Notes under the pieces: model-generated | What the model saw: only the letters and a program-made list of their open reading frames with translations | Databases searched by the model: none | Told to the model about the DNA's origin: nothing | Translations under genes and position numbers: made by a program | IMG/VR virus record: IMGVR_UViG_3300046170_000002 | Span: 1-51,151 of that record | Length of the DNA stretch: 51,151 nt | Direction: 5' to 3' (one strand) | Source: a virus | Shown: positions 1 through 51,151 of the stretch, piece after piece | Layout of the letters: each line of letters begins with the position of its first letter | Position numbering within the stretch: the first letter of the stretch is position 1

Positions 1-101
1 ACACCATCTTCTTTGATGACTGTAGCTGTTCTTACATGAATTGCTCTATGTTCTCCTACAACTTCTATTTTATCTTCTATTATTTCTTTTGTTATTGCCA
101 T
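1..101 (-). CDS. Phage tail-associated protein, N-terminal fragment (cut by window edge)
   Basis: The frame starts at ATG 101-99 behind a GGAG ribosome site and runs off the left edge after 33 codons. It begins MAITKEIIEDKIEVVGEHRA. This looks like the N-terminus of a short tail or fibre-region protein common next to tail fibres of marine phages; that family recall is from memory. It lies directly downstream of the long tail fibre in the same late operon. Function unknown. Confidence 0.6.
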   Translation of the reverse strand, partial: MAITKEIIEDKIEVVGEHRAIHVRTATVIKEDG

Positions 102-153
102 TCTATTTTCTCCTATGTCCGTACCTAGAATCCACTAGGTATATTAGTTATTA

Positions 154-3100
154 TTATGCATCTGTAAAATATTGAAATCCTACTGAAACTGTATCAATTC
201 CAGATGCAAAAAGATTTGAATTTAAAGTGCTAGAACCTCCATTATCTTCACATACTGTAATAGTGAAATAATCATCCCCCTCAATCATTTCAGCTACTAA
301 ATATCCTGACGTACCCCAAGATAAGCCTCCTATTTTTACAGTTCCAAAAGACCTACCACTTAAACTATCTAAATTTGCTACTGTAAAAGGTAAAGAAATA
401 CGAGCATCACCCTGTGGGCTTGATTGAGAATCGCTTCTTATAATCCCTGTTATAGTTACTAATCTGCCTACTTTTGTGTATGCATATTTTGTATAACTAT
501 TTATTGTTACACTGCCACTTGTTGCTGGTGTAATAGTTGGTGAGTAAGTACCTTCTTCATAATCGTCAAGTTTGTTTGCTGAACCTGTACCGCCTAGATA
601 AGCACCACCACCAAGGTAAATATCTTTCCATGTATAAGAAGAAGAACCAAGGTCGGTGGCACCATTGGTAGCATCTCCTGAATTATCTGTTGCGTATACT
701 ATGCCTGTACCAAAAGACAAGCCTGAATGACCTGAAGATGTACTGTGTATTTTTAAGTTATTACTACTAACAACACCAATACTTCCAACTGTTGAGCCAT
801 CTTTTTTGAAAGTAGCAATATCACCATCAGAGCTTTTTCTATTTAATATCATTACTCCTGATGATTGGTCGCTACAAGCAAATATCTCTCCATTTACTGT
901 ATAAGAAGAACCTACTGTGCTTGTTGTATTAATATTGTTATAAACACTGCCAGTATGAGAAACCAACAAGTTGCCTGAAGAATCAATCCTAGCAACCTCA
1001 CTATCTGCCATATCAAAAATAGTAGCTGTTTGACTGTTTAATCTTAAATTACCATTTGAACCTGTGATATCAGCAGAAGCTCCAAAGCCTGTGTCTGTTA
1101 AAGTTATAATTGGGTCGTTAGCAGCAGATAAATGTAATAATGTTGAAGGACTATCGGTTCCAATTCCAACATTTCCTGCACTTATATGGTTTGCTGTACC
1201 ATCTGTATAAAAAGCAATTTTTTCTACACCACCATCATACATATGGAATCTACCACCATCCGTAGATTTTTCACCCATAGAAATTATATTATTTGTATTA
1301 CCATTTGCCTGAATTGATATTCCTGAGGCTGCAGAACTAACAGAACTAGATTTAACAGTTAAGGGTGAAGTAGGACTAGTCGTTCCAATTCCAAGCGATT
1401 CAGCACTTGCATCCCAGTATAGAGCTTGGCTAGTTCCTGTATCATCGTAGAAGGAGATGTCTCCTGTATCTGCAATATTAAAAAATCTCTTTCCATCAAT
1501 ATATGTAGCAAATCCAGATGACGCTTGTACGTTATCAGGGTCTATTTCAAGCCATGTTTGGGCGTTTGCAGTTCTTAGTTTTGTTGAGCCAGACACACCC
1601 GTATCTATTAATTGTAGTTGTGCAATACCAGCCTCTACAGTCAAACCATCACTTGTAACTGTACCTGTTACGTCTATGCCTGAAGAATCAATTATCATTC
1701 TCTCAGTTCCACCAGTATCAAATCTAATCTTATCTTCGTCTGAACTTTCTTCTACTTGTACTTTAGTATCTCCATCAGCATCTTCTAAAAGCAATGCAGA
1801 ACTAACAGTAGTGTTTACCCATGTTATACATTCTACTGCTGTTCCTGTTGGAGGAGCTTCAGAGAATGTTAAAGTTGTTCCAGATATAGAATAAGTATCT
1901 TTATGTTGAAGAACACCATCAATAGTAACTACCGTAGCATTTTCATTAACGGGTGCAGAAGTAAGTGTAAGTGTTGTATCACTACCATCTCCTGTCATAG
2001 TATTTAAAATAGGAGCAGTACCACCACCACCAATTGAACCCCAAGAGTCTGTATAGCCTTCAAAGCCACTTGTAGTTGTGTTATATCTAAAGTAACCTGC
2101 TGCAGGACTTCCGGGTCTTTGAGCTGTTGTACCTACTGGGACATGCACAGCATCTGTATTAGCTCCTAAGTCTAATGAGACATCTGGAGTAGTTTGATTG
2201 ATACCAACTCTATTAGTACTAACATCTGCAAACAATACACCACTGTCAACATTTAAATCTCCAGAGAATGTAGCAGCGTTAAAAGTTGTAGGTACTATAT
2301 TAGCAGTACCATTAAAGCTTACACCACCAATAGTTCTTGCAGTCTCTAAAGCTGTTGCAGTAGCTGCATTACCTGTAGTATCTTGATTCAGTGTACCGAT
2401 TGTAAAGTCTAAAGTATTGTCATCGTCTTGGTAAGCTACTGTAATGTTTGTTTCAGTATTACTTGATACCATTGCACCAACTGTATCAGCTATAACTTCT
2501 GATAAGTCTATGTTAGCTGTACCATCAAAAGATACACCATGAATAGTTCTAGCTGTTTCTAATGCTGTAGCTGTTGCAGCGTTACCAGTTGTATCTTGGT
2601 TAAGTGTGCCAATTACAAAGTCTAATGTATTGTCAGCATCATCGTAAGTAACTGTTATGTTTGTTTCTGTGTTGCTAGATACCATTGCTCCAACAGTATC
2701 TGATATAGTTTCTGCTAGAGTTATACCACCTATAGTGATTGCATCAGCTTCTAAAGTTCCATCAATGTCAGCATCACCTGATATGTCTAAGGTAGCTGCA
2801 TCTAATTCACCACTAATGGTTATGTTTCTACCACCTGTAATGTCTTTGTTAGCATCTGTGATAATAGCTTTACTTGCTATAACAGTTCCGTTAGTTATAC
2901 CATCTATTAAGTTAATGTCTCCTGCACTCGCTGTAACGCCATCTAAGATGTTTAATTCATTAGTTGTAGCAGTTACTCCATCTAATAAATTTAATTCAGC
3001 AGCAGTGCTTGTAACGCCATCTAGGATATTTAGTTCTGCTGCAGTTGATGTAACTCCATCAAGTATGTTTAACTCTGCTGCTGTACTTGTAACACCGTCA

Positions 3101-3483
3101 AGGATGTTTAACTCTGCTGTAGTGCTTGTAACACCATCCATGAGATTAAGTTCTGCAGTTGTAGCTGTAACTCCATCAAGGATATTAAGTTCATCTGTAG
3201 TTACTGTAGCACCATCTAGTATTTCTAACTCTGCTTCAGAGATATCAGCACTGCCAATTACAAAGCTTGTACCTGTAATTGTAGTACCTGTAATAGCTGC
3301 AGCACTTGAACCACCAATAATAGCACCATCAATAGTACCACCGTTAATGTCTGCTGTATCAGCTACAAGGCTGTCAATGTTTGCAGTACCATCTATGTAA
3401 AGGTTTCTCCACTCTTGTGAAGAACTACCTAAGTCATAACTGTCATCATCATCTGGGATAATGTTTGAGTCTACGTCAGCACC
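154..3483 (-). CDS. Long tail fibre protein, main part (downstream of a frame break)
   Basis: This open frame continues the fibre that starts at 3955. Skipping one base at 3484 gives a single protein of about 1266 residues. It begins with about nine decapeptide repeats of the AELNILDGVT type (2905-3240), followed by two copies of a 71-residue repeat. Next come beta-rich segments with the recurrent GIGTxSP pattern, and a C-terminal beta domain beginning near DDYEEGTYSPTI that is common at phage fibre ends. The role is host-surface recognition, at the distal end of the virion operon. No S74 chaperone is present at its C-terminus. The only internal ATG is at 3141, inside the repeats, and is unlikely to be the true start. 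Confidence 0.8.
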   Translation of the reverse strand, partial: GADVDSNIIPDDDDSYDLGSSSQEWRNLYIDGTANIDSLVADTADINGGTIDGAIIGGSSAAAITGTTITGTSFVIGSADISEAELEILDGATVTTDELNILDGVTATTAELNLMDGVTSTTAELNILDGVTSTAAELNILDGVTSTAAELNILDGVTSTAAELNLLDGVTATTNELNILDGVTASAGDINLIDGITNGTVIASKAIITDANKDITGGRNITISGELDAATLDISGDADIDGTLEADAITIGGITLAETISDTVGAMVSSNTETNITVTYDDADNTLDFVIGTLNQDTTGNAATATALETARTIHGVSFDGTANIDLSEVIADTVGAMVSSNTETNITVAYQDDDNTLDFTIGTLNQDTTGNAATATALETARTIGGVSFNGTANIVPTTFNAATFSGDLNVDSGVLFADVSTNRVGINQTTPDVSLDLGANTDAVHVPVGTTAQRPGSPAAGYFRYNTTTSGFEGYTDSWGSIGGGGTAPILNTMTGDGSDTTLTLTSAPVNENATVVTIDGVLQHKDTYSISGTTLTFSEAPPTGTAVECITWVNTTVSSALLLEDADGDTKVQVEESSDEDKIRFDTGGTERMIIDSSGIDVTGTVTSDGLTVEAGIAQLQLIDTGVSGSTKLRTANAQTWLEIDPDNVQASSGFATYIDGKRFFNIADTGDISFYDDTGTSQALYWDASAESLGIGTTSPTSPLTVKSSSVSSAASGISIQANGNTNNIISMGEKSTDGGRFHMYDGGVEKIAFYTDGTANHISAGNVGIGTDSPSTLLHLSAANDPIITLTDTGFGASADITGSNGNLRLNSQTATIFDMADSEVARIDSSGNLLVSHTGSVYNNINTTSTVGSSYTVNGEIFACSDQSSGVMILNRKSSDGDIATFKKDGSTVGSIGVVSSNNLKIHSTSSGHSGLSFGTGIVYATDNSGDATNGATDLGSSSYTWKDIYLGGGAYLGGTGSANKLDDYEEGTYSPTITPATSGSVTINSYTKYAYTKVGRLVTITGIIRSDSQSSPQGDARISLPFTVANLDSLSGRSFGTVKIGGLSWGTSGYLVAEMIEGDDYFTITVCEDNGGSSTLNSNLFASGIDTVSVGFQYFTDA
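2290..2715 (-). repeat. Tandem pair of 71-residue (213 bp) fibre repeats
   Basis: Two adjacent coding repeats each run from a DTVGAMVSSNTETNITV block through a NQDTTGNAATATALETARTI block to GVSF-GTANI. They are nearly identical in protein and more diverged in DNA, which suggests an old duplication kept by selection on the fibre shaft. Boundaries are approximate. Confidence 0.75.
2905..3240 (-). repeat. AELNxLDGVTxT decapeptide repeat array in tail fibre
   Basis: About nine to ten consecutive 30-bp units encode variants of AELNILDGVT, with T/S/A changes between units and degenerate first and last copies. The DNA differs mostly at third positions. Such arrays occur in fibres of many environmental phages and probably form a regular beta shaft. 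Repeat number could vary by slippage. Confidence 0.85.
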
Positions 3484-3955
3484 GAAATACTACGTTATCA
3501 GTAGCTGCATCACCCATAGTAATTGTACCACCGTTAAAAGTTGTAGTACCTGTAACTGTTAGATTACCACCTACTGCTACATTACCTGTAGTTGTAATAG
3601 TATCTGTATATGTATCTTTAAATCTTAAACTTGTTGTACCTAAATCTATATCACTATCTGTAACAGGTATAATAGCACCATCAGCTATGTATAGTTGTTG
3701 TACAGGTGCTGAAGATACTTCAACATAAAATTCTATGTAGTTATTAGTAGTATCTATTAAGACTTTATTGTTTGGAGAAGTTTCACCAGCATCACCAATT
3801 AATCCTATAACTGGTCCACTAGCTGCTGTACCATCATGGCTGTGACCAGATGTATTACTAAATGCGTTTACTAATTGGTTATATTCGTTATTGAATAAAG
3901 CAGCAGTAATTGTATCTCCGTCTGCAAAAGTACTTTGTCTTGTATATCCTGCCAT
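3476..3955 (-). CDS. Tail fibre N-terminal part (upstream of frame break)
   Basis: This 159-codon frame begins MAGYTRQSTFADGDTITAAL, an N-terminus typical of tail-attached fibres (a region like AGDTITAALFNNEYNQLVNAF). It ends at TGA 3478-3476, three codons after TTT. The next frame continues the protein without a gap if one base (C on the coding strand, at 3484) is skipped: VVF is followed by GADVDSN. Its ATG overlaps the stop of the preceding fibre gene at 3955. This is the virion-anchoring part of the fibre encoded at 154-3483. Confidence 0.8.
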   Translation of the reverse strand: MAGYTRQSTFADGDTITAALFNNEYNQLVNAFSNTSGHSHDGTAASGPVIGLIGDAGETSPNNKVLIDTTNNYIEFYVEVSSAPVQQLYIADGAIIPVTDSDIDLGTTSLRFKDTYTDTITTTGNVAVGGNLTVTGTTTFNGGTITMGDAATDNVVFRC

Positions 3956-5871
3956 TATGCACTCTCCAATGTTTCTATTCTAGTTTTTAAATCATCAATT
4001 ATTGTTTGTTGATTGTCCACTTTGTCGGACAACTCTTGTATAGCTTTAGTTAAAAGAGGTACAAGTTTGCTTTGGTCAATGCCTTGATATTCAGGATTGC
4101 CTTCATCATCAACTGCATCTTTTTCACCTGTAATAGCTTCAGGAACTATGTCTTGTACTTCATGTGCTAAGAAACCATCAACTGTATTATCTGCATCAGC
4201 TATAAAGTTAAATCTAGCTGGTTTTAATTGTGCAACTCTATCAAGAGCATTAAATGTGTAATCTACATTTTCTTTTAATCTGTAGTCTGAAGATGTGTTG
4301 TAAGAGGTTGCACTGGTTGTTACGCTTATAGTTCCTACACTAGCAGCATCTCGCAAAAAACTAACAACATTACCATTACTGTTTTCTCTTTTAAAGTAAG
4401 CAGCTATATCATTAAATCTTGATGAAACTATAAAACCATCATTACCAACACCAACACCTTGTTGTCCGTCCGATAATAGTGTTGCAGGAGTTTGAGTAGT
4501 ACCCACCATCAAGTTGCCTGAAGAATCAATCCTAGCTCTTTCTGCAAAAGTATTAGTACCACTACGATTTTCAAAAATAATTAAATTACAAGTAGCTGTA
4601 CCTGCTGCTCCATAAGCCTTTAATGCAACATTCCCTCCATACTGGTCTCCTGCATTACCACCTAAATATATTGAAGCACCAGAACTGCTATTATCTGCAA
4701 AAGTAGGAGTAGTTGTAGATTCACTATTAACAACACTAGCAGTTATAAACATTCCTTGTGAACCTGATGGTGCAAGAGACCTACTTATTACAGGAGTTGT
4801 ACTTGCACTTGCTCCAACATGGAAAACACCTCTAACATCAAGTTTTGATGTAGGACTACTCGTTCCAATTCCAACGTTGCCTGAATTATCTAAACGAAGT
4901 TTTTCTGACCAAGTTAAAGCTGCACCTGCTCCAGAAGTATTATTACCTGCTGTTGCTATAGAATAACTTCCATTTACAGAACTAATTACCTGACGAGCAG
5001 CATAACCATTGCCAATGTACTTTTCACCAGAGTTGTAATACCAGTTTTGAGATAAGTACCCTGTTCCTGCGTGTTCCGCTAAAACTGTTTGGCTTTTCAT
5101 TTGTAAAATATTAGTTACAGTATTCCAAGAACTAGGGGTTCCACCAATTCCAATATTGCCTGAACCATCAATACGCATTCTTTCTGTTGAGTTAGTAGAT
5201 ACAGCTAATGTTGCAGAAGCTGGTGAGTAAATTTTTGGAGTTGTGCCGCCAACAGAACCATTACCATTTGACGGTGAAAAATTATTTGCATGAACTGTAC
5301 CATCTTGTCTAAGTGTTACAGCATCTGAAGCATTTGCAGTAGTTGAACCTGTAATAACATTACCTGAAGAATCAATGGAGAGTCTTGTTGCTGCTGCTGT
5401 TTTATCGTATATACCAAAACTACTTCCAACTGATAATGCCCAATCTCTAGTTGCATTATCTAAACTAACAAATGTATAAGCACCAGTTGTTTCAAATTTT
5501 GCAACATCAGTTGAAGATGAAGAAACATGAAGGGTATTTGCAGGACTAGTCGTTCCAATTCCAACATTGCCTGAAGAATTAATACGCATGGCTTCGCCTG
5601 AACCAAAAGTACCATTATTGACGTTAAATTGTAATCCTTTACCAGCACCGCCTTGCATAACAGCTAAATCTGATTTAAAACCAAACATAGAACGACTACC
5701 TGCTACACCTATTGTTGTTTCTGCATTTGCATCTCCTACAGTTAATTCATGTGCAGGACTACTCGTTCCAATTCCAACATTTTCACTACTATCAATAGTT
5801 ATAGCTGTCGCATTACTATTATCTACAATACCCGTACTTAAAAGAGTTCTTGTTACTTTTGTTATTGCCAT
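3955..5871 (-). CDS. Tail fibre/spike with C-terminal S74 intramolecular chaperone
   Basis: A 638-residue fibre. The body has repeated SSGNVGIGTSSP-like units, consistent with a beta-helical trimer. The C-terminus has the peptidase S74 self-cleaving chaperone: SSDYRLKENV, where Ser and Lys five residues apart form the catalytic dyad known from endosialidase chaperones. This is followed by GFLAHEVQDIVPEAITG and a C-terminal coiled coil. The chaperone trimerises the fibre and is then cut off. Start ATG 5871 follows GGAGATAAAAACAA. The gene sits between the nozzle gene and the second fibre. Confidence 0.88.
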   Translation of the reverse strand: MAITKVTRTLLSTGIVDNSNATAITIDSSENVGIGTSSPAHELTVGDANAETTIGVAGSRSMFGFKSDLAVMQGGAGKGLQFNVNNGTFGSGEAMRINSSGNVGIGTTSPANTLHVSSSSTDVAKFETTGAYTFVSLDNATRDWALSVGSSFGIYDKTAAATRLSIDSSGNVITGSTTANASDAVTLRQDGTVHANNFSPSNGNGSVGGTTPKIYSPASATLAVSTNSTERMRIDGSGNIGIGGTPSSWNTVTNILQMKSQTVLAEHAGTGYLSQNWYYNSGEKYIGNGYAARQVISSVNGSYSIATAGNNTSGAGAALTWSEKLRLDNSGNVGIGTSSPTSKLDVRGVFHVGASASTTPVISRSLAPSGSQGMFITASVVNSESTTTPTFADNSSSGASIYLGGNAGDQYGGNVALKAYGAAGTATCNLIIFENRSGTNTFAERARIDSSGNLMVGTTQTPATLLSDGQQGVGVGNDGFIVSSRFNDIAAYFKRENSNGNVVSFLRDAASVGTISVTTSATSYNTSSDYRLKENVDYTFNALDRVAQLKPARFNFIADADNTVDGFLAHEVQDIVPEAITGEKDAVDDEGNPEYQGIDQSKLVPLLTKAIQELSDKVDNQQTIIDDLKTRIETLESA

Positions 5872-5877
5872 TTGTTT

Positions 5878-7473
5878 TTATCTCCTGCCTGAAGGTATGT
5901 AATCTACATAAAAGCCATTAATTGTATAAGGTGCTTTTGTGTCCTCACTAATTATTGTAAAATTGTTACTTGTCCCACTTCCTTGTAACGGAACTCTTAT
6001 CAACGGATTAGAAGCTCCACCAAATACGTTAATATTAAATACAGCATCACTAAACTTAGAAGGAGGGTCTATAGTTCCTAAATCAAATAAATCTGCTGGT
6101 TGTGGTATGTCTGTACTACTATAGTCAAATCTAACTTGAACATCAGGTTCTACGACTCCTTCAGCCGATGCAGAAACTCTAAGATAGTGTAAAGTTTTTA
6201 AAGTTCCTAAATCACCATAATCATAATTAGGAGTTTCGTATCTTGCTAAAACTTCACTACCGTTAAAGTTATTACCTGTATCATGTGAATAAATATATCC
6301 GTCTGTATCTCCATGATAATATTTTTCTATACCGTTTGTATTAAATCCAGAACCTATAGCTGTAACTTCTATTCCTCTAGTCTCTGACCATTGAAATCCA
6401 TCAGGTCTTAATGTGCCTATGATTCCTCTTTGAGTTGTATTATCAGCTCCTGTATTTGTATAAAATAATCTGTACTGTGATTTTTCTCTTAATACTACAC
6501 TACTAATAGTGTATAAATTTATATTGTTTGCTAAGTCTGTAACAGTTGGTTGTATAGCTTTACTAACTGTACCTAACTCAACGTCACCAATTCTCGCTGT
6601 ACCAGCAACTGTTCTTAGTCCATCTGGTGCTAAGAATATTAAGTCACCACCAATCTCTTGAATACTATAACCACTTAAACAACCTACGTTTTCTGCAACA
6701 GGTACAACTGCTACAGTTTGACTATTGTTTATGTTTATAAGTTTGTGAATACTATTTTCACAAAATATAAATAAGTCTTGACGGAAACCTCTAACTCCTA
6801 CAACTTTGTCTGAGATAGTTACAGCTCCTGCTCCAGTACCACCAAAGTCTAAAGGGTCATTGTAAACACTATAGTAAACTGTATTCTCGTTATCTTCTAC
6901 ACCAGCAGCTATTAAATGATGGTCATGTGAAGTTATAAAAGTAGCATGTTTAGTTCCTGTTACTGTTATTTCTTCTGTAAAATATGTTCTAGCACTTAAA
7001 GCTCCAGCACCTTCCATTCTAAAACTAAAAGGTTTATTAGCTCCATCAGCTATGACTATTGTTCCATAGTCTTGTGCAGCACCTTCAAACATTGCAAATT
7101 GTACTTGCCCTTGTCCAGTTCTAGCTGTAACACTTTTTCCTGTAAAGGTTGAGTAGTTATCTCCACTACTATGAGATAATTTATTTATCTGTAAGTAAGT
7201 AGTTCCGTCTTGTGTAAAGTATATATTAGTACCTGCACAAACAACAACTCCATCTGCATAAGGCATAACACCTAATATATTAGTGGTACTTCCTGTTGGT
7301 TGATTAGTTCCAAACTTTTCATAACCATTAATACGTCTATAACCACCCTCTATAGAGACTTCAAAGTTTCTAAGTTCTGTAGCTACTCCGGGAGTTCTTA
7401 GTAAGTCTATTGCGTTTGCAGAGTTTACTAAACCTCCAGCACATGCTACTGTAAATGGTTGTGAACGTGCCAT
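5878..7473 (-). CDS. Tail nozzle / DNA stabilisation protein (P22 gp10-like or tail tubular B)
   Basis: A 531-residue protein beginning MARSQPFTVACAGGLVNSAN. Blocks such as VVGVRGFRQDLFIFCENSIHKL and GGDLIFLAPDGLRTVAGT resemble the beta-propeller-type tail accessory factors that plug the connector in short-tailed phages (P22 gp10, functionally T7 gp12). It lies four bases after the connector gene and just before the fibres, the expected place for a nozzle that carries fibres. The family call rests on pattern and position only. Confidence 0.65.
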   Translation of the reverse strand: MARSQPFTVACAGGLVNSANAIDLLRTPGVATELRNFEVSIEGGYRRINGYEKFGTNQPTGSTTNILGVMPYADGVVVCAGTNIYFTQDGTTYLQINKLSHSSGDNYSTFTGKSVTARTGQGQVQFAMFEGAAQDYGTIVIADGANKPFSFRMEGAGALSARTYFTEEITVTGTKHATFITSHDHHLIAAGVEDNENTVYYSVYNDPLDFGGTGAGAVTISDKVVGVRGFRQDLFIFCENSIHKLININNSQTVAVVPVAENVGCLSGYSIQEIGGDLIFLAPDGLRTVAGTARIGDVELGTVSKAIQPTVTDLANNINLYTISSVVLREKSQYRLFYTNTGADNTTQRGIIGTLRPDGFQWSETRGIEVTAIGSGFNTNGIEKYYHGDTDGYIYSHDTGNNFNGSEVLARYETPNYDYGDLGTLKTLHYLRVSASAEGVVEPDVQVRFDYSSTDIPQPADLFDLGTIDPPSKFSDAVFNINVFGGASNPLIRVPLQGSGTSNNFTIISEDTKAPYTINGFYVDYIPSGRR

Positions 7474-7476
7474 ATT

Positions 7477-8244
7477 TTAAAAGTAAGTTCTATCGTCTGT
7501 CATATACTTTGGAGCTGGATTCATAAGATTAGATTTCATATACTTCATACCTTTCTTATAATCATCCAATGCGAAAGCTGCTTGTTGTGGGCTTTCTTTA
7601 AACTGCCAAATGTAATAACGAACTCTAGCTGTTATTATATTACTGTATTGCTCTGGTAAAGTGATTGTATCATCATATGTTGATAACGCAGTCGGTCTTA
7701 CAAAAGCATAAAAGTGTATATTATAAACCTTATCAGGTATTGGACTTAATCCAAACTTTCTATTGTCAGGAGACTTGATAACAAATCTAGGCTCTCCATG
7801 GTTTTGAGTATCTGCATCATCTGCATTCTCACTGTCTCTGTAGTATCTTGTCCAGTCTGTATTCGTAAGAAACTTTAAACCTTTAGAGACATAAGGTGTT
7901 GTTTCTCCACTTACGTTGATTGTTGTAACATAAAAGTCATCCCAATCTATTGATGCGTAGTCTGTAGCAATACTAGAACTACCATCTTTTAAAGTGTACC
8001 ATCTTTGTCCTGCTACAGTAGGTACAGTTACGTTTCCATAGAAAGGGTCAGTAGCTCCACTTACGTTTGCAGCAAAGAAAGGTAATTGTGGTTCTTCGTT
8101 GGCTATATCAAAAATTGCTTTGTTTATACTATCTTTTACAAACTTTTGAAGACCTACAGCAGTTGCAAAGTTTGCAGACGTTAAAGGTATTTCATTAAGT
8201 TCTCTTAATACTTCGTTAGTTATGTCAAGATATGTAGTAGCCAT
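7477..8244 (-). CDS. Head-tail connector / tail tubular protein A-like
   Basis: A 255-residue protein beginning MATTYLDITNEVLRELNEIP, an N-terminus shared by adaptor proteins of many marine podoviruses (equivalent in role to T7 gp11 or P22 gp4). It contains GQRWYTL and a C-terminal YYIWQFKESPQQAAFALDDY segment. It is located between the capsid genes and the nozzle. Its ATG abuts the stop of the small gene at 8244. Likely forms the ring under the portal. Confidence 0.65.
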   Translation of the reverse strand: MATTYLDITNEVLRELNEIPLTSANFATAVGLQKFVKDSINKAIFDIANEEPQLPFFAANVSGATDPFYGNVTVPTVAGQRWYTLKDGSSSIATDYASIDWDDFYVTTINVSGETTPYVSKGLKFLTNTDWTRYYRDSENADDADTQNHGEPRFVIKSPDNRKFGLSPIPDKVYNIHFYAFVRPTALSTYDDTITLPEQYSNIITARVRYYIWQFKESPQQAAFALDDYKKGMKYMKSNLMNPAPKYMTDDRTYF

Positions 8245-8390
8245 TATTTTTTATGTACCTTTTGAATTGGAAAGTTTGCTTCTAAACTTGCACCTTTATG
8301 TTTTACAAACTTACCTGTGTGTTTCATTAATTTAAACGTACCATTTTTTTGTTTCATCCAATGGTGTCCTTTTGGTGCTTTAACTTTCAT
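8244..8390 (-). CDS. Small basic protein, 48 residues
   Basis: Starts at ATG 8390 (MKVKAPKGHHWMKQKNGTFK), just after the stop of the preceding 42-residue gene, and ends overlapping the connector ATG. It is rich in Lys and His with no Cys. The tight coupling on both sides supports a real gene in the capsid-to-connector interval, a place where marine podoviruses often carry tiny unknown proteins. A longer in-frame start at 8444 would overlap the upstream gene and is less likely. Function unknown. Confidence 0.6.
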   Translation of the reverse strand: MKVKAPKGHHWMKQKNGTFKLMKHTGKFVKHKGASLEANFPIQKVHKK

Positions 8391-8391
8391 A

Positions 8392-8520
8392 TTAACAAGG
8401 TTTTCCTTTTGGACATTCACCATTCTTGTACATAGGTTGTCCACCTTTTTTATAAGAACTTCTTACTTCTCCACCAGCAGATTTTTTCTTACGTTTTTTC
8501 ATGTTACTTCCACAATGCAT
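8392..8520 (-). CDS. Small Lys/Cys protein, 42 residues
   Basis: Runs from ATG 8520, ten bases after GGAG, to TAA 8394-8392. It begins MHCGSNMKKRKKKSAGGE and ends ECPKGKPC, with three cysteines and a basic N-terminal patch. It is the first gene after the terminator that follows the capsid gene. No homologue recognised; may be a minor capsid or DNA-binding component. Confidence 0.6.
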   Translation of the reverse strand: MHCGSNMKKRKKKSAGGEVRSSYKKGGQPMYKNGECPKGKPC

Positions 8521-8530
8521 ATTTATCTCC

Positions 8531-8563
8531 TATTAAAAAGTGGAGGGTCAATTAAGACCCCCC
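8531..8563 (-). terminator. Strong Rho-independent terminator after the major capsid gene
   Basis: On the minus strand, GGGGGGTC pairs with GACCCTCC (eight pairs, one G-U) around a six-base loop TTAATT, followed by ACTTTTTAAT. It begins ten bases past the capsid stop codon. It would truncate most transcripts here, giving excess capsid mRNA over the downstream tail genes. Confidence 0.85.
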
Positions 8564-8572
8564 GAGTGACAA

Positions 8573-9547
8573 TTAGTCAATTACATAGAATGCACTACAT
8601 AAAGCATCATCTCTAAGTACTTTCGCACCATAGACATGTAAGCCTCTTACTATATCACCAAATGATGATGGGTCTCTCAACACTTCAGTTGAAAGAATAG
8701 TATTAGCAGTAGCAGTTGATGAAATGTGACCAGCCATACATTTACCAGTAGCGTTAGATGTAGCAGCAACGTTGTTAGATTTGTACATGTCAAATCCTCT
8801 TAGTTTACCACTTGATACTAAACCATTTCTGATAGAGCCTTGTCCAGCGTTAAAGTCAACAGACATTAACTTAGAGTCAGCTTTAGCTAATTCTTCATAG
8901 AATGAAGGAGGAGCTACGAACCATCTACCTTCTTCAGGTACATTTTGTTCGTCTAATAGTTTAGCAAATCTTGCCATAAGGTCAATTGCATCTACACCAG
9001 TTCCGTCTGAACCTAATAGGTCTACAGAGTTAGTAGCGTGTCCTAATGTTGCATCAGCAGTTGCACTGTCTGAACCAATAATGTGGTCAGGTGATGAAGC
9101 TGAACATCCAGCAAACATAGTTGCTAGAACAGCAGCATCATATGCATCTTTAAGAGCATACGCAGCAGATGATGAAGCTACTTCTTTGAAGTTGACATGT
9201 GACATTTTAGTTTCAATATCATCTACGATGAATTTGAAAGCTTTAGCACTATCAACAACAAGAGTTGTTTCAGCATCAGTTAGTTTAGTTGCAGTTGTGT
9301 CAGAACCTCTTGTATAGTCAGATACAGAGATTACTGGTTCACCAATGATTTTTACAGAGTCTCCGTAAGCAGATATCTCACCGGCATAGTCGGTGTTAGT
9401 AATAGCTTCAACTACACTTGCCTTTCTGAAAAAGTTAAGAACTTTCTTAGAGTATATGGAAGGTAGGAAGAAACTATTAGTTTGTCCACTAACGGAGTTT
9501 GCAAAGTTTGCATCGGTATCAGTTGAGGGTTCAAAATATTGAGCCAT
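8573..9547 (-). CDS. Major capsid protein
   Basis: A 324-residue protein beginning MAQYFEPSTDTDANFANSVS. The pattern of an N-terminal arm, a KVLNFFRKASVVEAITNTDY segment, then an axial-domain-like helix with DDIETKMSHVNFKEVASSSAAY and a FVAPPSFYEEL strand, is typical of HK97-fold capsid proteins of T7-like and related marine phages. It lies between the scaffold gene and the terminator. Its GC and codon use look richer than neighbouring genes, consistent with high expression. T7 gp10 is of similar size. Confidence 0.88.
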   Translation of the reverse strand: MAQYFEPSTDTDANFANSVSGQTNSFFLPSIYSKKVLNFFRKASVVEAITNTDYAGEISAYGDSVKIIGEPVISVSDYTRGSDTTATKLTDAETTLVVDSAKAFKFIVDDIETKMSHVNFKEVASSSAAYALKDAYDAAVLATMFAGCSASSPDHIIGSDSATADATLGHATNSVDLLGSDGTGVDAIDLMARFAKLLDEQNVPEEGRWFVAPPSFYEELAKADSKLMSVDFNAGQGSIRNGLVSSGKLRGFDMYKSNNVAATSNATGKCMAGHISSTATANTILSTEVLRDPSSFGDIVRGLHVYGAKVLRDDALCSAFYVID

Positions 9548-9571
9548 GATATATTCCTTTAGTTATAATAG

Positions 9572-10444
9572 TTATTTTACGATTCTGCCTTCTTGCATTG
9601 CATCTGATATCTCTTTTTCAAATTTATCAAATTCAGCAACACTCATTGCAGCAATCTCCTTTTCAGACCAAACCTTTTGTTGATTAGGTTCTATACTTTT
9701 TGTTTTAGTAGAAACCATATCAGCAGCAGATTTTCTAGTCTGTTTAGAAGATGACTCAGTCTTTGTAGGTTCAATTCCAAAATCCTTTTTAAACAAGTCT
9801 AAAGCACGTGAAGCTAGGTCAGCATCATTATCATTATCATATACCCAAGCTTGGATAGATGAATGTTGTTCTTTTGCCCAACCATGAAAATCATCACTGT
9901 TTCTAATATCTTCAAAATCAGGATGTCTTTCTATTAACCTTTTTTCTGCAGCTTCTCGTATTAAATTGTTTTCACGTTCTTGGAGTTTACTAAGGCGTTC
10001 TTCTAGAACTTTTGCTTTAGTCTCCGATTGCATATGAGCAACAGTTTCTACGACATCATAAACATCTGGATATTCATTCTTAAATTGTTCTAAGTCTTCT
10101 GGAGATTTAGGAGCTTTGTAGGTTGGTCTGCTATTAGCAGCTTCTTCTAAAAGTTCTTGTTCTCTAGATTTAAACTCATTAAGTTTGTTATCATAATGTT
10201 TTTTTAAATCATCATATCTTTTTTTATAATCTGGTTTCTTATAAGGAGTATCCAGATTTTCTGTTTTAACATTATCTGTAGATGTAACTTCAGTAATGTC
10301 ATCACTATCAAAGAGTTTATTCTTTTCAGAAGGCTCTTCAAAATATAATTGATTAGCAGGGGTAAAAGGTTTATCTTCTACGTGGTAATCTTTCTTTGCG
10401 TTATAAGGATTCGCTTGTTCTTCCTGTTGGACTGTATTAGTCAT
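9572..10444 (-). CDS. Capsid assembly (scaffold) protein
   Basis: A 290-residue, highly charged, mostly helical protein without Cys. An acidic, disordered N-terminus precedes a long coiled coil from about residue 70 to 170 (KKRYDDLKKHYDNKLNEF, then LEERLSKLQERENNL) and a charged C-terminal tail with EKEIAAMSVAEFDKFEKEI. This layout and its place directly upstream of the capsid gene match podovirus scaffolds (T7 gp9 role). RBS GGAG lies before ATG 10444. Confidence 0.82.
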   Translation of the reverse strand: MTNTVQQEEQANPYNAKKDYHVEDKPFTPANQLYFEEPSEKNKLFDSDDITEVTSTDNVKTENLDTPYKKPDYKKRYDDLKKHYDNKLNEFKSREQELLEEAANSRPTYKAPKSPEDLEQFKNEYPDVYDVVETVAHMQSETKAKVLEERLSKLQERENNLIREAAEKRLIERHPDFEDIRNSDDFHGWAKEQHSSIQAWVYDNDNDADLASRALDLFKKDFGIEPTKTESSSKQTRKSAADMVSTKTKSIEPNQQKVWSEKEIAAMSVAEFDKFEKEISDAMQEGRIVK

Positions 10445-10461
10445 TTTCTATTCTCCTACTC

Positions 10462-10570
10462 AGGGCTTGTTTCACAAGGTAGCTCTATGTCGACTAGAGG
10501 GCTTGTTTGTAAAGGTAGCCTTTCGGTTATTAAAATGATAAAGGGCTGAGTAATTAATTCAGGTAGCTTT
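10462..10570 (-). repeat. Three tandem imperfect hairpin repeats upstream of the scaffold gene
   Basis: Three units lie at about 10462-10485, 10496-10523 and 10540-10570. On the plus strand each starts AGGGCT and ends GGTAGC followed by T-rich sequence. In each the ends can pair (AGGGCT with AGCTCT, AGCCTT or AGC-TTT), and the third extends to GATAAA/TTTATC. The array fills the only long gap in the capsid operon, between the stop at 10585 and the scaffold ATG. Possible roles: terminator or processing signals, mRNA stabilisation, or protein binding. Confidence 0.7.
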
Positions 10571-10584
10571 ATCGTTATAGTTGT

Positions 10585-11244
10585 TTAGCTTTGGATGTAG
10601 CTTTTAGAACCACCAATAGTACGCTTTGTTAATTCATCTTGAACAGTAGGGTCATCCTGAACTATTCCTGATTGACTTAACATAGGTTTTATTTTAGTTT
10701 CTTCTTCTGGCATTCCACCTTCTGCTAAACCTTGTCTTTCATCTGCAGCAGCTTCAGCATCTTTCATCATAGACATTAAAGCGTCTTCTCCGATTTCTTC
10801 TACAGCTTTTGCAGTAAAGACAAATTCTCCATCAGATAACCTAGCAGGTATACTGTCAGAGACTCCTGAACCCGGACCATTAACAGGACCAGACCCAGTA
10901 AATTCTTGAGCAACATCTATTATCTTATCAAATAACATAGATAATTCCTCGTCTTGTTCTAGTTTGGAAGTTAGCATATCTTCTTCTTCTTCGCTTAATG
11001 CTTCTTCCATTATAAATCTTGTGTAGTTATCTTCCATGTCATCATCTGATTCCATTTCAGATTTCATTGGTGGTGTCATAACCATTAACATTTGGTCATC
11101 CATTGACCCACCTTCAGCTTTTTTCTTTCTGTACATACCACCCATATACTTAGGCTCTCTGTCTTCTGCAGCTTTTTTCATTGGTTCAGTTTTATTACCG
11201 TCTTTATCTAAATCTAAATAATCTGGTTTTTCTAACATTGACAT
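10585..11244 (-). CDS. Acidic structural-region protein, 219 residues
   Basis: Begins MSMLEKPDYLDLDKDGNK and its ATG overlaps the stop of the overprinted gene (TAATG). The middle is very acidic (EEALSEEEEDML). A conserved-looking block, IPARLSDGEFVFTAKAVEEIG, recurs in phage proteins encoded between portal and scaffold genes. No enzymatic motif is seen. Probably a minor virion or assembly protein; function unknown. Confidence 0.65.
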   Translation of the reverse strand: MSMLEKPDYLDLDKDGNKTEPMKKAAEDREPKYMGGMYRKKKAEGGSMDDQMLMVMTPPMKSEMESDDDMEDNYTRFIMEEALSEEEEDMLTSKLEQDEELSMLFDKIIDVAQEFTGSGPVNGPGSGVSDSIPARLSDGEFVFTAKAVEEIGEDALMSMMKDAEAAADERQGLAEGGMPEEETKIKPMLSQSGIVQDDPTVQDELTKRTIGGSKSYIQS

Positions 11245-11477
11245 TATATTTCCTCTTTTCTATTAATTGCTTCTTTAACCTGTAGGTCCAACTGCCCTAG
11301 GCGTTCCAGAGAATTCAGCTTCCCCTGCAACCGGTACATTTCCAATTCCGATGTTGCCACCACCAGTGCCTGTAACTCCAAGTTCTTGAGGTTGTTCAGG
11401 TGTTCCTTGAACGCCTCCCATAGGTCTTTGTTCCCCGTCAGGAGATTGAGCCTGTTCGCTATTCGTTTGTCCAGCAT
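11244..11477 (-). CDS. Overprinted small gene inside the portal 3' end, 77 residues
   Basis: Starts at ATG 11477 and overlaps the last 203 bases of the portal gene in another frame. It ends with TAATG coupling to the next gene. The protein (MLDKRIANRLNLLTGNKDLW, later LYRLQGKL-like text and KEAINRKEE) is a well-formed helical sequence. It resembles small portal-adjacent proteins of other podoviruses, unlike random shadow translation. The portal frame here encodes a low-complexity Gly/Pro/Gln tail, which would tolerate overprinting. Confidence 0.65.
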   Translation of the reverse strand: MLDKRIANRLNLLTGNKDLWEAFKEHLNNLKNLELQALVVATSELEMYRLQGKLNSLERLGQLDLQVKEAINRKEEI

Positions 11478-13488
11478 TTTGCATTCCTATTATTTGTGCC
11501 ATCATAGCTGCTTCTTCAGGGTCGTTGAGTATTTCATCAGGGTCTAAGTCTAAGCTATAAGCAAGTTCACTAACGAGTTTAGAAATCTTAACAAAAGGAG
11601 CAACAGCAGGATTTTGAGCAGTTTGTAAAAACATAGTAAGTCTTTGACTTCTAACTTCTTTTTGCATCAAGCTATTAGTACCTGTAGCTTTAACTTCTAA
11701 ATCACCTTTTACATCCAACTCGTCCTCTAGAAATTGCATGTTCCACTGGAAATAAGCTTCTCCAAGTGGCTTCAATAAAAAGTCATCAAGATTTTTGATA
11801 ACTGTTTTAATATTTAAACTTGAAGCACCTAGTAACATTGACATGCCAGAAGCAGTCCTTGTCATACTCTGTACTCCTGTTTGTCCGTGTGAATAACTAG
11901 GTATACCTGTTTGTTCATCTGCAAGTTGTCTAAACTTGTCAAACATCATTAAGTTTTCTTGTGATGTATTAGGAAACTTTAAACCGTGTATAGCTTGTCC
12001 GGGCATTCCAGCTTGTCTTCTAAAAACTTTACCCGGATATATTTCCATTGATTGTCCACCAACTAAAGCAGACTCGTCTACATCAAACACTAGAGAACCA
12101 GACATTGCTAAGTTATCTATAGCCATTCTTGCATGACCGTTCATAATCTGTTGTGAATCATCCATGTTTTCTGCTACACCAATACCAAAAAAGTTGTATG
12201 GGTTTCTTTCGTATGGGAAAGCATGATAAGGTATTCTATAAGGTGTAAATGGATTTAGTACTGCTCTTAATAAATAAGTACCACATGTCCATATATTTAC
12301 CTGTACTTCATCTAAGTCATCAACGCTGTCGGGTAAGTCAATTCCTACTTCTCTTGCATACTCTGCATCCATTATTCCCCAGTACTCTAAGACTTCGTAG
12401 TTAGTACCTACTTCTTCATCATATCTTGAGTCATCTTTTAACTGGCTTTCAAAATCTTTTTCTACGTAATTAGCACCCATTTGAATAGCATTACGTATTG
12501 CATCTTCGTCAAAGTAAGGCATGTTTCTTAACTGTCTTAGTTGACTTCTATTCATTTTGTGTCTATGAATTACATATTCACATTCTTCCATGTTAGTAGC
12601 ATTGGGGTCTGGATAAAAATCCCAACAACTTACAAACTCTATTCTAGGTACTCTAACTTCTAAAGGGTTATAGGTTCTGTTACCTTCTTCATCTGTATCC
12701 CATTTGTGAAGTTTTTTGTTAAAGTTAAATGGTCCTTTTACAATCCCTGTGCCTAGCAAAGCAGATTCTAAAAGAGCATTTCTCATTTCAGCATTACCAT
12801 TAGATTCTTCTATCTGGTCATGGATAAGTTTTTCCATTCTTCTTGCAGCTTTTTGTGCAGGAGATACTTCTAAAACTTGAGGGTCTGGACTAGCTCCGTC
12901 TTTTAATATACCTAAACTTTCTGCTTGGTCTTCAAGACTATCTTCAAAAATACCATTGTAATATGTAGCTCCGGGCTTTAAAGTTTTACCATCACCTTCG
13001 TAACCAACATCATATGGATTTACATTAGTGCCTTCTCTATTACCAATATCATCAGGCATTTCACCTTCAGTTGTTTCTAATCCGGGAATAGGATTACTTG
13101 TATCTAAATGTGCGTAGTCTGTTTCGCCTTCAGGTATTTTAGTTTCTGAAATTCCTATCGGAAATTTACCTGTACCAAAAATAACATCTACAAGTTGTCC
13201 AAAGGCTGCAAGTACTTTAGTCTTAGTAACTTTTACAAATACTCTAGACTTTTCAGATTCTCTAAACTTAATACTTTTAGCGTATAAGCCTCTATAGTTT
13301 TCGTATGCTTTTAACCAACGAGTCTCGTCAGTTTGTCTAGCGTCTTCAGCAATTGCAAATCTATCTTTAATAGTTCCTATAAGATTTCTTTGTTGGTCTT
13401 CTTCAAGAGTAAGCTGTACTCCAGACTCACCTTCAACTTCTTCGTAGATACTATCAGCGTTTAGAAATGTATTTGTATTCTCTGCCAT
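11275..13488 (-). CDS. Portal (head-tail connector) protein
   Basis: A 737-residue protein with the podovirus portal pattern: an early ETRWLKAYENYRGLY helix, RMEKLIHDQIEESNGNAEMR, FVSCWDFYPDPNATNMEECE and VIHRHKMNRSQLRQL. A helical crown segment with DEQTGIPSYSHGQTGVQ and TASGMSMLLGASSLNIK follows. Twelve copies form the DNA channel at one vertex. The last 70 residues are disordered and overlap the downstream gene. Follows terL after four bases. The family is long (about 700 or more residues) compared with T7 gp8 (about 536). Confidence 0.85.
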   Translation of the reverse strand: MAENTNTFLNADSIYEEVEGESGVQLTLEEDQQRNLIGTIKDRFAIAEDARQTDETRWLKAYENYRGLYAKSIKFRESEKSRVFVKVTKTKVLAAFGQLVDVIFGTGKFPIGISETKIPEGETDYAHLDTSNPIPGLETTEGEMPDDIGNREGTNVNPYDVGYEGDGKTLKPGATYYNGIFEDSLEDQAESLGILKDGASPDPQVLEVSPAQKAARRMEKLIHDQIEESNGNAEMRNALLESALLGTGIVKGPFNFNKKLHKWDTDEEGNRTYNPLEVRVPRIEFVSCWDFYPDPNATNMEECEYVIHRHKMNRSQLRQLRNMPYFDEDAIRNAIQMGANYVEKDFESQLKDDSRYDEEVGTNYEVLEYWGIMDAEYAREVGIDLPDSVDDLDEVQVNIWTCGTYLLRAVLNPFTPYRIPYHAFPYERNPYNFFGIGVAENMDDSQQIMNGHARMAIDNLAMSGSLVFDVDESALVGGQSMEIYPGKVFRRQAGMPGQAIHGLKFPNTSQENLMMFDKFRQLADEQTGIPSYSHGQTGVQSMTRTASGMSMLLGASSLNIKTVIKNLDDFLLKPLGEAYFQWNMQFLEDELDVKGDLEVKATGTNSLMQKEVRSQRLTMFLQTAQNPAVAPFVKISKLVSELAYSLDLDPDEILNDPEEAAMMAQIIGMQNAGQTNSEQAQSPDGEQRPMGGVQGTPEQPQELGVTGTGGGNIGIGNVPVAGEAEFSGTPRAVGPTG

Positions 13489-13491
13489 ATA

Positions 13492-15129
13492 TTAATAACC
13501 AAAAGTTGAATCAGAAGGACTAAACATATCTGATTTTATTCTTAACATCCTATCTTGTGGATGGTCCATTCTAGGTCTACTCATTAACAAATACCTTAGT
13601 GCATCATATGCGTGGTCTGCTGCATGAGTATCCACATCTTCAGGATTAGACTTAGAAAGAGGCAAAGCCTGTATTTCTTTTATTAAATTGACACATGTGT
13701 TAAATATTTGCAACCTAGGTCTTCCTGTATTATTATTCTTTCTCAGGTACTCATGTATTTGAGTCTTACCTGCTAATCTATTCTTATCAGCTCGTCTTAG
13801 TTTATGTCCTTTATTAACTAATATTTCACCAATCGTAGGACCTGTATAACCTGTCCTAGACCATGCTGCTGTATCAAGTACCCCAGCTATGGATTTTATC
13901 TCTTCCATTTCCATCTCTGTAATGGTGTCTCCGAGTGCTTCTCCTGTCAGACCTTTTTTGTATAATTCTCTATATATAATAATGGTCTTATCTTCAGGGT
14001 CGATAGCAGCCCAAAGACAGCAACTTTCTGCAGCATAACCGTAGTCTACTGCTTTAACTCTTTCCCACCACCCCGGTAATTCAAAAGGTGGTATGACGTG
14101 TGTTTCTGTCTCAAACTCTGCGAATGCTGCTCCTTCTGAGATATCCCAGTTACCTTCCAACAACTGTTTACGTTGTATGGCTGGTAAGGATTGTAGCATC
14201 CTTTCGTATTCACCGTCTTCAGCAAGGTGAGGATTATCCTGTAACAATGCTGGTATAAACTTTCTACTGAGACCGTCCTTACCTTCAAAACTTGTATTCT
14301 GTTCTGCTGGTTCTACGTATCTCTTTTTAACCCAAGCAGCACCAACACCACCGGGGTTAGCTGTACATCTTAGATAAGTCTTAATGTCTGGATTAGTAGT
14401 TCTCAAACGAGAAGCTAAATAGTTCCATCCAAACTCTGTGGGTAAGTGAGTTATCTCATCAAACCCTATCCAACTGTACGCTTGTCCTTGATAACGATAA
14501 ACATCTGCATCTCGTTCCAAGAACCCAAACTCAATCTTTGCTCCACTTGGGAACTGCCATAACTTTTCTACTTCTTTAAACTTAGCACCTTTAAAGGCTA
14601 TCGGATAAAGCTCTCGAGACTTATCTATAAGTTCTCTTAGTTCTGGCATAGACCTTCTAAGTATCAAAGCTCTATGCTCTGTTATGTGGCAGTATCGCAA
14701 CGGGTCTATTAACATTGCAAAACTTTTACCACCACCTGCTGCACCACCGTAAAGAACATCTTTCTCACCTGCAGCTAGAAAGTCTGTCTGTGGTCCTTCG
14801 TTTGGCATAAAAGCCACATGAGAACCAGTCGTATCTAAATGTTGTTGTATAGCATCAGGAAGCTCTTTTGCTTCTGATTCTGTTATAACATTAGATGTTA
14901 AAACTTTCTCTTCTTTGTCAAGTTCTTTCTTGACTCTAGCTAAACTTCTTGTTAGCTTTTTAACTTTCTTACTTTTCTTGTTAAGTTTATTCTTTGCTTG
15001 TAAAGCTAACTTAATGTCAGAAAGTTCTGAATTTTTTGGTCTACCGGGTCTAAGCCTTGGTGTACCGTCTTTCTTTAGTATATAACTCCCATCTGGGTTT
15101 GTCAAGTACTTTTTAGAATTATCTTCCAT
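13492..15129 (-). CDS. terL: Terminase large subunit
   Basis: A 545-residue packaging motor. The N-terminal ATPase has Walker A YGGAAGGGKSFAML and Walker B YSWIGFDEITH with the catalytic Glu. A motif-III-like RCTANPGG follows. The C-terminal RNase H-fold nuclease begins VKAVDYGYAAESCCLWAAI, with the first catalytic Asp in VDYG, and continues to HAADHAYDALRYLL. It pumps and cuts concatemeric DNA at the portal. A basic, Lys-rich N-terminal extension (residues 1-80) precedes the ATPase. Overlaps the upstream gene by 11 bases. Confidence 0.93.
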   Translation of the reverse strand: MEDNSKKYLTNPDGSYILKKDGTPRLRPGRPKNSELSDIKLALQAKNKLNKKSKKVKKLTRSLARVKKELDKEEKVLTSNVITESEAKELPDAIQQHLDTTGSHVAFMPNEGPQTDFLAAGEKDVLYGGAAGGGKSFAMLIDPLRYCHITEHRALILRRSMPELRELIDKSRELYPIAFKGAKFKEVEKLWQFPSGAKIEFGFLERDADVYRYQGQAYSWIGFDEITHLPTEFGWNYLASRLRTTNPDIKTYLRCTANPGGVGAAWVKKRYVEPAEQNTSFEGKDGLSRKFIPALLQDNPHLAEDGEYERMLQSLPAIQRKQLLEGNWDISEGAAFAEFETETHVIPPFELPGWWERVKAVDYGYAAESCCLWAAIDPEDKTIIIYRELYKKGLTGEALGDTITEMEMEEIKSIAGVLDTAAWSRTGYTGPTIGEILVNKGHKLRRADKNRLAGKTQIHEYLRKNNNTGRPRLQIFNTCVNLIKEIQALPLSKSNPEDVDTHAADHAYDALRYLLMSRPRMDHPQDRMLRIKSDMFSPSDSTFGY

Positions 15130-15364
15130 ATACCTTGTCTACGTGTTTTTTCAATCCGGGTCTAGACATCTTTCTTCCTGTCTCTGCCTCTAACCAATCT
15201 ACTCCAATACCTAGACTAATTTCTCCGTGAAAGACTGCTTCAGATACTTCTTTTAACACCTTTAGTTCTTCTTCTATAGGTTTAAGAAAAGAATCAGTGT
15301 CTTCATCCATTTCATATCCAAAAGGTATGGTTGATGAAGTTCTTGTTATATAACCATCTTTCAT
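15119..15364 (-). CDS. Small acidic protein before terL, 81 residues
   Basis: Begins MKDGYITRTSSTIPFGYEMD and contains the helical segment LKPIEEELKVLKEVSEAVFH, then a possible helix-turn-helix-like stretch ISLGIGVDWLEAETGRKMSR. It overlaps terL by 11 bases and the preceding gene by four, so it is translationally coupled. A DNA-recognition helper of the terminase is possible but unproven. Confidence 0.6.
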   Translation of the reverse strand: MKDGYITRTSSTIPFGYEMDEDTDSFLKPIEEELKVLKEVSEAVFHGEISLGIGVDWLEAETGRKMSRPGLKKHVDKVYGR

Positions 15365-15612
15365 TTTACTTTTCTGTAAGCTCTTGTTTTTCTTGCAGTT
15401 TTCTTTGGTTGCTTACTGTGCTGCTTTCCTTTTTTGGTGTCTTCTCGTTTCTTTCTAGTTGTTCTTGCGTATTCTTCTTTAGATAGTGCCTTAATAGCCT
15501 TCTCTGGGAGATACCTTTCCCCAGTCTCTGACGATTTTTTACCACTCTTGGTACGCCATTTTTGCTTTGTCCAAGCTCTAAGACTTCTTTGAGACTTTTT
15601 TAGACTTGACAT
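15361..15612 (-). CDS. Basic conserved phage protein, 83 residues
   Basis: Begins MSSLKKSQRSLRAWTKQKWR, then TKSGKKSSETGERYLPEKAI, and ends in a Lys/Arg tail. From memory, this block recurs in small proteins of T4-like and podovirus-like marine phages. The composition suggests nucleic acid binding, perhaps with the packaging complex given its place between terS and terL. No catalytic motif is visible. Confidence 0.65.
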   Translation of the reverse strand: MSSLKKSQRSLRAWTKQKWRTKSGKKSSETGERYLPEKAIKALSKEEYARTTRKKREDTKKGKQHSKQPKKTARKTRAYRKVK

Positions 15613-15712
15613 TCTTCTTTGGTTTGGTTGTTAAACATTGTTTAAATATTTTTGCATAACATTTCTTTGCTTTATCCATCATCTTAATCATAAATTCTTT
15701 AATCCTTTTCAT
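15578..15712 (-). CDS. Very basic 44-residue protein
   Basis: The start chosen is ATG 15712 (MKRIKEFMIKMMDKAKKCYA) because GGGAGG lies 10 to 15 bases upstream, at the end of the preceding gene. The longer in-frame start has no such site. It has a cationic amphipathic N-terminal helix followed by a Lys-rich tail. It overlaps the next gene by 35 bases. Function unknown. Confidence 0.5.
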   Translation of the reverse strand: MKRIKEFMIKMMDKAKKCYAKIFKQCLTTKPKKNVKSKKVSKKS

Positions 15713-15713
15713 T

Positions 15714-15905
15714 TTATTTATAGCCTCCCCCTTTGGCTTTGTATTGTTTTGCAAGGAGCTGGGCTTTTCTAGCAGACCATTGACCGGCTTTACCACCTTT
15801 GGTACCGGCTTTAATGCTGTTGAAAAGCCTCTTACGCATAGTTGGCTTGGTATAATTACCAGCTTTATTTACAGTTGACTTACTCTTTTTCTTTGTTGGC
15901 ATCAT
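15714..15905 (-). CDS. Small basic protein with GQWSARKAQ motif, 63 residues
   Basis: Contains KAGNYTKPTMRKRLFNSIKA and GGKAGQWSARKAQLLAKQYK, ending GGGYK. I recall this motif from a domain-of-unknown-function family found in marine phages, which could not be checked here. RBS AAGGAGG precedes the tandem ATGATG start. It sits in the run of tiny basic genes between terS and terL; possibly DNA associated. Confidence 0.68.
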   Translation of the reverse strand: MMPTKKKSKSTVNKAGNYTKPTMRKRLFNSIKAGTKGGKAGQWSARKAQLLAKQYKAKGGGYK

Positions 15906-16071
15906 TGCCTCCTTTATTAAATATTAAATCCCAGTTATCTCTATACGTTTTAGAGTGTATATTAACTCTAGGTGCAGAACCTTTACCACCGTCTGAAGGT
16001 TTGTAAAGTCTACCCTTATTCTTTTTACTAGACATAAGGACAGGTTTCTCGTTGCTTCCTAGTTGTGGCAT
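15880..16071 (-). CDS. Hypothetical basic protein, 63 residues
   Basis: Begins MPQLGSNEKPVLMSSKKNKG and contains KTYRDNWDLIFNKGGN. It overlaps the next gene by 26 bases and follows the preceding stop by one base. An internal Met (MSSKKNKGRL) is an alternative start. No family recognised. Kept because of coupling and frame density in a region with no other coding option. Confidence 0.55.
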   Translation of the reverse strand: MPQLGSNEKPVLMSSKKNKGRLYKPSDGGKGSAPRVNIHSKTYRDNWDLIFNKGGNDANKEKE

Positions 16072-16072
16072 T

Positions 16073-16363
16073 CTACCACTTTACCTTGTCAGCCCAATAA
16101 GCTGCTGACATCTTTCCTTTAGCAATGTTCTTACCGTGTCTTGCTTTAAAAGACTTTCTCTTTGCTTTCATTCTGGCTGATTCACCTGCTTTAGGTTTAC
16201 CAGCAGTCTTGGCACCCTTTTGACCAAACCTAATAGTTTTAATCTTATCACCTTCTTTAGCCACAACAATGTGTGATTTAGTCTTGTGACCCGGAGTTCT
16301 TTTAGGTTTGTTAAACCCTGAAACTCCTGCTCGTTTTAATCTACTATCTCTTTCTTTTGGCAT
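16073..16363 (-). CDS. Conserved small basic phage protein (SGFNKPKRTPGHKTKSH type), 96 residues
   Basis: Contains RAGVSGFNKPKRTPGHKTKS, a KTIRFGQKGAKTAGK strand-turn block, and a C-terminal SFKARHGKNI...AAYWADKVKW block. I recall this arrangement as a domain of unknown function common in pelagic phages. Highly basic with aromatic residues at the C-terminus, so RNA or DNA binding is plausible. Its ATG overlaps the stop of the previous gene. Confidence 0.72.
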   Translation of the reverse strand: MPKERDSRLKRAGVSGFNKPKRTPGHKTKSHIVVAKEGDKIKTIRFGQKGAKTAGKPKAGESARMKAKRKSFKARHGKNIAKGKMSAAYWADKVKW

Positions 16364-16542
16364 TAGTGTACCTTCCTTTCTTCTAATTGTATATCGTGTT
16401 GTAATTCTTGTATCTCCCCAAGAACCAACAATCCGTATTGTATTGCTATTCTATTTGCTTCAGCGACTGTATCAGCTTTAATGTATGGACCTATTGCAGC
16501 TCCATCTTCATTAACATGCTCAGTTATCCAAAGCCTAGTCAT
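16363..16542 (-). CDS. Hypothetical 59-residue protein after terS
   Basis: Start ATG 16542 (MTRLWITEHVNEDG) is preferred over 16551, which lies inside the GAGGATG ribosome site. Contains IKADTVAEANRIAIQYGLLV, a pattern reminiscent of a short alpha/beta fold. It overlaps the end of the TerS-like gene. Function unknown. Confidence 0.55.
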   Translation of the reverse strand: MTRLWITEHVNEDGAAIGPYIKADTVAEANRIAIQYGLLVLGEIQELQHDIQLEERKVH

Positions 16543-16963
16543 AGTCTGCATCCTCTGCTTCTATGATTACCGGTGCTTTATCAGGCATAAGAAAGATACC
16601 ACCACTGTTCATGTTGTGATTAATATCTACTTTATCTACTCTACTAACACCAACTCTATCTAATAACGTCTGTGCAGCAGTAAGTTTATTAGCTGCTTGT
16701 ACTATAGGTTTCTTAGATTCCATTATCTCTACAAGTTTAAAAGCTGCTTTAGGGGCTGAGTTAGCTAGTATCTCTTGAGTGAGTTCTAGTATCTCAGACT
16801 TTAAAGTCTTTACAACATGATGGTAATGGGAAGAATAACCAGCAAGTTCTGCTGCTTTCTTTGCATCACCACTAGTATTGACTAGGTGTTCTAGGAAAGA
16901 CTTCTGCTTATCTGTTAATTCTCTTTTAGTTGTTGTGTTATCTACACTTGGTAATATAGCCAT
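16535..16963 (-). CDS. terS: Terminase small subunit-like protein, first gene of leftward operon
   Basis: The N-terminal DNA-binding helix-turn-helix pattern LTDKQKSFLEHLVN followed by KAAELAGYS is typical of small terminase subunits. A helical oligomerisation region and an acidic C-terminus (IIEAEDADYD) follow. It recognises the packaging site and loads TerL. Start ATG 16963 (MAILPSVDNT) is chosen because the upstream ATG 16978 lies inside the promoter -10. The predicted transcription start coincides with this ATG, implying a leaderless mRNA. Distance to terL is filled by seven tiny genes. Confidence 0.75.
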   Translation of the reverse strand: MAILPSVDNTTTKRELTDKQKSFLEHLVNTSGDAKKAAELAGYSSHYHHVVKTLKSEILELTQEILANSAPKAAFKLVEIMESKKPIVQAANKLTAAQTLLDRVGVSRVDKVDINHNMNSGGIFLMPDKAPVIIEAEDADYD

Positions 16964-16969
16964 GCATCT

Positions 16970-16998
16970 AGTATACACATCGATTCTAAACTTGTCAA
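16970..16998 (-). promoter_or_regulatory. Sigma-70 type promoter, leftward (TerS operon)
   Basis: The minus strand reads TTGACA (16998-16993), a 17-base spacer, then TATACT (16975-16970). This is consensus -35, consensus spacing and a one-mismatch -10. The start of transcription should fall at about 16963, exactly the A of the TerS ATG. Confidence 0.85.
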
Positions 16999-17023
16999 GC
17001 TTTAAAGTTTTTTTATGAAAGCC

Positions 17024-17052
17024 TTGACAAAAGTGGAATGCGTTGTTATACT
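17024..17052 (+). promoter_or_regulatory. Sigma-70 type promoter, rightward into long non-coding leader
   Basis: TTGACA (17024-17029), a 17-base spacer, then TATACT (17047-17052). Same hexamers as the leftward promoter, with 25 bases between the two -35 boxes. No gene starts for about 950 bases downstream, so its product would be a long leader or a non-coding RNA. Confidence 0.82.
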
Positions 17053-17953
17053 AAACGTAGTGTCCCCTCCCGGGTCAACATATACCCACAACACCCTCAT
17101 CAAACAATTGACTGCCTAGTAGACAGGAACTTATTGTGGGCGAAATAAATACCTTTAAAGTCTTTAAAGATTTTAGAGTTTTAGTGTCGGGGCGTTAACT
17201 AGTTCTAGTTAATGACCATTATTCTAGAAAATGTATAACCATGCTATAGATATATAGGGTAGAGGGTATGGTCTCCTGCCTCCCCCTTAATAGATTTGAG
17301 ATTGCCTAAATTGGACATCTTCAAAACTCTATAACTTGTAAGGCTTCGGAGTCTTTGGGCTTTACCAGACTCTGTTCTTTTGGTAGCGTTCTCTTTATCT
17401 CTGTAAACATCTACAGAGCCTTACATTCAGAAGCTTCAGAGGATTCTTGAAGTTCTTAACGCCTTTCATCTTTAGCAAGACTATTGTCAAACAGATTCCA
17501 TGTTGCTCTGAAGTTTCTGCATTCATAGCCTCACATTCTTGTCAAACTTTTCACCTCTGCTTGACACTCTCTCAGTGGGCTTTTGTTCTATCTTTGTCAA
17601 CACTTATTATATCTGCATGGTATTTTCCATTGCAATTATCCTTTAAGAAACTCCAATCGTTAGACTAGAATGTAGTATTCACTCGGTTAAAGTTCACTCC
17701 TCTTCACTATCTGATTCAATACTCTAAAGCTTTAAAGTCAATCCTCCTAAGTCCTTGTTCCATTTTAGCCTGAGAAACTCAACTCTATAGTTTCACTCCT
17801 AATTCTATTAAAATCATAACATCTCCAAATATTTTCTAGTTTACAATGACATAAAGACTTTAAAGTGACAAATGTTTACAGTATTTCCTCGAAGACTCGG
17901 AAATCTATAAAACTTTTGTTCCCAAAACCTCACAAAACTCAAGCATTTGCAAC
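17053..17953 (+). other. Long non-coding region with repeated CTTTAAAG palindromes and small hairpins
   Basis: No convincing gene is seen on either strand in about 900 bases. CTTTAAAG occurs at 17153, 17162, 17730 and 17858 (and at 17000 just upstream). Hairpins occur at 17195-17212 (TTAACTAG/CTAGTTAA), 17399-17418 (CTCTGTA/TACAGAG) and 17883-17904 (ATTTCC/GGAAAT). TTGTCAA recurs around 17486-17600 without matching -10 boxes. Candidate roles are an untranslated RNA, a packaging (cos/pac) signal next to terS, or a regulator-binding region. Confidence 0.6.
17195..17212. repeat. Perfect inverted repeat TTAACTAG-TT-CTAGTTAA
   Basis: An 8-bp perfect inverted repeat with a two-base centre lies about 140 bases downstream of the rightward promoter and just after two CTTTAAAG palindromes. 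The short centre fits a protein dimer site better than an RNA hairpin. Confidence 0.6.
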
Positions 17954-17982
17954 TTGAAAATCTTCATGTTTTTGTGTATTCT
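17954..17982 (+). promoter_or_regulatory. Candidate promoter for the first rightward gene
   Basis: TTGAAA (17954-17959), a 17-base spacer, then TATTCT (17977-17982), 18 bases before the ATG at 18001. Weaker than the other promoters in the region, but with ideal spacing. Confidence 0.5.
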
Positions 17983-18000
17983 TTAATATATGGAGATAAC

Positions 18001-18183
18001 ATGATTTTAATAGATTACTCAAACAATGAAACTATAGAGTTTCAAACAATTTCTCAGGCTAAAATGTTCACTGCAGACTTACTCGAAGTTGACATTAAAG
18101 CTTTAGGAATCAGATGTGAAGACTCATCTGACTTTAACCTCCTAGAAGACTACATTCTAGGGCTAACTCATTCCATTTCTTAA
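18001..18183 (+). CDS. Hypothetical early protein, 60 residues
   Basis: Begins MILIDYSNNETIEFQTISQA behind TATGGAGATAAC, a good ribosome site which decides this start over an upstream in-frame ATG at 17947. Acidic, small alpha/beta-like protein. First gene of the rightward early cluster. No family recognised; possible host-takeover factor. Confidence 0.6.
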   Translation: MILIDYSNNETIEFQTISQAKMFTADLLEVDIKALGIRCEDSSDFNLLEDYILGLTHSIS

Positions 18184-18194
18184 AGGAGAATATT

Positions 18195-18467
18195 ATGGAA
18201 AATACATTTGATATAAACGCTTTTGACAAAGATAGAACTTCAAGCCCAGCTTCGTTCAAACAATGTCAAGCTATCGGCTACAAGTTTGCCAAGAAAGGTT
18301 CAGCTATGAACTGGAAACTTCAGAAGCAAATTACAGGCTGTCTGTATAGTCTTGCTAAAGATGAAAGACTAAACTTCAAGAAAGCTCATCAGCTTCTTCA
18401 GGGTAAGTCTCTTCCGAAGGTTTACCTCGATAAAATCGACCACTACCTAAAAGAAAAGGTCAGCTAA
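18195..18467 (+). CDS. Hypothetical early protein, 90 residues
   Basis: Begins MENTFDINAFDKDRTSSPAS and contains KQCQAIGYKFAKKGSAMNWK and LNFKKAHQLLQGKSLPKVYL. The helical, basic pattern is similar to small early proteins seen in other marine podoviruses. RBS AAAGGAG before the ATG. It is followed by a terminator, so the two first genes form a short transcript. Function unknown. Confidence 0.68.
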   Translation: MENTFDINAFDKDRTSSPASFKQCQAIGYKFAKKGSAMNWKLQKQITGCLYSLAKDERLNFKKAHQLLQGKSLPKVYLDKIDHYLKEKVS

Positions 18468-18477
18468 AACCTCAAAG

Positions 18478-18511
18478 ACTCTCTCGCCTTACAAGTGAGA
18501 GAGTTTCTTTA
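18478..18511 (+). terminator. Rho-independent terminator after the first two early genes
   Basis: ACTCTCTC (18478-18485) pairs with GAGAGAGT (18497-18504) over an 11-base loop, followed by a T-rich tail TTCTTTATG. It begins 11 bases past the stop codon. Confidence 0.72.
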
Positions 18512-18589
18512 TGTCTGCATAAAATCTCAAATCTAATCTTAATAGTGAAATTACTTTGTAATTGCTCTTTATGAGGGCAGTCGACCACA

Positions 18590-18860
18590 CCAAAGAAGTT
18601 AAATAAGTTAATTAAGTTAAGATAAAACTCGAGCTTTAAGTTTAAGTCGGTTGGGCTGGTAATTGAGGGCAAATCTGTGGATAACTTATCTAAATTTATG
18701 TATATCTTATGTATATCCTGTTAATTACTTGTGGATAAGTATAAATTATCTGTGGATATCCTGTGAATTTAAGTTTAAATTTAAGTTTGAATTTAAGTAT
18801 AATTTTAAGGTTGTGTTTAAGTCCTAGCAAACTTAAAGTATAAGTATATCTTAAGTTTGT
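18590..18860. other. Putative replication origin: DnaA-type boxes beside AT-rich TTTAAGTTT repeats
   Basis: The gap between genes at 18467 and 18957 holds two perfect DnaA-box matches, TGTGGATAA at 18676 and 18730, and a near match TGTGGATAT at 18751. Right next to them (18765-18865) is a very AT-rich run with reiterated TTTAAGTTT/AATTTAAGT words, resembling a DNA unwinding element. A 9-bp inverted repeat CAAACTTAA/TTAAGTTTG (18828-18836, 18851-18859) follows. GC is far below the surrounding genes. The origin role is inferred from architecture. Confidence 0.62.
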
Positions 18861-18896
18861 TAAGACGCTTGACTTTTGCCAACGCTTCGCTAAAAT
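18850..18896 (+). promoter_or_regulatory. Promoter module A with conserved upstream inverted repeat
   Basis: CTTAAGTTTGTTAAGA (18850-18865) lies three bases upstream of TTGACT (18869-18874). A 16-base spacer and TAAAAT (18891-18896) follow. TGTCGGCTCAGCA at 18900-18912 overlaps the expected transcription start. The same upstream and downstream words flank the promoter at 19272. Confidence 0.72.
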
Positions 18897-18956
18897 GGGT
18901 GTCGGCTCAGCAGGGAACAAACCCCCGCTTAATTTTTAAAACAATCGGAGATGATT

Positions 18957-19238
18957 ATGAAAACGAAATGTAAAAACCCAAATGGTAAATCTAATATGCA
19001 AGTCATTCAAGACTCAAAATTGAGTGCTTTAAAATTTAATAGCCTTGACAAAGTTGAACGGTATATCAATGAGTTAGGCTATGTTTTCAAAGTAAGAAAT
19101 TCTGTTAAAGAAGATAGGTCTGTAATTTATAGACATAAGTTTCCTAAAAATGGACATGTGTTTCTTAAATCAACCTATGACTTTTTGAATGACAACACTA
19201 TGGAAATGGGAACAGTTTGGACGATTAGCAAATTTTAA
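18957..19238 (+). CDS. Hypothetical early protein, 93 residues
   Basis: Start ATG 18957 (MKTKCKNPNGKSNMQVIQDS) is chosen because the other ATG (18951) lies inside the GGAGATG ribosome site. Small basic alpha/beta protein with YINELGYVFKVRNS and MEMGTVWTI. It is transcribed alone from promoter module A. Function unknown. Confidence 0.6.
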   Translation: MKTKCKNPNGKSNMQVIQDSKLSALKFNSLDKVERYINELGYVFKVRNSVKEDRSVIYRHKFPKNGHVFLKSTYDFLNDNTMEMGTVWTISKF

Positions 19239-19251
19239 ATATAAATATATA

Positions 19252-19300
19252 CTTAAGTTTGTTAAGAACCCTTGACACCGACCGAGAAAGTTGCTATAAT
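19252..19300 (+). promoter_or_regulatory. Promoter module B, perfect sigma-70 consensus
   Basis: CTTAAGTTTGTTAAGA (19252-19267) stands four bases before TTGACA (19272-19277). A 17-base spacer and TATAAT (19295-19300) follow, a full consensus match. TGTCGGTCAGCA follows at 19302-19313. A 7-bp hairpin GAGACTT/AAGTCTC lies in the leader (19321-19336). Confidence 0.92.
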
Positions 19301-19354
19301 TTGTCGGTCAGCAACCAACCGAGACTTCAAAGTCTCATAAATATAGGAGATATT

Positions 19355-19468
19355 ATGGAAGAACGAGACCACTTAGAATTTTTAGATTTTATGACCGAAC
19401 AGGAATTAAAAGCTGAAACAATTGAAGCTAATAATGAATTAGCTGAAGATATTAACCCAATAGTATAG
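19355..19468 (+). CDS. Small acidic early protein, 37 residues
   Basis: Begins MEERDHLEFLDFMTEQELKA. The start at 19355 is decided by AGGAGATATT and by the promoter lying where a longer frame would begin. Strongly acidic. Directly downstream of the strongest promoter, so it would be highly expressed early. Acidic mini-proteins of this kind can inhibit host enzymes, but no specific function is recognised. Confidence 0.55.
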   Translation: MEERDHLEFLDFMTEQELKAETIEANNELAEDINPIV

Positions 19469-19477
19469 GAGATAAAC

Positions 19478-19675
19478 ATGGCAGATATTAGATTACACAA
19501 AGTAACTAAAATTGAAATTAAAAAAGTAGACAAAGGTAATGGATATCTTTGTAGAGATATTGTTATTTATAACAAAGAATGGAATAGTGATTTAGGAGAC
19601 TATATAACTATGGAAACAACTTTAGATTTGTTTTTAGAAAATAAGTCTGCAACTAAATTAGTCTACGAGAAATAA
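19478..19675 (+). CDS. Hypothetical protein, 65 residues
   Basis: Begins MADIRLHKVTKIEIKKVDKG and continues as alternating beta strands (IVIYNKEWNSDLG, TTLDLFLENKS). RBS AGGAGAT before the ATG, nine bases after the previous stop. Looks like a small beta-fold protein of early phage clusters; no family named. Confidence 0.6.
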   Translation: MADIRLHKVTKIEIKKVDKGNGYLCRDIVIYNKEWNSDLGDYITMETTLDLFLENKSATKLVYEK

Positions 19676-19735
19676 ATCCGAGAAGATGTAAGGCATAAAT
19701 TATTAAATTAAAAACTGCTTTCTTGAAGATATATA

Positions 19736-19761
19736 GTGCTAGGTATCACTAAAAAGTGCCT
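19736..19761 (+). repeat. 26-base hairpin repeat, copy 1
   Basis: GTGCTAGGTATCACT followed by AAAAAGTGCCT. AGG/CCT and CACT/AGTG can pair with a TAT bulge. It lies 32 bases before the ATG at 19793. Copy 2 at 20298 matches in 24 of 26 positions. Confidence 0.7.
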
Positions 19762-19792
19762 ACAATATTAACTAAAAATATGGAGATATATT

Positions 19793-20200
19793 ATGGCGAA
19801 AATCGTCTATGGAAAAAGAAATACTACAACCGTTGATTCAATATATGACTACGGAAGTATAAGTGAAAAAGCTATTTGGAACTATGCAAATAGTCTAGGT
19901 GTAAATATTATTAGAGTTAGAGCTAGTAAAGAAAGATATGAAACTACTACAGGAGATACTTTCAATGGGTATCATTCAGGTAAAGTATCTATCTATCAAC
20001 AAAAGCCTAAACCAAATAAACCTTTACATTTTGTAAGAAGAACACCACTTGGTAAAGACAACAAAGGTATGCAAATACTTGAAGTTGCTGATAATATTGA
20101 TACACAACAAGTTTTAAAAACTTTACAAGACTATGAGTATTATACAACCAATGGTTTCTTTGCTAGGTTGGGTATAACATTCAGAAGAATGTTTGCTTAA
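19793..20200 (+). CDS. Hypothetical protein, 135 residues
   Basis: Begins MAKIVYGKRNTTTVDSIYDY. It contains SEKAIWNYANSLGVNIIRVR, a central KVSIYQQKPKPNKPLHFVRR and a basic C-terminus GITFRRMFA. RBS TGGAGATAT. Basic and mixed alpha/beta, flanked by the two copies of the 26-base hairpin repeat. No family recognised. Confidence 0.65.
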   Translation: MAKIVYGKRNTTTVDSIYDYGSISEKAIWNYANSLGVNIIRVRASKERYETTTGDTFNGYHSGKVSIYQQKPKPNKPLHFVRRTPLGKDNKGMQILEVADNIDTQQVLKTLQDYEYYTTNGFFARLGITFRRMFA

Positions 20201-20297
20201 AAGATTTAGTGTTTAACGAGCCTATCATAAAATCCTTAAGTGGTCATAGGTTGAGAGTTGGAGTAAGTGCTAGAAACCGTTTTCCAACACACTAAGA

Positions 20298-20323
20298 GTG
20301 CTAGGTATCACTTTAAAGTGCCT
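20298..20323 (+). repeat. 26-base hairpin repeat, copy 2
   Basis: GTGCTAGGTATCACT followed by TTAAAGTGCCT. Here CACTTTAAAGTG is a perfect 12-bp palindrome that contains the CTTTAAAG word of the control region. It lies 25 bases upstream of the ATG at 20348. Confidence 0.7.
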
Positions 20324-20347
20324 CTTTTAACTTAATGGAGATAAAAT

Positions 20348-20524
20348 ATGTTTGATGAAATATTAGAATGTGTCATCTGTGAAGGTGATATAGAACAAAA
20401 GAAAACAGAAGATGGTAAAGTATATTGGAATCAAGGAGAAAACGCAGAACCTTATGCAGAAGGTAGATGTTGTTCTTATTGTCATTCAGTATTTGTTTTA
20501 CCTACAAGAATGGAGAGAATATAA
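20348..20524 (+). CDS. Zinc-ribbon protein, 58 residues
   Basis: Begins MFDEILECVICEGDIEQKKT. The pattern CVIC, about 30 residues, then CSYC with GRC before it gives two metal-binding knuckles. The central DGKVYWNQGENAEPYAEGRC block is typical of small zinc-ribbon proteins in marine phages. RBS ATGGAGATAAAAT. Its TAA overlaps the next ATG. Probably binds nucleic acid or a host protein. Confidence 0.75.
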   Translation: MFDEILECVICEGDIEQKKTEDGKVYWNQGENAEPYAEGRCCSYCHSVFVLPTRMERI

Positions 20525-20850
20525 TGCCAAAAAAACAAGTAGGATTTCAGAATCCAAAATACGAAACATATAGATTTATATTTAATTATATATGGGAAGA
20601 TAACGAAGAACTTATACAGCTTTCAACTCATAGTTGTACATTTAATAATGAGAGAGAAGAAGTAAAGATGTTAGAGTATCCTAAACAACAAGCTATGGAA
20701 TTGTTTAAGATAATGGCTACTGCACACTTCTTTAAAGGTAATGCACATAAAAGAATACTTGACTACAATGTAAGTTGTATCATGGAGATATCCTCTAAGA
20801 GTTTAAACAACTCAGCAAGAGGTCATAAAATATATATTGAGGAGGTATAA
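20524..20850 (+). CDS. Hypothetical protein, 108 residues
   Basis: Begins MPKKQVGFQNPKYETYRFIF, its ATG overlapping the stop of the zinc-ribbon gene with GGAGAG upstream. Contains IWEDNEELIQLSTHSCTFNN and YPKQQAMELFKIMATAHFFK. A longer in-frame start at 20467 would overlap the zinc-ribbon gene and is rejected. Unknown function. Confidence 0.62.
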   Translation: MPKKQVGFQNPKYETYRFIFNYIWEDNEELIQLSTHSCTFNNEREEVKMLEYPKQQAMELFKIMATAHFFKGNAHKRILDYNVSCIMEISSKSLNNSARGHKIYIEEV

Positions 20851-20851
20851 C

Positions 20852-21013
20852 ATGGGATACGAAGATTTAGCAAATGTAAATAGAGTGATAGAGTTTATAC
20901 ATGAGTATAAGAACTGTGGCTTAAAAGAATCTGGAAGATTAAATGATTTAAATATTGGAGAAGCTATCTCTTATTTAGAAGAGATAAGACAAGAAATAAT
21001 AGATAATATATAG
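20852..21013 (+). CDS. Small protein, 53 residues
   Basis: Begins MGYEDLANVNRVIEFIHEYK and ends RQEIIDNI. It follows GGAGGTATAAC and sits one base after the previous stop; the next gene starts nine bases later. All-helical and acidic. Tight packing supports it as real. Function unknown. Confidence 0.58.
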   Translation: MGYEDLANVNRVIEFIHEYKNCGLKESGRLNDLNIGEAISYLEEIRQEIIDNI

Positions 21014-21021
21014 GAGAAATT

Positions 21022-21729
21022 ATGAGCTATAAACTATTGAGTTTTAACAACCCTAAAGTTTTGAAGGGTGAGAAGATAAGTAATTACTTAACTGCTATTA
21101 TGCATTTGAGTCCAATCAACACCAAGATATGTCCTTATCAGGACGTTGCAGGGTGCAAGGAAGCCTGTCTAAATACAGCAGGTAGGGGTGGCATTATAAA
21201 AAAGGGTGAAACCACTAATGTCATACAAGAAGCTAGAAAGCGTAAGACTAAATTGTATTTGGAGGACAGAGAAACCTTCATGACTTACCTTATTACAGAC
21301 GTTATGAAGTTTGTAAGATACTGTGAAAAGAAAGATAAGCTTCCTTGCATAAGATTGAATGGCACTAGTGATATACAATGGGAGACTATTAAGATAGACG
21401 GACAAAATATCTTTGATATCTTTCCGACTGTACAATTCTATGATTACACAAAGATACCTACAAGAAAAGTAGACCAACATAAAAACTATCACTTGACATG
21501 GAGCTACTCAGAAGCTAATATGAAGTACGCCAATCTGTTTGACAAGATTGCTTATAACATAGCAGTTGTATTCAATGGTAATATGCCTATACATTTCAAG
21601 GGTAGAGAGGTAGTCAATGGAGATGAAAGTGATTTAAGATTTTTAGATAAGAGCAATGTGATTGTTGGTCTGAAAGCAAAGGGCAAAGCACGTAAAGATA
21701 CTAGTGGCTTTGTAATACAAACTACATAG
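21022..21729 (+). CDS. Conserved phage protein with Cys cluster (Gp88-like), 235 residues
   Basis: The pattern ICPYQDVAGCKEACLNTAGR followed by a helical ARKRKTKLYLEDRETFMTYL matches, from memory, a phage family related to mycobacteriophage gene product 88. Three spaced cysteines suggest a metal or iron-sulfur site. The second half has VQFYDYTKIPTRKV and NYHLTWSYSEANMKYA, resembling a TIM-barrel-like fold. The biochemical role of the family is unknown to me. RBS AGGAGAAATT. Confidence 0.7.
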   Translation: MSYKLLSFNNPKVLKGEKISNYLTAIMHLSPINTKICPYQDVAGCKEACLNTAGRGGIIKKGETTNVIQEARKRKTKLYLEDRETFMTYLITDVMKFVRYCEKKDKLPCIRLNGTSDIQWETIKIDGQNIFDIFPTVQFYDYTKIPTRKVDQHKNYHLTWSYSEANMKYANLFDKIAYNIAVVFNGNMPIHFKGREVVNGDESDLRFLDKSNVIVGLKAKGKARKDTSGFVIQTT

Positions 21730-21737
21730 GAGATAAT

Positions 21738-21875
21738 ATGAAAATAATAGGTTGGAAATTAGTTGCTTATTGGGAAGATGATACTAAAGAAGATGTATCT
21801 CTTGACATGCCTTATTGGGTAACTAAAAGAATAGATAATTTTTTAGATGAATTAGAGGAGGAAAATGATGAGTAA
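21738..21875 (+). CDS. Small acidic protein, 45 residues
   Basis: Begins MKIIGWKLVAYWEDDTKEDV behind AGGAGATAAT and ends in an acidic tail (LDELEEENDE). It overlaps the next gene's ATGATG by 11 bases. Function unknown. Confidence 0.58.
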   Translation: MKIIGWKLVAYWEDDTKEDVSLDMPYWVTKRIDNFLDELEEENDE

Positions 21876-22068
21876 TATACACAACGAACAAACACAAGAA
21901 CAAATATATGAAAAAATATATGAACAAGTTTTAGAAGATGATTCTAAAGGCTTATTAGAAACTGAAATAAGAGACATGCAACTTATATATAATTTGCACC
22001 CTGATGATGATAGAGAAGAAATACTATGCTTCATAGCTGAAAGTATTTATTATAACCAACACAACTAA
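21865..22068 (+). CDS. Small acidic helical protein, 67 residues
   Basis: Begins MMSNIHNEQTQEQIYEKIYE with GAGGAGG just upstream, inside the previous gene. Acidic, with LHPDDDREEILCFIAESI. The second Met is an equally good start. Function unknown. Confidence 0.55.
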   Translation: MMSNIHNEQTQEQIYEKIYEQVLEDDSKGLLETEIRDMQLIYNLHPDDDREEILCFIAESIYYNQHN

Positions 22069-22077
22069 GGAGAAAAT

Positions 22078-22314
22078 ATGAAAACTAAAATATTAAAAAG
22101 TAAAGTACTTGTTGACATGAGTGTTAGTGAGTATGATACTATGTTTAAATATATAGGTAAACTTGAAAGTATGTTAAATACTTTACATGAGACAAATGAT
22201 TTGTGGTTGTCTGATGTTCATAATTTAAGCAGTCTTAAATGGGAATTGGTAGAGATGTTAGATGCTGAATGGGATTCAAGTACTTATAGATATGTAAAGA
22301 GAGGTAATAAATAA
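22078..22314 (+). CDS. Hypothetical protein, 78 residues
   Basis: Begins MKTKILKSKVLVDMSVSEYD behind AAGGAGAAAAT. A helical KYIGKLESMLNTLHETNDLW segment and a C-terminal EMLDAEWDSSTYRYVKRG follow. It ends one base before the next ATG, in a tightly coupled early operon. No family recognised. Confidence 0.58.
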   Translation: MKTKILKSKVLVDMSVSEYDTMFKYIGKLESMLNTLHETNDLWLSDVHNLSSLKWELVEMLDAEWDSSTYRYVKRGNK

Positions 22315-22315
22315 T

Positions 22316-22663
22316 ATGAAAGCAATACTAATAAATCCATATGATGCAACAATAAAAACAACTGAATACACAGGAGACTATAGAGAAATCTATGACCTTA
22401 TAGGGTGTAGAAGTTTTGACTGTGTTCGTATCTATGAGACACAAGATATGTATATTGATGATGAAGGTTTACTTATGGATAATCAAAGATACTTTACTAT
22501 GAATGATAGAGTATATGCAGGTAAGGCTTTATTACTATCTCACAATGATGAGGGAGAAACAACAGGTACAAATTTAGATTTACAAATGGTTGAAGATATG
22601 GTAGAATGGTTACCTGAAGGACACAAAGAAACTCCTTACATGGAGTTCGTAGCATGGAAATAA
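22316..22663 (+). CDS. DUF3846-like protein, 115 residues
   Basis: Begins MKAILINPYDATIKTTEYTG, then YDLIGCRSFDCVRIYETQDM and YIDDEGLL. This matches my memory of the DUF3846 pattern (KAILIDP, GDY..IY.LI.C..FD.V.I, DDEGLL) found in phages and mobile elements. Acidic; function unknown. Sits between small coupled genes. Confidence 0.72.
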   Translation: MKAILINPYDATIKTTEYTGDYREIYDLIGCRSFDCVRIYETQDMYIDDEGLLMDNQRYFTMNDRVYAGKALLLSHNDEGETTGTNLDLQMVEDMVEWLPEGHKETPYMEFVAWK

Positions 22664-22664
22664 T

Positions 22665-22928
22665 ATGAACGCAAAACAAATTAAGAAACTTAGAAAGCTA
22701 GTCAAACCTATACAGGTTGAGTGGCTACAAACTTTATTGCCTGATGAACAAGCCATGACTATTACAGTTGATAATGTTGAGGGATTACTTCCTGAACAAA
22801 CACATGCTTTTGGTCAAGGGCAATTACATATGTCATACATGACAGACAAGTGGATAATGAAATACTTAAAACAATATCCAAACATAACAACATACAAAGA
22901 ACTGATGGAGGTATCAGACAATGGATGA
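22665..22928 (+). CDS. Conserved hypothetical protein, 87 residues
   Basis: Begins MNAKQIKKLRKLVKPIQVEW, followed by LQTLLPDEQAMTITVDNVEG and a C-terminal WIMKYLKQYPNITTYKEL. The text looks like a compact folded protein shared by early regions of marine phages. It overlaps the next gene by eight bases. Function unknown. Confidence 0.62.
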   Translation: MNAKQIKKLRKLVKPIQVEWLQTLLPDEQAMTITVDNVEGLLPEQTHAFGQGQLHMSYMTDKWIMKYLKQYPNITTYKELMEVSDNG

Positions 22929-23193
22929 ATACGTAATAGATGTAGTAATTAATGGAGAAGCAGATAGTCTTAAGACTTGGTGTAGCTCTGTGTATTCTGC
23001 TGTTGATAGTATGATAGGTATAGACATGGTTGAGGATATCAAAACAATCACAAGAACTTTAGATGGTAAAGTATGGGATGTAAAAGATATGGACATTGAC
23101 TACTTAAGAAACTTAAAAGAAAACATAGACGAGTCTGTATTGTCTGATGCTTTTAAAACAATAGAGGACTTAGCTCATGACTCAACACACTGA
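22921..23193 (+). CDS. Hypothetical acidic protein, 90 residues
   Basis: Begins MDEYVIDVVINGEADSLKTW and contains IDMVEDIKTITRTLDGKVWD. The overlaps with both neighbours (8 and 17 bases) and the GGAGG upstream support it. No recognised domain. Confidence 0.58.
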   Translation: MDEYVIDVVINGEADSLKTWCSSVYSAVDSMIGIDMVEDIKTITRTLDGKVWDVKDMDIDYLRNLKENIDESVLSDAFKTIEDLAHDSTH

Positions 23194-23374
23194 TAGAGTA
23201 CAGAAACAAAAAGAAAGATTAGAACAAGAAAGACTTGATAACTCTATAAAATTTATAGAGGTTAGATTTGCAGAGGGTAAGTGGACAACAGAAACTACAG
23301 GATATAATAGTGGTAGAGTTGTCACTAAATATAATGATAAAAGAAAAAAGGATAAGATAGAAAATGAAATTTAA
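23177..23374 (+). CDS. Small charged protein, 65 residues
   Basis: Begins MTQHTDRVQKQKERLEQERL, a coiled-coil-like N-terminus, then a beta-like IKFIEVRFAEGKWTTETTG and a Lys-rich end. Overlaps the previous gene by 17 bases and the next by 11. Function unknown. Confidence 0.5.
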   Translation: MTQHTDRVQKQKERLEQERLDNSIKFIEVRFAEGKWTTETTGYNSGRVVTKYNDKRKKDKIENEI

Positions 23375-23513
23375 TATTAAAGATATAAACTATATAGGAA
23401 TAATTATTGCTTTGTTGATTGCTTTGATTGGATTAAATATAGATACAAAAAATAAACAAGATGAAAGATGTTGGAATATGTTAAAAGAAATAGCAAACAG
23501 TACGGAGATATAA
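23364..23513 (+). CDS. Small single-pass membrane protein, 49 residues
   Basis: Begins MKFNIKDINYIGIIIALLIA. Residues 10-24 are a clear hydrophobic membrane segment, followed by a polar tail with one Cys. Overlaps both neighbours. Its expression with early genes suggests an inner-membrane effector rather than a holin, but this is inference. Confidence 0.5.
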   Translation: MKFNIKDINYIGIIIALLIALIGLNIDTKNKQDERCWNMLKEIANSTEI

Positions 23514-23719
23514 TGGAAACTAAATTTAAAAAATTAACTGAAGATGAGTATAGAAACTTTGAAGCTTGGATAAGAGAGAACGGTAAAGAACTATATGAAA
23601 ACAAAATAGCTTACGAAGTTAGGTGGGGCAAAGATGATGACACTTATACTGTAAGACTATGTGATGAAAGTAGTTATACATTAAATGATATAATGCTTGA
23701 CATCGAGGACAAAAGCTGA
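23513..23719 (+). CDS. Hypothetical protein, 68 residues
   Basis: Begins METKFKKLTEDEYRNFEAWI with GGAG six bases before the ATG, which favours this over a longer start at 23468. Acidic, with YEVRWGKDDDTYTVRLCDES. The stop lies inside the spacer of the next promoter. Function unknown. Confidence 0.55.
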   Translation: METKFKKLTEDEYRNFEAWIRENGKELYENKIAYEVRWGKDDDTYTVRLCDESSYTLNDIMLDIEDKS

Positions 23720-23725
23720 TACAAT
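23697..23725 (+). promoter_or_regulatory. Sigma-70 type promoter for the replication operon
   Basis: TTGACA (23697-23702), a 17-base spacer, then TACAAT (23720-23725), located across the end of the preceding gene. It would start transcription near 23732, giving a leader of about 150 bases before the SSB gene. Confidence 0.8.
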
Positions 23726-23812
23726 GTGCAACATGACATCGAGCAACCAAAGAACTTTAAGCCCTCTATCTCCAAATGTAAACGATTTGGTTTGGCTTCA
23801 GTCCATGACTCC

Positions 23813-23845
23813 GAGAGTAGTCAGCTCGAAACTCTCTCAATTTTT
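23813..23845 (+). terminator. Terminator or attenuator hairpin in the SSB leader
   Basis: GAGAGT (23813-23818) pairs with ACTCTC (23831-23836) and is followed by TCAATTTTT. A second small hairpin, CCAAAT/ATTTGG, precedes it at 23772-23790. It lies between the promoter at 23697 and the SSB gene, so it may attenuate as well as end the upstream transcript. Confidence 0.55.
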
Positions 23846-23878
23846 AACGAACTATTAACTAAACCGTAGGAGGTAAAT

Positions 23879-24292
23879 ATGATAGTAGAAGGAACTGCGT
23901 ATTGGGCAAGTATTAAAGAGCCTAATACCACATTTGAACCTATGTACACAGTCAACTTAGTTGTTGATGAAGAGACTGCAAGTGACTTTGCAACTCGTGG
24001 ACATACCATTAAGCAGATGGACGAAGGTTCTGCTATAGTAATCAAACGTAAAGTCAATGGACCAAATGGAATGGTCAGGGTTGCACCTAGATTACTAGAC
24101 CAAAACAAACAGGAAGTTAATCTTGCTGTAGGTAATGGTTCTAAGGTCAGAGTCCAATACAATGAATACGATTGGGAGTATGCAGGTAAGGCAGGGAAAG
24201 GTCTTGACTTACAAGCTGTTCAGATTGTAGACTTGGTAGAGTATAAATCATCTGATGGCTCTGAATTTTTTGACGATGACGAGGAATTTTAA
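23879..24292 (+). CDS. Single-stranded DNA-binding protein
   Basis: A 137-residue protein with an OB-fold-like beta pattern (GTAYWASIKEPNTTFEPMYT, KVRVQYNEYDWEY) and an acidic C-terminal tail ending DDDEEF. A terminal Phe on an acidic tail is the hallmark of phage SSBs such as T7 gp2.5, where it recruits polymerase and helicase. RBS GGAGG lies six bases upstream. First gene of the replication block, followed by a coupled small gene and the primase-helicase. Confidence 0.78.
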   Translation: MIVEGTAYWASIKEPNTTFEPMYTVNLVVDEETASDFATRGHTIKQMDEGSAIVIKRKVNGPNGMVRVAPRLLDQNKQEVNLAVGNGSKVRVQYNEYDWEYAGKAGKGLDLQAVQIVDLVEYKSSDGSEFFDDDEEF

Positions 24293-24293
24293 T

Positions 24294-24557
24294 ATGATTA
24301 TTACTATTAAAAATGATGACGGTGAATCAGTCTATGATGTTTCAAAGATTGAAGATGAGCAGAAAAGAGCAGGTGCTAATGTATCTATCAGTAAGATAGG
24401 TACTTTGAATGTGTTGGTCGAAGCTTTGAACTATGCTTCACAAGGTCATCAAAATAATCTTGAAGCTGTGCTAAAGGAAAGTCCTGAAGCAGTAGTTGAA
24501 CAAGATGATAAAGAAGAAACTTCAACCGAAGAGGAATCTTTAAACGAGGTATCTTAA
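24294..24557 (+). CDS. Small protein coupled to SSB, 87 residues
   Basis: Start ATG 24294 (MIITIKNDDGESVYDVSKIE), one base after the SSB stop with GAGGAA upstream, is preferred over 24255. It has helical GTLNVLVEALNYASQGHQNN and a long acidic C-terminal tail (EEETS/EEESL type). The acidic tail could mimic DNA or contact replication proteins. Function unknown. Confidence 0.58.
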   Translation: MIITIKNDDGESVYDVSKIEDEQKRAGANVSISKIGTLNVLVEALNYASQGHQNNLEAVLKESPEAVVEQDDKEETSTEEESLNEVS

Positions 24558-24565
24558 TATAACTC

Positions 24566-24587
24566 GGCTAGGTGTAAAAGCCTAGCC
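24566..24587 (+). terminator. GC-rich hairpin between replication genes
   Basis: GGCTAGG (24566-24572) and CCTAGCC (24581-24587) form a perfect 7-bp stem with an 8-base loop, followed by ACATTTCT. The weak T-tract suggests a pause, processing or partial termination site before the primase-helicase. Confidence 0.55.
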
Positions 24588-24607
24588 ACATTTCTAATGG
24601 AGATAGA

Positions 24608-26272
24608 ATGCAACAAGAAAGAACTCAATTTATTAAACACAAATTACCCTGCCCTAAATGTAGTAGCAGTGATGCTGTATCTCTCAATGAGAATGGCTCT
24701 GCTAAATGCTTTAGTTGTAATACATTCTTTACAGACTATGAGAATGAATCAACAGGAAAGGTAATTGAAATGACAAGTAAACCCAAACCCGATAACACAT
24801 TTCTTACATCATACACTGGTGCTTATGGTGCTTTGACTGACAGAGGTATCTCTGAAAACACAGCAACTAAGTTTGGTGTTAAGATAGTCAAGGATAGAAA
24901 CAATAATGTTGCCCAACATATTTACCCATACTTTAATGGTAATGAAGTTGTTGGTACTAAGACAAGGTTTGTATCTAACAAAGGCTTCACATGTAATGGA
25001 ACATTCGAGGACACAGGTTTGTTTGGAGAACAACTGTGTGGAAACACAGGTGGTAAGTACCTGACTATTACCGAAGGAGAGTGTGATGCTATGGCAGTAC
25101 ATGAACTCTTCCAAGGTAAGTGGTCGGTAGTATCTTTAAAGCGTGGGGCTTCCTCTGCTGTTAGAGATATACGAGAGAGTATTGAATTTGTAGAATCATT
25201 TGATAATGTAGTTCTATGTTTTGATAATGACAAGGCAGGTAAAGATGCAGCTAAAGCTGTAGCTAAAATACTTAAGCCTAACAAAACTAGAATCATGTCA
25301 TTCCCAAATGGATTCAAAGATGCAAACGAAATGCTTAAACAGAAGAAGTTCCAAGAGTTTACCCAAGCTTGGTGGAACTCTAAAACATACACTCCTTCAG
25401 GTATCATGGAGCTATCATCTCAAAAGAATGATTGGCTACATAGAGAAGAGAAAGAGAGTATTGCATATCCTTGGGAGGGACTGAACAAGAAACTCTATGG
25501 TATGCGTAAAGGAGAACTGGTAACACTTACAGGTGGTACAGGTCTCGGTAAGTCTAGTGTGACAAGAGAACTAGAACACTGGCTTATTAAGAATACAGAA
25601 GACAATGTAGGTATCGTAGCACTTGAAGAGAACTGGCTAAGAACTGCTGATGGTATTTTATCTATCGAAGCTAACGACAGGATATACTTATCAGAGAAGC
25701 GTAAGAATTATACAGACGATGACCTCATGAGTTTGTTTGATAAGACTATACCTGAAGGTAGAGTGTTTATCCATTCTCATTTAGGTGCTACTGACATTGA
25801 TGATATCTTTGCCAAGCTTAGATATATTATTGTAGGATGTGAATGTAAATGGGTCGTAGTTGACCACTTACATATGCTTGTCAATGTTCTTCATGAAGGT
25901 GATGAAAGACGTGGTATTGATATGCTAATGAATAGATTACGTAGTCTTGTTGAAGAGACTGGTGTAGGTATGATATTAGTATCTCACTTACGTAGAGCAG
26001 CAGGTGATAAAGGACATGAGCAAGGTATCGAAGTATCATTGTCCCACCTTAAAGGCTCACAAGGTATAGCACAGCTATCGGATTGTGTAATTGCACTGGA
26101 AAGAAATCAACAGGCAACTAATCCGGAAGAAGCTAACACCACAAAAGTAAGGGTACTAAAGTCTAGATATACAGGGGACACAGGATTAGCTTGTGGTCTC
26201 CGATATAATTCTGATACAGGTAGACTTTTTGAAGTATCAGAGGAGGAAACATTTGACAATGAACAATTCTAA
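24608..26272 (+). CDS. Primase-helicase (T7 gp4-like)
   Basis: A 554-residue bifunctional protein. The N-terminal zinc ribbon has CPKC near residue 15 and CFSC near 35. A Toprim primase core has TITEGECDAMAV and the metal-binding LCFDNDKAG. The RecA-like DnaB-type helicase has Walker A TGGTGLGKSS, Walker B KWVVVDHLHM, and VSHLRRA. It unwinds DNA 5' to 3' and makes primers at the fork. Ends overlapping the polymerase gene by 14 bases. About the same length as T7 gp4 (566). Confidence 0.93.
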   Translation: MQQERTQFIKHKLPCPKCSSSDAVSLNENGSAKCFSCNTFFTDYENESTGKVIEMTSKPKPDNTFLTSYTGAYGALTDRGISENTATKFGVKIVKDRNNNVAQHIYPYFNGNEVVGTKTRFVSNKGFTCNGTFEDTGLFGEQLCGNTGGKYLTITEGECDAMAVHELFQGKWSVVSLKRGASSAVRDIRESIEFVESFDNVVLCFDNDKAGKDAAKAVAKILKPNKTRIMSFPNGFKDANEMLKQKKFQEFTQAWWNSKTYTPSGIMELSSQKNDWLHREEKESIAYPWEGLNKKLYGMRKGELVTLTGGTGLGKSSVTRELEHWLIKNTEDNVGIVALEENWLRTADGILSIEANDRIYLSEKRKNYTDDDLMSLFDKTIPEGRVFIHSHLGATDIDDIFAKLRYIIVGCECKWVVVDHLHMLVNVLHEGDERRGIDMLMNRLRSLVEETGVGMILVSHLRRAAGDKGHEQGIEVSLSHLKGSQGIAQLSDCVIALERNQQATNPEEANTTKVRVLKSRYTGDTGLACGLRYNSDTGRLFEVSEEETFDNEQF

Positions 26273-27992
26273 AATAATATTTGACATAGAAGCTGATGGG
26301 TTAAATCCTAATAATGTATGGTGTATTGTAGCCAAAGAACTAAATGGCACCTCACATACATTTGATAACACACAGATAGAAGAAGGTATTAAATTCTTAC
26401 AAGAAGCTGACACACTCATAGGTCACAACATTATAGGCTATGATATACCTGTACTAGAAAAACTTTATAGTGCTAAGTTTAATTGTAAGATAGAAGATAC
26501 ACTTGTTATGTCAAGACTATTCAATCCTGTTCGTGAGAACGGACATAGTTTGAAAGCTTGGGGTTGGCGTGTTGGTTGTTTAAAACAAGAACAACCTGAA
26601 GACTTTGATTCCTATACTCCTGAAATGTTAGAGTATTGTATTCAAGATGTTAAACTAAATGAAGCTGTGTATAATTACCTTATTAATGAGGGTAAAATAT
26701 TCAGTAAAGAATGTATAGATTTAGAACATCGTGTAGCTAAGATAATGAAAGAGCAAGAGAAGACTGGTTTCTTTTTTAATACTCAACAAGCTATGGAACT
26801 TCTTGCTGAACTAAAAGCAAAGCAACTTGCTGTTGAAGATGAAGTACATAATACTTTCAAGCCTAAGTTAGTTGATGATAAATTAGTTACACCTTATGTC
26901 AGAAAAGATGGTGAGTTATCTAAACGTGGATTGACTGATGAAGAATATCGTAACTGTATTAAAACTCAAAACGTTGAACCTTTTATGAGACTGAAGTTAG
27001 TTGACTTTAATCTTGGTAGTCGTAAACAAATTGGAGAATACTTAATTGATTTTGGTTGGGTTCCTAAAAAGTTTACACCAACAGGACAACCTATTGTAGA
27101 TGAAGGTACTCTCAAAAAGATTGAACACATCAGAGAAGCTAAGTTGATTGCAGACTTTTTACTATATCAGAAGCGTATAGCACAAGTCACATCTTGGATA
27201 GATGAACTTAAAGATGATAGAGTTCATGGCAGTGTAATACCTAACGGTACTATCACAGGTAGAATGACACATAGGAATCCTAACATGGCACAAGTACCTA
27301 ATGCAGGTAGTCCATATGGTAAAGAGTGTCGTTCATGTTGGACTATCCCTGATGGATACAAACTTGTAGGTATAGATGCTAGTGGATTAGAACTTAGAAT
27401 GTTAGCACATTACATGGATGACTCTGATTATATTGAAGAAGTTATCAACGGTGATATACATACGACTAATCAAAACCTTGCAGGTCTAAAGACTAGAGAC
27501 CAAGCCAAGACATTTATATATGCTTTGGTATATGGTGCAGGTGATGCTAAGATAGGTTCAGTTGCAGGTGGTGGATTAAAGAAAGGTAAAGAACTCAAAC
27601 AAACTTTCTTCAAGAACTTACCATCACTTAGAACTTTAAAAGATAAAGTACAGAAAGCTTCTGAACGAGGATTCCTCAAAGGATTAGATGGTCGTAAGAT
27701 ATATGTACGTAGCCAACATGCTGCACTCAATACTTTATTACAGGGTGGTGGTGCTATAGTTATGAAGAAAGCTATGTGTATATTACAAGAACTTATAAAC
27801 TTAAATTCTCTTGATGCTAAGTTTGTAGCTAACATTCATGACGAATGGCAGATACAAGTAAAAGAATCTCAAGCTGAATTTGTAGGACAACTAGGAGTTG
27901 AAGCTATTGAGAAAGCAAGTCAACACTTTAACATGCGTTGTCCTTTAACAGGAGAATATAAAATAGGAGAGAATTGGTATGAAACTCATTAA
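26259..27992 (+). CDS. polA: Family A DNA polymerase with 3'-5' exonuclease
   Basis: A 577-residue polymerase. Exonuclease motifs are FDIEADGL (Exo I), GHNIIGYDIP (Exo II) and YCIQDVKLN (Exo III). Polymerase motif A is DASGLELRML, motif B RDQAKTFIYALVYG and motif C NIHDEWQIQV. The residue equivalent to E. coli Pol I Phe762 is Tyr, as in T7. There is no 5' nuclease domain, as expected in phages. Start ATG 26259 (MNNSKIIFD) follows GGAGGAAAC. Overlaps the next gene by 14 bases. Confidence 0.93.
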   Translation: MNNSKIIFDIEADGLNPNNVWCIVAKELNGTSHTFDNTQIEEGIKFLQEADTLIGHNIIGYDIPVLEKLYSAKFNCKIEDTLVMSRLFNPVRENGHSLKAWGWRVGCLKQEQPEDFDSYTPEMLEYCIQDVKLNEAVYNYLINEGKIFSKECIDLEHRVAKIMKEQEKTGFFFNTQQAMELLAELKAKQLAVEDEVHNTFKPKLVDDKLVTPYVRKDGELSKRGLTDEEYRNCIKTQNVEPFMRLKLVDFNLGSRKQIGEYLIDFGWVPKKFTPTGQPIVDEGTLKKIEHIREAKLIADFLLYQKRIAQVTSWIDELKDDRVHGSVIPNGTITGRMTHRNPNMAQVPNAGSPYGKECRSCWTIPDGYKLVGIDASGLELRMLAHYMDDSDYIEEVINGDIHTTNQNLAGLKTRDQAKTFIYALVYGAGDAKIGSVAGGGLKKGKELKQTFFKNLPSLRTLKDKVQKASERGFLKGLDGRKIYVRSQHAALNTLLQGGGAIVMKKAMCILQELINLNSLDAKFVANIHDEWQIQVKESQAEFVGQLGVEAIEKASQHFNMRCPLTGEYKIGENWYETH

Positions 27993-28302
27993 AGAAAAAT
28001 CATCCAGTAGAAAAGGAGACCTAGCAGAATACTATGCTGTAACTTGGTTATGGGATAATGGATACGAAGTATTTAGAAACTGTGGATGTGATGGGTTCAT
28101 TGACTTAGTAGTCAGAGACCCTGAAGGTATGGTACAATTAGTCGATGTTAAAACAGCAGGTATAAAAAGAAGAAAAAATAAACGTGCTATTTGGCAATCA
28201 AAATCAACAAGAACTCCGGAACAAGTAAAGGCAGGTGTAAGGTTTTTACTATTCATTCCTGAGACAAGAAAATTAAGGTGGGTAAATCATCGTGGAAAAT
28301 AA
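27979..28302 (+). CDS. PD-(D/E)XK nuclease, Holliday-resolvase-like, 107 residues
   Basis: RKGDLAEYYAVTWLWDNGYE followed by FIDLVVRDPEGMVQLVDVKT gives the fold's Glu in helix 1, then an Asp, then a D-x-K catalytic triad, in the order typical of small archaeal-Hjc-like or VRR-like nucleases. A basic KRRKNKRAIWQSKS follows. Likely acts on recombination or replication intermediates. Placed between the polymerase and a second nuclease with overlaps on both sides. Confidence 0.72.
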   Translation: MKLIKEKSSSRKGDLAEYYAVTWLWDNGYEVFRNCGCDGFIDLVVRDPEGMVQLVDVKTAGIKRRKNKRAIWQSKSTRTPEQVKAGVRFLLFIPETRKLRWVNHRGK

Positions 28303-29098
28303 AAAAGAGATTGACAAAACTGAATTAGATAGCTATAATAAATTTACGTCTGAGTCAGGACATTGGTATACTCAAGAGGGTGAACCAATGTATACTATCA
28401 TCGGTGCTAATGGTAAGGAAAGAAACACAACTCTTAGAGATGCTAAGAAAGAAAACTTAGTTCCTTCTGTTACTACCATACTAGGTATGATAGCTAAACC
28501 TTCATTAGAAAACTGGAAAATAAATCAAGCACTTAACTCGGCTCTTACTTTAGAGAGATACGAGGGAGAATCTCTTGACTCTTTTTCTTACAGATGTAAA
28601 CATGATTCTAAAAAGATAGGTATGGAAGCTGCCAAACAAGGTACTAAAATACACTATCAAATTGAGAAAGGTTTCTTAGGTCTAGGTCAAACAAAACCTT
28701 ACAAGAAAATCAAAGCTTGGTTAGATGAAAACTATCCTGATGAAGAATGGATTGCAGAAGATTCTTTCTGTGCTGATTCAGGGTATGGTGGTAAGATAGA
28801 TTTATATTCTAAGTCTGGTATCTTTGTAGACTTTAAAACTAAGGATAACTTAGAAGGCAAAGACCCATCTAAATTAGTGTATGACGAACATGGTATGCAG
28901 TTGTCTGCTTATGCACAGGGTTGTGGCTTTGATAATCCACAGAGAGTTTCTATCTTTGTTGATAGGAAAGATACAGGATTAATTTCTTGTCATATATGGG
29001 ATGATGAATCTCACGACAGACATTTGAATATGTTTAATAGTATCTTAACATATTGGAAGCTAGTTAAGAACTACGATTCTTCTATTGATAATGCCTAG
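28292..29098 (+). CDS. PD-(D/E)XK exonuclease (RecB/Cas4-like), 268 residues
   Basis: Starts at GTG 28292 with AAGGTGGG upstream, overlapping the previous gene. An N-terminal VPSVTTILGMIAKPSLENWK is typical of phage exonucleases. AKQGTKIHYQIEKGF gives the His and Glu of the RecB motif. GYGGKIDLY and IFVDFKTKD supply the catalytic Asp, Asp and Lys, and MQLSAYAQG the QxxxY motif. It could degrade host DNA or act in recombination, the role T7 gp6 fills. Confidence 0.82.
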   Translation: MENKKEIDKTELDSYNKFTSESGHWYTQEGEPMYTIIGANGKERNTTLRDAKKENLVPSVTTILGMIAKPSLENWKINQALNSALTLERYEGESLDSFSYRCKHDSKKIGMEAAKQGTKIHYQIEKGFLGLGQTKPYKKIKAWLDENYPDEEWIAEDSFCADSGYGGKIDLYSKSGIFVDFKTKDNLEGKDPSKLVYDEHGMQLSAYAQGCGFDNPQRVSIFVDRKDTGLISCHIWDDESHDRHLNMFNSILTYWKLVKNYDSSIDNA

Positions 29099-29528
29099 AA
29101 GAGTACCAAGAAAACCTAGACCTAAAAAGACTGGAGTACCGAAAGGATATGATAGTATTTGGGAATATGAAATACATCAGACTCTTCTTAAAGATTGGAA
29201 ACATCATTGGGATAACATAGACTATATTGTTAAGCATAAGTATGAGCCTGACTTTGTTAAGATAATAGATAACAAAACTATTTTAATTGAAGCTAAAGGT
29301 AGGTTTTGGGATTACGCAGAGTTTAGTAAGTACATACATATAAGGGAGGCTTTGCCTGAAGATTATGAATTAGTATTTTTATTTCAAAAACCTTTTGCAC
29401 CTATGCCTCAAGCAAAGAAAAGAAAAGACGGAACTAAAAGAACTCATGCTGAATGGGCAGAGAAAAATAATTTTAAATGGTATAACGAAGAGAGTTTACC
29501 AAAGGAGTGGAGAAGCAGTGAATTATAA
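29091..29528 (+). CDS. Endonuclease I-like Holliday junction resolvase (T7 gp3 type)
   Basis: A 145-residue protein. GYDSIWEYEIHQTLL gives the catalytic Glu in the helix, and KYEPDFVKIIDNKTILIEAK gives PDF (Asp) and E-x-K, as in T7 endonuclease I (Glu, Asp, Glu, Lys). Very basic ends. It resolves branched concatemers before packaging and breaks host DNA. Start ATG 29091 overlaps the preceding stop. Confidence 0.85.
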   Translation: MPRRVPRKPRPKKTGVPKGYDSIWEYEIHQTLLKDWKHHWDNIDYIVKHKYEPDFVKIIDNKTILIEAKGRFWDYAEFSKYIHIREALPEDYELVFLFQKPFAPMPQAKKRKDGTKRTHAEWAEKNNFKWYNEESLPKEWRSSEL

Positions 29529-29790
29529 ATTCAACGAAGATAAAATATTAAATGAACTAAAAGCTTACGTAGGTAATACGTATGACCAACACTATGCTAA
29601 TGGTAAGTACCAAGCAACTGATATGATAATTGATTCAGGATATGGAGAAGGATTCTGTCTTGGAAACATTATGAAGTATGCTATGAGGTTTGGAAAGAAA
29701 GACGGAAAGAACAATTTAGACTTGTATAAAATTATACATTATGCTATAATAGCTATTTACGTAAACAACAAGGAACAAGATAATGGTTGA
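29518..29790 (+). CDS. DUF3310-like protein, 90 residues
   Basis: A GTG start at 29518 is chosen because of GGAG ten bases upstream and overlap with the previous stop. YDQHYANGKYQATDMIIDSG followed by GNIMKYAMRFGKKDGKNNLD and a hydrophobic helix matches the DUF3310 pattern (HY, a Gly-Asn, KY, R, K, DL). In other phages it neighbours nucleotide enzymes, as here with nrdA. Function unknown. Confidence 0.72.
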   Translation: MNYKFNEDKILNELKAYVGNTYDQHYANGKYQATDMIIDSGYGEGFCLGNIMKYAMRFGKKDGKNNLDLYKIIHYAIIAIYVNNKEQDNG

Positions 29791-31678
29791 AGATAAAATA
29801 GGAACTAAGCCTTACTTAGGAATTGAAATAGACTACGACAAAGAAAAAACATTTGATAAATTTAGTTTAGATACACTCAAAGATAGATATTTTTGGGAAG
29901 GAGAAACACATGCACAAGAAGCATTCGCAAGAGCCTCGGTCTTCGGAGCAACATACAAGAACGAGACAGATTTTGAACTGGCTCAAAGACTTTACAACTA
30001 CGCTTCCTCTCGTTGGTTCATGTTCAGCACTCCTATACTTAGTAACGGGGGTACAAGTCGTGGGCTTCCTATCAGTTGCTTCCTCAATTATGTTCCTGAC
30101 AGTAGGGGTGGTTTATCTGCTCACTATGATGAGAATATATGGTTGGCAAGTTCAGGTGGAGGCATCGGTGGATATTGGGGCGATATTAGGAGCAACGGTA
30201 TTTCAACTACTCATGGCAGTCGTTCTACTGGAAGCATTCCTTTCATCCACGTTGTAGACTCACAGATGTTAGCCTTTAATCAAGGCACAACAAGACGTGG
30301 TAGCTATGCAGCTTACATGGATATAAGCCACCCTGAGATTGAAGAGTTTATAAACATGAGAAAAGAATCAGGTGGAGATATAAACAGAAAGAATCTTAAC
30401 ATACATAACGGTATAAACATTACTAATTCTTTTCTTGAAGCAGTACAGAACGATGAAGACTGGAGATTGATAGACCCTAAAAGCAATGAAGCTGTTAAGA
30501 TAGTTAATGCTAGAGACTTATGGTGGCAGATTATACATGCTAGAGCAGAAACAGGTGAGCCTTACATGGTTAATATTGATGCATGTAATAATGCTTTACC
30601 TCAAAAACAAAAAGACTTAGGTCTTAAAATAAGACAAAGTAATTTATGTTCAGAGATTACTTTACCAACTGATGAAGAACGAACAGCAGTATGTTGTTTA
30701 TCATCCGTAAACTTAGAACACTTTGATGACTGGTCAAAAGATGACTTGTTCATTGAGGATTTAATAACCATGCTTGACAATGTTTTACAGCACTACATTG
30801 ACAATGCAATAGACACAACACAGTTAGGAGAATACAGTGCAAATTTTAAACGCTTTCAAAAATATGTTAAAGAAGGCAAGGAAGGCTTTACCAAGAGTGC
30901 CTACTCAGCGTATCGAGAAAGGAGTCTCGGTCTCGGTGCTATGGGTTTCCATGCTTATCTTCAATCTAGGTCACTTCCTTTCGAAGGGATTTACGCAACT
31001 GGGTTTAACTTTAAGGCATTTACTTACATTAAAGGAAAGGCAAAGGAAGCAACTAAAGAGTTGGCTATTCAAAGGGGTGAGGCTCCTGATATCCACGGCA
31101 GTGGTAAGCGTAATGCTAATCTCCTTGCTATTGCTCCTAATGCTAGTAGTGGGATTATCTGCAGTGGTACTTCTCCTAGTATTGAACCTTACAGGGCTAA
31201 CTGCTATACTCACAAAACTTTATCCGGAAGCTATCAAGTAAAAAATAAATATCTTGAAAAGCTTTTTAAAGGTAAAGGTTTAAAAGGTAAAGAGTTAGAA
31301 AACATTTGGAAAGATATATCAGCCAACGAAGGTTCAGTCCAACACTTAGATTTTCTTACTGATGATGAGAAAGAAATATTTAAAACAGCAAATGAGATAA
31401 ATCAAATATGGATTGTTGAACATGCTGCAAAAAGACAGGAGTTTGTGTGTCAAGCACAATCTGTCAACCTATTCTTTACTATACCTAAAAGTACAGAACC
31501 ACAAGAAGTGCATGATGATTATATGCAGTATGTGAATGATGTACATTGGTATGGTATGAATAAATTAAAATCGTTGTATTACTTTAGAACTAATGCAGCA
31601 AGAAACGTAGAGAATGTAAACACAAAAGTTCCAAGGATTCGTTTAGATGATGTGGAATGTATCGCCTGTGAAGGGTAA
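29783..31678 (+). CDS. nrdA: Class I ribonucleotide reductase, alpha subunit
   Basis: A 631-residue subunit that reduces ribonucleotides. PISCFLN holds the first redox Cys, SNLCSEI the radical Cys with its Asn and Glu, and AVCCLSSVN the partner Cys. LYYFRT gives the two radical-path tyrosines, and the C-terminal ECIACEG gives the regenerating CxxC. The N-terminal ATP cone is absent, as in many phage enzymes, so overall activity control by dATP is lost. Overlaps the previous gene by eight bases and precedes nrdB by nine. Confidence 0.93.
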   Translation: MVEDKIGTKPYLGIEIDYDKEKTFDKFSLDTLKDRYFWEGETHAQEAFARASVFGATYKNETDFELAQRLYNYASSRWFMFSTPILSNGGTSRGLPISCFLNYVPDSRGGLSAHYDENIWLASSGGGIGGYWGDIRSNGISTTHGSRSTGSIPFIHVVDSQMLAFNQGTTRRGSYAAYMDISHPEIEEFINMRKESGGDINRKNLNIHNGINITNSFLEAVQNDEDWRLIDPKSNEAVKIVNARDLWWQIIHARAETGEPYMVNIDACNNALPQKQKDLGLKIRQSNLCSEITLPTDEERTAVCCLSSVNLEHFDDWSKDDLFIEDLITMLDNVLQHYIDNAIDTTQLGEYSANFKRFQKYVKEGKEGFTKSAYSAYRERSLGLGAMGFHAYLQSRSLPFEGIYATGFNFKAFTYIKGKAKEATKELAIQRGEAPDIHGSGKRNANLLAIAPNASSGIICSGTSPSIEPYRANCYTHKTLSGSYQVKNKYLEKLFKGKGLKGKELENIWKDISANEGSVQHLDFLTDDEKEIFKTANEINQIWIVEHAAKRQEFVCQAQSVNLFFTIPKSTEPQEVHDDYMQYVNDVHWYGMNKLKSLYYFRTNAARNVENVNTKVPRIRLDDVECIACEG

Positions 31679-31687
31679 GGAAAAATT

Positions 31688-32221
31688 ATGAGCTTATTAA
31701 CAACTAGAGATTATTATAAACCGTTTGAATACCCATGGATGTATGAGTATTACAAACTACAAAATCAAATGCATTGGATGCCTGAATCAGTTCCATTGCA
31801 CACTGATGTAAAAGATTGGCAGGATGTCACACCTGAAGAAAAACATTTACTGACACAGATATTTAGATTATTTACTCAATCAGATGTAGATGTAGGTGCA
31901 GGATATGTTGACAAGTATATGCCTATCTTTAAGAAACCTGAAGCAAGAATGATGATGTCATCCTTTGCTAACATGGAATCTATACACCAAGATGCTTACA
32001 GTTTATTGTTAGACACTGTAGGTATGCCTGAAATAGAATACAAAGCTTTTGCTGAGTACGAAGAAATGTCTGACAAACATGATTACGTTGGGGAGTTTAA
32101 ACCTTTAAAATCTGATAAAAGAACTATAGCTAAAACACTAGCAGTTTATTCAGCCTTCACAGAAGGGTTGCAGTTATTCTCTAGTTTTGCAATCCTCTTA
32201 AACTTCCCAAGATTTCGGTAA
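31688..32221 (+). CDS. nrdB: Ribonucleotide reductase beta subunit, N-terminal part (frame break at 32216)
   Basis: Carries the first half of the iron-tyrosyl site: an Asp (FTQSDVD) 31 residues before the Glu of NMESIHQDAY, which also holds the His and the radical Tyr four residues after it, as in class Ia enzymes. The frame ends LLNFPRFR then TAA. In homologues the text is FGKMKGMG. Removing the C at 32216 restores FGKMKGMG and a 324-residue protein of normal length. Confidence 0.88.
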   Translation: MSLLTTRDYYKPFEYPWMYEYYKLQNQMHWMPESVPLHTDVKDWQDVTPEEKHLLTQIFRLFTQSDVDVGAGYVDKYMPIFKKPEARMMMSSFANMESIHQDAYSLLLDTVGMPEIEYKAFAEYEEMSDKHDYVGEFKPLKSDKRTIAKTLAVYSAFTEGLQLFSSFAILLNFPRFR

Positions 32222-32663
32222 GATGAAAGGTATGGGACAGATAGTTACTTACTCTATCCGTGATGAGTCTATGCACGTTGAAGCTATGACTAAACTATTC
32301 CGTGAGTTTATCCAAGAGAACATAGAGATATGGACAGATGAATTTAAGGGAGAACTCTATCAGATATGTAGAGACATGGTAGAACTAGAAGACAAGTTCT
32401 TAGACTTAGTATTTGAGATGGGAGACCTTCAAGGACTAACCAAGAAAGATATGTATGCTTACAATAGATACATAGCCGACAGAAGATTACTACAGCTAGG
32501 ACTTAAAACTAATTATGACCAAAAAGAAAATCCACTAGGATGGATTGATGAAGTCATGGGTGTTGAACATCAAAACTTCTTTGAAGGTAGAGCTACAACA
32601 TATATGAAAGCAGGTCTTCGTGGTAAGCAAGACTCTATTACTTTTACGGAGATAGAGAAATGA
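32217..32663 (+). CDS. nrdB: Ribonucleotide reductase beta subunit, C-terminal part
   Basis: Continues NrdB without loss of a residue after the one-base break. SIRDESMHVEAM provides the remaining Glu and His metal ligands. The C-terminus ends in a Phe-, Thr- and Glu-containing tail that in this family binds NrdA. The internal ATG at 32223 is the conserved Met of KMKGMG, not a natural start. No ribosome site precedes it. Confidence 0.85.
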   Translation, partial: GKMKGMGQIVTYSIRDESMHVEAMTKLFREFIQENIEIWTDEFKGELYQICRDMVELEDKFLDLVFEMGDLQGLTKKDMYAYNRYIADRRLLQLGLKTNYDQKENPLGWIDEVMGVEHQNFFEGRATTYMKAGLRGKQDSITFTEIEK

Positions 32664-32890
32664 GAACTAAAAGAGAAGAAGCAAAACTTCTAGGTTATGA
32701 ATTACTATATAATAGAGCAGGTAATTTAATTACTGAAAGAACTTCAACAGATATAAGAGAACTTAAAAAGTATTTTAGTGTAGAAGAATATGCTACATTA
32801 CAGACAGTTTTACGAGAAGCTACAAAAAAACTAGATGAAGTACATAATTATATCGAAGCTAACTTAAATGCTAGGAAATTCACAGATTAA
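32660..32890 (+). CDS. Small charged protein at the end of the early operon, 76 residues
   Basis: Begins MRTKREEAKLLGYELLYNRA, overlapping the nrdB stop with GGAGATAGAGAA upstream. Helical C-terminal half (LQTVLREATKKLDEVHNYIE). Last gene of the rightward cluster, next to convergent leftward genes. Not a glutaredoxin (no CxxC). Function unknown. Confidence 0.6.
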   Translation: MRTKREEAKLLGYELLYNRAGNLITERTSTDIRELKKYFSVEEYATLQTVLREATKKLDEVHNYIEANLNARKFTD

Positions 32891-32914
32891 AGAAAATTGA
32901 CATCATGAGGCTAC

Positions 32915-32947
32915 GTGTATTGACATATCTTACAGTAGTTAATACAC
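32915..32947. terminator. Weak candidate bidirectional terminator between convergent operons
   Basis: GTGTATT (32915-32921) and AATACAC (32941-32947) form a perfect 7-bp stem with a 19-base loop. It sits in the 113-base gap between the rightward operon (stop 32890) and the leftward one (stop 33004). There is no clear T-tract, so termination is uncertain. Confidence 0.35.
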
Positions 32948-33003
32948 TTGCTTCAGATTGTACAACTTTTAAATACACAAGCTCTCCGTGTGTCTTACAG
33001 GAT

Positions 33004-34224
33004 TTATGTAATTGTGTAGATAATTATCTCGTCTTTCTTCCCTTTTACCTTAATTGGGTCTAAATATCTAGTAGGTATGGTAGATTTCATAGCTGTGGTG
33101 TACCCAATTACTATATCCTCTCCTACTTCTTTAGTAGAACTCTCTAGCCTTGCAGCTAGATTAACAGCATCACCAATAGCAGAGTAATCAAACCTTGTAT
33201 CACTTCCCATATTACCGACTACTGCCTCTCCTGTATTTATACCTATACCTATTTCAATACCTAGTTTGGCTTCTGCCATATCTCGGTGGATTTGTAATGC
33301 TGCTTGGATGGCTTTGGTCTCATGTTCTTCAACATCTATTGGTGCATTAAAGATAGCCATCATTGCATCACCAATATATTTATCCACCATACCGTCATAC
33401 TTTTTAACTGCATCAGCTTGTATCGTCAAAGCTTTGTTCATAATCTCTGTAACTTCTTCAGGCTCTAATCGTTCTGATAAACTTGTAAAGCCTCTAACGT
33501 CTGTAAATAAAAACGTACATCGTCTTCGTTCTCCTCCTAACTTCAGAAGCTCTGGATTATCTTGTAGTTGTTTGACTTGTCTTGGGTCAAGGTAATGTTC
33601 AAATTGTTTCTTGATTTGTTGTCTAAGTTTGTATTGAGTTCTAAAGTTTAAATAGAATTGTAAGGTAGCAATAAGTGTCATACTTATTAGAGACCATGTA
33701 AAGTCTATCAAGATATTATAGCTTACAAAGTGATACTCCATATATCCCATAAAAGAGAACAAACCTAAGAATGATATAACACCCTTAGTGATACCTAGAT
33801 ACTTTATTAGAAGAGCTGTGAGTAAGCCTGAGACTATTAATAATAATAGTTCAACAAACAACCTATAGTCTGGTATCTGTGGTGTATCCATCAACATACT
33901 TTCTGATAGAGCTGCTTGTATTTTATGTGGTTCTAATAGACCTATAGGTGTTGCAAGTTGTGGTGATATACCCTTGGCTGTAAAACCTACGAACACAAAC
34001 TTACCTGCAACATTCATCTCAGTTAGTGTTGTTTGTGGTGTATCTACCCAACTAATCCATTTACGACCAAGGCTATCTGTGGCAATGGGTGGAATGCCTC
34101 TAACTCTAACCTGTTCAATTCCATTCAGATTTGTGACAATCTGATAAGTACGACCACCTCCTAGTATTTTTAAAACTTCTGTTCCAAACGAAGCAACCCA
34201 CCCATTATTAGTTTGTTGTAGTAA
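33004..34224 (-). CDS. CHASE2-adenylate cyclase, membrane and catalytic part
   Basis: Holds the end of the CHASE2 sensor (RGIPPIATDSLGRKWISWVD, then FVFVGFTAKGISPQLATPIG), three transmembrane helices, a linker, and a class III cyclase. FTDVRGFTSLSERL and DKYIGDAMMAIFNAP give the two metal-binding Asp and the adenine-selecting Lys. YSAIGDAVNLAARLES gives the transition-state Asn and Arg. Ser before AIGD fits the Thr/Ser of bacterial adenylate cyclases. All catalytic residues are present. Follows a frame break near 34225; the first ATG is at 34017. Confidence 0.85.
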   Translation of the reverse strand, partial: LLQQTNNGWVASFGTEVLKILGGGRTYQIVTNLNGIEQVRVRGIPPIATDSLGRKWISWVDTPQTTLTEMNVAGKFVFVGFTAKGISPQLATPIGLLEPHKIQAALSESMLMDTPQIPDYRLFVELLLLIVSGLLTALLIKYLGITKGVISFLGLFSFMGYMEYHFVSYNILIDFTWSLISMTLIATLQFYLNFRTQYKLRQQIKKQFEHYLDPRQVKQLQDNPELLKLGGERRRCTFLFTDVRGFTSLSERLEPEEVTEIMNKALTIQADAVKKYDGMVDKYIGDAMMAIFNAPIDVEEHETKAIQAALQIHRDMAEAKLGIEIGIGINTGEAVVGNMGSDTRFDYSAIGDAVNLAARLESSTKEVGEDIVIGYTTAMKSTIPTRYLDPIKVKGKKDEIIIYTIT

Positions 34225-34443
34225 AGGGTATACGCCTTACTAAATTATCTACATCTACTGGTGCAGATATAGCACCTTGACTAGCTGATTGTTTTAAAGG
34301 TTCTATGTTCTCTAAAAAGCCTTGAGCTTTTGGTAAAGATACTATTGGTCCTTTGATAACTGTACCAACTGTCTTTGGATAGTTACTATTAGTTTACTTC
34401 TGGCATAGCTATAACACTTGGAGAGCTTTGTAAAGCTTTAGAG
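34225..34443 (-). pseudogene. Middle segments of CHASE2-cyclase between frame breaks
   Basis: Two short stretches in different frames join the flanking parts. From 34443, SKALQSSPSVIAMPEV leads to a break near 34392. Then SNYPKTVGTVIKGPIVSLPK and APVDVDNLVRRIP lead to a break near 34225. They are recognisable CHASE2 sequence. Counting one skipped base at each of the three breaks (34443, about 34392, about 34225), the full gene 34740-33004 encodes 577 residues with no gap. Confidence 0.75.
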
Positions 34444-34740
34444 AAACTCATCATCTCCACCCATTCTATCTGCATGTGGGAATAACATAACCCATCCAAC
34501 ACCTAAAGCACCTGCGTTTATTATATCGTTATGAATCTTTGCAAGTGTTTCTCTAGGCAGGGGATATCCACCTTGTTCATCTAGGAAAGTTTCGTCTATG
34601 TTGAGGATTGTAAAGTATCCGGTAGGTTCTGGAGTTGTGACAAGAGCATCAAAGGTTTTGAGTCTTAGTACTTCTAGTGGTACACTGTTGAAGAGGAGAG
34701 GCAAAGTTAATAGAGTTAATAAGGTGATTGCCCACTTCAT
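34438..34740 (-). CDS. CHASE2-adenylate cyclase, N-terminal part
   Basis: Starts at ATG 34740 one base after the FecR stop. An N-terminal membrane anchor (MKWAITLLTLLTLPLLFNSV) leads into the extracytoplasmic CHASE2 domain: LNIDETFLDEQGGYPLPRET and GALGVGWVMLFPHADRMGGD are characteristic. The frame ends DEFL then TAA. The rest of the domain continues in the next frame (DEFSKALQ). CHASE2 senses an unknown periplasmic signal. Part of the 577-residue reconstructed protein. Confidence 0.82.
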   Translation of the reverse strand: MKWAITLLTLLTLPLLFNSVPLEVLRLKTFDALVTTPEPTGYFTILNIDETFLDEQGGYPLPRETLAKIHNDIINAGALGVGWVMLFPHADRMGGDDEFL

Positions 34741-34741
34741 G

Positions 34742-35848
34742 TTAGTCTCCTTGCGTTATAGTTATGGTAGAGTTACCACCACCGTTGACAACTATCTGTG
34801 TACTCTTACCATTTTGTATCATTACAATAGTGTAAGCATTTGATTTATCTAAATCTAATTTAATAGTATCTTCTAAAGCTTTATAAAATGTTATGACGTT
34901 ATCAGTCATAAAAGTATTTATCTGAGTCTCACTATCGTACCCAATCTTAGTACCTTTTAAATCTATATCAGTTTTTAAAATTGTTGAAGTTTGGTCTAGC
35001 TCATTGACATCTTCTATAATGTCTAACAAGTCTTCAAGAAAGTTTACATCTAAATAATTAATGTCTAACTCTGTAAACTCTAAACTGTCTTCTGCAAGAT
35101 AGTCTGTTTCTAAATCATCAAACTCAAGGAAGTCAACATCAAGACTACTAACATTACTCCCTCCATCTTCTCCTTCATTTTGTTCTACTTCCCTAGGTGT
35201 ATTTACAATTAACATGTTATCAATTAACTCTAGGGTCAAGTCAAGGATAACGGGATTCGTTGGTTTAGTTTCAAACATAGAAACTGTTGTAGCTTGGTAA
35301 GGCTTGTTAAGAACTACCTGTCCCATAGCTGTTGCGACAACTATCTCTCCACTTGGAAGACCGTCATCGTCTGGTAATAATATAACTAAACTTCTACCTA
35401 ACTCATCTACAGTTACAGTAAAGTCTGTACCACGAATACCAATCGTAGCACTTGGAGTTTGTATAGATATATTTTCTTTATCTATTGATGCTAACTTACC
35501 TGTAATAAATCTTGCAGTACCACTTGCAAATTGTAAAGCCATCTTAGATTTAGAAGGGTCTGGGTCATAGATAAATTCATCTATAATTAATTCAGAATGT
35601 TCAGTAAGTCTAACTTGACTGTCATCTAAAAAAGTAATGCCCAATCTCCCGTTAGAAGTTTGGACATTATCGTAGCTGTTGATGTCTAATGCTAGAGAAG
35701 CTTGAAAAGTTTTGTCTCTTACGACTCTACCTGTTCCGTTTAGTTCAGTTATATTGCCTATATTAGCAACCGACTGCTGTTCCCCCATCGTTTTGAATGA
35801 CACAAATAGTGCCACTAGAACCATCAGATGTAATTTGTAACCAGTCAT
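34742..35848 (-). CDS. FecR-domain secreted protein, 368 residues
   Basis: An N-terminal signal peptide (hydrophobic run to about residue 22, then EQQSVANIGNITELNG) precedes a FecR domain: GRLGITFLDDSQVRLTEHSE, LQFASGTARFITGKL and TPSATIGIRGTDFTVTVDEL are classic for the family. Residues about 225-280 are an acidic repeat with LDVDFLEFDDLE-like units. A beta-rich tail follows. In bacteria such FecR proteins are often encoded next to CHASE2 cyclases, as here, suggesting a periplasmic sensor pair. The start overlaps the curlin-like gene by 86 bases. Confidence 0.8.
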   Translation of the reverse strand: MTGYKLHLMVLVALFVSFKTMGEQQSVANIGNITELNGTGRVVRDKTFQASLALDINSYDNVQTSNGRLGITFLDDSQVRLTEHSELIIDEFIYDPDPSKSKMALQFASGTARFITGKLASIDKENISIQTPSATIGIRGTDFTVTVDELGRSLVILLPDDDGLPSGEIVVATAMGQVVLNKPYQATTVSMFETKPTNPVILDLTLELIDNMLIVNTPREVEQNEGEDGGSNVSSLDVDFLEFDDLETDYLAEDSLEFTELDINYLDVNFLEDLLDIIEDVNELDQTSTILKTDIDLKGTKIGYDSETQINTFMTDNVITFYKALEDTIKLDLDKSNAYTIVMIQNGKSTQIVVNGGGNSTITITQGD

Positions 35849-36479
35849 TGTCTAAAGTACTCAGTTGTTGTATGTTAAATGTTCTAGAATTGCCTGTTTG
35901 ATTTAACTTAAAGTAACCACCTGCATAGCCTTGACCTGTAAAGTTTAGAGTATTATCGTCACCATCTACATTTACATCATTTGTTGCATCAGCGTTATTG
36001 ATATTAAAATCAAAAGTGTTACCATCTCCACTAATAATCCAATCAATATCTGCGTTACTTGCTAAAGATGTTGTAGCTAAATCAAGTGTAAAAGTGTTTG
36101 TACCACCTGTTACATCTACATTAACATTAGAACCATCAGCACCATAAGTATTAGTAGGGTCTATCTGTACATTAAACACGTTAGTAGAACCATCAAACTC
36201 CCAAAAACCTACAAAGTTATCAGCAGTAATATCTCCTAAGAACTTATTGTTTGAACCTATTTGATTAATATCAATAGTTTGTGTACCACCATCTAAGTCT
36301 AGTGCAGTCATAGTACCAGCAATTGCATCTGCTCCACCTATGATGTTACCTGAACCTAACTGTTCAGCATCTAGATTAAACGTAGCACCTGATTGGTCTA
36401 TGTATATTTCGTTGTCAGCCCCGTATAGCAGCGATGCACTCGTCATCACAACTAGGCTTAATAATTTTATTTTGTTCAT
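35763..36479 (-). CDS. Curlin-like secreted fibre subunit, 238 residues
   Basis: A signal peptide (MNKIKLLSLVVMTSASLLYG) is followed by curlin-type repeats: IYIDQSGATFNLDAEQLGSG, IDINQIGSNNKF and FKLNQTGNSRTFNIQQ match the Q-x-G-x-x-N spacing of CsgA/CsgB. The middle is rich in Asn, Asp, Thr and Gly with alternating strands. It ends with two Cys (CVIQNDGGTAVGC). The likely role is a CsgG-exported amyloid or fibre. It is longer and less regular than E. coli CsgA (151 residues). Overlaps the csgG 3' end by 65 bases. Confidence 0.72.
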   Translation of the reverse strand: MNKIKLLSLVVMTSASLLYGADNEIYIDQSGATFNLDAEQLGSGNIIGGADAIAGTMTALDLDGGTQTIDINQIGSNNKFLGDITADNFVGFWEFDGSTNVFNVQIDPTNTYGADGSNVNVDVTGGTNTFTLDLATTSLASNADIDWIISGDGNTFDFNINNADATNDVNVDGDDNTLNFTGQGYAGGYFKLNQTGNSRTFNIQQLSTLDNDWLQITSDGSSGTICVIQNDGGTAVGC

Positions 36480-36693
36480 ATTTCCAATAGCCTCTCTCTA
36501 TTCCAATATTGATTATATTTAATACTCCAGTCTCTACAGCTTTTTGTAAAGCTATTGAAACACTTTCGTTCTCTGATATACCACCCTCTATTTCTACTAG
36601 CTCTGTGCCAGTCTCAATAAAACGAAATACATCCTGAGAAACACTTGTAGATAAAATGCTTTTGGATACTAATGTTTCCATAAGAACTTCACC
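36415..36693 (-). CDS. csgG: Curli secretion pore CsgG, C-terminal part
   Basis: Continues CsgG after the one-base break near 36694. GEVLMETLVSKSILS, SQDVFRFIETGTELVEIEGG and ALQKAVETGVLNIINIGIER align in order with the C-terminal region of E. coli CsgG (GEIL, TSKTILS, VFRFID, AIETGVIFLINDGIDRGLW). An acceptor for periplasmic CsgE in bacteria, but no CsgE is seen in the window. The first ATG in this frame is 36681. Confidence 0.85.
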   Translation of the reverse strand, partial: GEVLMETLVSKSILSTSVSQDVFRFIETGTELVEIEGGISENESVSIALQKAVETGVLNIINIGIERGYWKYEQNKIIKPSCDDECIAAIRG

Positions 36694-37273
36694 AGGTAGA
36701 TACAGATACTAACCTTAAAGATATAGTAACTGTGTCTTCCCTAAACTGTTTACTTGTACCTATACCTAAGTACCTTGCACCAGAACCTCCAGATTTTAAA
36801 TTAGCTTCATAACTAATTACTCCACCTTGGACTAACAACCCTGCAAATAATAGTGGTTGCATCTTATTATCTTCTTTAAAATCTTTACGTGTACTACGTA
36901 TGAGTTGTCTTTCTTTTGTTAGGTCATCTAAACCTACACTTTCTACAACTCTAAAAAACTTTCCACCTGCTGTATGCTTAAAAGCTCTAATAAGAAAAGC
37001 TTCAGGTGCTTGTGTTACAGCAGTACTAAACAAAGCAAAGGTACTATTACTTCTTCTCTGACCTGTTAAATCTCTAAAGCTATTAGGGTATATAGCTATC
37101 GTTGGTCTTATTTGTGCTGGTGGTAAATTCCTTAACTCTTCTGATTGTAAATCTAATGTAGAACTAGACTGGACTTTTTTAGTTAAAACTAAATCTCCAC
37201 TCTCTTGTACTACTGCACAACTAGAAAGTAAAGTTACCAACAGGCAAAGATATAGTCGTTGTATTGCCATCAC
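36689..37273 (-). CDS. csgG: Curli secretion pore CsgG, N-terminal part (lipoprotein)
   Basis: A lipoprotein signal with lipobox LLSSC puts acylated Cys at residue 19. STLDLQSEELRNLPPAQIRP, IAIYPNSFRDLTGQRRSNST and KSGGSGARYLGIGTSKQFRE match CsgG's conserved constriction and channel regions. In bacteria nine copies form an outer-membrane pore for curlin. The frame ends VSVSTW then TGA where homologues read VSTGEVL. Skipping one T at 36694 gives a 285-residue protein (E. coli CsgG is 277). Overlaps csgF by 53 bases. Confidence 0.9.
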   Translation of the reverse strand: MMAIQRLYLCLLVTLLSSCAVVQESGDLVLTKKVQSSSTLDLQSEELRNLPPAQIRPTIAIYPNSFRDLTGQRRSNSTFALFSTAVTQAPEAFLIRAFKHTAGGKFFRVVESVGLDDLTKERQLIRSTRKDFKEDNKMQPLLFAGLLVQGGVISYEANLKSGGSGARYLGIGTSKQFREDTVTISLRLVSVSTW

Positions 37274-37715
37274 TGTCCGTTATAGTTAAAGTTATTATTC
37301 CGTCTTCTACGTTATAAACAATTGTATTGCCTTCTAAAGTTAATGTACCACTATCAGAAGGAACCTCACCAAACAAGTTTTCTACTAACTGTCTTGATAG
37401 TTGTGAGTATATTCTTGACTCTAAGTTTCTTATAAATCTTGCTAGAGTTGTATTTTCTTTATCTCTTTCTATCTGGTCTTGTAAAGCTTTTATCTCTGCT
37501 TTAAGAGCTGCCTTACGGTTGAACTCTTGGTTTTGGATGGTAAGATAATGTGAGCTAGTGTTCACACCGTTAAAGCTAGGACTCTTAAACTTAAATACTA
37601 TCTCATCTGCAATACTTCCTACAGACCAAAACATAATTAACATAGTCCAAAAGAACATACAAAACTTGCAGTTCCTTGAAGCTTTTTCACTTTTAAATGT
37701 TGGTTTTAATTTCAT
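37221..37715 (-). CDS. csgF: Curli assembly factor CsgF
   Basis: A signal peptide after a basic N-terminus (FFWTMLIMFWSVGSIA) is followed by DEIVFKFKSPSFNGVNTSSH, which aligns with the start of mature CsgF (TFQFRNPNFGGNP) that plugs into the CsgG channel. A helical neck follows. The C-terminal NTIVYNVEDGIITLTITDSD resembles CsgF's [20 protein letters not shown]. It ends in Phe. In bacteria it anchors the nucleator at the pore. The ATG overlaps the stop of the preceding membrane protein (ATGA). Confidence 0.85.
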   Translation of the reverse strand: MKLKPTFKSEKASRNCKFCMFFWTMLIMFWSVGSIADEIVFKFKSPSFNGVNTSSHYLTIQNQEFNRKAALKAEIKALQDQIERDKENTTLARFIRNLESRIYSQLSRQLVENLFGEVPSDSGTLTLEGNTIVYNVEDGIITLTITDSDGNTTTISLPVGNFTF

Positions 37716-37894
37716 AATGCTTTATCGTTTATCCAAAACATAAATAACATAAATCCAAATACTGCTACTTGTACAATAGAAGCTACAGTAATTTGTTTCA
37801 TCGGATGTATATCTACAATTTTTTCTATCCAAGATTCACTTGGAGAAAGATTAACTACTTGTAATATTTTCTTATCAATCTTTTCGTTGGTCAT
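37712..37894 (-). CDS. Small membrane protein, 60 residues
   Basis: Begins MTNEKIDKKILQVVNLSPSE. A C-terminal membrane helix (ITVASIVQVAVFGFMLFMFW) ends with a short tail. Coupled to both neighbours by overlaps. Its position in the lysis block suggests a holin accessory or antiholin role, but no family is recognised. Confidence 0.55.
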   Translation of the reverse strand: MTNEKIDKKILQVVNLSPSESWIEKIVDIHPMKQITVASIVQVAVFGFMLFMFWINDKAL

Positions 37895-38222
37895 CTCTGT
37901 CTGCTTTTGCTATCTTATCACTGTTAATTAATTGTGGCACACCTAGTATAGTTTTAATCATAGTATCTTGTCTTATAATTTCATTATCTAAGCTTCTTAC
38001 TCTATCTATTAATGCAACAAGTATGCCATGTTGTGAATCTAACTTAGTACCTAATCTATCTTCTAAGTTAGCTAACGAACCATTTAGTTTATCATCAAGA
38101 GTATCTAGTTTTGTTTCCATACCATCAATAATTCTGTTGATTAATTTCCAAACAAACATACCTAAACCTACAGCAGCAGCTATAGGAAAACCTAACTCTT
38201 GTATAACTTGAACTACATCCAT
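37875..38222 (-). CDS. Membrane-anchored coiled-coil protein of lysis block, 115 residues
   Basis: An N-terminal membrane helix (FPIAAAVGLGMFVWKLI) is followed by a long coiled coil with D-L-x-x-L heptads (METKLDTLDDKLNGSLANLE). The topology resembles haemolysin XhlA/BhlA-type holin-associated proteins. It lies between the holin and a small membrane protein. A spanin-like role cannot be excluded, but no lipoprotein partner is seen apart from CsgG. Confidence 0.58.
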   Translation of the reverse strand: MDVVQVIQELGFPIAAAVGLGMFVWKLINRIIDGMETKLDTLDDKLNGSLANLEDRLGTKLDSQHGILVALIDRVRSLDNEIIRQDTMIKTILGVPQLINSDKIAKADRDDQRKD

Positions 38223-38695
38223 TAGTCTTTAGAAGTGTTAGAAGCTCCAAAGTAAAATGATATTACAGCACTTGCCAAGCCACCAAGGTATCCAAGTACA
38301 AGGTTTATAAGAGCTTCAGAGTTCTGCTCTGGTGGTTGTAGAGTGACAAGGAATATGTATCCCATGAATCCACCTACAACAGCTATGCCCATAATACGGG
38401 CTGTCCAGTCTTTACTGAACTTATTTCTAGCGTCTTGTCCATCTTGTGTCTCTAACTTAAATACATCTACTTCAAGCTCTTTCATCTGTACTTCAAAGTC
38501 TTGTTCAGCTTTTTTAAGTTCTAACATTTGTTCAGGTGTAGCTTCAGCTAATCCTTTTTCTATAGCCTTTGGAGTATTAGGAACACCTAACACTTCTGAT
38601 ATCATGTTAGCTGCCATTCCTCCCATCGGTCCACCCAAGGCAGTTCCTAATGTAGGTGCAACAGCTCCAACTATGTTTTTTAATAATGCTTTCAT
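38222..38695 (-). CDS. Holin, three-transmembrane type, 157 residues
   Basis: A Gly/Ala-rich N-terminal hydrophobic region (VAPTLGTALGGPMGGMAANM) is followed by a charged helix with EATPEQMLELKKAEQDFEVQ. Two membrane helices (IMGIAVVGGFMGYIFLVTL and LGYLGGLASAVISFYFG) come next. This matches the GTA/phage 3TM holin pattern. It makes the inner-membrane hole that releases the endolysin encoded immediately upstream. Overlaps the next gene by one base. Confidence 0.78.
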   Translation of the reverse strand: MKALLKNIVGAVAPTLGTALGGPMGGMAANMISEVLGVPNTPKAIEKGLAEATPEQMLELKKAEQDFEVQMKELEVDVFKLETQDGQDARNKFSKDWTARIMGIAVVGGFMGYIFLVTLQPPEQNSEALINLVLGYLGGLASAVISFYFGASNTSKD

Positions 38696-38696
38696 T

Positions 38697-39146
38697 TCAG
38701 GCTCCTAATACCATTTCTTGTAATTCTTTACTACGTCTACCAACTTGTCCATACCAACGACTATCTTCCATTTGCACAGCCATTTCTTTCCAGTCATGGT
38801 TTCTACAAGCTTTTAACATGTTACGAAACTTGGAAAGCCTAGAGCCTCCTAAGTTAAAACACATATTTACTAATACTCTTTGTATTACTTCTGGAAGTTC
38901 ATCCCAATCTTCGTGGCTTCCAAAGACATGTATAGCTTCCATGTAGTGTTTGTCAAAGTCATCTTCATAATACATATCTACAACTTCTTGAGATACAGAT
39001 GTGCCAACTGCCCAATCATATTCAGGGTCTTCGGGTTGGCAAAGATGTCCAACTCCTAGAGTTTTATATCCTAAACTATCTTCATAGATGTTTAGTACTT
39101 CACCTTCGTGTCTTTTAATTTGTTCTTTACATAGTTCTATGTTCAT
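38697..39146 (-). CDS. Endolysin, T4-lysozyme-like (GH24) muramidase
   Basis: A 149-residue protein. KRHEGEVLNIYEDSLGYKTL then GVGHL gives the catalytic Glu14, Asp23 and Thr29 triad of phage lysozymes. The helical C-terminal lobe has VLVNMCFNLGGSRLSKF and SRWYGQVGRRSKEL, both family signatures. No signal peptide, so it needs the holin next door. It cleaves peptidoglycan at the end of infection. Starts one base after the large internal virion protein. Confidence 0.92.
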   Translation of the reverse strand: MNIELCKEQIKRHEGEVLNIYEDSLGYKTLGVGHLCQPEDPEYDWAVGTSVSQEVVDMYYEDDFDKHYMEAIHVFGSHEDWDELPEVIQRVLVNMCFNLGGSRLSKFRNMLKACRNHDWKEMAVQMEDSRWYGQVGRRSKELQEMVLGA

Positions 39147-39147
39147 A

Positions 39148-42100
39148 TTATAATCCTATTTCTTTATATGGTCGGATAAATTTATTTATTACAGACTGTT
39201 TATATCCACCAGCTTTTAAAGCATCTACTGCTTCTGTTACAGTAATATCTTTATCTTCTAATAAATCTTTTATCATTGTTAAACTTACAAATCTTTCATC
39301 TACAGTTTCATCTAACTTTTCTAAATGTTTTCTATCTAAATAACTCTTTCTTAATTTCTGACCTCTTTTACTAGAAGCATTGTCAATAGTTTTGATTAAA
39401 GCTTTTGCTATTCCACCAGCAACATAAGGCTTTCTTAAACCTAGTCCTTCCATTTGTGATTTAAGTTCTCTATCTTCAATGTCTTGTGCAGCTTCTGAGG
39501 TTGCGTTAAAAGGTTTACCTGTAACTCTACTTTGCATTTCGTCAGGTTCATCTGTAACATTAGATACATTTTTAACTATACCACCTTTGTTAAATAAAGG
39601 TTTAAAAGAATCTTTTTTTCTTCTACCTGTAATTGGTCCAGAGCCAAATAAATTACCAATGCTAGGAGTATCTTCTGTTAATAAAGATTTACCTTGGTCA
39701 AATTTTCTAGCTTTTGTTCTTAAATCTTTTCTAGTTCCCGGACCAAATATTATATCATAGAAAGATTGATAAGGTAAATTAGTAGCTGCTATTTCTGCGA
39801 ATCCTCTTCTATATGCAATAGCATCTATAACATCTTGAGGTAATGGTCCTGCACCCATTCTTAAAAAAGAAGTAACTAATCCAGATTTTTTAGCATCACT
39901 TGCATCTGTAAATCTATTTACATAATCTAATGGACCCATTCCTCCCCACCTTCTCCAAGCATCTCCTATAACTTGACCAGTTGGTAAATCTTCTCCTGTT
40001 TGATAATCTTGTAAAGATTTTCCTTGACTTCTAATTAAATTACTTACGTGAGCAACTCCAGTCATTAATAAAGTAGTAGGTAATACTTTAGGTAACCCTA
40101 CTTGTAAAGGATATGTTTTCATTTCTCTTACAAATCTTTTTAAAATAGTATTACTAAAAACAGTAGGATATCCAGCAAACTGTGTTAATAAAGAACCAGC
40201 AGGACTTGAAAACCATAAAGGTCTATTAGCTTCTGCAGCACTTGGATTTAATATTACTTCTTTAGTAAATCTATTAGCTCCTCCTAAAATATTTTCTTGA
40301 TAAAAATTTTGTTGAAAACTTTGAAATTCTTTTTGAGCATCATTTACTGGATTAAATAATCCTTTAGAAGCATTGGGATTAAATTCTCCTTTAGAGTCTA
40401 AAGAATTTTTATACCATTGTAAAGATGTTTCTTTATTTATACCAAGCTCTTCTAATTGACCTTCATAATATTTAAGTAATTTTTTATCTTTTATTATTTT
40501 TGTACCTATAGAATGATTATATAAATCTCTAATTCTATTTCTAATCATCATTTTACCTGTAGTAAAAGAAGCTAATTGAACAGCTTTAGTCCACTGTGTT
40601 AATAAATTAGATTTAAAAAATGCATTTTGAGCTTCTTTAACTGTAAAGATTCCACGAAAAAATTGACTATCGTGCAAAGCTTCACCAGCAAGTCCAGCTA
40701 TTCTTTCTTGAACAGATTGTTCTAAAGCCAATCCTGTCTGATAAAGTTCTTGCCATTGATAATCTTCTAAATCTTTAAAACCTTTTTGAAGTCCTACAGC
40801 TTTTGCTTCTTTAACAGTTTTAATATCTGCAGTGCCAATTCTTTTAATAGCTTTAATACTTCTATCTACTATATTAGTTCCTTCTTTCTTTAAACCATTA
40901 CCAATAAGACTTAAAGTTTCTGGAACTTCATGAGTTCCTACACGACTTAAAAGAATAAAAGGTTCAGTAATACTAGATAAAGTAGCAAAGGGTAAATGAG
41001 CCATTTGCTGTGAAAGTTTTCCCCAATCAGAAGCTGCTCTAGCAAATTTACTTTTACCTATTAATGAATCTTTATATTGTTCTATACCAGTAACTTGTTT
41101 AAAAAGTGTTCTAATTTTATCACCAACTTTATTAGCTTCATCTCCTCCACCTAACTCATCAATAATTTTAGATACTTCTTTTTCATCAAACTCTCTTAAA
41201 GTATTTCCAAAATATTTTTTACGAGCCATAGATTGTGAAATATCAGTAGTATATTGCTCTAAAATATCTTGAACATCACCTTCTAAAAATTCATCTAAAT
41301 CATTATCTTTTAAATTTCTAAATCTTCTAGCTTGAAAATATCCATGAGAATCACCTACACCTTTTTGTCGTAAATCAAAAGGAGTATATCTATACTGTAA
41401 CATGTCTTGAATAATAGCATCAGCTTTTAATTGTTTAGCTTTATCAAGTTCTAAAGATGTTAAATCTTTTACCTCAGTTACTTTTACAGATTTACCTTCT
41501 TTAATAATTCTTCTTTTACCAGCAGCTTCAGTAGCAAAATTTCTACCAAAACTAGTAATGTCTGTTCCTAAATCATCATACCTACTAACTTCAATAGACT
41601 TACCAGCATCGTCTAATATTTCATTTCCTTCAGCATCCTTAACTTTAAACATTTCTCGTTCATTAGTAGGGTCAGCATGTCCAGATTTAATTAATAAGTT
41701 TTTAAATTTACTATCTTCACCTAATCCAAAATCTTTTTCAATACTAGAATAATTAAAAAATCTAGGGAAGTACGCACCTTTATTTGTTGTGTCTGGTCTA
41801 AATAATCCTAAATCATTAGCTTCATCAAATATATCATTTAAAATTTTTCTTGTTCCAATATACGCAGTAGCTAAATCTTCATCTATTAATATATCGTTAT
41901 AAGATTTACCTATTAATTTATTTACAGATTCATCTCCTTGTTCAAGAAATGTTCTGCCTAGTTGCTCATCTCTTAATAAAAACTTTAATGAATTATTTTG
42001 TTCTTCTAATAATTTATTTCTATATCCAGTTCTATATAAATTATTAAATGATTTAGCAAGACCATAATGATATTTACCAAATAATCTACCAAGGTATTCA

Positions 42101-43422
42101 CCATATGTCCATTGTGTTTCTGATTCAGAACCATTTAAAAGAATAGCATTTTTTTTACTTCGTTTCCCTTCTGTAACTAAACCAACATCATAATCATATC
42201 TAAGTTTTCTTAAAAAGTTTTCTAAAGTTGGAGACTGTTCTACTAACTCTAAAAATTCTGTAGTAGGTTTACCTATACTTTTTGATAATGCCCAGTTCAA
42301 ATCATGAACTTTTTTGTCTTTAAATTTTTCTAATCTTTTACCAACATCAGCAAATGGTTTACCTGTTTCAGGATTTAATGGTACTCCATCTTCATTGAAC
42401 TTTACTAAATCATCATTAACATTAAAGAAAATATCTTCACTTTGTTCATCATCAAACTTATAAAGTATTGCATCGTTTTCATATTTAGCTAATTCTAACT
42501 CTCTACTGTTAGGACCAACAAAATCAATATTGTCTTCATTTACAAACTTAAATTCTTTATCTACAAATTTAGAATGATACTTACCACTAGCAGCACCAAT
42601 GGCTCCACCCACACCAGCACCGAAACCTGCCCCTACTCCAGCCATTGCAAGAACTTGACCATAGTCTATATCTTGACCCAAGCCTAAATCAATATCCATG
42701 TCTTGCATAAAATAATTATGTAATCCACCCCAAGCCATTCCTTCTGCAGCACCATATAAACCATAAGACTTTGCAGTTTCTTTAGTTATAGCATCTTGTA
42801 ATTTAGCTTTAGTTAATCTTTTTACACCTTGTCTAGCAGCCTCACCAATAGCAGCTCTACCAGCTACTGTAGCTCCTCCAGACGGTATAGCAAAAAGACC
42901 TGTTAAGATATTAAGAGGGTCTAATAAAACATCTCCTGCTACGTCTTTAACCATTCCAAACTTTTCTTTAAATCCTCTAAGTTCAGAATTATTAAAAGCA
43001 TCACGTAAATATACGTAATCTTCTTTTTGGTCTTCTGACCACTTACCTGTTTGAAAAGAACGTACTACAGCACTACCTAAACTATAATCAGCATCTCTTA
43101 AATATTCAAATATATTTTCATTACTGCCAATACCATCTAAAAATCTTTCAGCCCTTACAGCAAACTCAGGGTCATTCGCAAGTTGAGTTAAGCTTTTTTT
43201 ACCAGTAGCAGAAGAAGTAATTGTTTTAACAGGAGCAATATCTTTTTGAATTTGACTATCTAATTCAGCCATTTGTTGATAGCCGATAGGATTGTCATCT
43301 AATGAAGGTTTATTTATTTCACCAAAGAATGAAGCTAAATTATTTTCTCTTTCTTTTGTAGGGTCTTCTAAGTTTTTATTACGCATCAGTTCTTGATACG
43401 CTTGGAATGTATATCTAGACAT
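39148..43422 (-). CDS. Large internal virion / DNA-ejection protein, 1424 residues
   Basis: A very long, mostly helical, charged protein with a Gly/Ala zipper-like hydrophobic patch around residues 250-285 (GVGAGFGAGVGGAIGAASG). Amphipathic segments with LTQFAGYPTVFSNTILKRF lie near residue 1100. A basic C-terminus ends YKQSVINKFIRPYKEIGL. Size and place next to other internal proteins match the ejection proteins of podoviruses (T7 gp16 is 1318 residues). No lysozyme motif is seen here. Overlaps the previous gene by eight bases. Confidence 0.72.
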   Translation of the reverse strand: MSRYTFQAYQELMRNKNLEDPTKERENNLASFFGEINKPSLDDNPIGYQQMAELDSQIQKDIAPVKTITSSATGKKSLTQLANDPEFAVRAERFLDGIGSNENIFEYLRDADYSLGSAVVRSFQTGKWSEDQKEDYVYLRDAFNNSELRGFKEKFGMVKDVAGDVLLDPLNILTGLFAIPSGGATVAGRAAIGEAARQGVKRLTKAKLQDAITKETAKSYGLYGAAEGMAWGGLHNYFMQDMDIDLGLGQDIDYGQVLAMAGVGAGFGAGVGGAIGAASGKYHSKFVDKEFKFVNEDNIDFVGPNSRELELAKYENDAILYKFDDEQSEDIFFNVNDDLVKFNEDGVPLNPETGKPFADVGKRLEKFKDKKVHDLNWALSKSIGKPTTEFLELVEQSPTLENFLRKLRYDYDVGLVTEGKRSKKNAILLNGSESETQWTYGEYLGRLFGKYHYGLAKSFNNLYRTGYRNKLLEEQNNSLKFLLRDEQLGRTFLEQGDESVNKLIGKSYNDILIDEDLATAYIGTRKILNDIFDEANDLGLFRPDTTNKGAYFPRFFNYSSIEKDFGLGEDSKFKNLLIKSGHADPTNEREMFKVKDAEGNEILDDAGKSIEVSRYDDLGTDITSFGRNFATEAAGKRRIIKEGKSVKVTEVKDLTSLELDKAKQLKADAIIQDMLQYRYTPFDLRQKGVGDSHGYFQARRFRNLKDNDLDEFLEGDVQDILEQYTTDISQSMARKKYFGNTLREFDEKEVSKIIDELGGGDEANKVGDKIRTLFKQVTGIEQYKDSLIGKSKFARAASDWGKLSQQMAHLPFATLSSITEPFILLSRVGTHEVPETLSLIGNGLKKEGTNIVDRSIKAIKRIGTADIKTVKEAKAVGLQKGFKDLEDYQWQELYQTGLALEQSVQERIAGLAGEALHDSQFFRGIFTVKEAQNAFFKSNLLTQWTKAVQLASFTTGKMMIRNRIRDLYNHSIGTKIIKDKKLLKYYEGQLEELGINKETSLQWYKNSLDSKGEFNPNASKGLFNPVNDAQKEFQSFQQNFYQENILGGANRFTKEVILNPSAAEANRPLWFSSPAGSLLTQFAGYPTVFSNTILKRFVREMKTYPLQVGLPKVLPTTLLMTGVAHVSNLIRSQGKSLQDYQTGEDLPTGQVIGDAWRRWGGMGPLDYVNRFTDASDAKKSGLVTSFLRMGAGPLPQDVIDAIAYRRGFAEIAATNLPYQSFYDIIFGPGTRKDLRTKARKFDQGKSLLTEDTPSIGNLFGSGPITGRRKKDSFKPLFNKGGIVKNVSNVTDEPDEMQSRVTGKPFNATSEAAQDIEDRELKSQMEGLGLRKPYVAGGIAKALIKTIDNASSKRGQKLRKSYLDRKHLEKLDETVDERFVSLTMIKDLLEDKDITVTEAVDALKAGGYKQSVINKFIRPYKEIGL

Positions 43423-45859
43423 TTTCTTTTAGGAATTTAGCAAATCGTTTAGCTCTATTATCTGTTTGTTCATACCATAAAGAATCTACTGCTTCATCAT
43501 GAGCATCTTGTCCATCTCCTCTTTCAATAGCATCAAACATTTTAACAAATTTTAATCCTTTTGTTTCTCCTAATTGAAAAAAGAAAGATGTAAACATTGG
43601 TAAAGCTTCAGGATTATTTAATAATTCAGGATTTTTTTCATTTAAAACTCTTCTAGCTGTATCTATAGCAATCTTTCTATCTGAACTATACCACTCTTGA
43701 ATTGTTTCTGTAGGAACATAATCACCTTTTTTGTATTGCTTTAATTCTTCTCCTACTAATTTATGACCAATACCAGAAGTTAAGTTTCCTGTAGTATCTG
43801 AATAAACTTTTGTTCTATATCCTTCATCATCTAATAATTTTACATCTATTAAATTATCAGCATTATTAATTTGATATCTAAATAATTTTTCTTTTTTCTT
43901 TTCAATAGTTTCTTCAGGAGCATTTTGTTCTTCTAAGTCTGCTATTTCTGTTTTAAGATTAGCTTCTTTTCTTTTAACTGTAGGGCTAGTTATAAGTTCT
44001 TTAAACAAATCTATTCTTTTAGTAAAGTCAGTAGGCTTAGAATCTGTTGCACCTTTAATAGCTTCTACTGCTCCAAACATAGCTTGACCGGTTAATGGAG
44101 TAGCAACTCTTGCACCTGAAGGTAATCCAGAAAGTGTCATTCCTACACCAGCTTTCCATTTTTCCCAAGATGTCATGCCTCTCATAGCTTTATAATCTTC
44201 AACATTTAAGTTATCCGGATGAGAAATATTTGAAAATAAATCTTCTATTAATATTTCTTTTTTTGCATTAGATAATTTAGACTTATCAATATTTTCATAA
44301 TGAGAATCAAATATTAAAATTTTATTTTTTCTGTCTAGTTTTTCCCAATTCTTATCTTGTTCAAATCTGCCAGTATCTGATTCACTAGGAGTTTTAATAC
44401 CATCATTAAATAAACTAGGTATTAATCCAGAAAATCTATCATAGCTATATCCTTTTTGTATATTACCTACAATACCTGTACCATCATATCTTTCTTTTCC
44501 TCGTTCATACCAAGCTTTTTCAACTTTAAAACCTTCAGAACCCATAACCATAATAGAAAAATTTCTTTTATAAACATCATCAGATATTAAGTTTTTAAAA
44601 TTTTGCATATCAGATTCAGTAGCTTTATTACCGTACAGCATTTCAAATTTACTTTCATATATAGCTTCAGCTAGTTTAGGTTTTTCACCTACTAATTTTT
44701 CAAAAGCTAAAGTATCTCTAATAAAAGCTTTACCCTCAATAGGATTAGTTCCTACATCTTCCCAGAAATCTTCAAACCTTCCTTTCTTACCTGACATCTG
44801 TAATAGCTCTGCTAATTGTGGGTTGTCTTTACTGTTATATACACTTCTAGTATTTTGATTAGCACTAAAACTTGTAATAAATGTTGAAAGTGCTTCTTGA
44901 CCTTGCTGGTCTTCATTAGCTTGATTGATTACATCTCGTTCACTACCTTTAATATCTTTCATATACTCTTGTATAGAGTTTGTCATGTTTGCACTAATAT
45001 CTAATTCAGCAATAACATCATCTAAGTTTCCATAAAAGTCTTCACGTTTAATTTCTTTAAATAAATTTATGCCTCCTTCTTCTTCTTGCCTTTTTCCAAT
45101 TTTTCTAAAGGCATGTTTTAAACCTTCAAAGACTCCTACATTTCTATATTTTTGTTTTTGTTTATTAAATATATTTTTTTCATAAGCTGTTAATTGATGA
45201 GGTGTTAATTGCATTGCTCTTTCTAATGCATCAGCTTGAGATAAAAATTCTCCACTAGGAGTTCTTGTTAAACCTTTAATTGCTTCATTAAATTTTTGAT
45301 ATTTGTTTCCTTCTAAATAATGACTTACTATATTATTTAATGCAACTTCTTTTGCTCCGTTGTATAATTTTTTATCATTTTTAAATGTTTGTAAGTTATC
45401 AAAAATATTTCCTTGTTCAATAACTGTATCTAAAGAACCTTTTAATTTTTGTTCTAAAATATCTCTGTAGGGGCTGTTCATATATGCTTTTGTTTTTTCA
45501 TCGAGAGACATAGTAGCCCATTCTTGGTCTGGACCTGCTAAACTTTTAAGGTCTTCTTCATTAAAACCTGCTGATATAATGTTAGCCATTCCACTAACTC
45601 TTTTAGATTGCTGTTCATTATTAGAATACTCAAAAATACCCATATCATCTGCTTCTTTTTCTCTTTTTTTGTAAGCATTTTTAAATATCTGTTGACCTAC
45701 TCCTATTACAGCAAGAGCTTTACCAATCCTTGCAGATTTTTTTTGTTCTTTTGCTGCTTCTCTATTAATAGATTCTTGTCTAGATAATAAAGATGAACCA
45801 AGTTCTTCTAAACTTTTATCTTGATAACTACTCATTATATCACTAAAATTATCTGCCAT
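43415..45859 (-). CDS. Internal virion protein with C-terminal lysozyme domain, 814 residues
   Basis: Helical, charged N-terminal 630 residues end in a GH24-type domain: LLDDEGYRTKVYSDTTGNLT then SGIGHKL reproduces the catalytic Glu, Asp and Thr spacing of T4 lysozyme. MFTSFFFQLGETKGLKFVKM and a C-terminal LWYEQTDNRAKRFAKF follow. Such domains locally open peptidoglycan during DNA entry. Distinct from the free endolysin at 38697. Ends overlapping the 1424-residue gene. Confidence 0.82.
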   Translation of the reverse strand: MADNFSDIMSSYQDKSLEELGSSLLSRQESINREAAKEQKKSARIGKALAVIGVGQQIFKNAYKKREKEADDMGIFEYSNNEQQSKRVSGMANIISAGFNEEDLKSLAGPDQEWATMSLDEKTKAYMNSPYRDILEQKLKGSLDTVIEQGNIFDNLQTFKNDKKLYNGAKEVALNNIVSHYLEGNKYQKFNEAIKGLTRTPSGEFLSQADALERAMQLTPHQLTAYEKNIFNKQKQKYRNVGVFEGLKHAFRKIGKRQEEEGGINLFKEIKREDFYGNLDDVIAELDISANMTNSIQEYMKDIKGSERDVINQANEDQQGQEALSTFITSFSANQNTRSVYNSKDNPQLAELLQMSGKKGRFEDFWEDVGTNPIEGKAFIRDTLAFEKLVGEKPKLAEAIYESKFEMLYGNKATESDMQNFKNLISDDVYKRNFSIMVMGSEGFKVEKAWYERGKERYDGTGIVGNIQKGYSYDRFSGLIPSLFNDGIKTPSESDTGRFEQDKNWEKLDRKNKILIFDSHYENIDKSKLSNAKKEILIEDLFSNISHPDNLNVEDYKAMRGMTSWEKWKAGVGMTLSGLPSGARVATPLTGQAMFGAVEAIKGATDSKPTDFTKRIDLFKELITSPTVKRKEANLKTEIADLEEQNAPEETIEKKKEKLFRYQINNADNLIDVKLLDDEGYRTKVYSDTTGNLTSGIGHKLVGEELKQYKKGDYVPTETIQEWYSSDRKIAIDTARRVLNEKNPELLNNPEALPMFTSFFFQLGETKGLKFVKMFDAIERGDGQDAHDEAVDSLWYEQTDNRAKRFAKFLKENV

Positions 45860-45860
45860 G

Positions 45861-46469
45861 TTAAACTCCTGTTTTACCTAATAAACTTTTACCCTGTTGT
45901 AATTCAGGTTTAGGTTTTTGTAAAATACTTTCACGTAATTTTGAACTATCTAATTTATCTAATTGCTCTTTAATATCTTTACCTACTGATGTAGGTTGTG
46001 CATTTAAAACTTTAGCATCTTGAAATGTACCACCTTCTTCTATAAAAGATTTAGATTCATTAATTACTCTATTTGAAGTATTTTCATCTATATCTTCATC
46101 TATTGATTCATCTGCATCTATAACTGGTTCTACACCTGCTTTTTCTGCAATAGCCATAAGCATATACATAGTAGGCTCTAAAAGATTTAGCATCATATCT
46201 GGATTAAATTTACCTTTGTTAAATCCTTCTCTCAAAACAACTTGAGATATTGTATTTACAGGAATGCCATTTGACATTAAACCTATAACATTTTGAAGTC
46301 TATTAGGTTCTAATAAATCTAAAAATATTTTCTCTCTTGCTTCTTTAACAGAAGCATATTTAGAAGGTTGTTCCCAAGGATAACTTTGTTCAGGAGAATT
46401 AGTTAAAGATTGACCTGCTATAGGTTTTTCAAATAATACTTCTTGTAAATTTTGAGGTGTTGCTGCCAT
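45861..46469 (-). CDS. Virion-associated protein, 202 residues
   Basis: Begins MAATPQNLQEVLFEKPIAGQ. A central helical block (LEPTMYMLMAIAEKAGVEPV) leads to an acidic linker (DADESIDEDIDENTS). Sits two bases upstream of the lysozyme-domain protein and ten after the next gene, within the internal-protein cluster. No family recognised; probably a minor internal or assembly protein. Confidence 0.6.
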   Translation of the reverse strand: MAATPQNLQEVLFEKPIAGQSLTNSPEQSYPWEQPSKYASVKEAREKIFLDLLEPNRLQNVIGLMSNGIPVNTISQVVLREGFNKGKFNPDMMLNLLEPTMYMLMAIAEKAGVEPVIDADESIDEDIDENTSNRVINESKSFIEEGGTFQDAKVLNAQPTSVGKDIKEQLDKLDSSKLRESILQKPKPELQQGKSLLGKTGV

Positions 46470-46478
46470 AATAATTCC

Positions 46479-47348
46479 TTAAGTTAATATACCTGTATAT
46501 GCATTTTCTAATTTAAAAATATCATCATCAGTTGGGTTAGGGTTATTAAAATCCATATACATTAAATTTGGGTTTTGTTGTTTCATTAAAGTAGTCTGTG
46601 CAACATCTGCAAAATAAGAAGCTGTTGCTTTTCTTTGCTGTTGTTGTGCAAACCTTTCAGCATCTTCAGTAGCTATTATATCACTTCCTGCCAATTGAAT
46701 AGGGGCTATTTTTTTATATGCACTAAATTCTCTACTACTTCTTAGCCTTTCTTTAAATTTTAATTTTTCTCCAGTTACTGCATCAACTTTACTTTCTTTA
46801 GAAAAAAGTTTAGGTTTATCGCTTGTAAACATTTCTTCTCCTGCTTTTCTAAAGTCTGTATCTAAAAACTTAGTAGGTTTTTTACCTACTGTTATAGTTT
46901 CATCCATAGTAGAACCTATCATATTTTTATCAAAAGTTAATGACTGAGCTTCAACATCTGCTGGTTTAATAAATCCATTAGTTACATCACTTACAAAGTT
47001 TCTAAAACTAGAACCTCCAGTTCCTGCTCCACCAAACACTTCTCCAACTTTATTCATTCCCATTTCTACTGCATCAGTCACTCTATTAAAAACTCTACCT
47101 ACTCCTTTGCCTACAAACCCTGCAGCAGTTTGAATACCTTGAGCTATAGGTGCAAGGAAAGAAGAACCTCCTGCTATACTATTTATCCATGTTCCCATAC
47201 CCGGAAGTATAAAAGATAAAGCAACAGAGCCTAATGGACCTAATTTACCAAAAGCTTTAGCAACTTTACCTAAACCACTTTTAAGTCTTTTACCTATTTT
47301 TTTAAAGCCTCTTCCTATTTTCTTACCTATTTTTCTTAATTTTCCCAT
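46479..47348 (-). CDS. Virion protein with cationic amphipathic N-terminus, 289 residues
   Basis: The first 35 residues are repeated basic amphipathic turns (GKLRKIGKKIGRGFKKIGKR). A Gly-rich hydrophobic region follows (LSFILPGMGTWINSIAGGSS, then PIAQGIQTAAGFVGKGVGRV). The pattern looks membrane active, as expected of a small ejection protein that inserts in the host envelope (T7 gp14-like role). Helical Gln-rich C-terminus. Confidence 0.6.
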   Translation of the reverse strand: MGKLRKIGKKIGRGFKKIGKRLKSGLGKVAKAFGKLGPLGSVALSFILPGMGTWINSIAGGSSFLAPIAQGIQTAAGFVGKGVGRVFNRVTDAVEMGMNKVGEVFGGAGTGGSSFRNFVSDVTNGFIKPADVEAQSLTFDKNMIGSTMDETITVGKKPTKFLDTDFRKAGEEMFTSDKPKLFSKESKVDAVTGEKLKFKERLRSSREFSAYKKIAPIQLAGSDIIATEDAERFAQQQQRKATASYFADVAQTTLMKQQNPNLMYMDFNNPNPTDDDIFKLENAYTGILT

Positions 47349-47360
47349 AATAAATTCCTT

Positions 47361-50342
47361 TTAATCTAACCAACCGTCTAATATTGTTGATATAGAACGT
47401 AAGCTATCGTCCCATACGTCTTGTTTACCTACACCAGCTTCATTTCCTAAAGCAGCAATAAGCAATGAAGCTTTACGTTGTTGGTCATTATCCCACCTTT
47501 TAAAGTCATGGTCTGCCTCATCTCTTAATTCTTGCCATAAAAAGTTATTAGCAGAAGCAGTAAGACCAAAAGCATTCTGTGCGTTCTGTTGATTAACTGC
47601 ATTAAAAGCAGCAGTATCAGCAGTATTAGCTTTACGCCTCCACTCTACGTTTGACTGTGCAATTACTGTTTCATTCTGTGTATTAAATTGTTCTCTAGCA
47701 AAATCTTGCTGTGCATTAAATTTAGATACATCAGTTTTTAATTGAGATTCAGCTAGTTCAGCTTGTAACTCATTACCAACTCTTCTAGCTTCTGCAGCAT
47801 TATTTTGAGAAGCATTAAATTGTTCCATTGAATTTAACTGACTTGTATTAAATTGTTTGTTTTGTTCTTCAAGACTAGCCATAAACTGATTAGTTTGATT
47901 TTGACTAGTAGCATTAAACTGTGCTTGAGCATTTAAAGCAGACTGGTCAGATAAAAGTCTTTGTTGTTCTAATTGACTTTTCATCATACTTGCTTGTTGC
48001 TCATTATTAAGATTAGCCATGTCCATAGATAAAAAGTTTTGAGCATTACTAATTGCTAACTTAGTTCTTTGGTCTGCAGTAGCCATATCCATAGAAGCTA
48101 AAGCTGTAGCATTTTGCATTGCAGCTTGTTGTTCTGCATTCATGTTGGTAATAGATACTGTTTGCATAAACTTACTATTAGCTAATTCAACTTGTTGAGC
48201 TGAATTAAATTTAGTCATGTCCATATTTGCTTGGATATTAGCTCTTTGCATTGCAGTTTGTTGGTCAACATTAAGTTGAGCTAATCCCATTTGTTGAGCT
48301 AACTCACCATTTTTAATATTAACTTGCATTTGCTTATTAAGATTTGCAAGTTCTGTTTGTTGAGCAGCACTAAGATTTTCTGACCCAGCTTGATTAAGAG
48401 CTGATAAGTTTGCAAGTTTCATTTGCTGGTCATTAGATAAATTAGCTAAGTCCATTTGCTGTTTAAATCCAGCATTCTTAGATAAGAAATCTGCAGCAGT
48501 TTGCATTTCTGCCATACGTTCTTGATTGACTGCAGCTTGGTTAGCTCCTTCAACTTGTGCTTCTATCTGAAGCTCTGCCATATTTAACTGTTGTTCGTTA
48601 CCAAGATTTTGCATGTTTGTCTGCTGTTGGTTTTGAACATTAGTTATTGCAGCTTGTTGTTGATTCTGTAAGTTAGCTAATCTTGTTTGTTGTTGTTGTT
48701 CAGCAGTAGTCATTACAGCTTGTTGTGTAAATTGACTTTGCATTGTTCTCATTTGTTGAGACATCTGTGCAGTTTGACTTGCAGCATCTTGACGATTTGC
48801 TAAGTTCTGCATTCTTAATTGTTGTTCTTGAGTAGCTTGTTGTAAGTTTGCTTGTTGTTGATTACTTAAATTTTGAGCTGCTCTAGCTTGTAAAGCTTGT
48901 GCGTTATTTTGTGCCATTGGCATAGCACTTTGAATAATAGCATTAAATAATGAATCTCTACCTACAGTAGAAACACTAAGACCTCTTTGTGCCATTCCAG
49001 CATTAACAGCGTCTACAGCAGGTTTAGCCCACATAGGAATCTCACCGTCTTCCATACCACCTAATAAACTTTCCATCTGTGAAGATACTAAAGCTTCTGT
49101 AGGTAATGCAGCAATAGCAGCATTAACTTCTACAGGATTCTCATCTACTTGAGCTGTCATTGTTGCAGGGTCTTCTACAATAGCAGCAGCTATATCTTGT
49201 GGTATATTAGCAACTTCAGCTACCATAGATGCAGCAGCACCTTTAGCTTCAGTACCTTTTACTGCTCTTTGTTGTGCAGCTTCATAACCAGCAGTTCCAA
49301 TAACTTGTGCAGCTTGTCCAGCATTAGCAGGTTGACCTGTAATAGCTTCTCTTTCTTGAGCTTCAGCATCAGCAGTTCCAGCAAGTTGAATTTTAGCACC
49401 TGTTACGTTTGGAGCAAAAGCACCTGCAGATAAAACACCTTCTACATTTTTAGCTTTGGCAGCATTCATTACACTTGTTTCTATTTCAGCAGCTACTGCA
49501 GGTCCTGATAAAGTTCTTATTTCAGTTACACGAGCTTTTGCATCTGGGGATAATGTTCCTGTTTTAGCATCTACAGCTACTTGAGTCCCTGATACAGTTG
49601 TAGTAGGTGCTTGAGCTGCAGCAGCTACTTGTGTTTTAGGTCCTGTATCTCTAGCAGTACCTGTAGACACAGCTTCTGTTGCAGTAAACTCAACACGGTC
49701 AGCTACACCTCTTTCAGTGTCTTCCATTTGAGGTACATCTTCTCTTGCGATTTCAGTATCTTCTCTACCTATTGTAGCAGGTGTTGAAATTTGTGGAGTA
49801 TCAGCAGGAAGTACTCCTTGTGCTGTTAACTCTGCAGATGTTCCAGTTCTAGCAACTCTTTCTTCTCTAGCTGTATCTGTTGCAGTTTGAGTTGTAGTGC
49901 TTGTCTGGTCTATTGGGTCTTGAAGGTCTGGAGTAAATCCGGGTTTATTTACTGGGTCTCCTACTGGTCCTTCTTTTGGAGGAAGAATACCTCCATCTCT
50001 TGGAGGCATTATCGGAGTTTCTACTGGTCCACCCGGAGGAGTTACAGGAGGTCTTTCAATTGGTCCACTTGCACCACCACCCGGTCCACCTATTGATGGT
50101 GGTTGAATTGGTTTATCATTTGGAGGACCTTTAACTGGTCCACCCGGAGGAGCTACTGGTCCACCTTTCTTAGGAGGTAATCCCGGTCTTTCGTTGTCCT
50201 CAACAGTTGTAATACCGTCTCTAACTTTTTTACCTTTTCTATAACTTACTCTACCACCTTTAGACATATCTAATCTATTATCGGTAGTATATTTTTTAGT
50301 ATATTTTTTATTTCTTTTCTTTTGTTGTTTATTTTTTTTCAT
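47361..50342 (-). CDS. Large Gln/Asn/Ala-rich structural protein, 993 residues
   Basis: The Lys-rich start (MKKNKQQKKRNKKYTKKYTT) leads to a Pro/Gly-rich stretch (residues about 55-130) and a Thr/Ala-rich region. A long helical part (about 480-930) is made of recurring units such as LANLNNEQQASM and MQNLGNEQQLNMA. The C-terminal block is FLWQELRDEADHDFKRWDND. The repeats suggest an extended coiled-coil rod. First and largest of the internal/tail-associated cluster. Function unknown, likely virion structural. Confidence 0.65.
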   Translation of the reverse strand: MKKNKQQKKRNKKYTKKYTTDNRLDMSKGGRVSYRKGKKVRDGITTVEDNERPGLPPKKGGPVAPPGGPVKGPPNDKPIQPPSIGGPGGGASGPIERPPVTPPGGPVETPIMPPRDGGILPPKEGPVGDPVNKPGFTPDLQDPIDQTSTTTQTATDTAREERVARTGTSAELTAQGVLPADTPQISTPATIGREDTEIAREDVPQMEDTERGVADRVEFTATEAVSTGTARDTGPKTQVAAAAQAPTTTVSGTQVAVDAKTGTLSPDAKARVTEIRTLSGPAVAAEIETSVMNAAKAKNVEGVLSAGAFAPNVTGAKIQLAGTADAEAQEREAITGQPANAGQAAQVIGTAGYEAAQQRAVKGTEAKGAAASMVAEVANIPQDIAAAIVEDPATMTAQVDENPVEVNAAIAALPTEALVSSQMESLLGGMEDGEIPMWAKPAVDAVNAGMAQRGLSVSTVGRDSLFNAIIQSAMPMAQNNAQALQARAAQNLSNQQQANLQQATQEQQLRMQNLANRQDAASQTAQMSQQMRTMQSQFTQQAVMTTAEQQQQTRLANLQNQQQAAITNVQNQQQTNMQNLGNEQQLNMAELQIEAQVEGANQAAVNQERMAEMQTAADFLSKNAGFKQQMDLANLSNDQQMKLANLSALNQAGSENLSAAQQTELANLNKQMQVNIKNGELAQQMGLAQLNVDQQTAMQRANIQANMDMTKFNSAQQVELANSKFMQTVSITNMNAEQQAAMQNATALASMDMATADQRTKLAISNAQNFLSMDMANLNNEQQASMMKSQLEQQRLLSDQSALNAQAQFNATSQNQTNQFMASLEEQNKQFNTSQLNSMEQFNASQNNAAEARRVGNELQAELAESQLKTDVSKFNAQQDFAREQFNTQNETVIAQSNVEWRRKANTADTAAFNAVNQQNAQNAFGLTASANNFLWQELRDEADHDFKRWDNDQQRKASLLIAALGNEAGVGKQDVWDDSLRSISTILDGWLD

Positions 50343-50363
50343 TTAAATACCTATAAGTATATT

Positions 50364-50606
50364 CTACTTGACTTCAAAGAGTTTGTCAAGCTTTTCTCCG
50401 ATTTTATCTATCCTATCCATGAGGATTCCCATGTCATCTTTAACTTCGTTTTTGGTTACATACTCTCTAGCTATCTCTTCACGAGTCTTGTTTAAGAGTA
50501 TGTCAAGGCGTTTAGCCTCTTCTGTGTTTTGTCTAATGCTGTAAAGCACTGGTGCTAACACCAAAGTTATAAATATATTCCAAAATAAATAAGGTGTTAG
50601 TTCCAT
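50364..50606 (-). CDS. Small membrane coiled-coil protein, 80 residues
   Basis: Start ATG 50606 (MELTPYLFWNIFITLVLAPV) is chosen since the longer frame runs back into the previous gene. One N-terminal membrane helix is followed by a coiled coil (ILLNKTREEIAREYVTKNEV, then GILMDRIDKIGEKLDKLFEV). Topology resembles spanin or holin-accessory proteins. Placed among tail genes, so the role is unsure. Confidence 0.55.
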   Translation of the reverse strand: MELTPYLFWNIFITLVLAPVLYSIRQNTEEAKRLDILLNKTREEIAREYVTKNEVKDDMGILMDRIDKIGEKLDKLFEVK

Positions 50607-50613
50607 AGTGTTT

Positions 50614-50958
50614 TTATCCGATTGTTTTAGTAACGGATGTTGGTGTGATAAGTAATGCGATTTGAGCATCTAAGCTAGACTTCATAGCTGTTACAGCATC
50701 ACTACCCATAGCTGTTTCAACCCAGCCTTGTACGTCTGAAGCAGATAAATCTGCAAAAGCTGTAAAGCTTGACAAGTCTGAAGTATCTACAGATTGTGTT
50801 CCGTATGATGTAGCAGTCCAGTTGTTACCATCAGCATCCTGATTAGCATCGTCTTCTGCTGTTAATCTCCAATGCACGTTATAAACAACGTCTGCATTAC
50901 TATCTAGTGTTGGGTAAGTATCAACTGTTGAAACGTCCCAAGTATATCCAATTGCCAT
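50614..50958 (-). CDS. Conserved tail-region protein, 114 residues
   Basis: Begins MAIGYTWDVSTVDTYPTLDS, then ADVVYNVHWRLTAEDDANQD. I recall this N-terminal block from small proteins encoded next to tail fibres in cyanophages and pelagiphages. A helical C-terminus (LSASDVQGWVETAMGSDAVT) follows. RBS GGAG before ATG 50958. Follows the S74 fibre with one base between. Function unknown. Confidence 0.68.
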   Translation of the reverse strand: MAIGYTWDVSTVDTYPTLDSNADVVYNVHWRLTAEDDANQDADGNNWTATSYGTQSVDTSDLSSFTAFADLSASDVQGWVETAMGSDAVTAMKSSLDAQIALLITPTSVTKTIG

Positions 50959-50959
50959 A

Positions 50960-51151
50960 TTATTCTCCTTTTAGTTTGTTAATTTCAGATTGTAAGGCTT
51001 CAATCTGTGCTTGTTGTTCTTTCATTCCTTTTACAAGGTGGACTACCAATTTGCTGTAATCCATCTGATACATTTCTTCTTCAGAACCTGATACTGCATT
51101 TGGTACTATGTCCATAACTTCTTGAGCTATTAAACCTTCGTCAGCTTGTCC
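50960..51151 (-). CDS. S74-type fibre chaperone, C-terminal fragment (cut by window edge)
   Basis: The last 63 residues of a fibre protein: GQADEGLIAQEVMDIVPNAV, then YQMDYSKLVVHLVKGMKEQQ and a C-terminal coiled coil, as in peptidase S74 intramolecular chaperones (compare GFLAHEVQDIVPEAI and DQSKLVPLL in the 3955-5871 fibre). The catalytic Ser-Lys lies beyond the edge. A second S74 fibre gene therefore exists just outside the window. Confidence 0.85.
   Translation of the reverse strand, partial: GQADEGLIAQEVMDIVPNAVSGSEEEMYQMDYSKLVVHLVKGMKEQQAQIEALQSEINKLKGE

What the first reader, a model, noticed from the sequence alone, without database searches (positions are those of the whole stretch)
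18590..18865. oriC-like segment in a phage: DnaA boxes plus AT-rich repeats
Two perfect TGTGGATAA boxes and one near match lie within 85 bases, directly beside a roughly 100-base AT-rich tract of TTTAAGTTT-type repeats and a 9-bp inverted repeat. This is the architecture of a DnaA-dependent bacterial origin. T7-like phages usually start from RNA polymerase transcripts. With no phage polymerase in the window, borrowing host DnaA would be a different initiation strategy.
Basis: partly seen in the sequence, partly recalled or inferred. Interest (0 to 1): 0.7.

Follow-up and report, generated by a model that had tools for sequence, protein, structure and literature searches.

The report
Host-DnaA box array in marine phage
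Between its two gene blocks, this uncultured ocean virus carries a small, evolutionarily conserved row of binding sites for the bacterium's own replication-starter protein next to easily opened DNA, so it probably borrows the host's starter to begin copying itself, though no experiment shows this yet.

Summary
TGTGGATAA occurs exactly twice in the 51-kb record (18676, 18730), plus an 8/9 match at 18751, all on one strand in a 483-bp noncoding gap. A pair within 60 bp appeared in 0 of 1000 simulated windows. Boxes are 54 and 21 bp apart, inside an ~11-bp-periodic array abutting a 79% AT tract. Homologous gaps of 15 relatives and three more distant phages hold 1-4 perfect boxes, every one in the same direction. 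Adjacent spacings are 21, 22, 43, 44, 54 or 64 bp: whole helical turns (one exception, 188). In box-rich records checked, all perfect boxes lie here. The record has no phage RNA polymerase (positive control rang) and no DnaA gene.

Best reading: a host-DnaA array with an unwinding tract, probably the phage's origin. DnaA recognition is well supported; origin function is inferred. Against it: a sister clade with about 86% identical TerS, and isolates HTVC115P/HTVC103P, lack the boxes; the GC-skew minimum coincides with divergent transcription. Denser arrays occur in other marine podovirus-like contigs, so this is a variant of a wider kind.

Also found alongside: a conserved ~1.2-kb self-complementary locus (17324-18505).

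The parts
18476..18506 (+). intrinsic terminator that ends the upstream g18195 transcript and insulates the region
   Evidence: the flanking sequence is retained in relatives
18596..18650 (.). left AT-rich repeats (AAGTTAAAT/AAGTTAATT/AAGTTAAGA...), second candidate unwinding tract, kept also in box-less relatives
   Evidence: sequence; relatives
18648..18670 (+). G-rich element GGTTGGGCTGGTAATTGAGGGC, one or two copies about 30 bp apart in relatives, with or without boxes; function unknown
18676..18684 (+). perfect DnaA box 1, TGTGGATAA
   Evidence: conserved in relatives
18699..18727 (+). weak box-like units TGTATATCT, TGTATATCC, TGTTAATTA starting at 18699, 18710 and 18719, in helical phase with the boxes
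   Evidence: sequence; lag-11 autocorrelation z 4.4
18730..18738 (+). perfect DnaA box 2, TGTGGATAA, 54 bp (5 turns) from box 1
18751..18759 (+). near-perfect box 3, TGTGGATAT, 21 bp (2 turns) from box 2; perfect TGTGGATAA at this place in several relatives
18763..18865 (.). 79% AT tract with 12-bp AATTTAAGTTTA-type repeats (18766-18813), candidate DNA unwinding element; starts within about 13 bp of the last box
18828..18859 (.). 9-bp inverted repeat CAAACTTAA / TTAAGTTTG
18850..18864 (+). CTTAAGTTTGTTAAG motif, exact second copy at 19252; lies 18-19 bp upstream of the -35 hexamer where one is found in relatives: UP element or operator of the early promoter
18869..18896 (+). sigma-70-type early promoter TTGACT-16-TAAAAT for the gene at 18951

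Best explanation
The segment is a binding array for the host initiator DnaA, placed beside easily melted DNA in the noncoding gap between the leftward virion genes and the rightward early genes, and it most likely acts as the phage's replication origin. Proposed steps: host DnaA binds the two or three strong boxes (inferred from identity to the bacterial box); weaker units at about 11-bp steps let a head-to-tail DnaA oligomer form on one face of the helix (inferred from phasing); the adjoining AT-rich repeats open (inferred); the phage's own T7-type primase-helicase (24608-26272) loads on the single strands and the family A polymerase (26193-27992) starts synthesis (inferred). Shown here: boxes, phasing, single orientation, conservation, adjacency to AT-rich DNA, and no PF00940 RNA polymerase or DnaA gene in this record.
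For: Only two perfect boxes in the record, both here; clustering not reached in 1000 simulations. Homologous gaps of 15 relatives hold 1-4 perfect boxes (at least two each counting 8/9 matches); over all 53 unique gaps surveyed, 42 perfect boxes in 19 gaps (window included), 42 of 42 on one strand, adjacent spacings 21, 22, 43, 44, 54, 64 plus one of 188. Lag-11 periodicity is the strongest lag in 20 of 53 gaps against 5 of about 200 random segments (z>=4.5: 18 against 1), including several box-less relatives, as expected of 9-bp boxes with 2-bp linkers; same-direction boxes 2 bp apart gave maximal complex formation for Thermotoga DnaA (PMC10316083). In box-rich records checked, all perfect boxes lie at this place. 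The last box abuts an AT tract in the lowest 0.05-3.6% of duplex stability of its locus in all box-bearing genomes measured except L136. Box-to-promoter-motif distance varies (73-122 bp) while motif to -35 stays 18-19 bp, so a phase-dependent promoter role is less likely. No RNA polymerase (positive control rings) and no DnaA C-domain in the record. Bacterial genomes show the same paired boxes, with zero hits for the reversed-pattern control in 289 genomes.
Against: A sister clade with about 86% identical TerS and nearly the same early genes lacks the boxes, as do HTVC115P, HTVC103P and the examined gaps of HTVC033P and HMO-2011, so DnaA boxes are not needed by this phage type as a whole. The skew minimum is explained by gene direction. 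The AT tract is unstable but not exceptional (2.35th percentile; other tracts are less stable). The boxes are oriented with the main AT tract on the side opposite to that of E. coli R1 (from memory of oriC). Whether this host's DnaA reads TTATCCACA was not tested; the host is unknown. Related genomes are not independent samples.
Confidence: 0.55

Rival explanations
1. DnaA array used for gene control: host DnaA bound here times or tunes the early promoter at 18869 (or a leftward promoter), not replication.
For: DnaA is an established transcription factor (PMC8203912, abstract seen). The array sits upstream of a sigma-70-type promoter with a conserved CTTAAGTTTGTTAAG motif.
Against: The nearest box is about 110 bp from the -35 hexamer and the spacing varies by tens of bp between relatives; promoter and motif persist in similar form where boxes are absent.
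Confidence: 0.17
2. DnaA decoy: boxes on many phage copies titrate host DnaA and stop host chromosome initiation.
For: Boxes are consensus (high-affinity type) and multiply with phage copy number; DnaA titration is discussed for E. coli (PMC12371093, abstract seen).
Against: Only two to four boxes per genome, and a decoy needs no helical phasing, single orientation or adjacent AT tract.
Confidence: 0.08
3. The 11-bp array is read by another protein (a phage regulator, TerS at a packaging site, or an injection-stop signal as proposed for another phage), and the DnaA-box match is secondary.
For: The 11-bp phasing persists in relatives whose units are not DnaA boxes (L120, L111, L113, L141). The locus lies in the gap upstream of TerS. 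PMC13250531 reports repeats and DnaA boxes in a phage injection-stop signal.
Against: Perfect 9-mers are regained or retained in rearranged arrays; the one early gene found to go with the boxes has no recognised DNA-binding domain and was not matched to any initiator.
Confidence: 0.17
4. Chance similarity in AT-rich DNA.
For: Loose TTWTNCACA matches are no commoner than chance across the record.
Against: Simulations, conservation, orientation and spacing.
Confidence: 0.03

Closest known systems
Bacterial oriC with a single-direction DnaA-box cluster and DNA unwinding element (E. coli left half, H. pylori oriC2, T. maritima oriC; PMC10316083)
   Same: Consensus boxes, mostly or wholly one direction, about 11-bp phasing with weak units, adjacent AT-rich DNA.
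   Different: Sits in a phage genome without dnaA, has fewer strong boxes, main AT tract on the opposite side to that of E. coli R1, and function untested.
Phage P1 oriR and other replicons that recruit host DnaA (from general knowledge)
   Same: Tandem DnaA boxes beside AT-rich DNA in a mobile replicon.
   Different: P1 uses RepA iterons and a plasmid prophage state; here no initiator gene was recognised and no integrase hit appeared among the proteins scanned.
Phage injection-stop signal described as rich in repeats, inverted repeats and DnaA boxes (PMC13250531; phage T5 in my understanding)
   Same: DnaA boxes and repeats in a noncoding phage region.
   Different: Proposed for halting DNA injection; A1/A2 homologues were not searched for here.
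T7 primary origin (RNA-polymerase-primed, AT-rich tract; general knowledge)
   Same: T7-type primase-helicase and family A polymerase; AT-rich tract near a promoter.
   Different: No phage RNA polymerase; AT tract is upstream of the promoter; DnaA boxes present.
Dense DnaA-box arrays in other marine podovirus-like contigs (L260, L261, L266, L267, L281, L298)
   Same: Viral contigs with some homologous primase, polymerase, GP88 or portal protein; boxes mostly 11-33 bp apart, mostly noncoding.
   Different: Five to nine perfect boxes, in both directions in some, several followed by a GGGGGAGGGGG-type element; distant from the window (about 23-48% protein identity for most proteins).

Membership tests
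DnaA-dependent origin (oriC type) | cluster of consensus DnaA boxes beyond chance | tested here: met
DnaA-dependent origin (oriC type) | boxes in helical phase, able to seat a DnaA oligomer | tested here: met
   spacings near multiples of 10.7 bp and lag-11 periodicity; seating itself not testable
DnaA-dependent origin (oriC type) | AT-rich unwinding element beside the boxes | tested here: met
   21% G+C with 12-bp repeats; among the less stable parts of the locus but not the least stable
DnaA-dependent origin (oriC type) | DnaA-trio or TAG repeats between boxes and unwinding element | not tested
   AAG-containing repeats are visible on both sides; no test made
DnaA-dependent origin (oriC type) | GC-skew minimum caused by replication | tested here: inconclusive
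   minimum near 18 kb but confounded by gene direction
DnaA-dependent origin (oriC type) | DnaA binding and initiation at the site | not testable with these tools
   needs footprinting and replication mapping
T7-type RNA-polymerase-primed origin | phage single-subunit RNA polymerase (PF00940) | tested here: not met
   absent in the record and nine relatives; positive control HTVC019P 4e-106. The record may lack a few kb
Iteron origin with phage-encoded initiator | recognisable initiator gene | tested here: inconclusive
   no DnaA C-domain and no initiator among ten proteins scanned with Pfam; diverged initiators could be missed
HMO-2011-type phages (PMC9038755 definition) | HMO-2011-type TerL and other virion genes | tested here: met
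   TerL 47-49% to HMO-2011-type isolates and 66-67% to HTVC103P-type
HMO-2011-type phages (PMC9038755 definition) | DNA polymerase with partial DnaJ domain, two CXXCXGXG motifs | tested here: not met
   no such motif in the translated polymerase; nearer to the HTVC103P-related groups of PMC8528129

The most novel reading that the evidence does not exclude
The 1.9-kb gap 16979-18950 is one compound replication-control locus: a conserved ~1.2-kb self-complementary transcript next to a host-DnaA array that fires the phage origin, giving a podovirus without its own RNA polymerase an origin ruled jointly by host DnaA and a giant hairpin RNA.
Probability: 0.12. Interest if true: 0.85.

Novelty: new variant of a known kind. 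Interest (0 to 1): 0.6.

Why it matters
How podoviruses with T7-type replication proteins but no RNA polymerase start replication is not known to me, and the marine groups concerned are abundant. A host-DnaA origin would tie phage replication to the host's initiation state, would give a reason for host specificity at the replication step, and is testable by footprinting and coverage mapping. The arrays in many distantly related viral contigs suggest that use of host DnaA may be commoner among marine phages than recognised.

Tried and rejected
DNA-level search of GenBank phages with 18000-21800: no match. Skew as evidence: rejected as confounded. Exact-phase TGT counting at period 11: uninformative because steps are 9-12 bp. 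First script on isolate gaps failed on a file name and was rerun. A gene that would explain box presence or absence: only a 67-aa ORF (about 21865-22068) is in 9/9 box+ and 0/7 box- contigs, with a different 98-aa ORF in 7/7 box-; neither was recognised as an initiator. The PF00940 search rang in no control, so it was repeated with HTVC019P. A blastn self-comparison missed the large inverted repeat; local alignment found it. Paper searches for phage DnaA origins returned little; a T5 review looked up by DOI was not held. Rfam: no hit in the window.

Full report
WHAT WAS CLAIMED AND WHAT IS THERE. The window is an IMG/VR virus record of 51,151 bases with no end repeats, possibly lacking a few kb. 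Leftward virion genes (TerS 16535-16978, TerL 13492-15129, portal 11275-13488, capsid 8573-9547) meet rightward early and replication genes (primase-helicase 24608-26272, family A polymerase 26193-27992, ribonucleotide reductase 29783-32663) around 17-18 kb. The finding lies in the noncoding gap between a 90-aa gene (18195-18467) and a 95-aa gene (18951-19238). Two perfect TGTGGATAA boxes (18676, 18730), one 8/9 match (18751), a 79% AT tract with 12-bp repeats (18763-18865) and a 9-bp inverted repeat (18828-18836 / 18851-18859) are as described.

CHANCE. Two perfect boxes in the record are not remarkable (0.71 expected) and the loose consensus is not enriched. The clustering is: no pair within 60 bp in 1000 simulated windows and no two boxes in 20,000 simulations of the gap itself.

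CONSERVATION. Relatives were collected with primase, TerL and an early protein, and the homologous gap was cut from 76 loci, 53 of them unique. The window and 15 relatives form a set with 1-4 perfect boxes each; three more distant gaps (L136, L139, L142) also have boxes. All 42 perfect boxes point the same way. Adjacent spacings are 21 (9 times), 22, 43 (3), 44, 54 (7), 64, and one of 188: apart from the last, close to whole turns of 10.7 bp. Boxes change number and place between relatives but keep the phase. Weak units in the window start at 18699, 18710, 18719 and 18762, again in phase. Lag 11 is the strongest autocorrelation lag in 20 of 53 gaps against 5 of about 200 random segments; at z>=4.5 it is 18 against 1. 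Phasing also occurs in several gaps whose units are not DnaA boxes, for example L120, L111, L113 and L141. These sequences are related, so the counts are not independent tests. In box-rich records checked over their held length (L035, L136, L023, L043), every perfect box is in this gap.

WHERE IT IS MISSING. On a TerS tree the window's own clade and most of its wider clade keep the boxes, while one sister clade (L051, L053, L080, L091, L092, L093) and L020 have none. These keep the G-rich element, the left AT repeats and the early promoter and nearly all early genes. HTVC115P and HTVC103P have no perfect box anywhere; HTVC033P and HMO-2011 have a single one each, outside the examined gaps. So the boxes are a feature of part of the group, not of all of it.

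MECHANISM. Nine-base boxes with two-base linkers in one direction are an arrangement on which DnaA oligomers form head to tail; E. coli's half-origins have direction-sharing boxes, and for Thermotoga DnaA two same-direction boxes gave maximal complex formation at 2-bp separation (PMC10316083). The last strong box abuts an AT tract in the lowest 0.05-3.6% of stability in all measured genomes except L136; in the window it is the 2.35th percentile, so unstable but not unique. No phage RNA polymerase was found in the record, with a working positive control, and no DnaA C-terminal domain. Host DnaA opening the tract for the phage primase-helicase is therefore the best-supported path; every step after DnaA recognition is inference. 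The distance from last box to promoter motif varies (73-122 bp) while motif to -35 is 18-19 bp, which speaks against a phase-dependent promoter role. The GC-skew minimum coincides with divergent transcription and cannot be used. In E. coli, as I recall it, the unwinding element lies on the other side of R1; the left AT repeats (18596-18650), behind a G-rich element, are thus a second candidate.

CONTEXT. Of 289 genomes drawn from the class of an alphaproteobacterium, 36 have closely spaced pairs and none matches the reversed control. Among 80 viral loci, 54 have three or more perfect boxes within 300 bp, and 19 share some protein similarity with the window. Several distant podovirus-like contigs have five to nine boxes in a row, mostly in noncoding DNA, some followed by a G-rich element. 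I found no paper in the held library that describes such phage arrays as origins; the library is incomplete. A held paper notes DnaA boxes in a phage injection-stop signal (PMC13250531), a rival that sequence alone does not exclude. By virion genes the phage belongs with the HMO-2011/HTVC103P groups, but its polymerase lacks the CXXCXGXG motifs used to define HMO-2011-type phages.

A SECOND FEATURE NEXT DOOR. Directly left of the array, 17324-17885 and 17932-18505 are imperfect inverted copies. All 18 genomes tested have such a pair, 65-78% complementary; in 25 of 25 genomes the left arm matches its own right arm better than any other genome's (mean score 446 against 119; left arms among themselves 116). 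The right arm carries the conserved 90-aa gene; no long reading frame persists in the left arm. A promoter-like TTGACA-17-TATAAT-type site precedes the left arm in 25 of 25 and in the window a terminator follows the right arm. The window's plus strand folds at -512 kcal/mol over 1461 nt. Transition-type mispairs are mostly A-C rather than G-U on the plus strand (937 against 260), so in most genomes the minus strand folds better; this could mean a minus-strand RNA or a strand-biased mutation process, for example lagging-strand exposure, and I cannot tell which. The repeat was not found in the stretches of HTVC115P, HTVC103P, HTVC033P and HMO-2011 examined. Repeated copying of the arm (gene conversion) is an alternative to selection for pairing.

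VERDICT. Observation confirmed; DnaA-box identity well supported; origin function likely but unproven (0.55). New variant of a known kind.

Noticed in passing
17324-17885 and 17932-18505: Giant imperfect inverted repeat (about 580-bp arms, ~1.2 kb in all) with a conserved gene in the right arm; arms co-vary lineage by lineage in 25 of 25 genomes. Possibly a new class of long hairpin RNA or a repeatedly recopied arm; no Rfam match in the window.
   Followed up: partly
17024-17052 (+) and 16998-16970 (-): Two strong promoter-like sites (TTGACA-17-TATACT) back to back just right of TerS; a rightward one is present in 25 of 25 genomes.
   Followed up: partly
33004-34017 (-): 337-aa protein with an adenylate/guanylate cyclase catalytic domain (PF00211, 1e-20) and a weak CHASE2 match: a phage-borne nucleotide cyclase.
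   Followed up: no
31688-32221 and 32223-32663 (+): Ribonucleotide reductase small subunit split into two adjacent reading frames matching consecutive parts of one family (phrog_86).
   Followed up: no
21865-22068 (+): 67-aa reading frame present in 9 of 9 box-bearing and 0 of 7 box-less relatives; a different 98-aa frame is in 7 of 7 box-less ones. May be divergence rather than replacement.
   Followed up: partly
L260, L261, L266, L267, L281, L298: Other viral contigs carry five to nine perfect DnaA boxes in mostly noncoding arrays, several followed by a GGGGGAGGGGG-type element and a shared CACAAAATAGGTCAAAATTAG-like sequence.
   Followed up: partly
21022-21729 (+): Early protein of the GP88 family (PF17338, 2.7e-39), conserved across the group, function unknown.
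   Followed up: no
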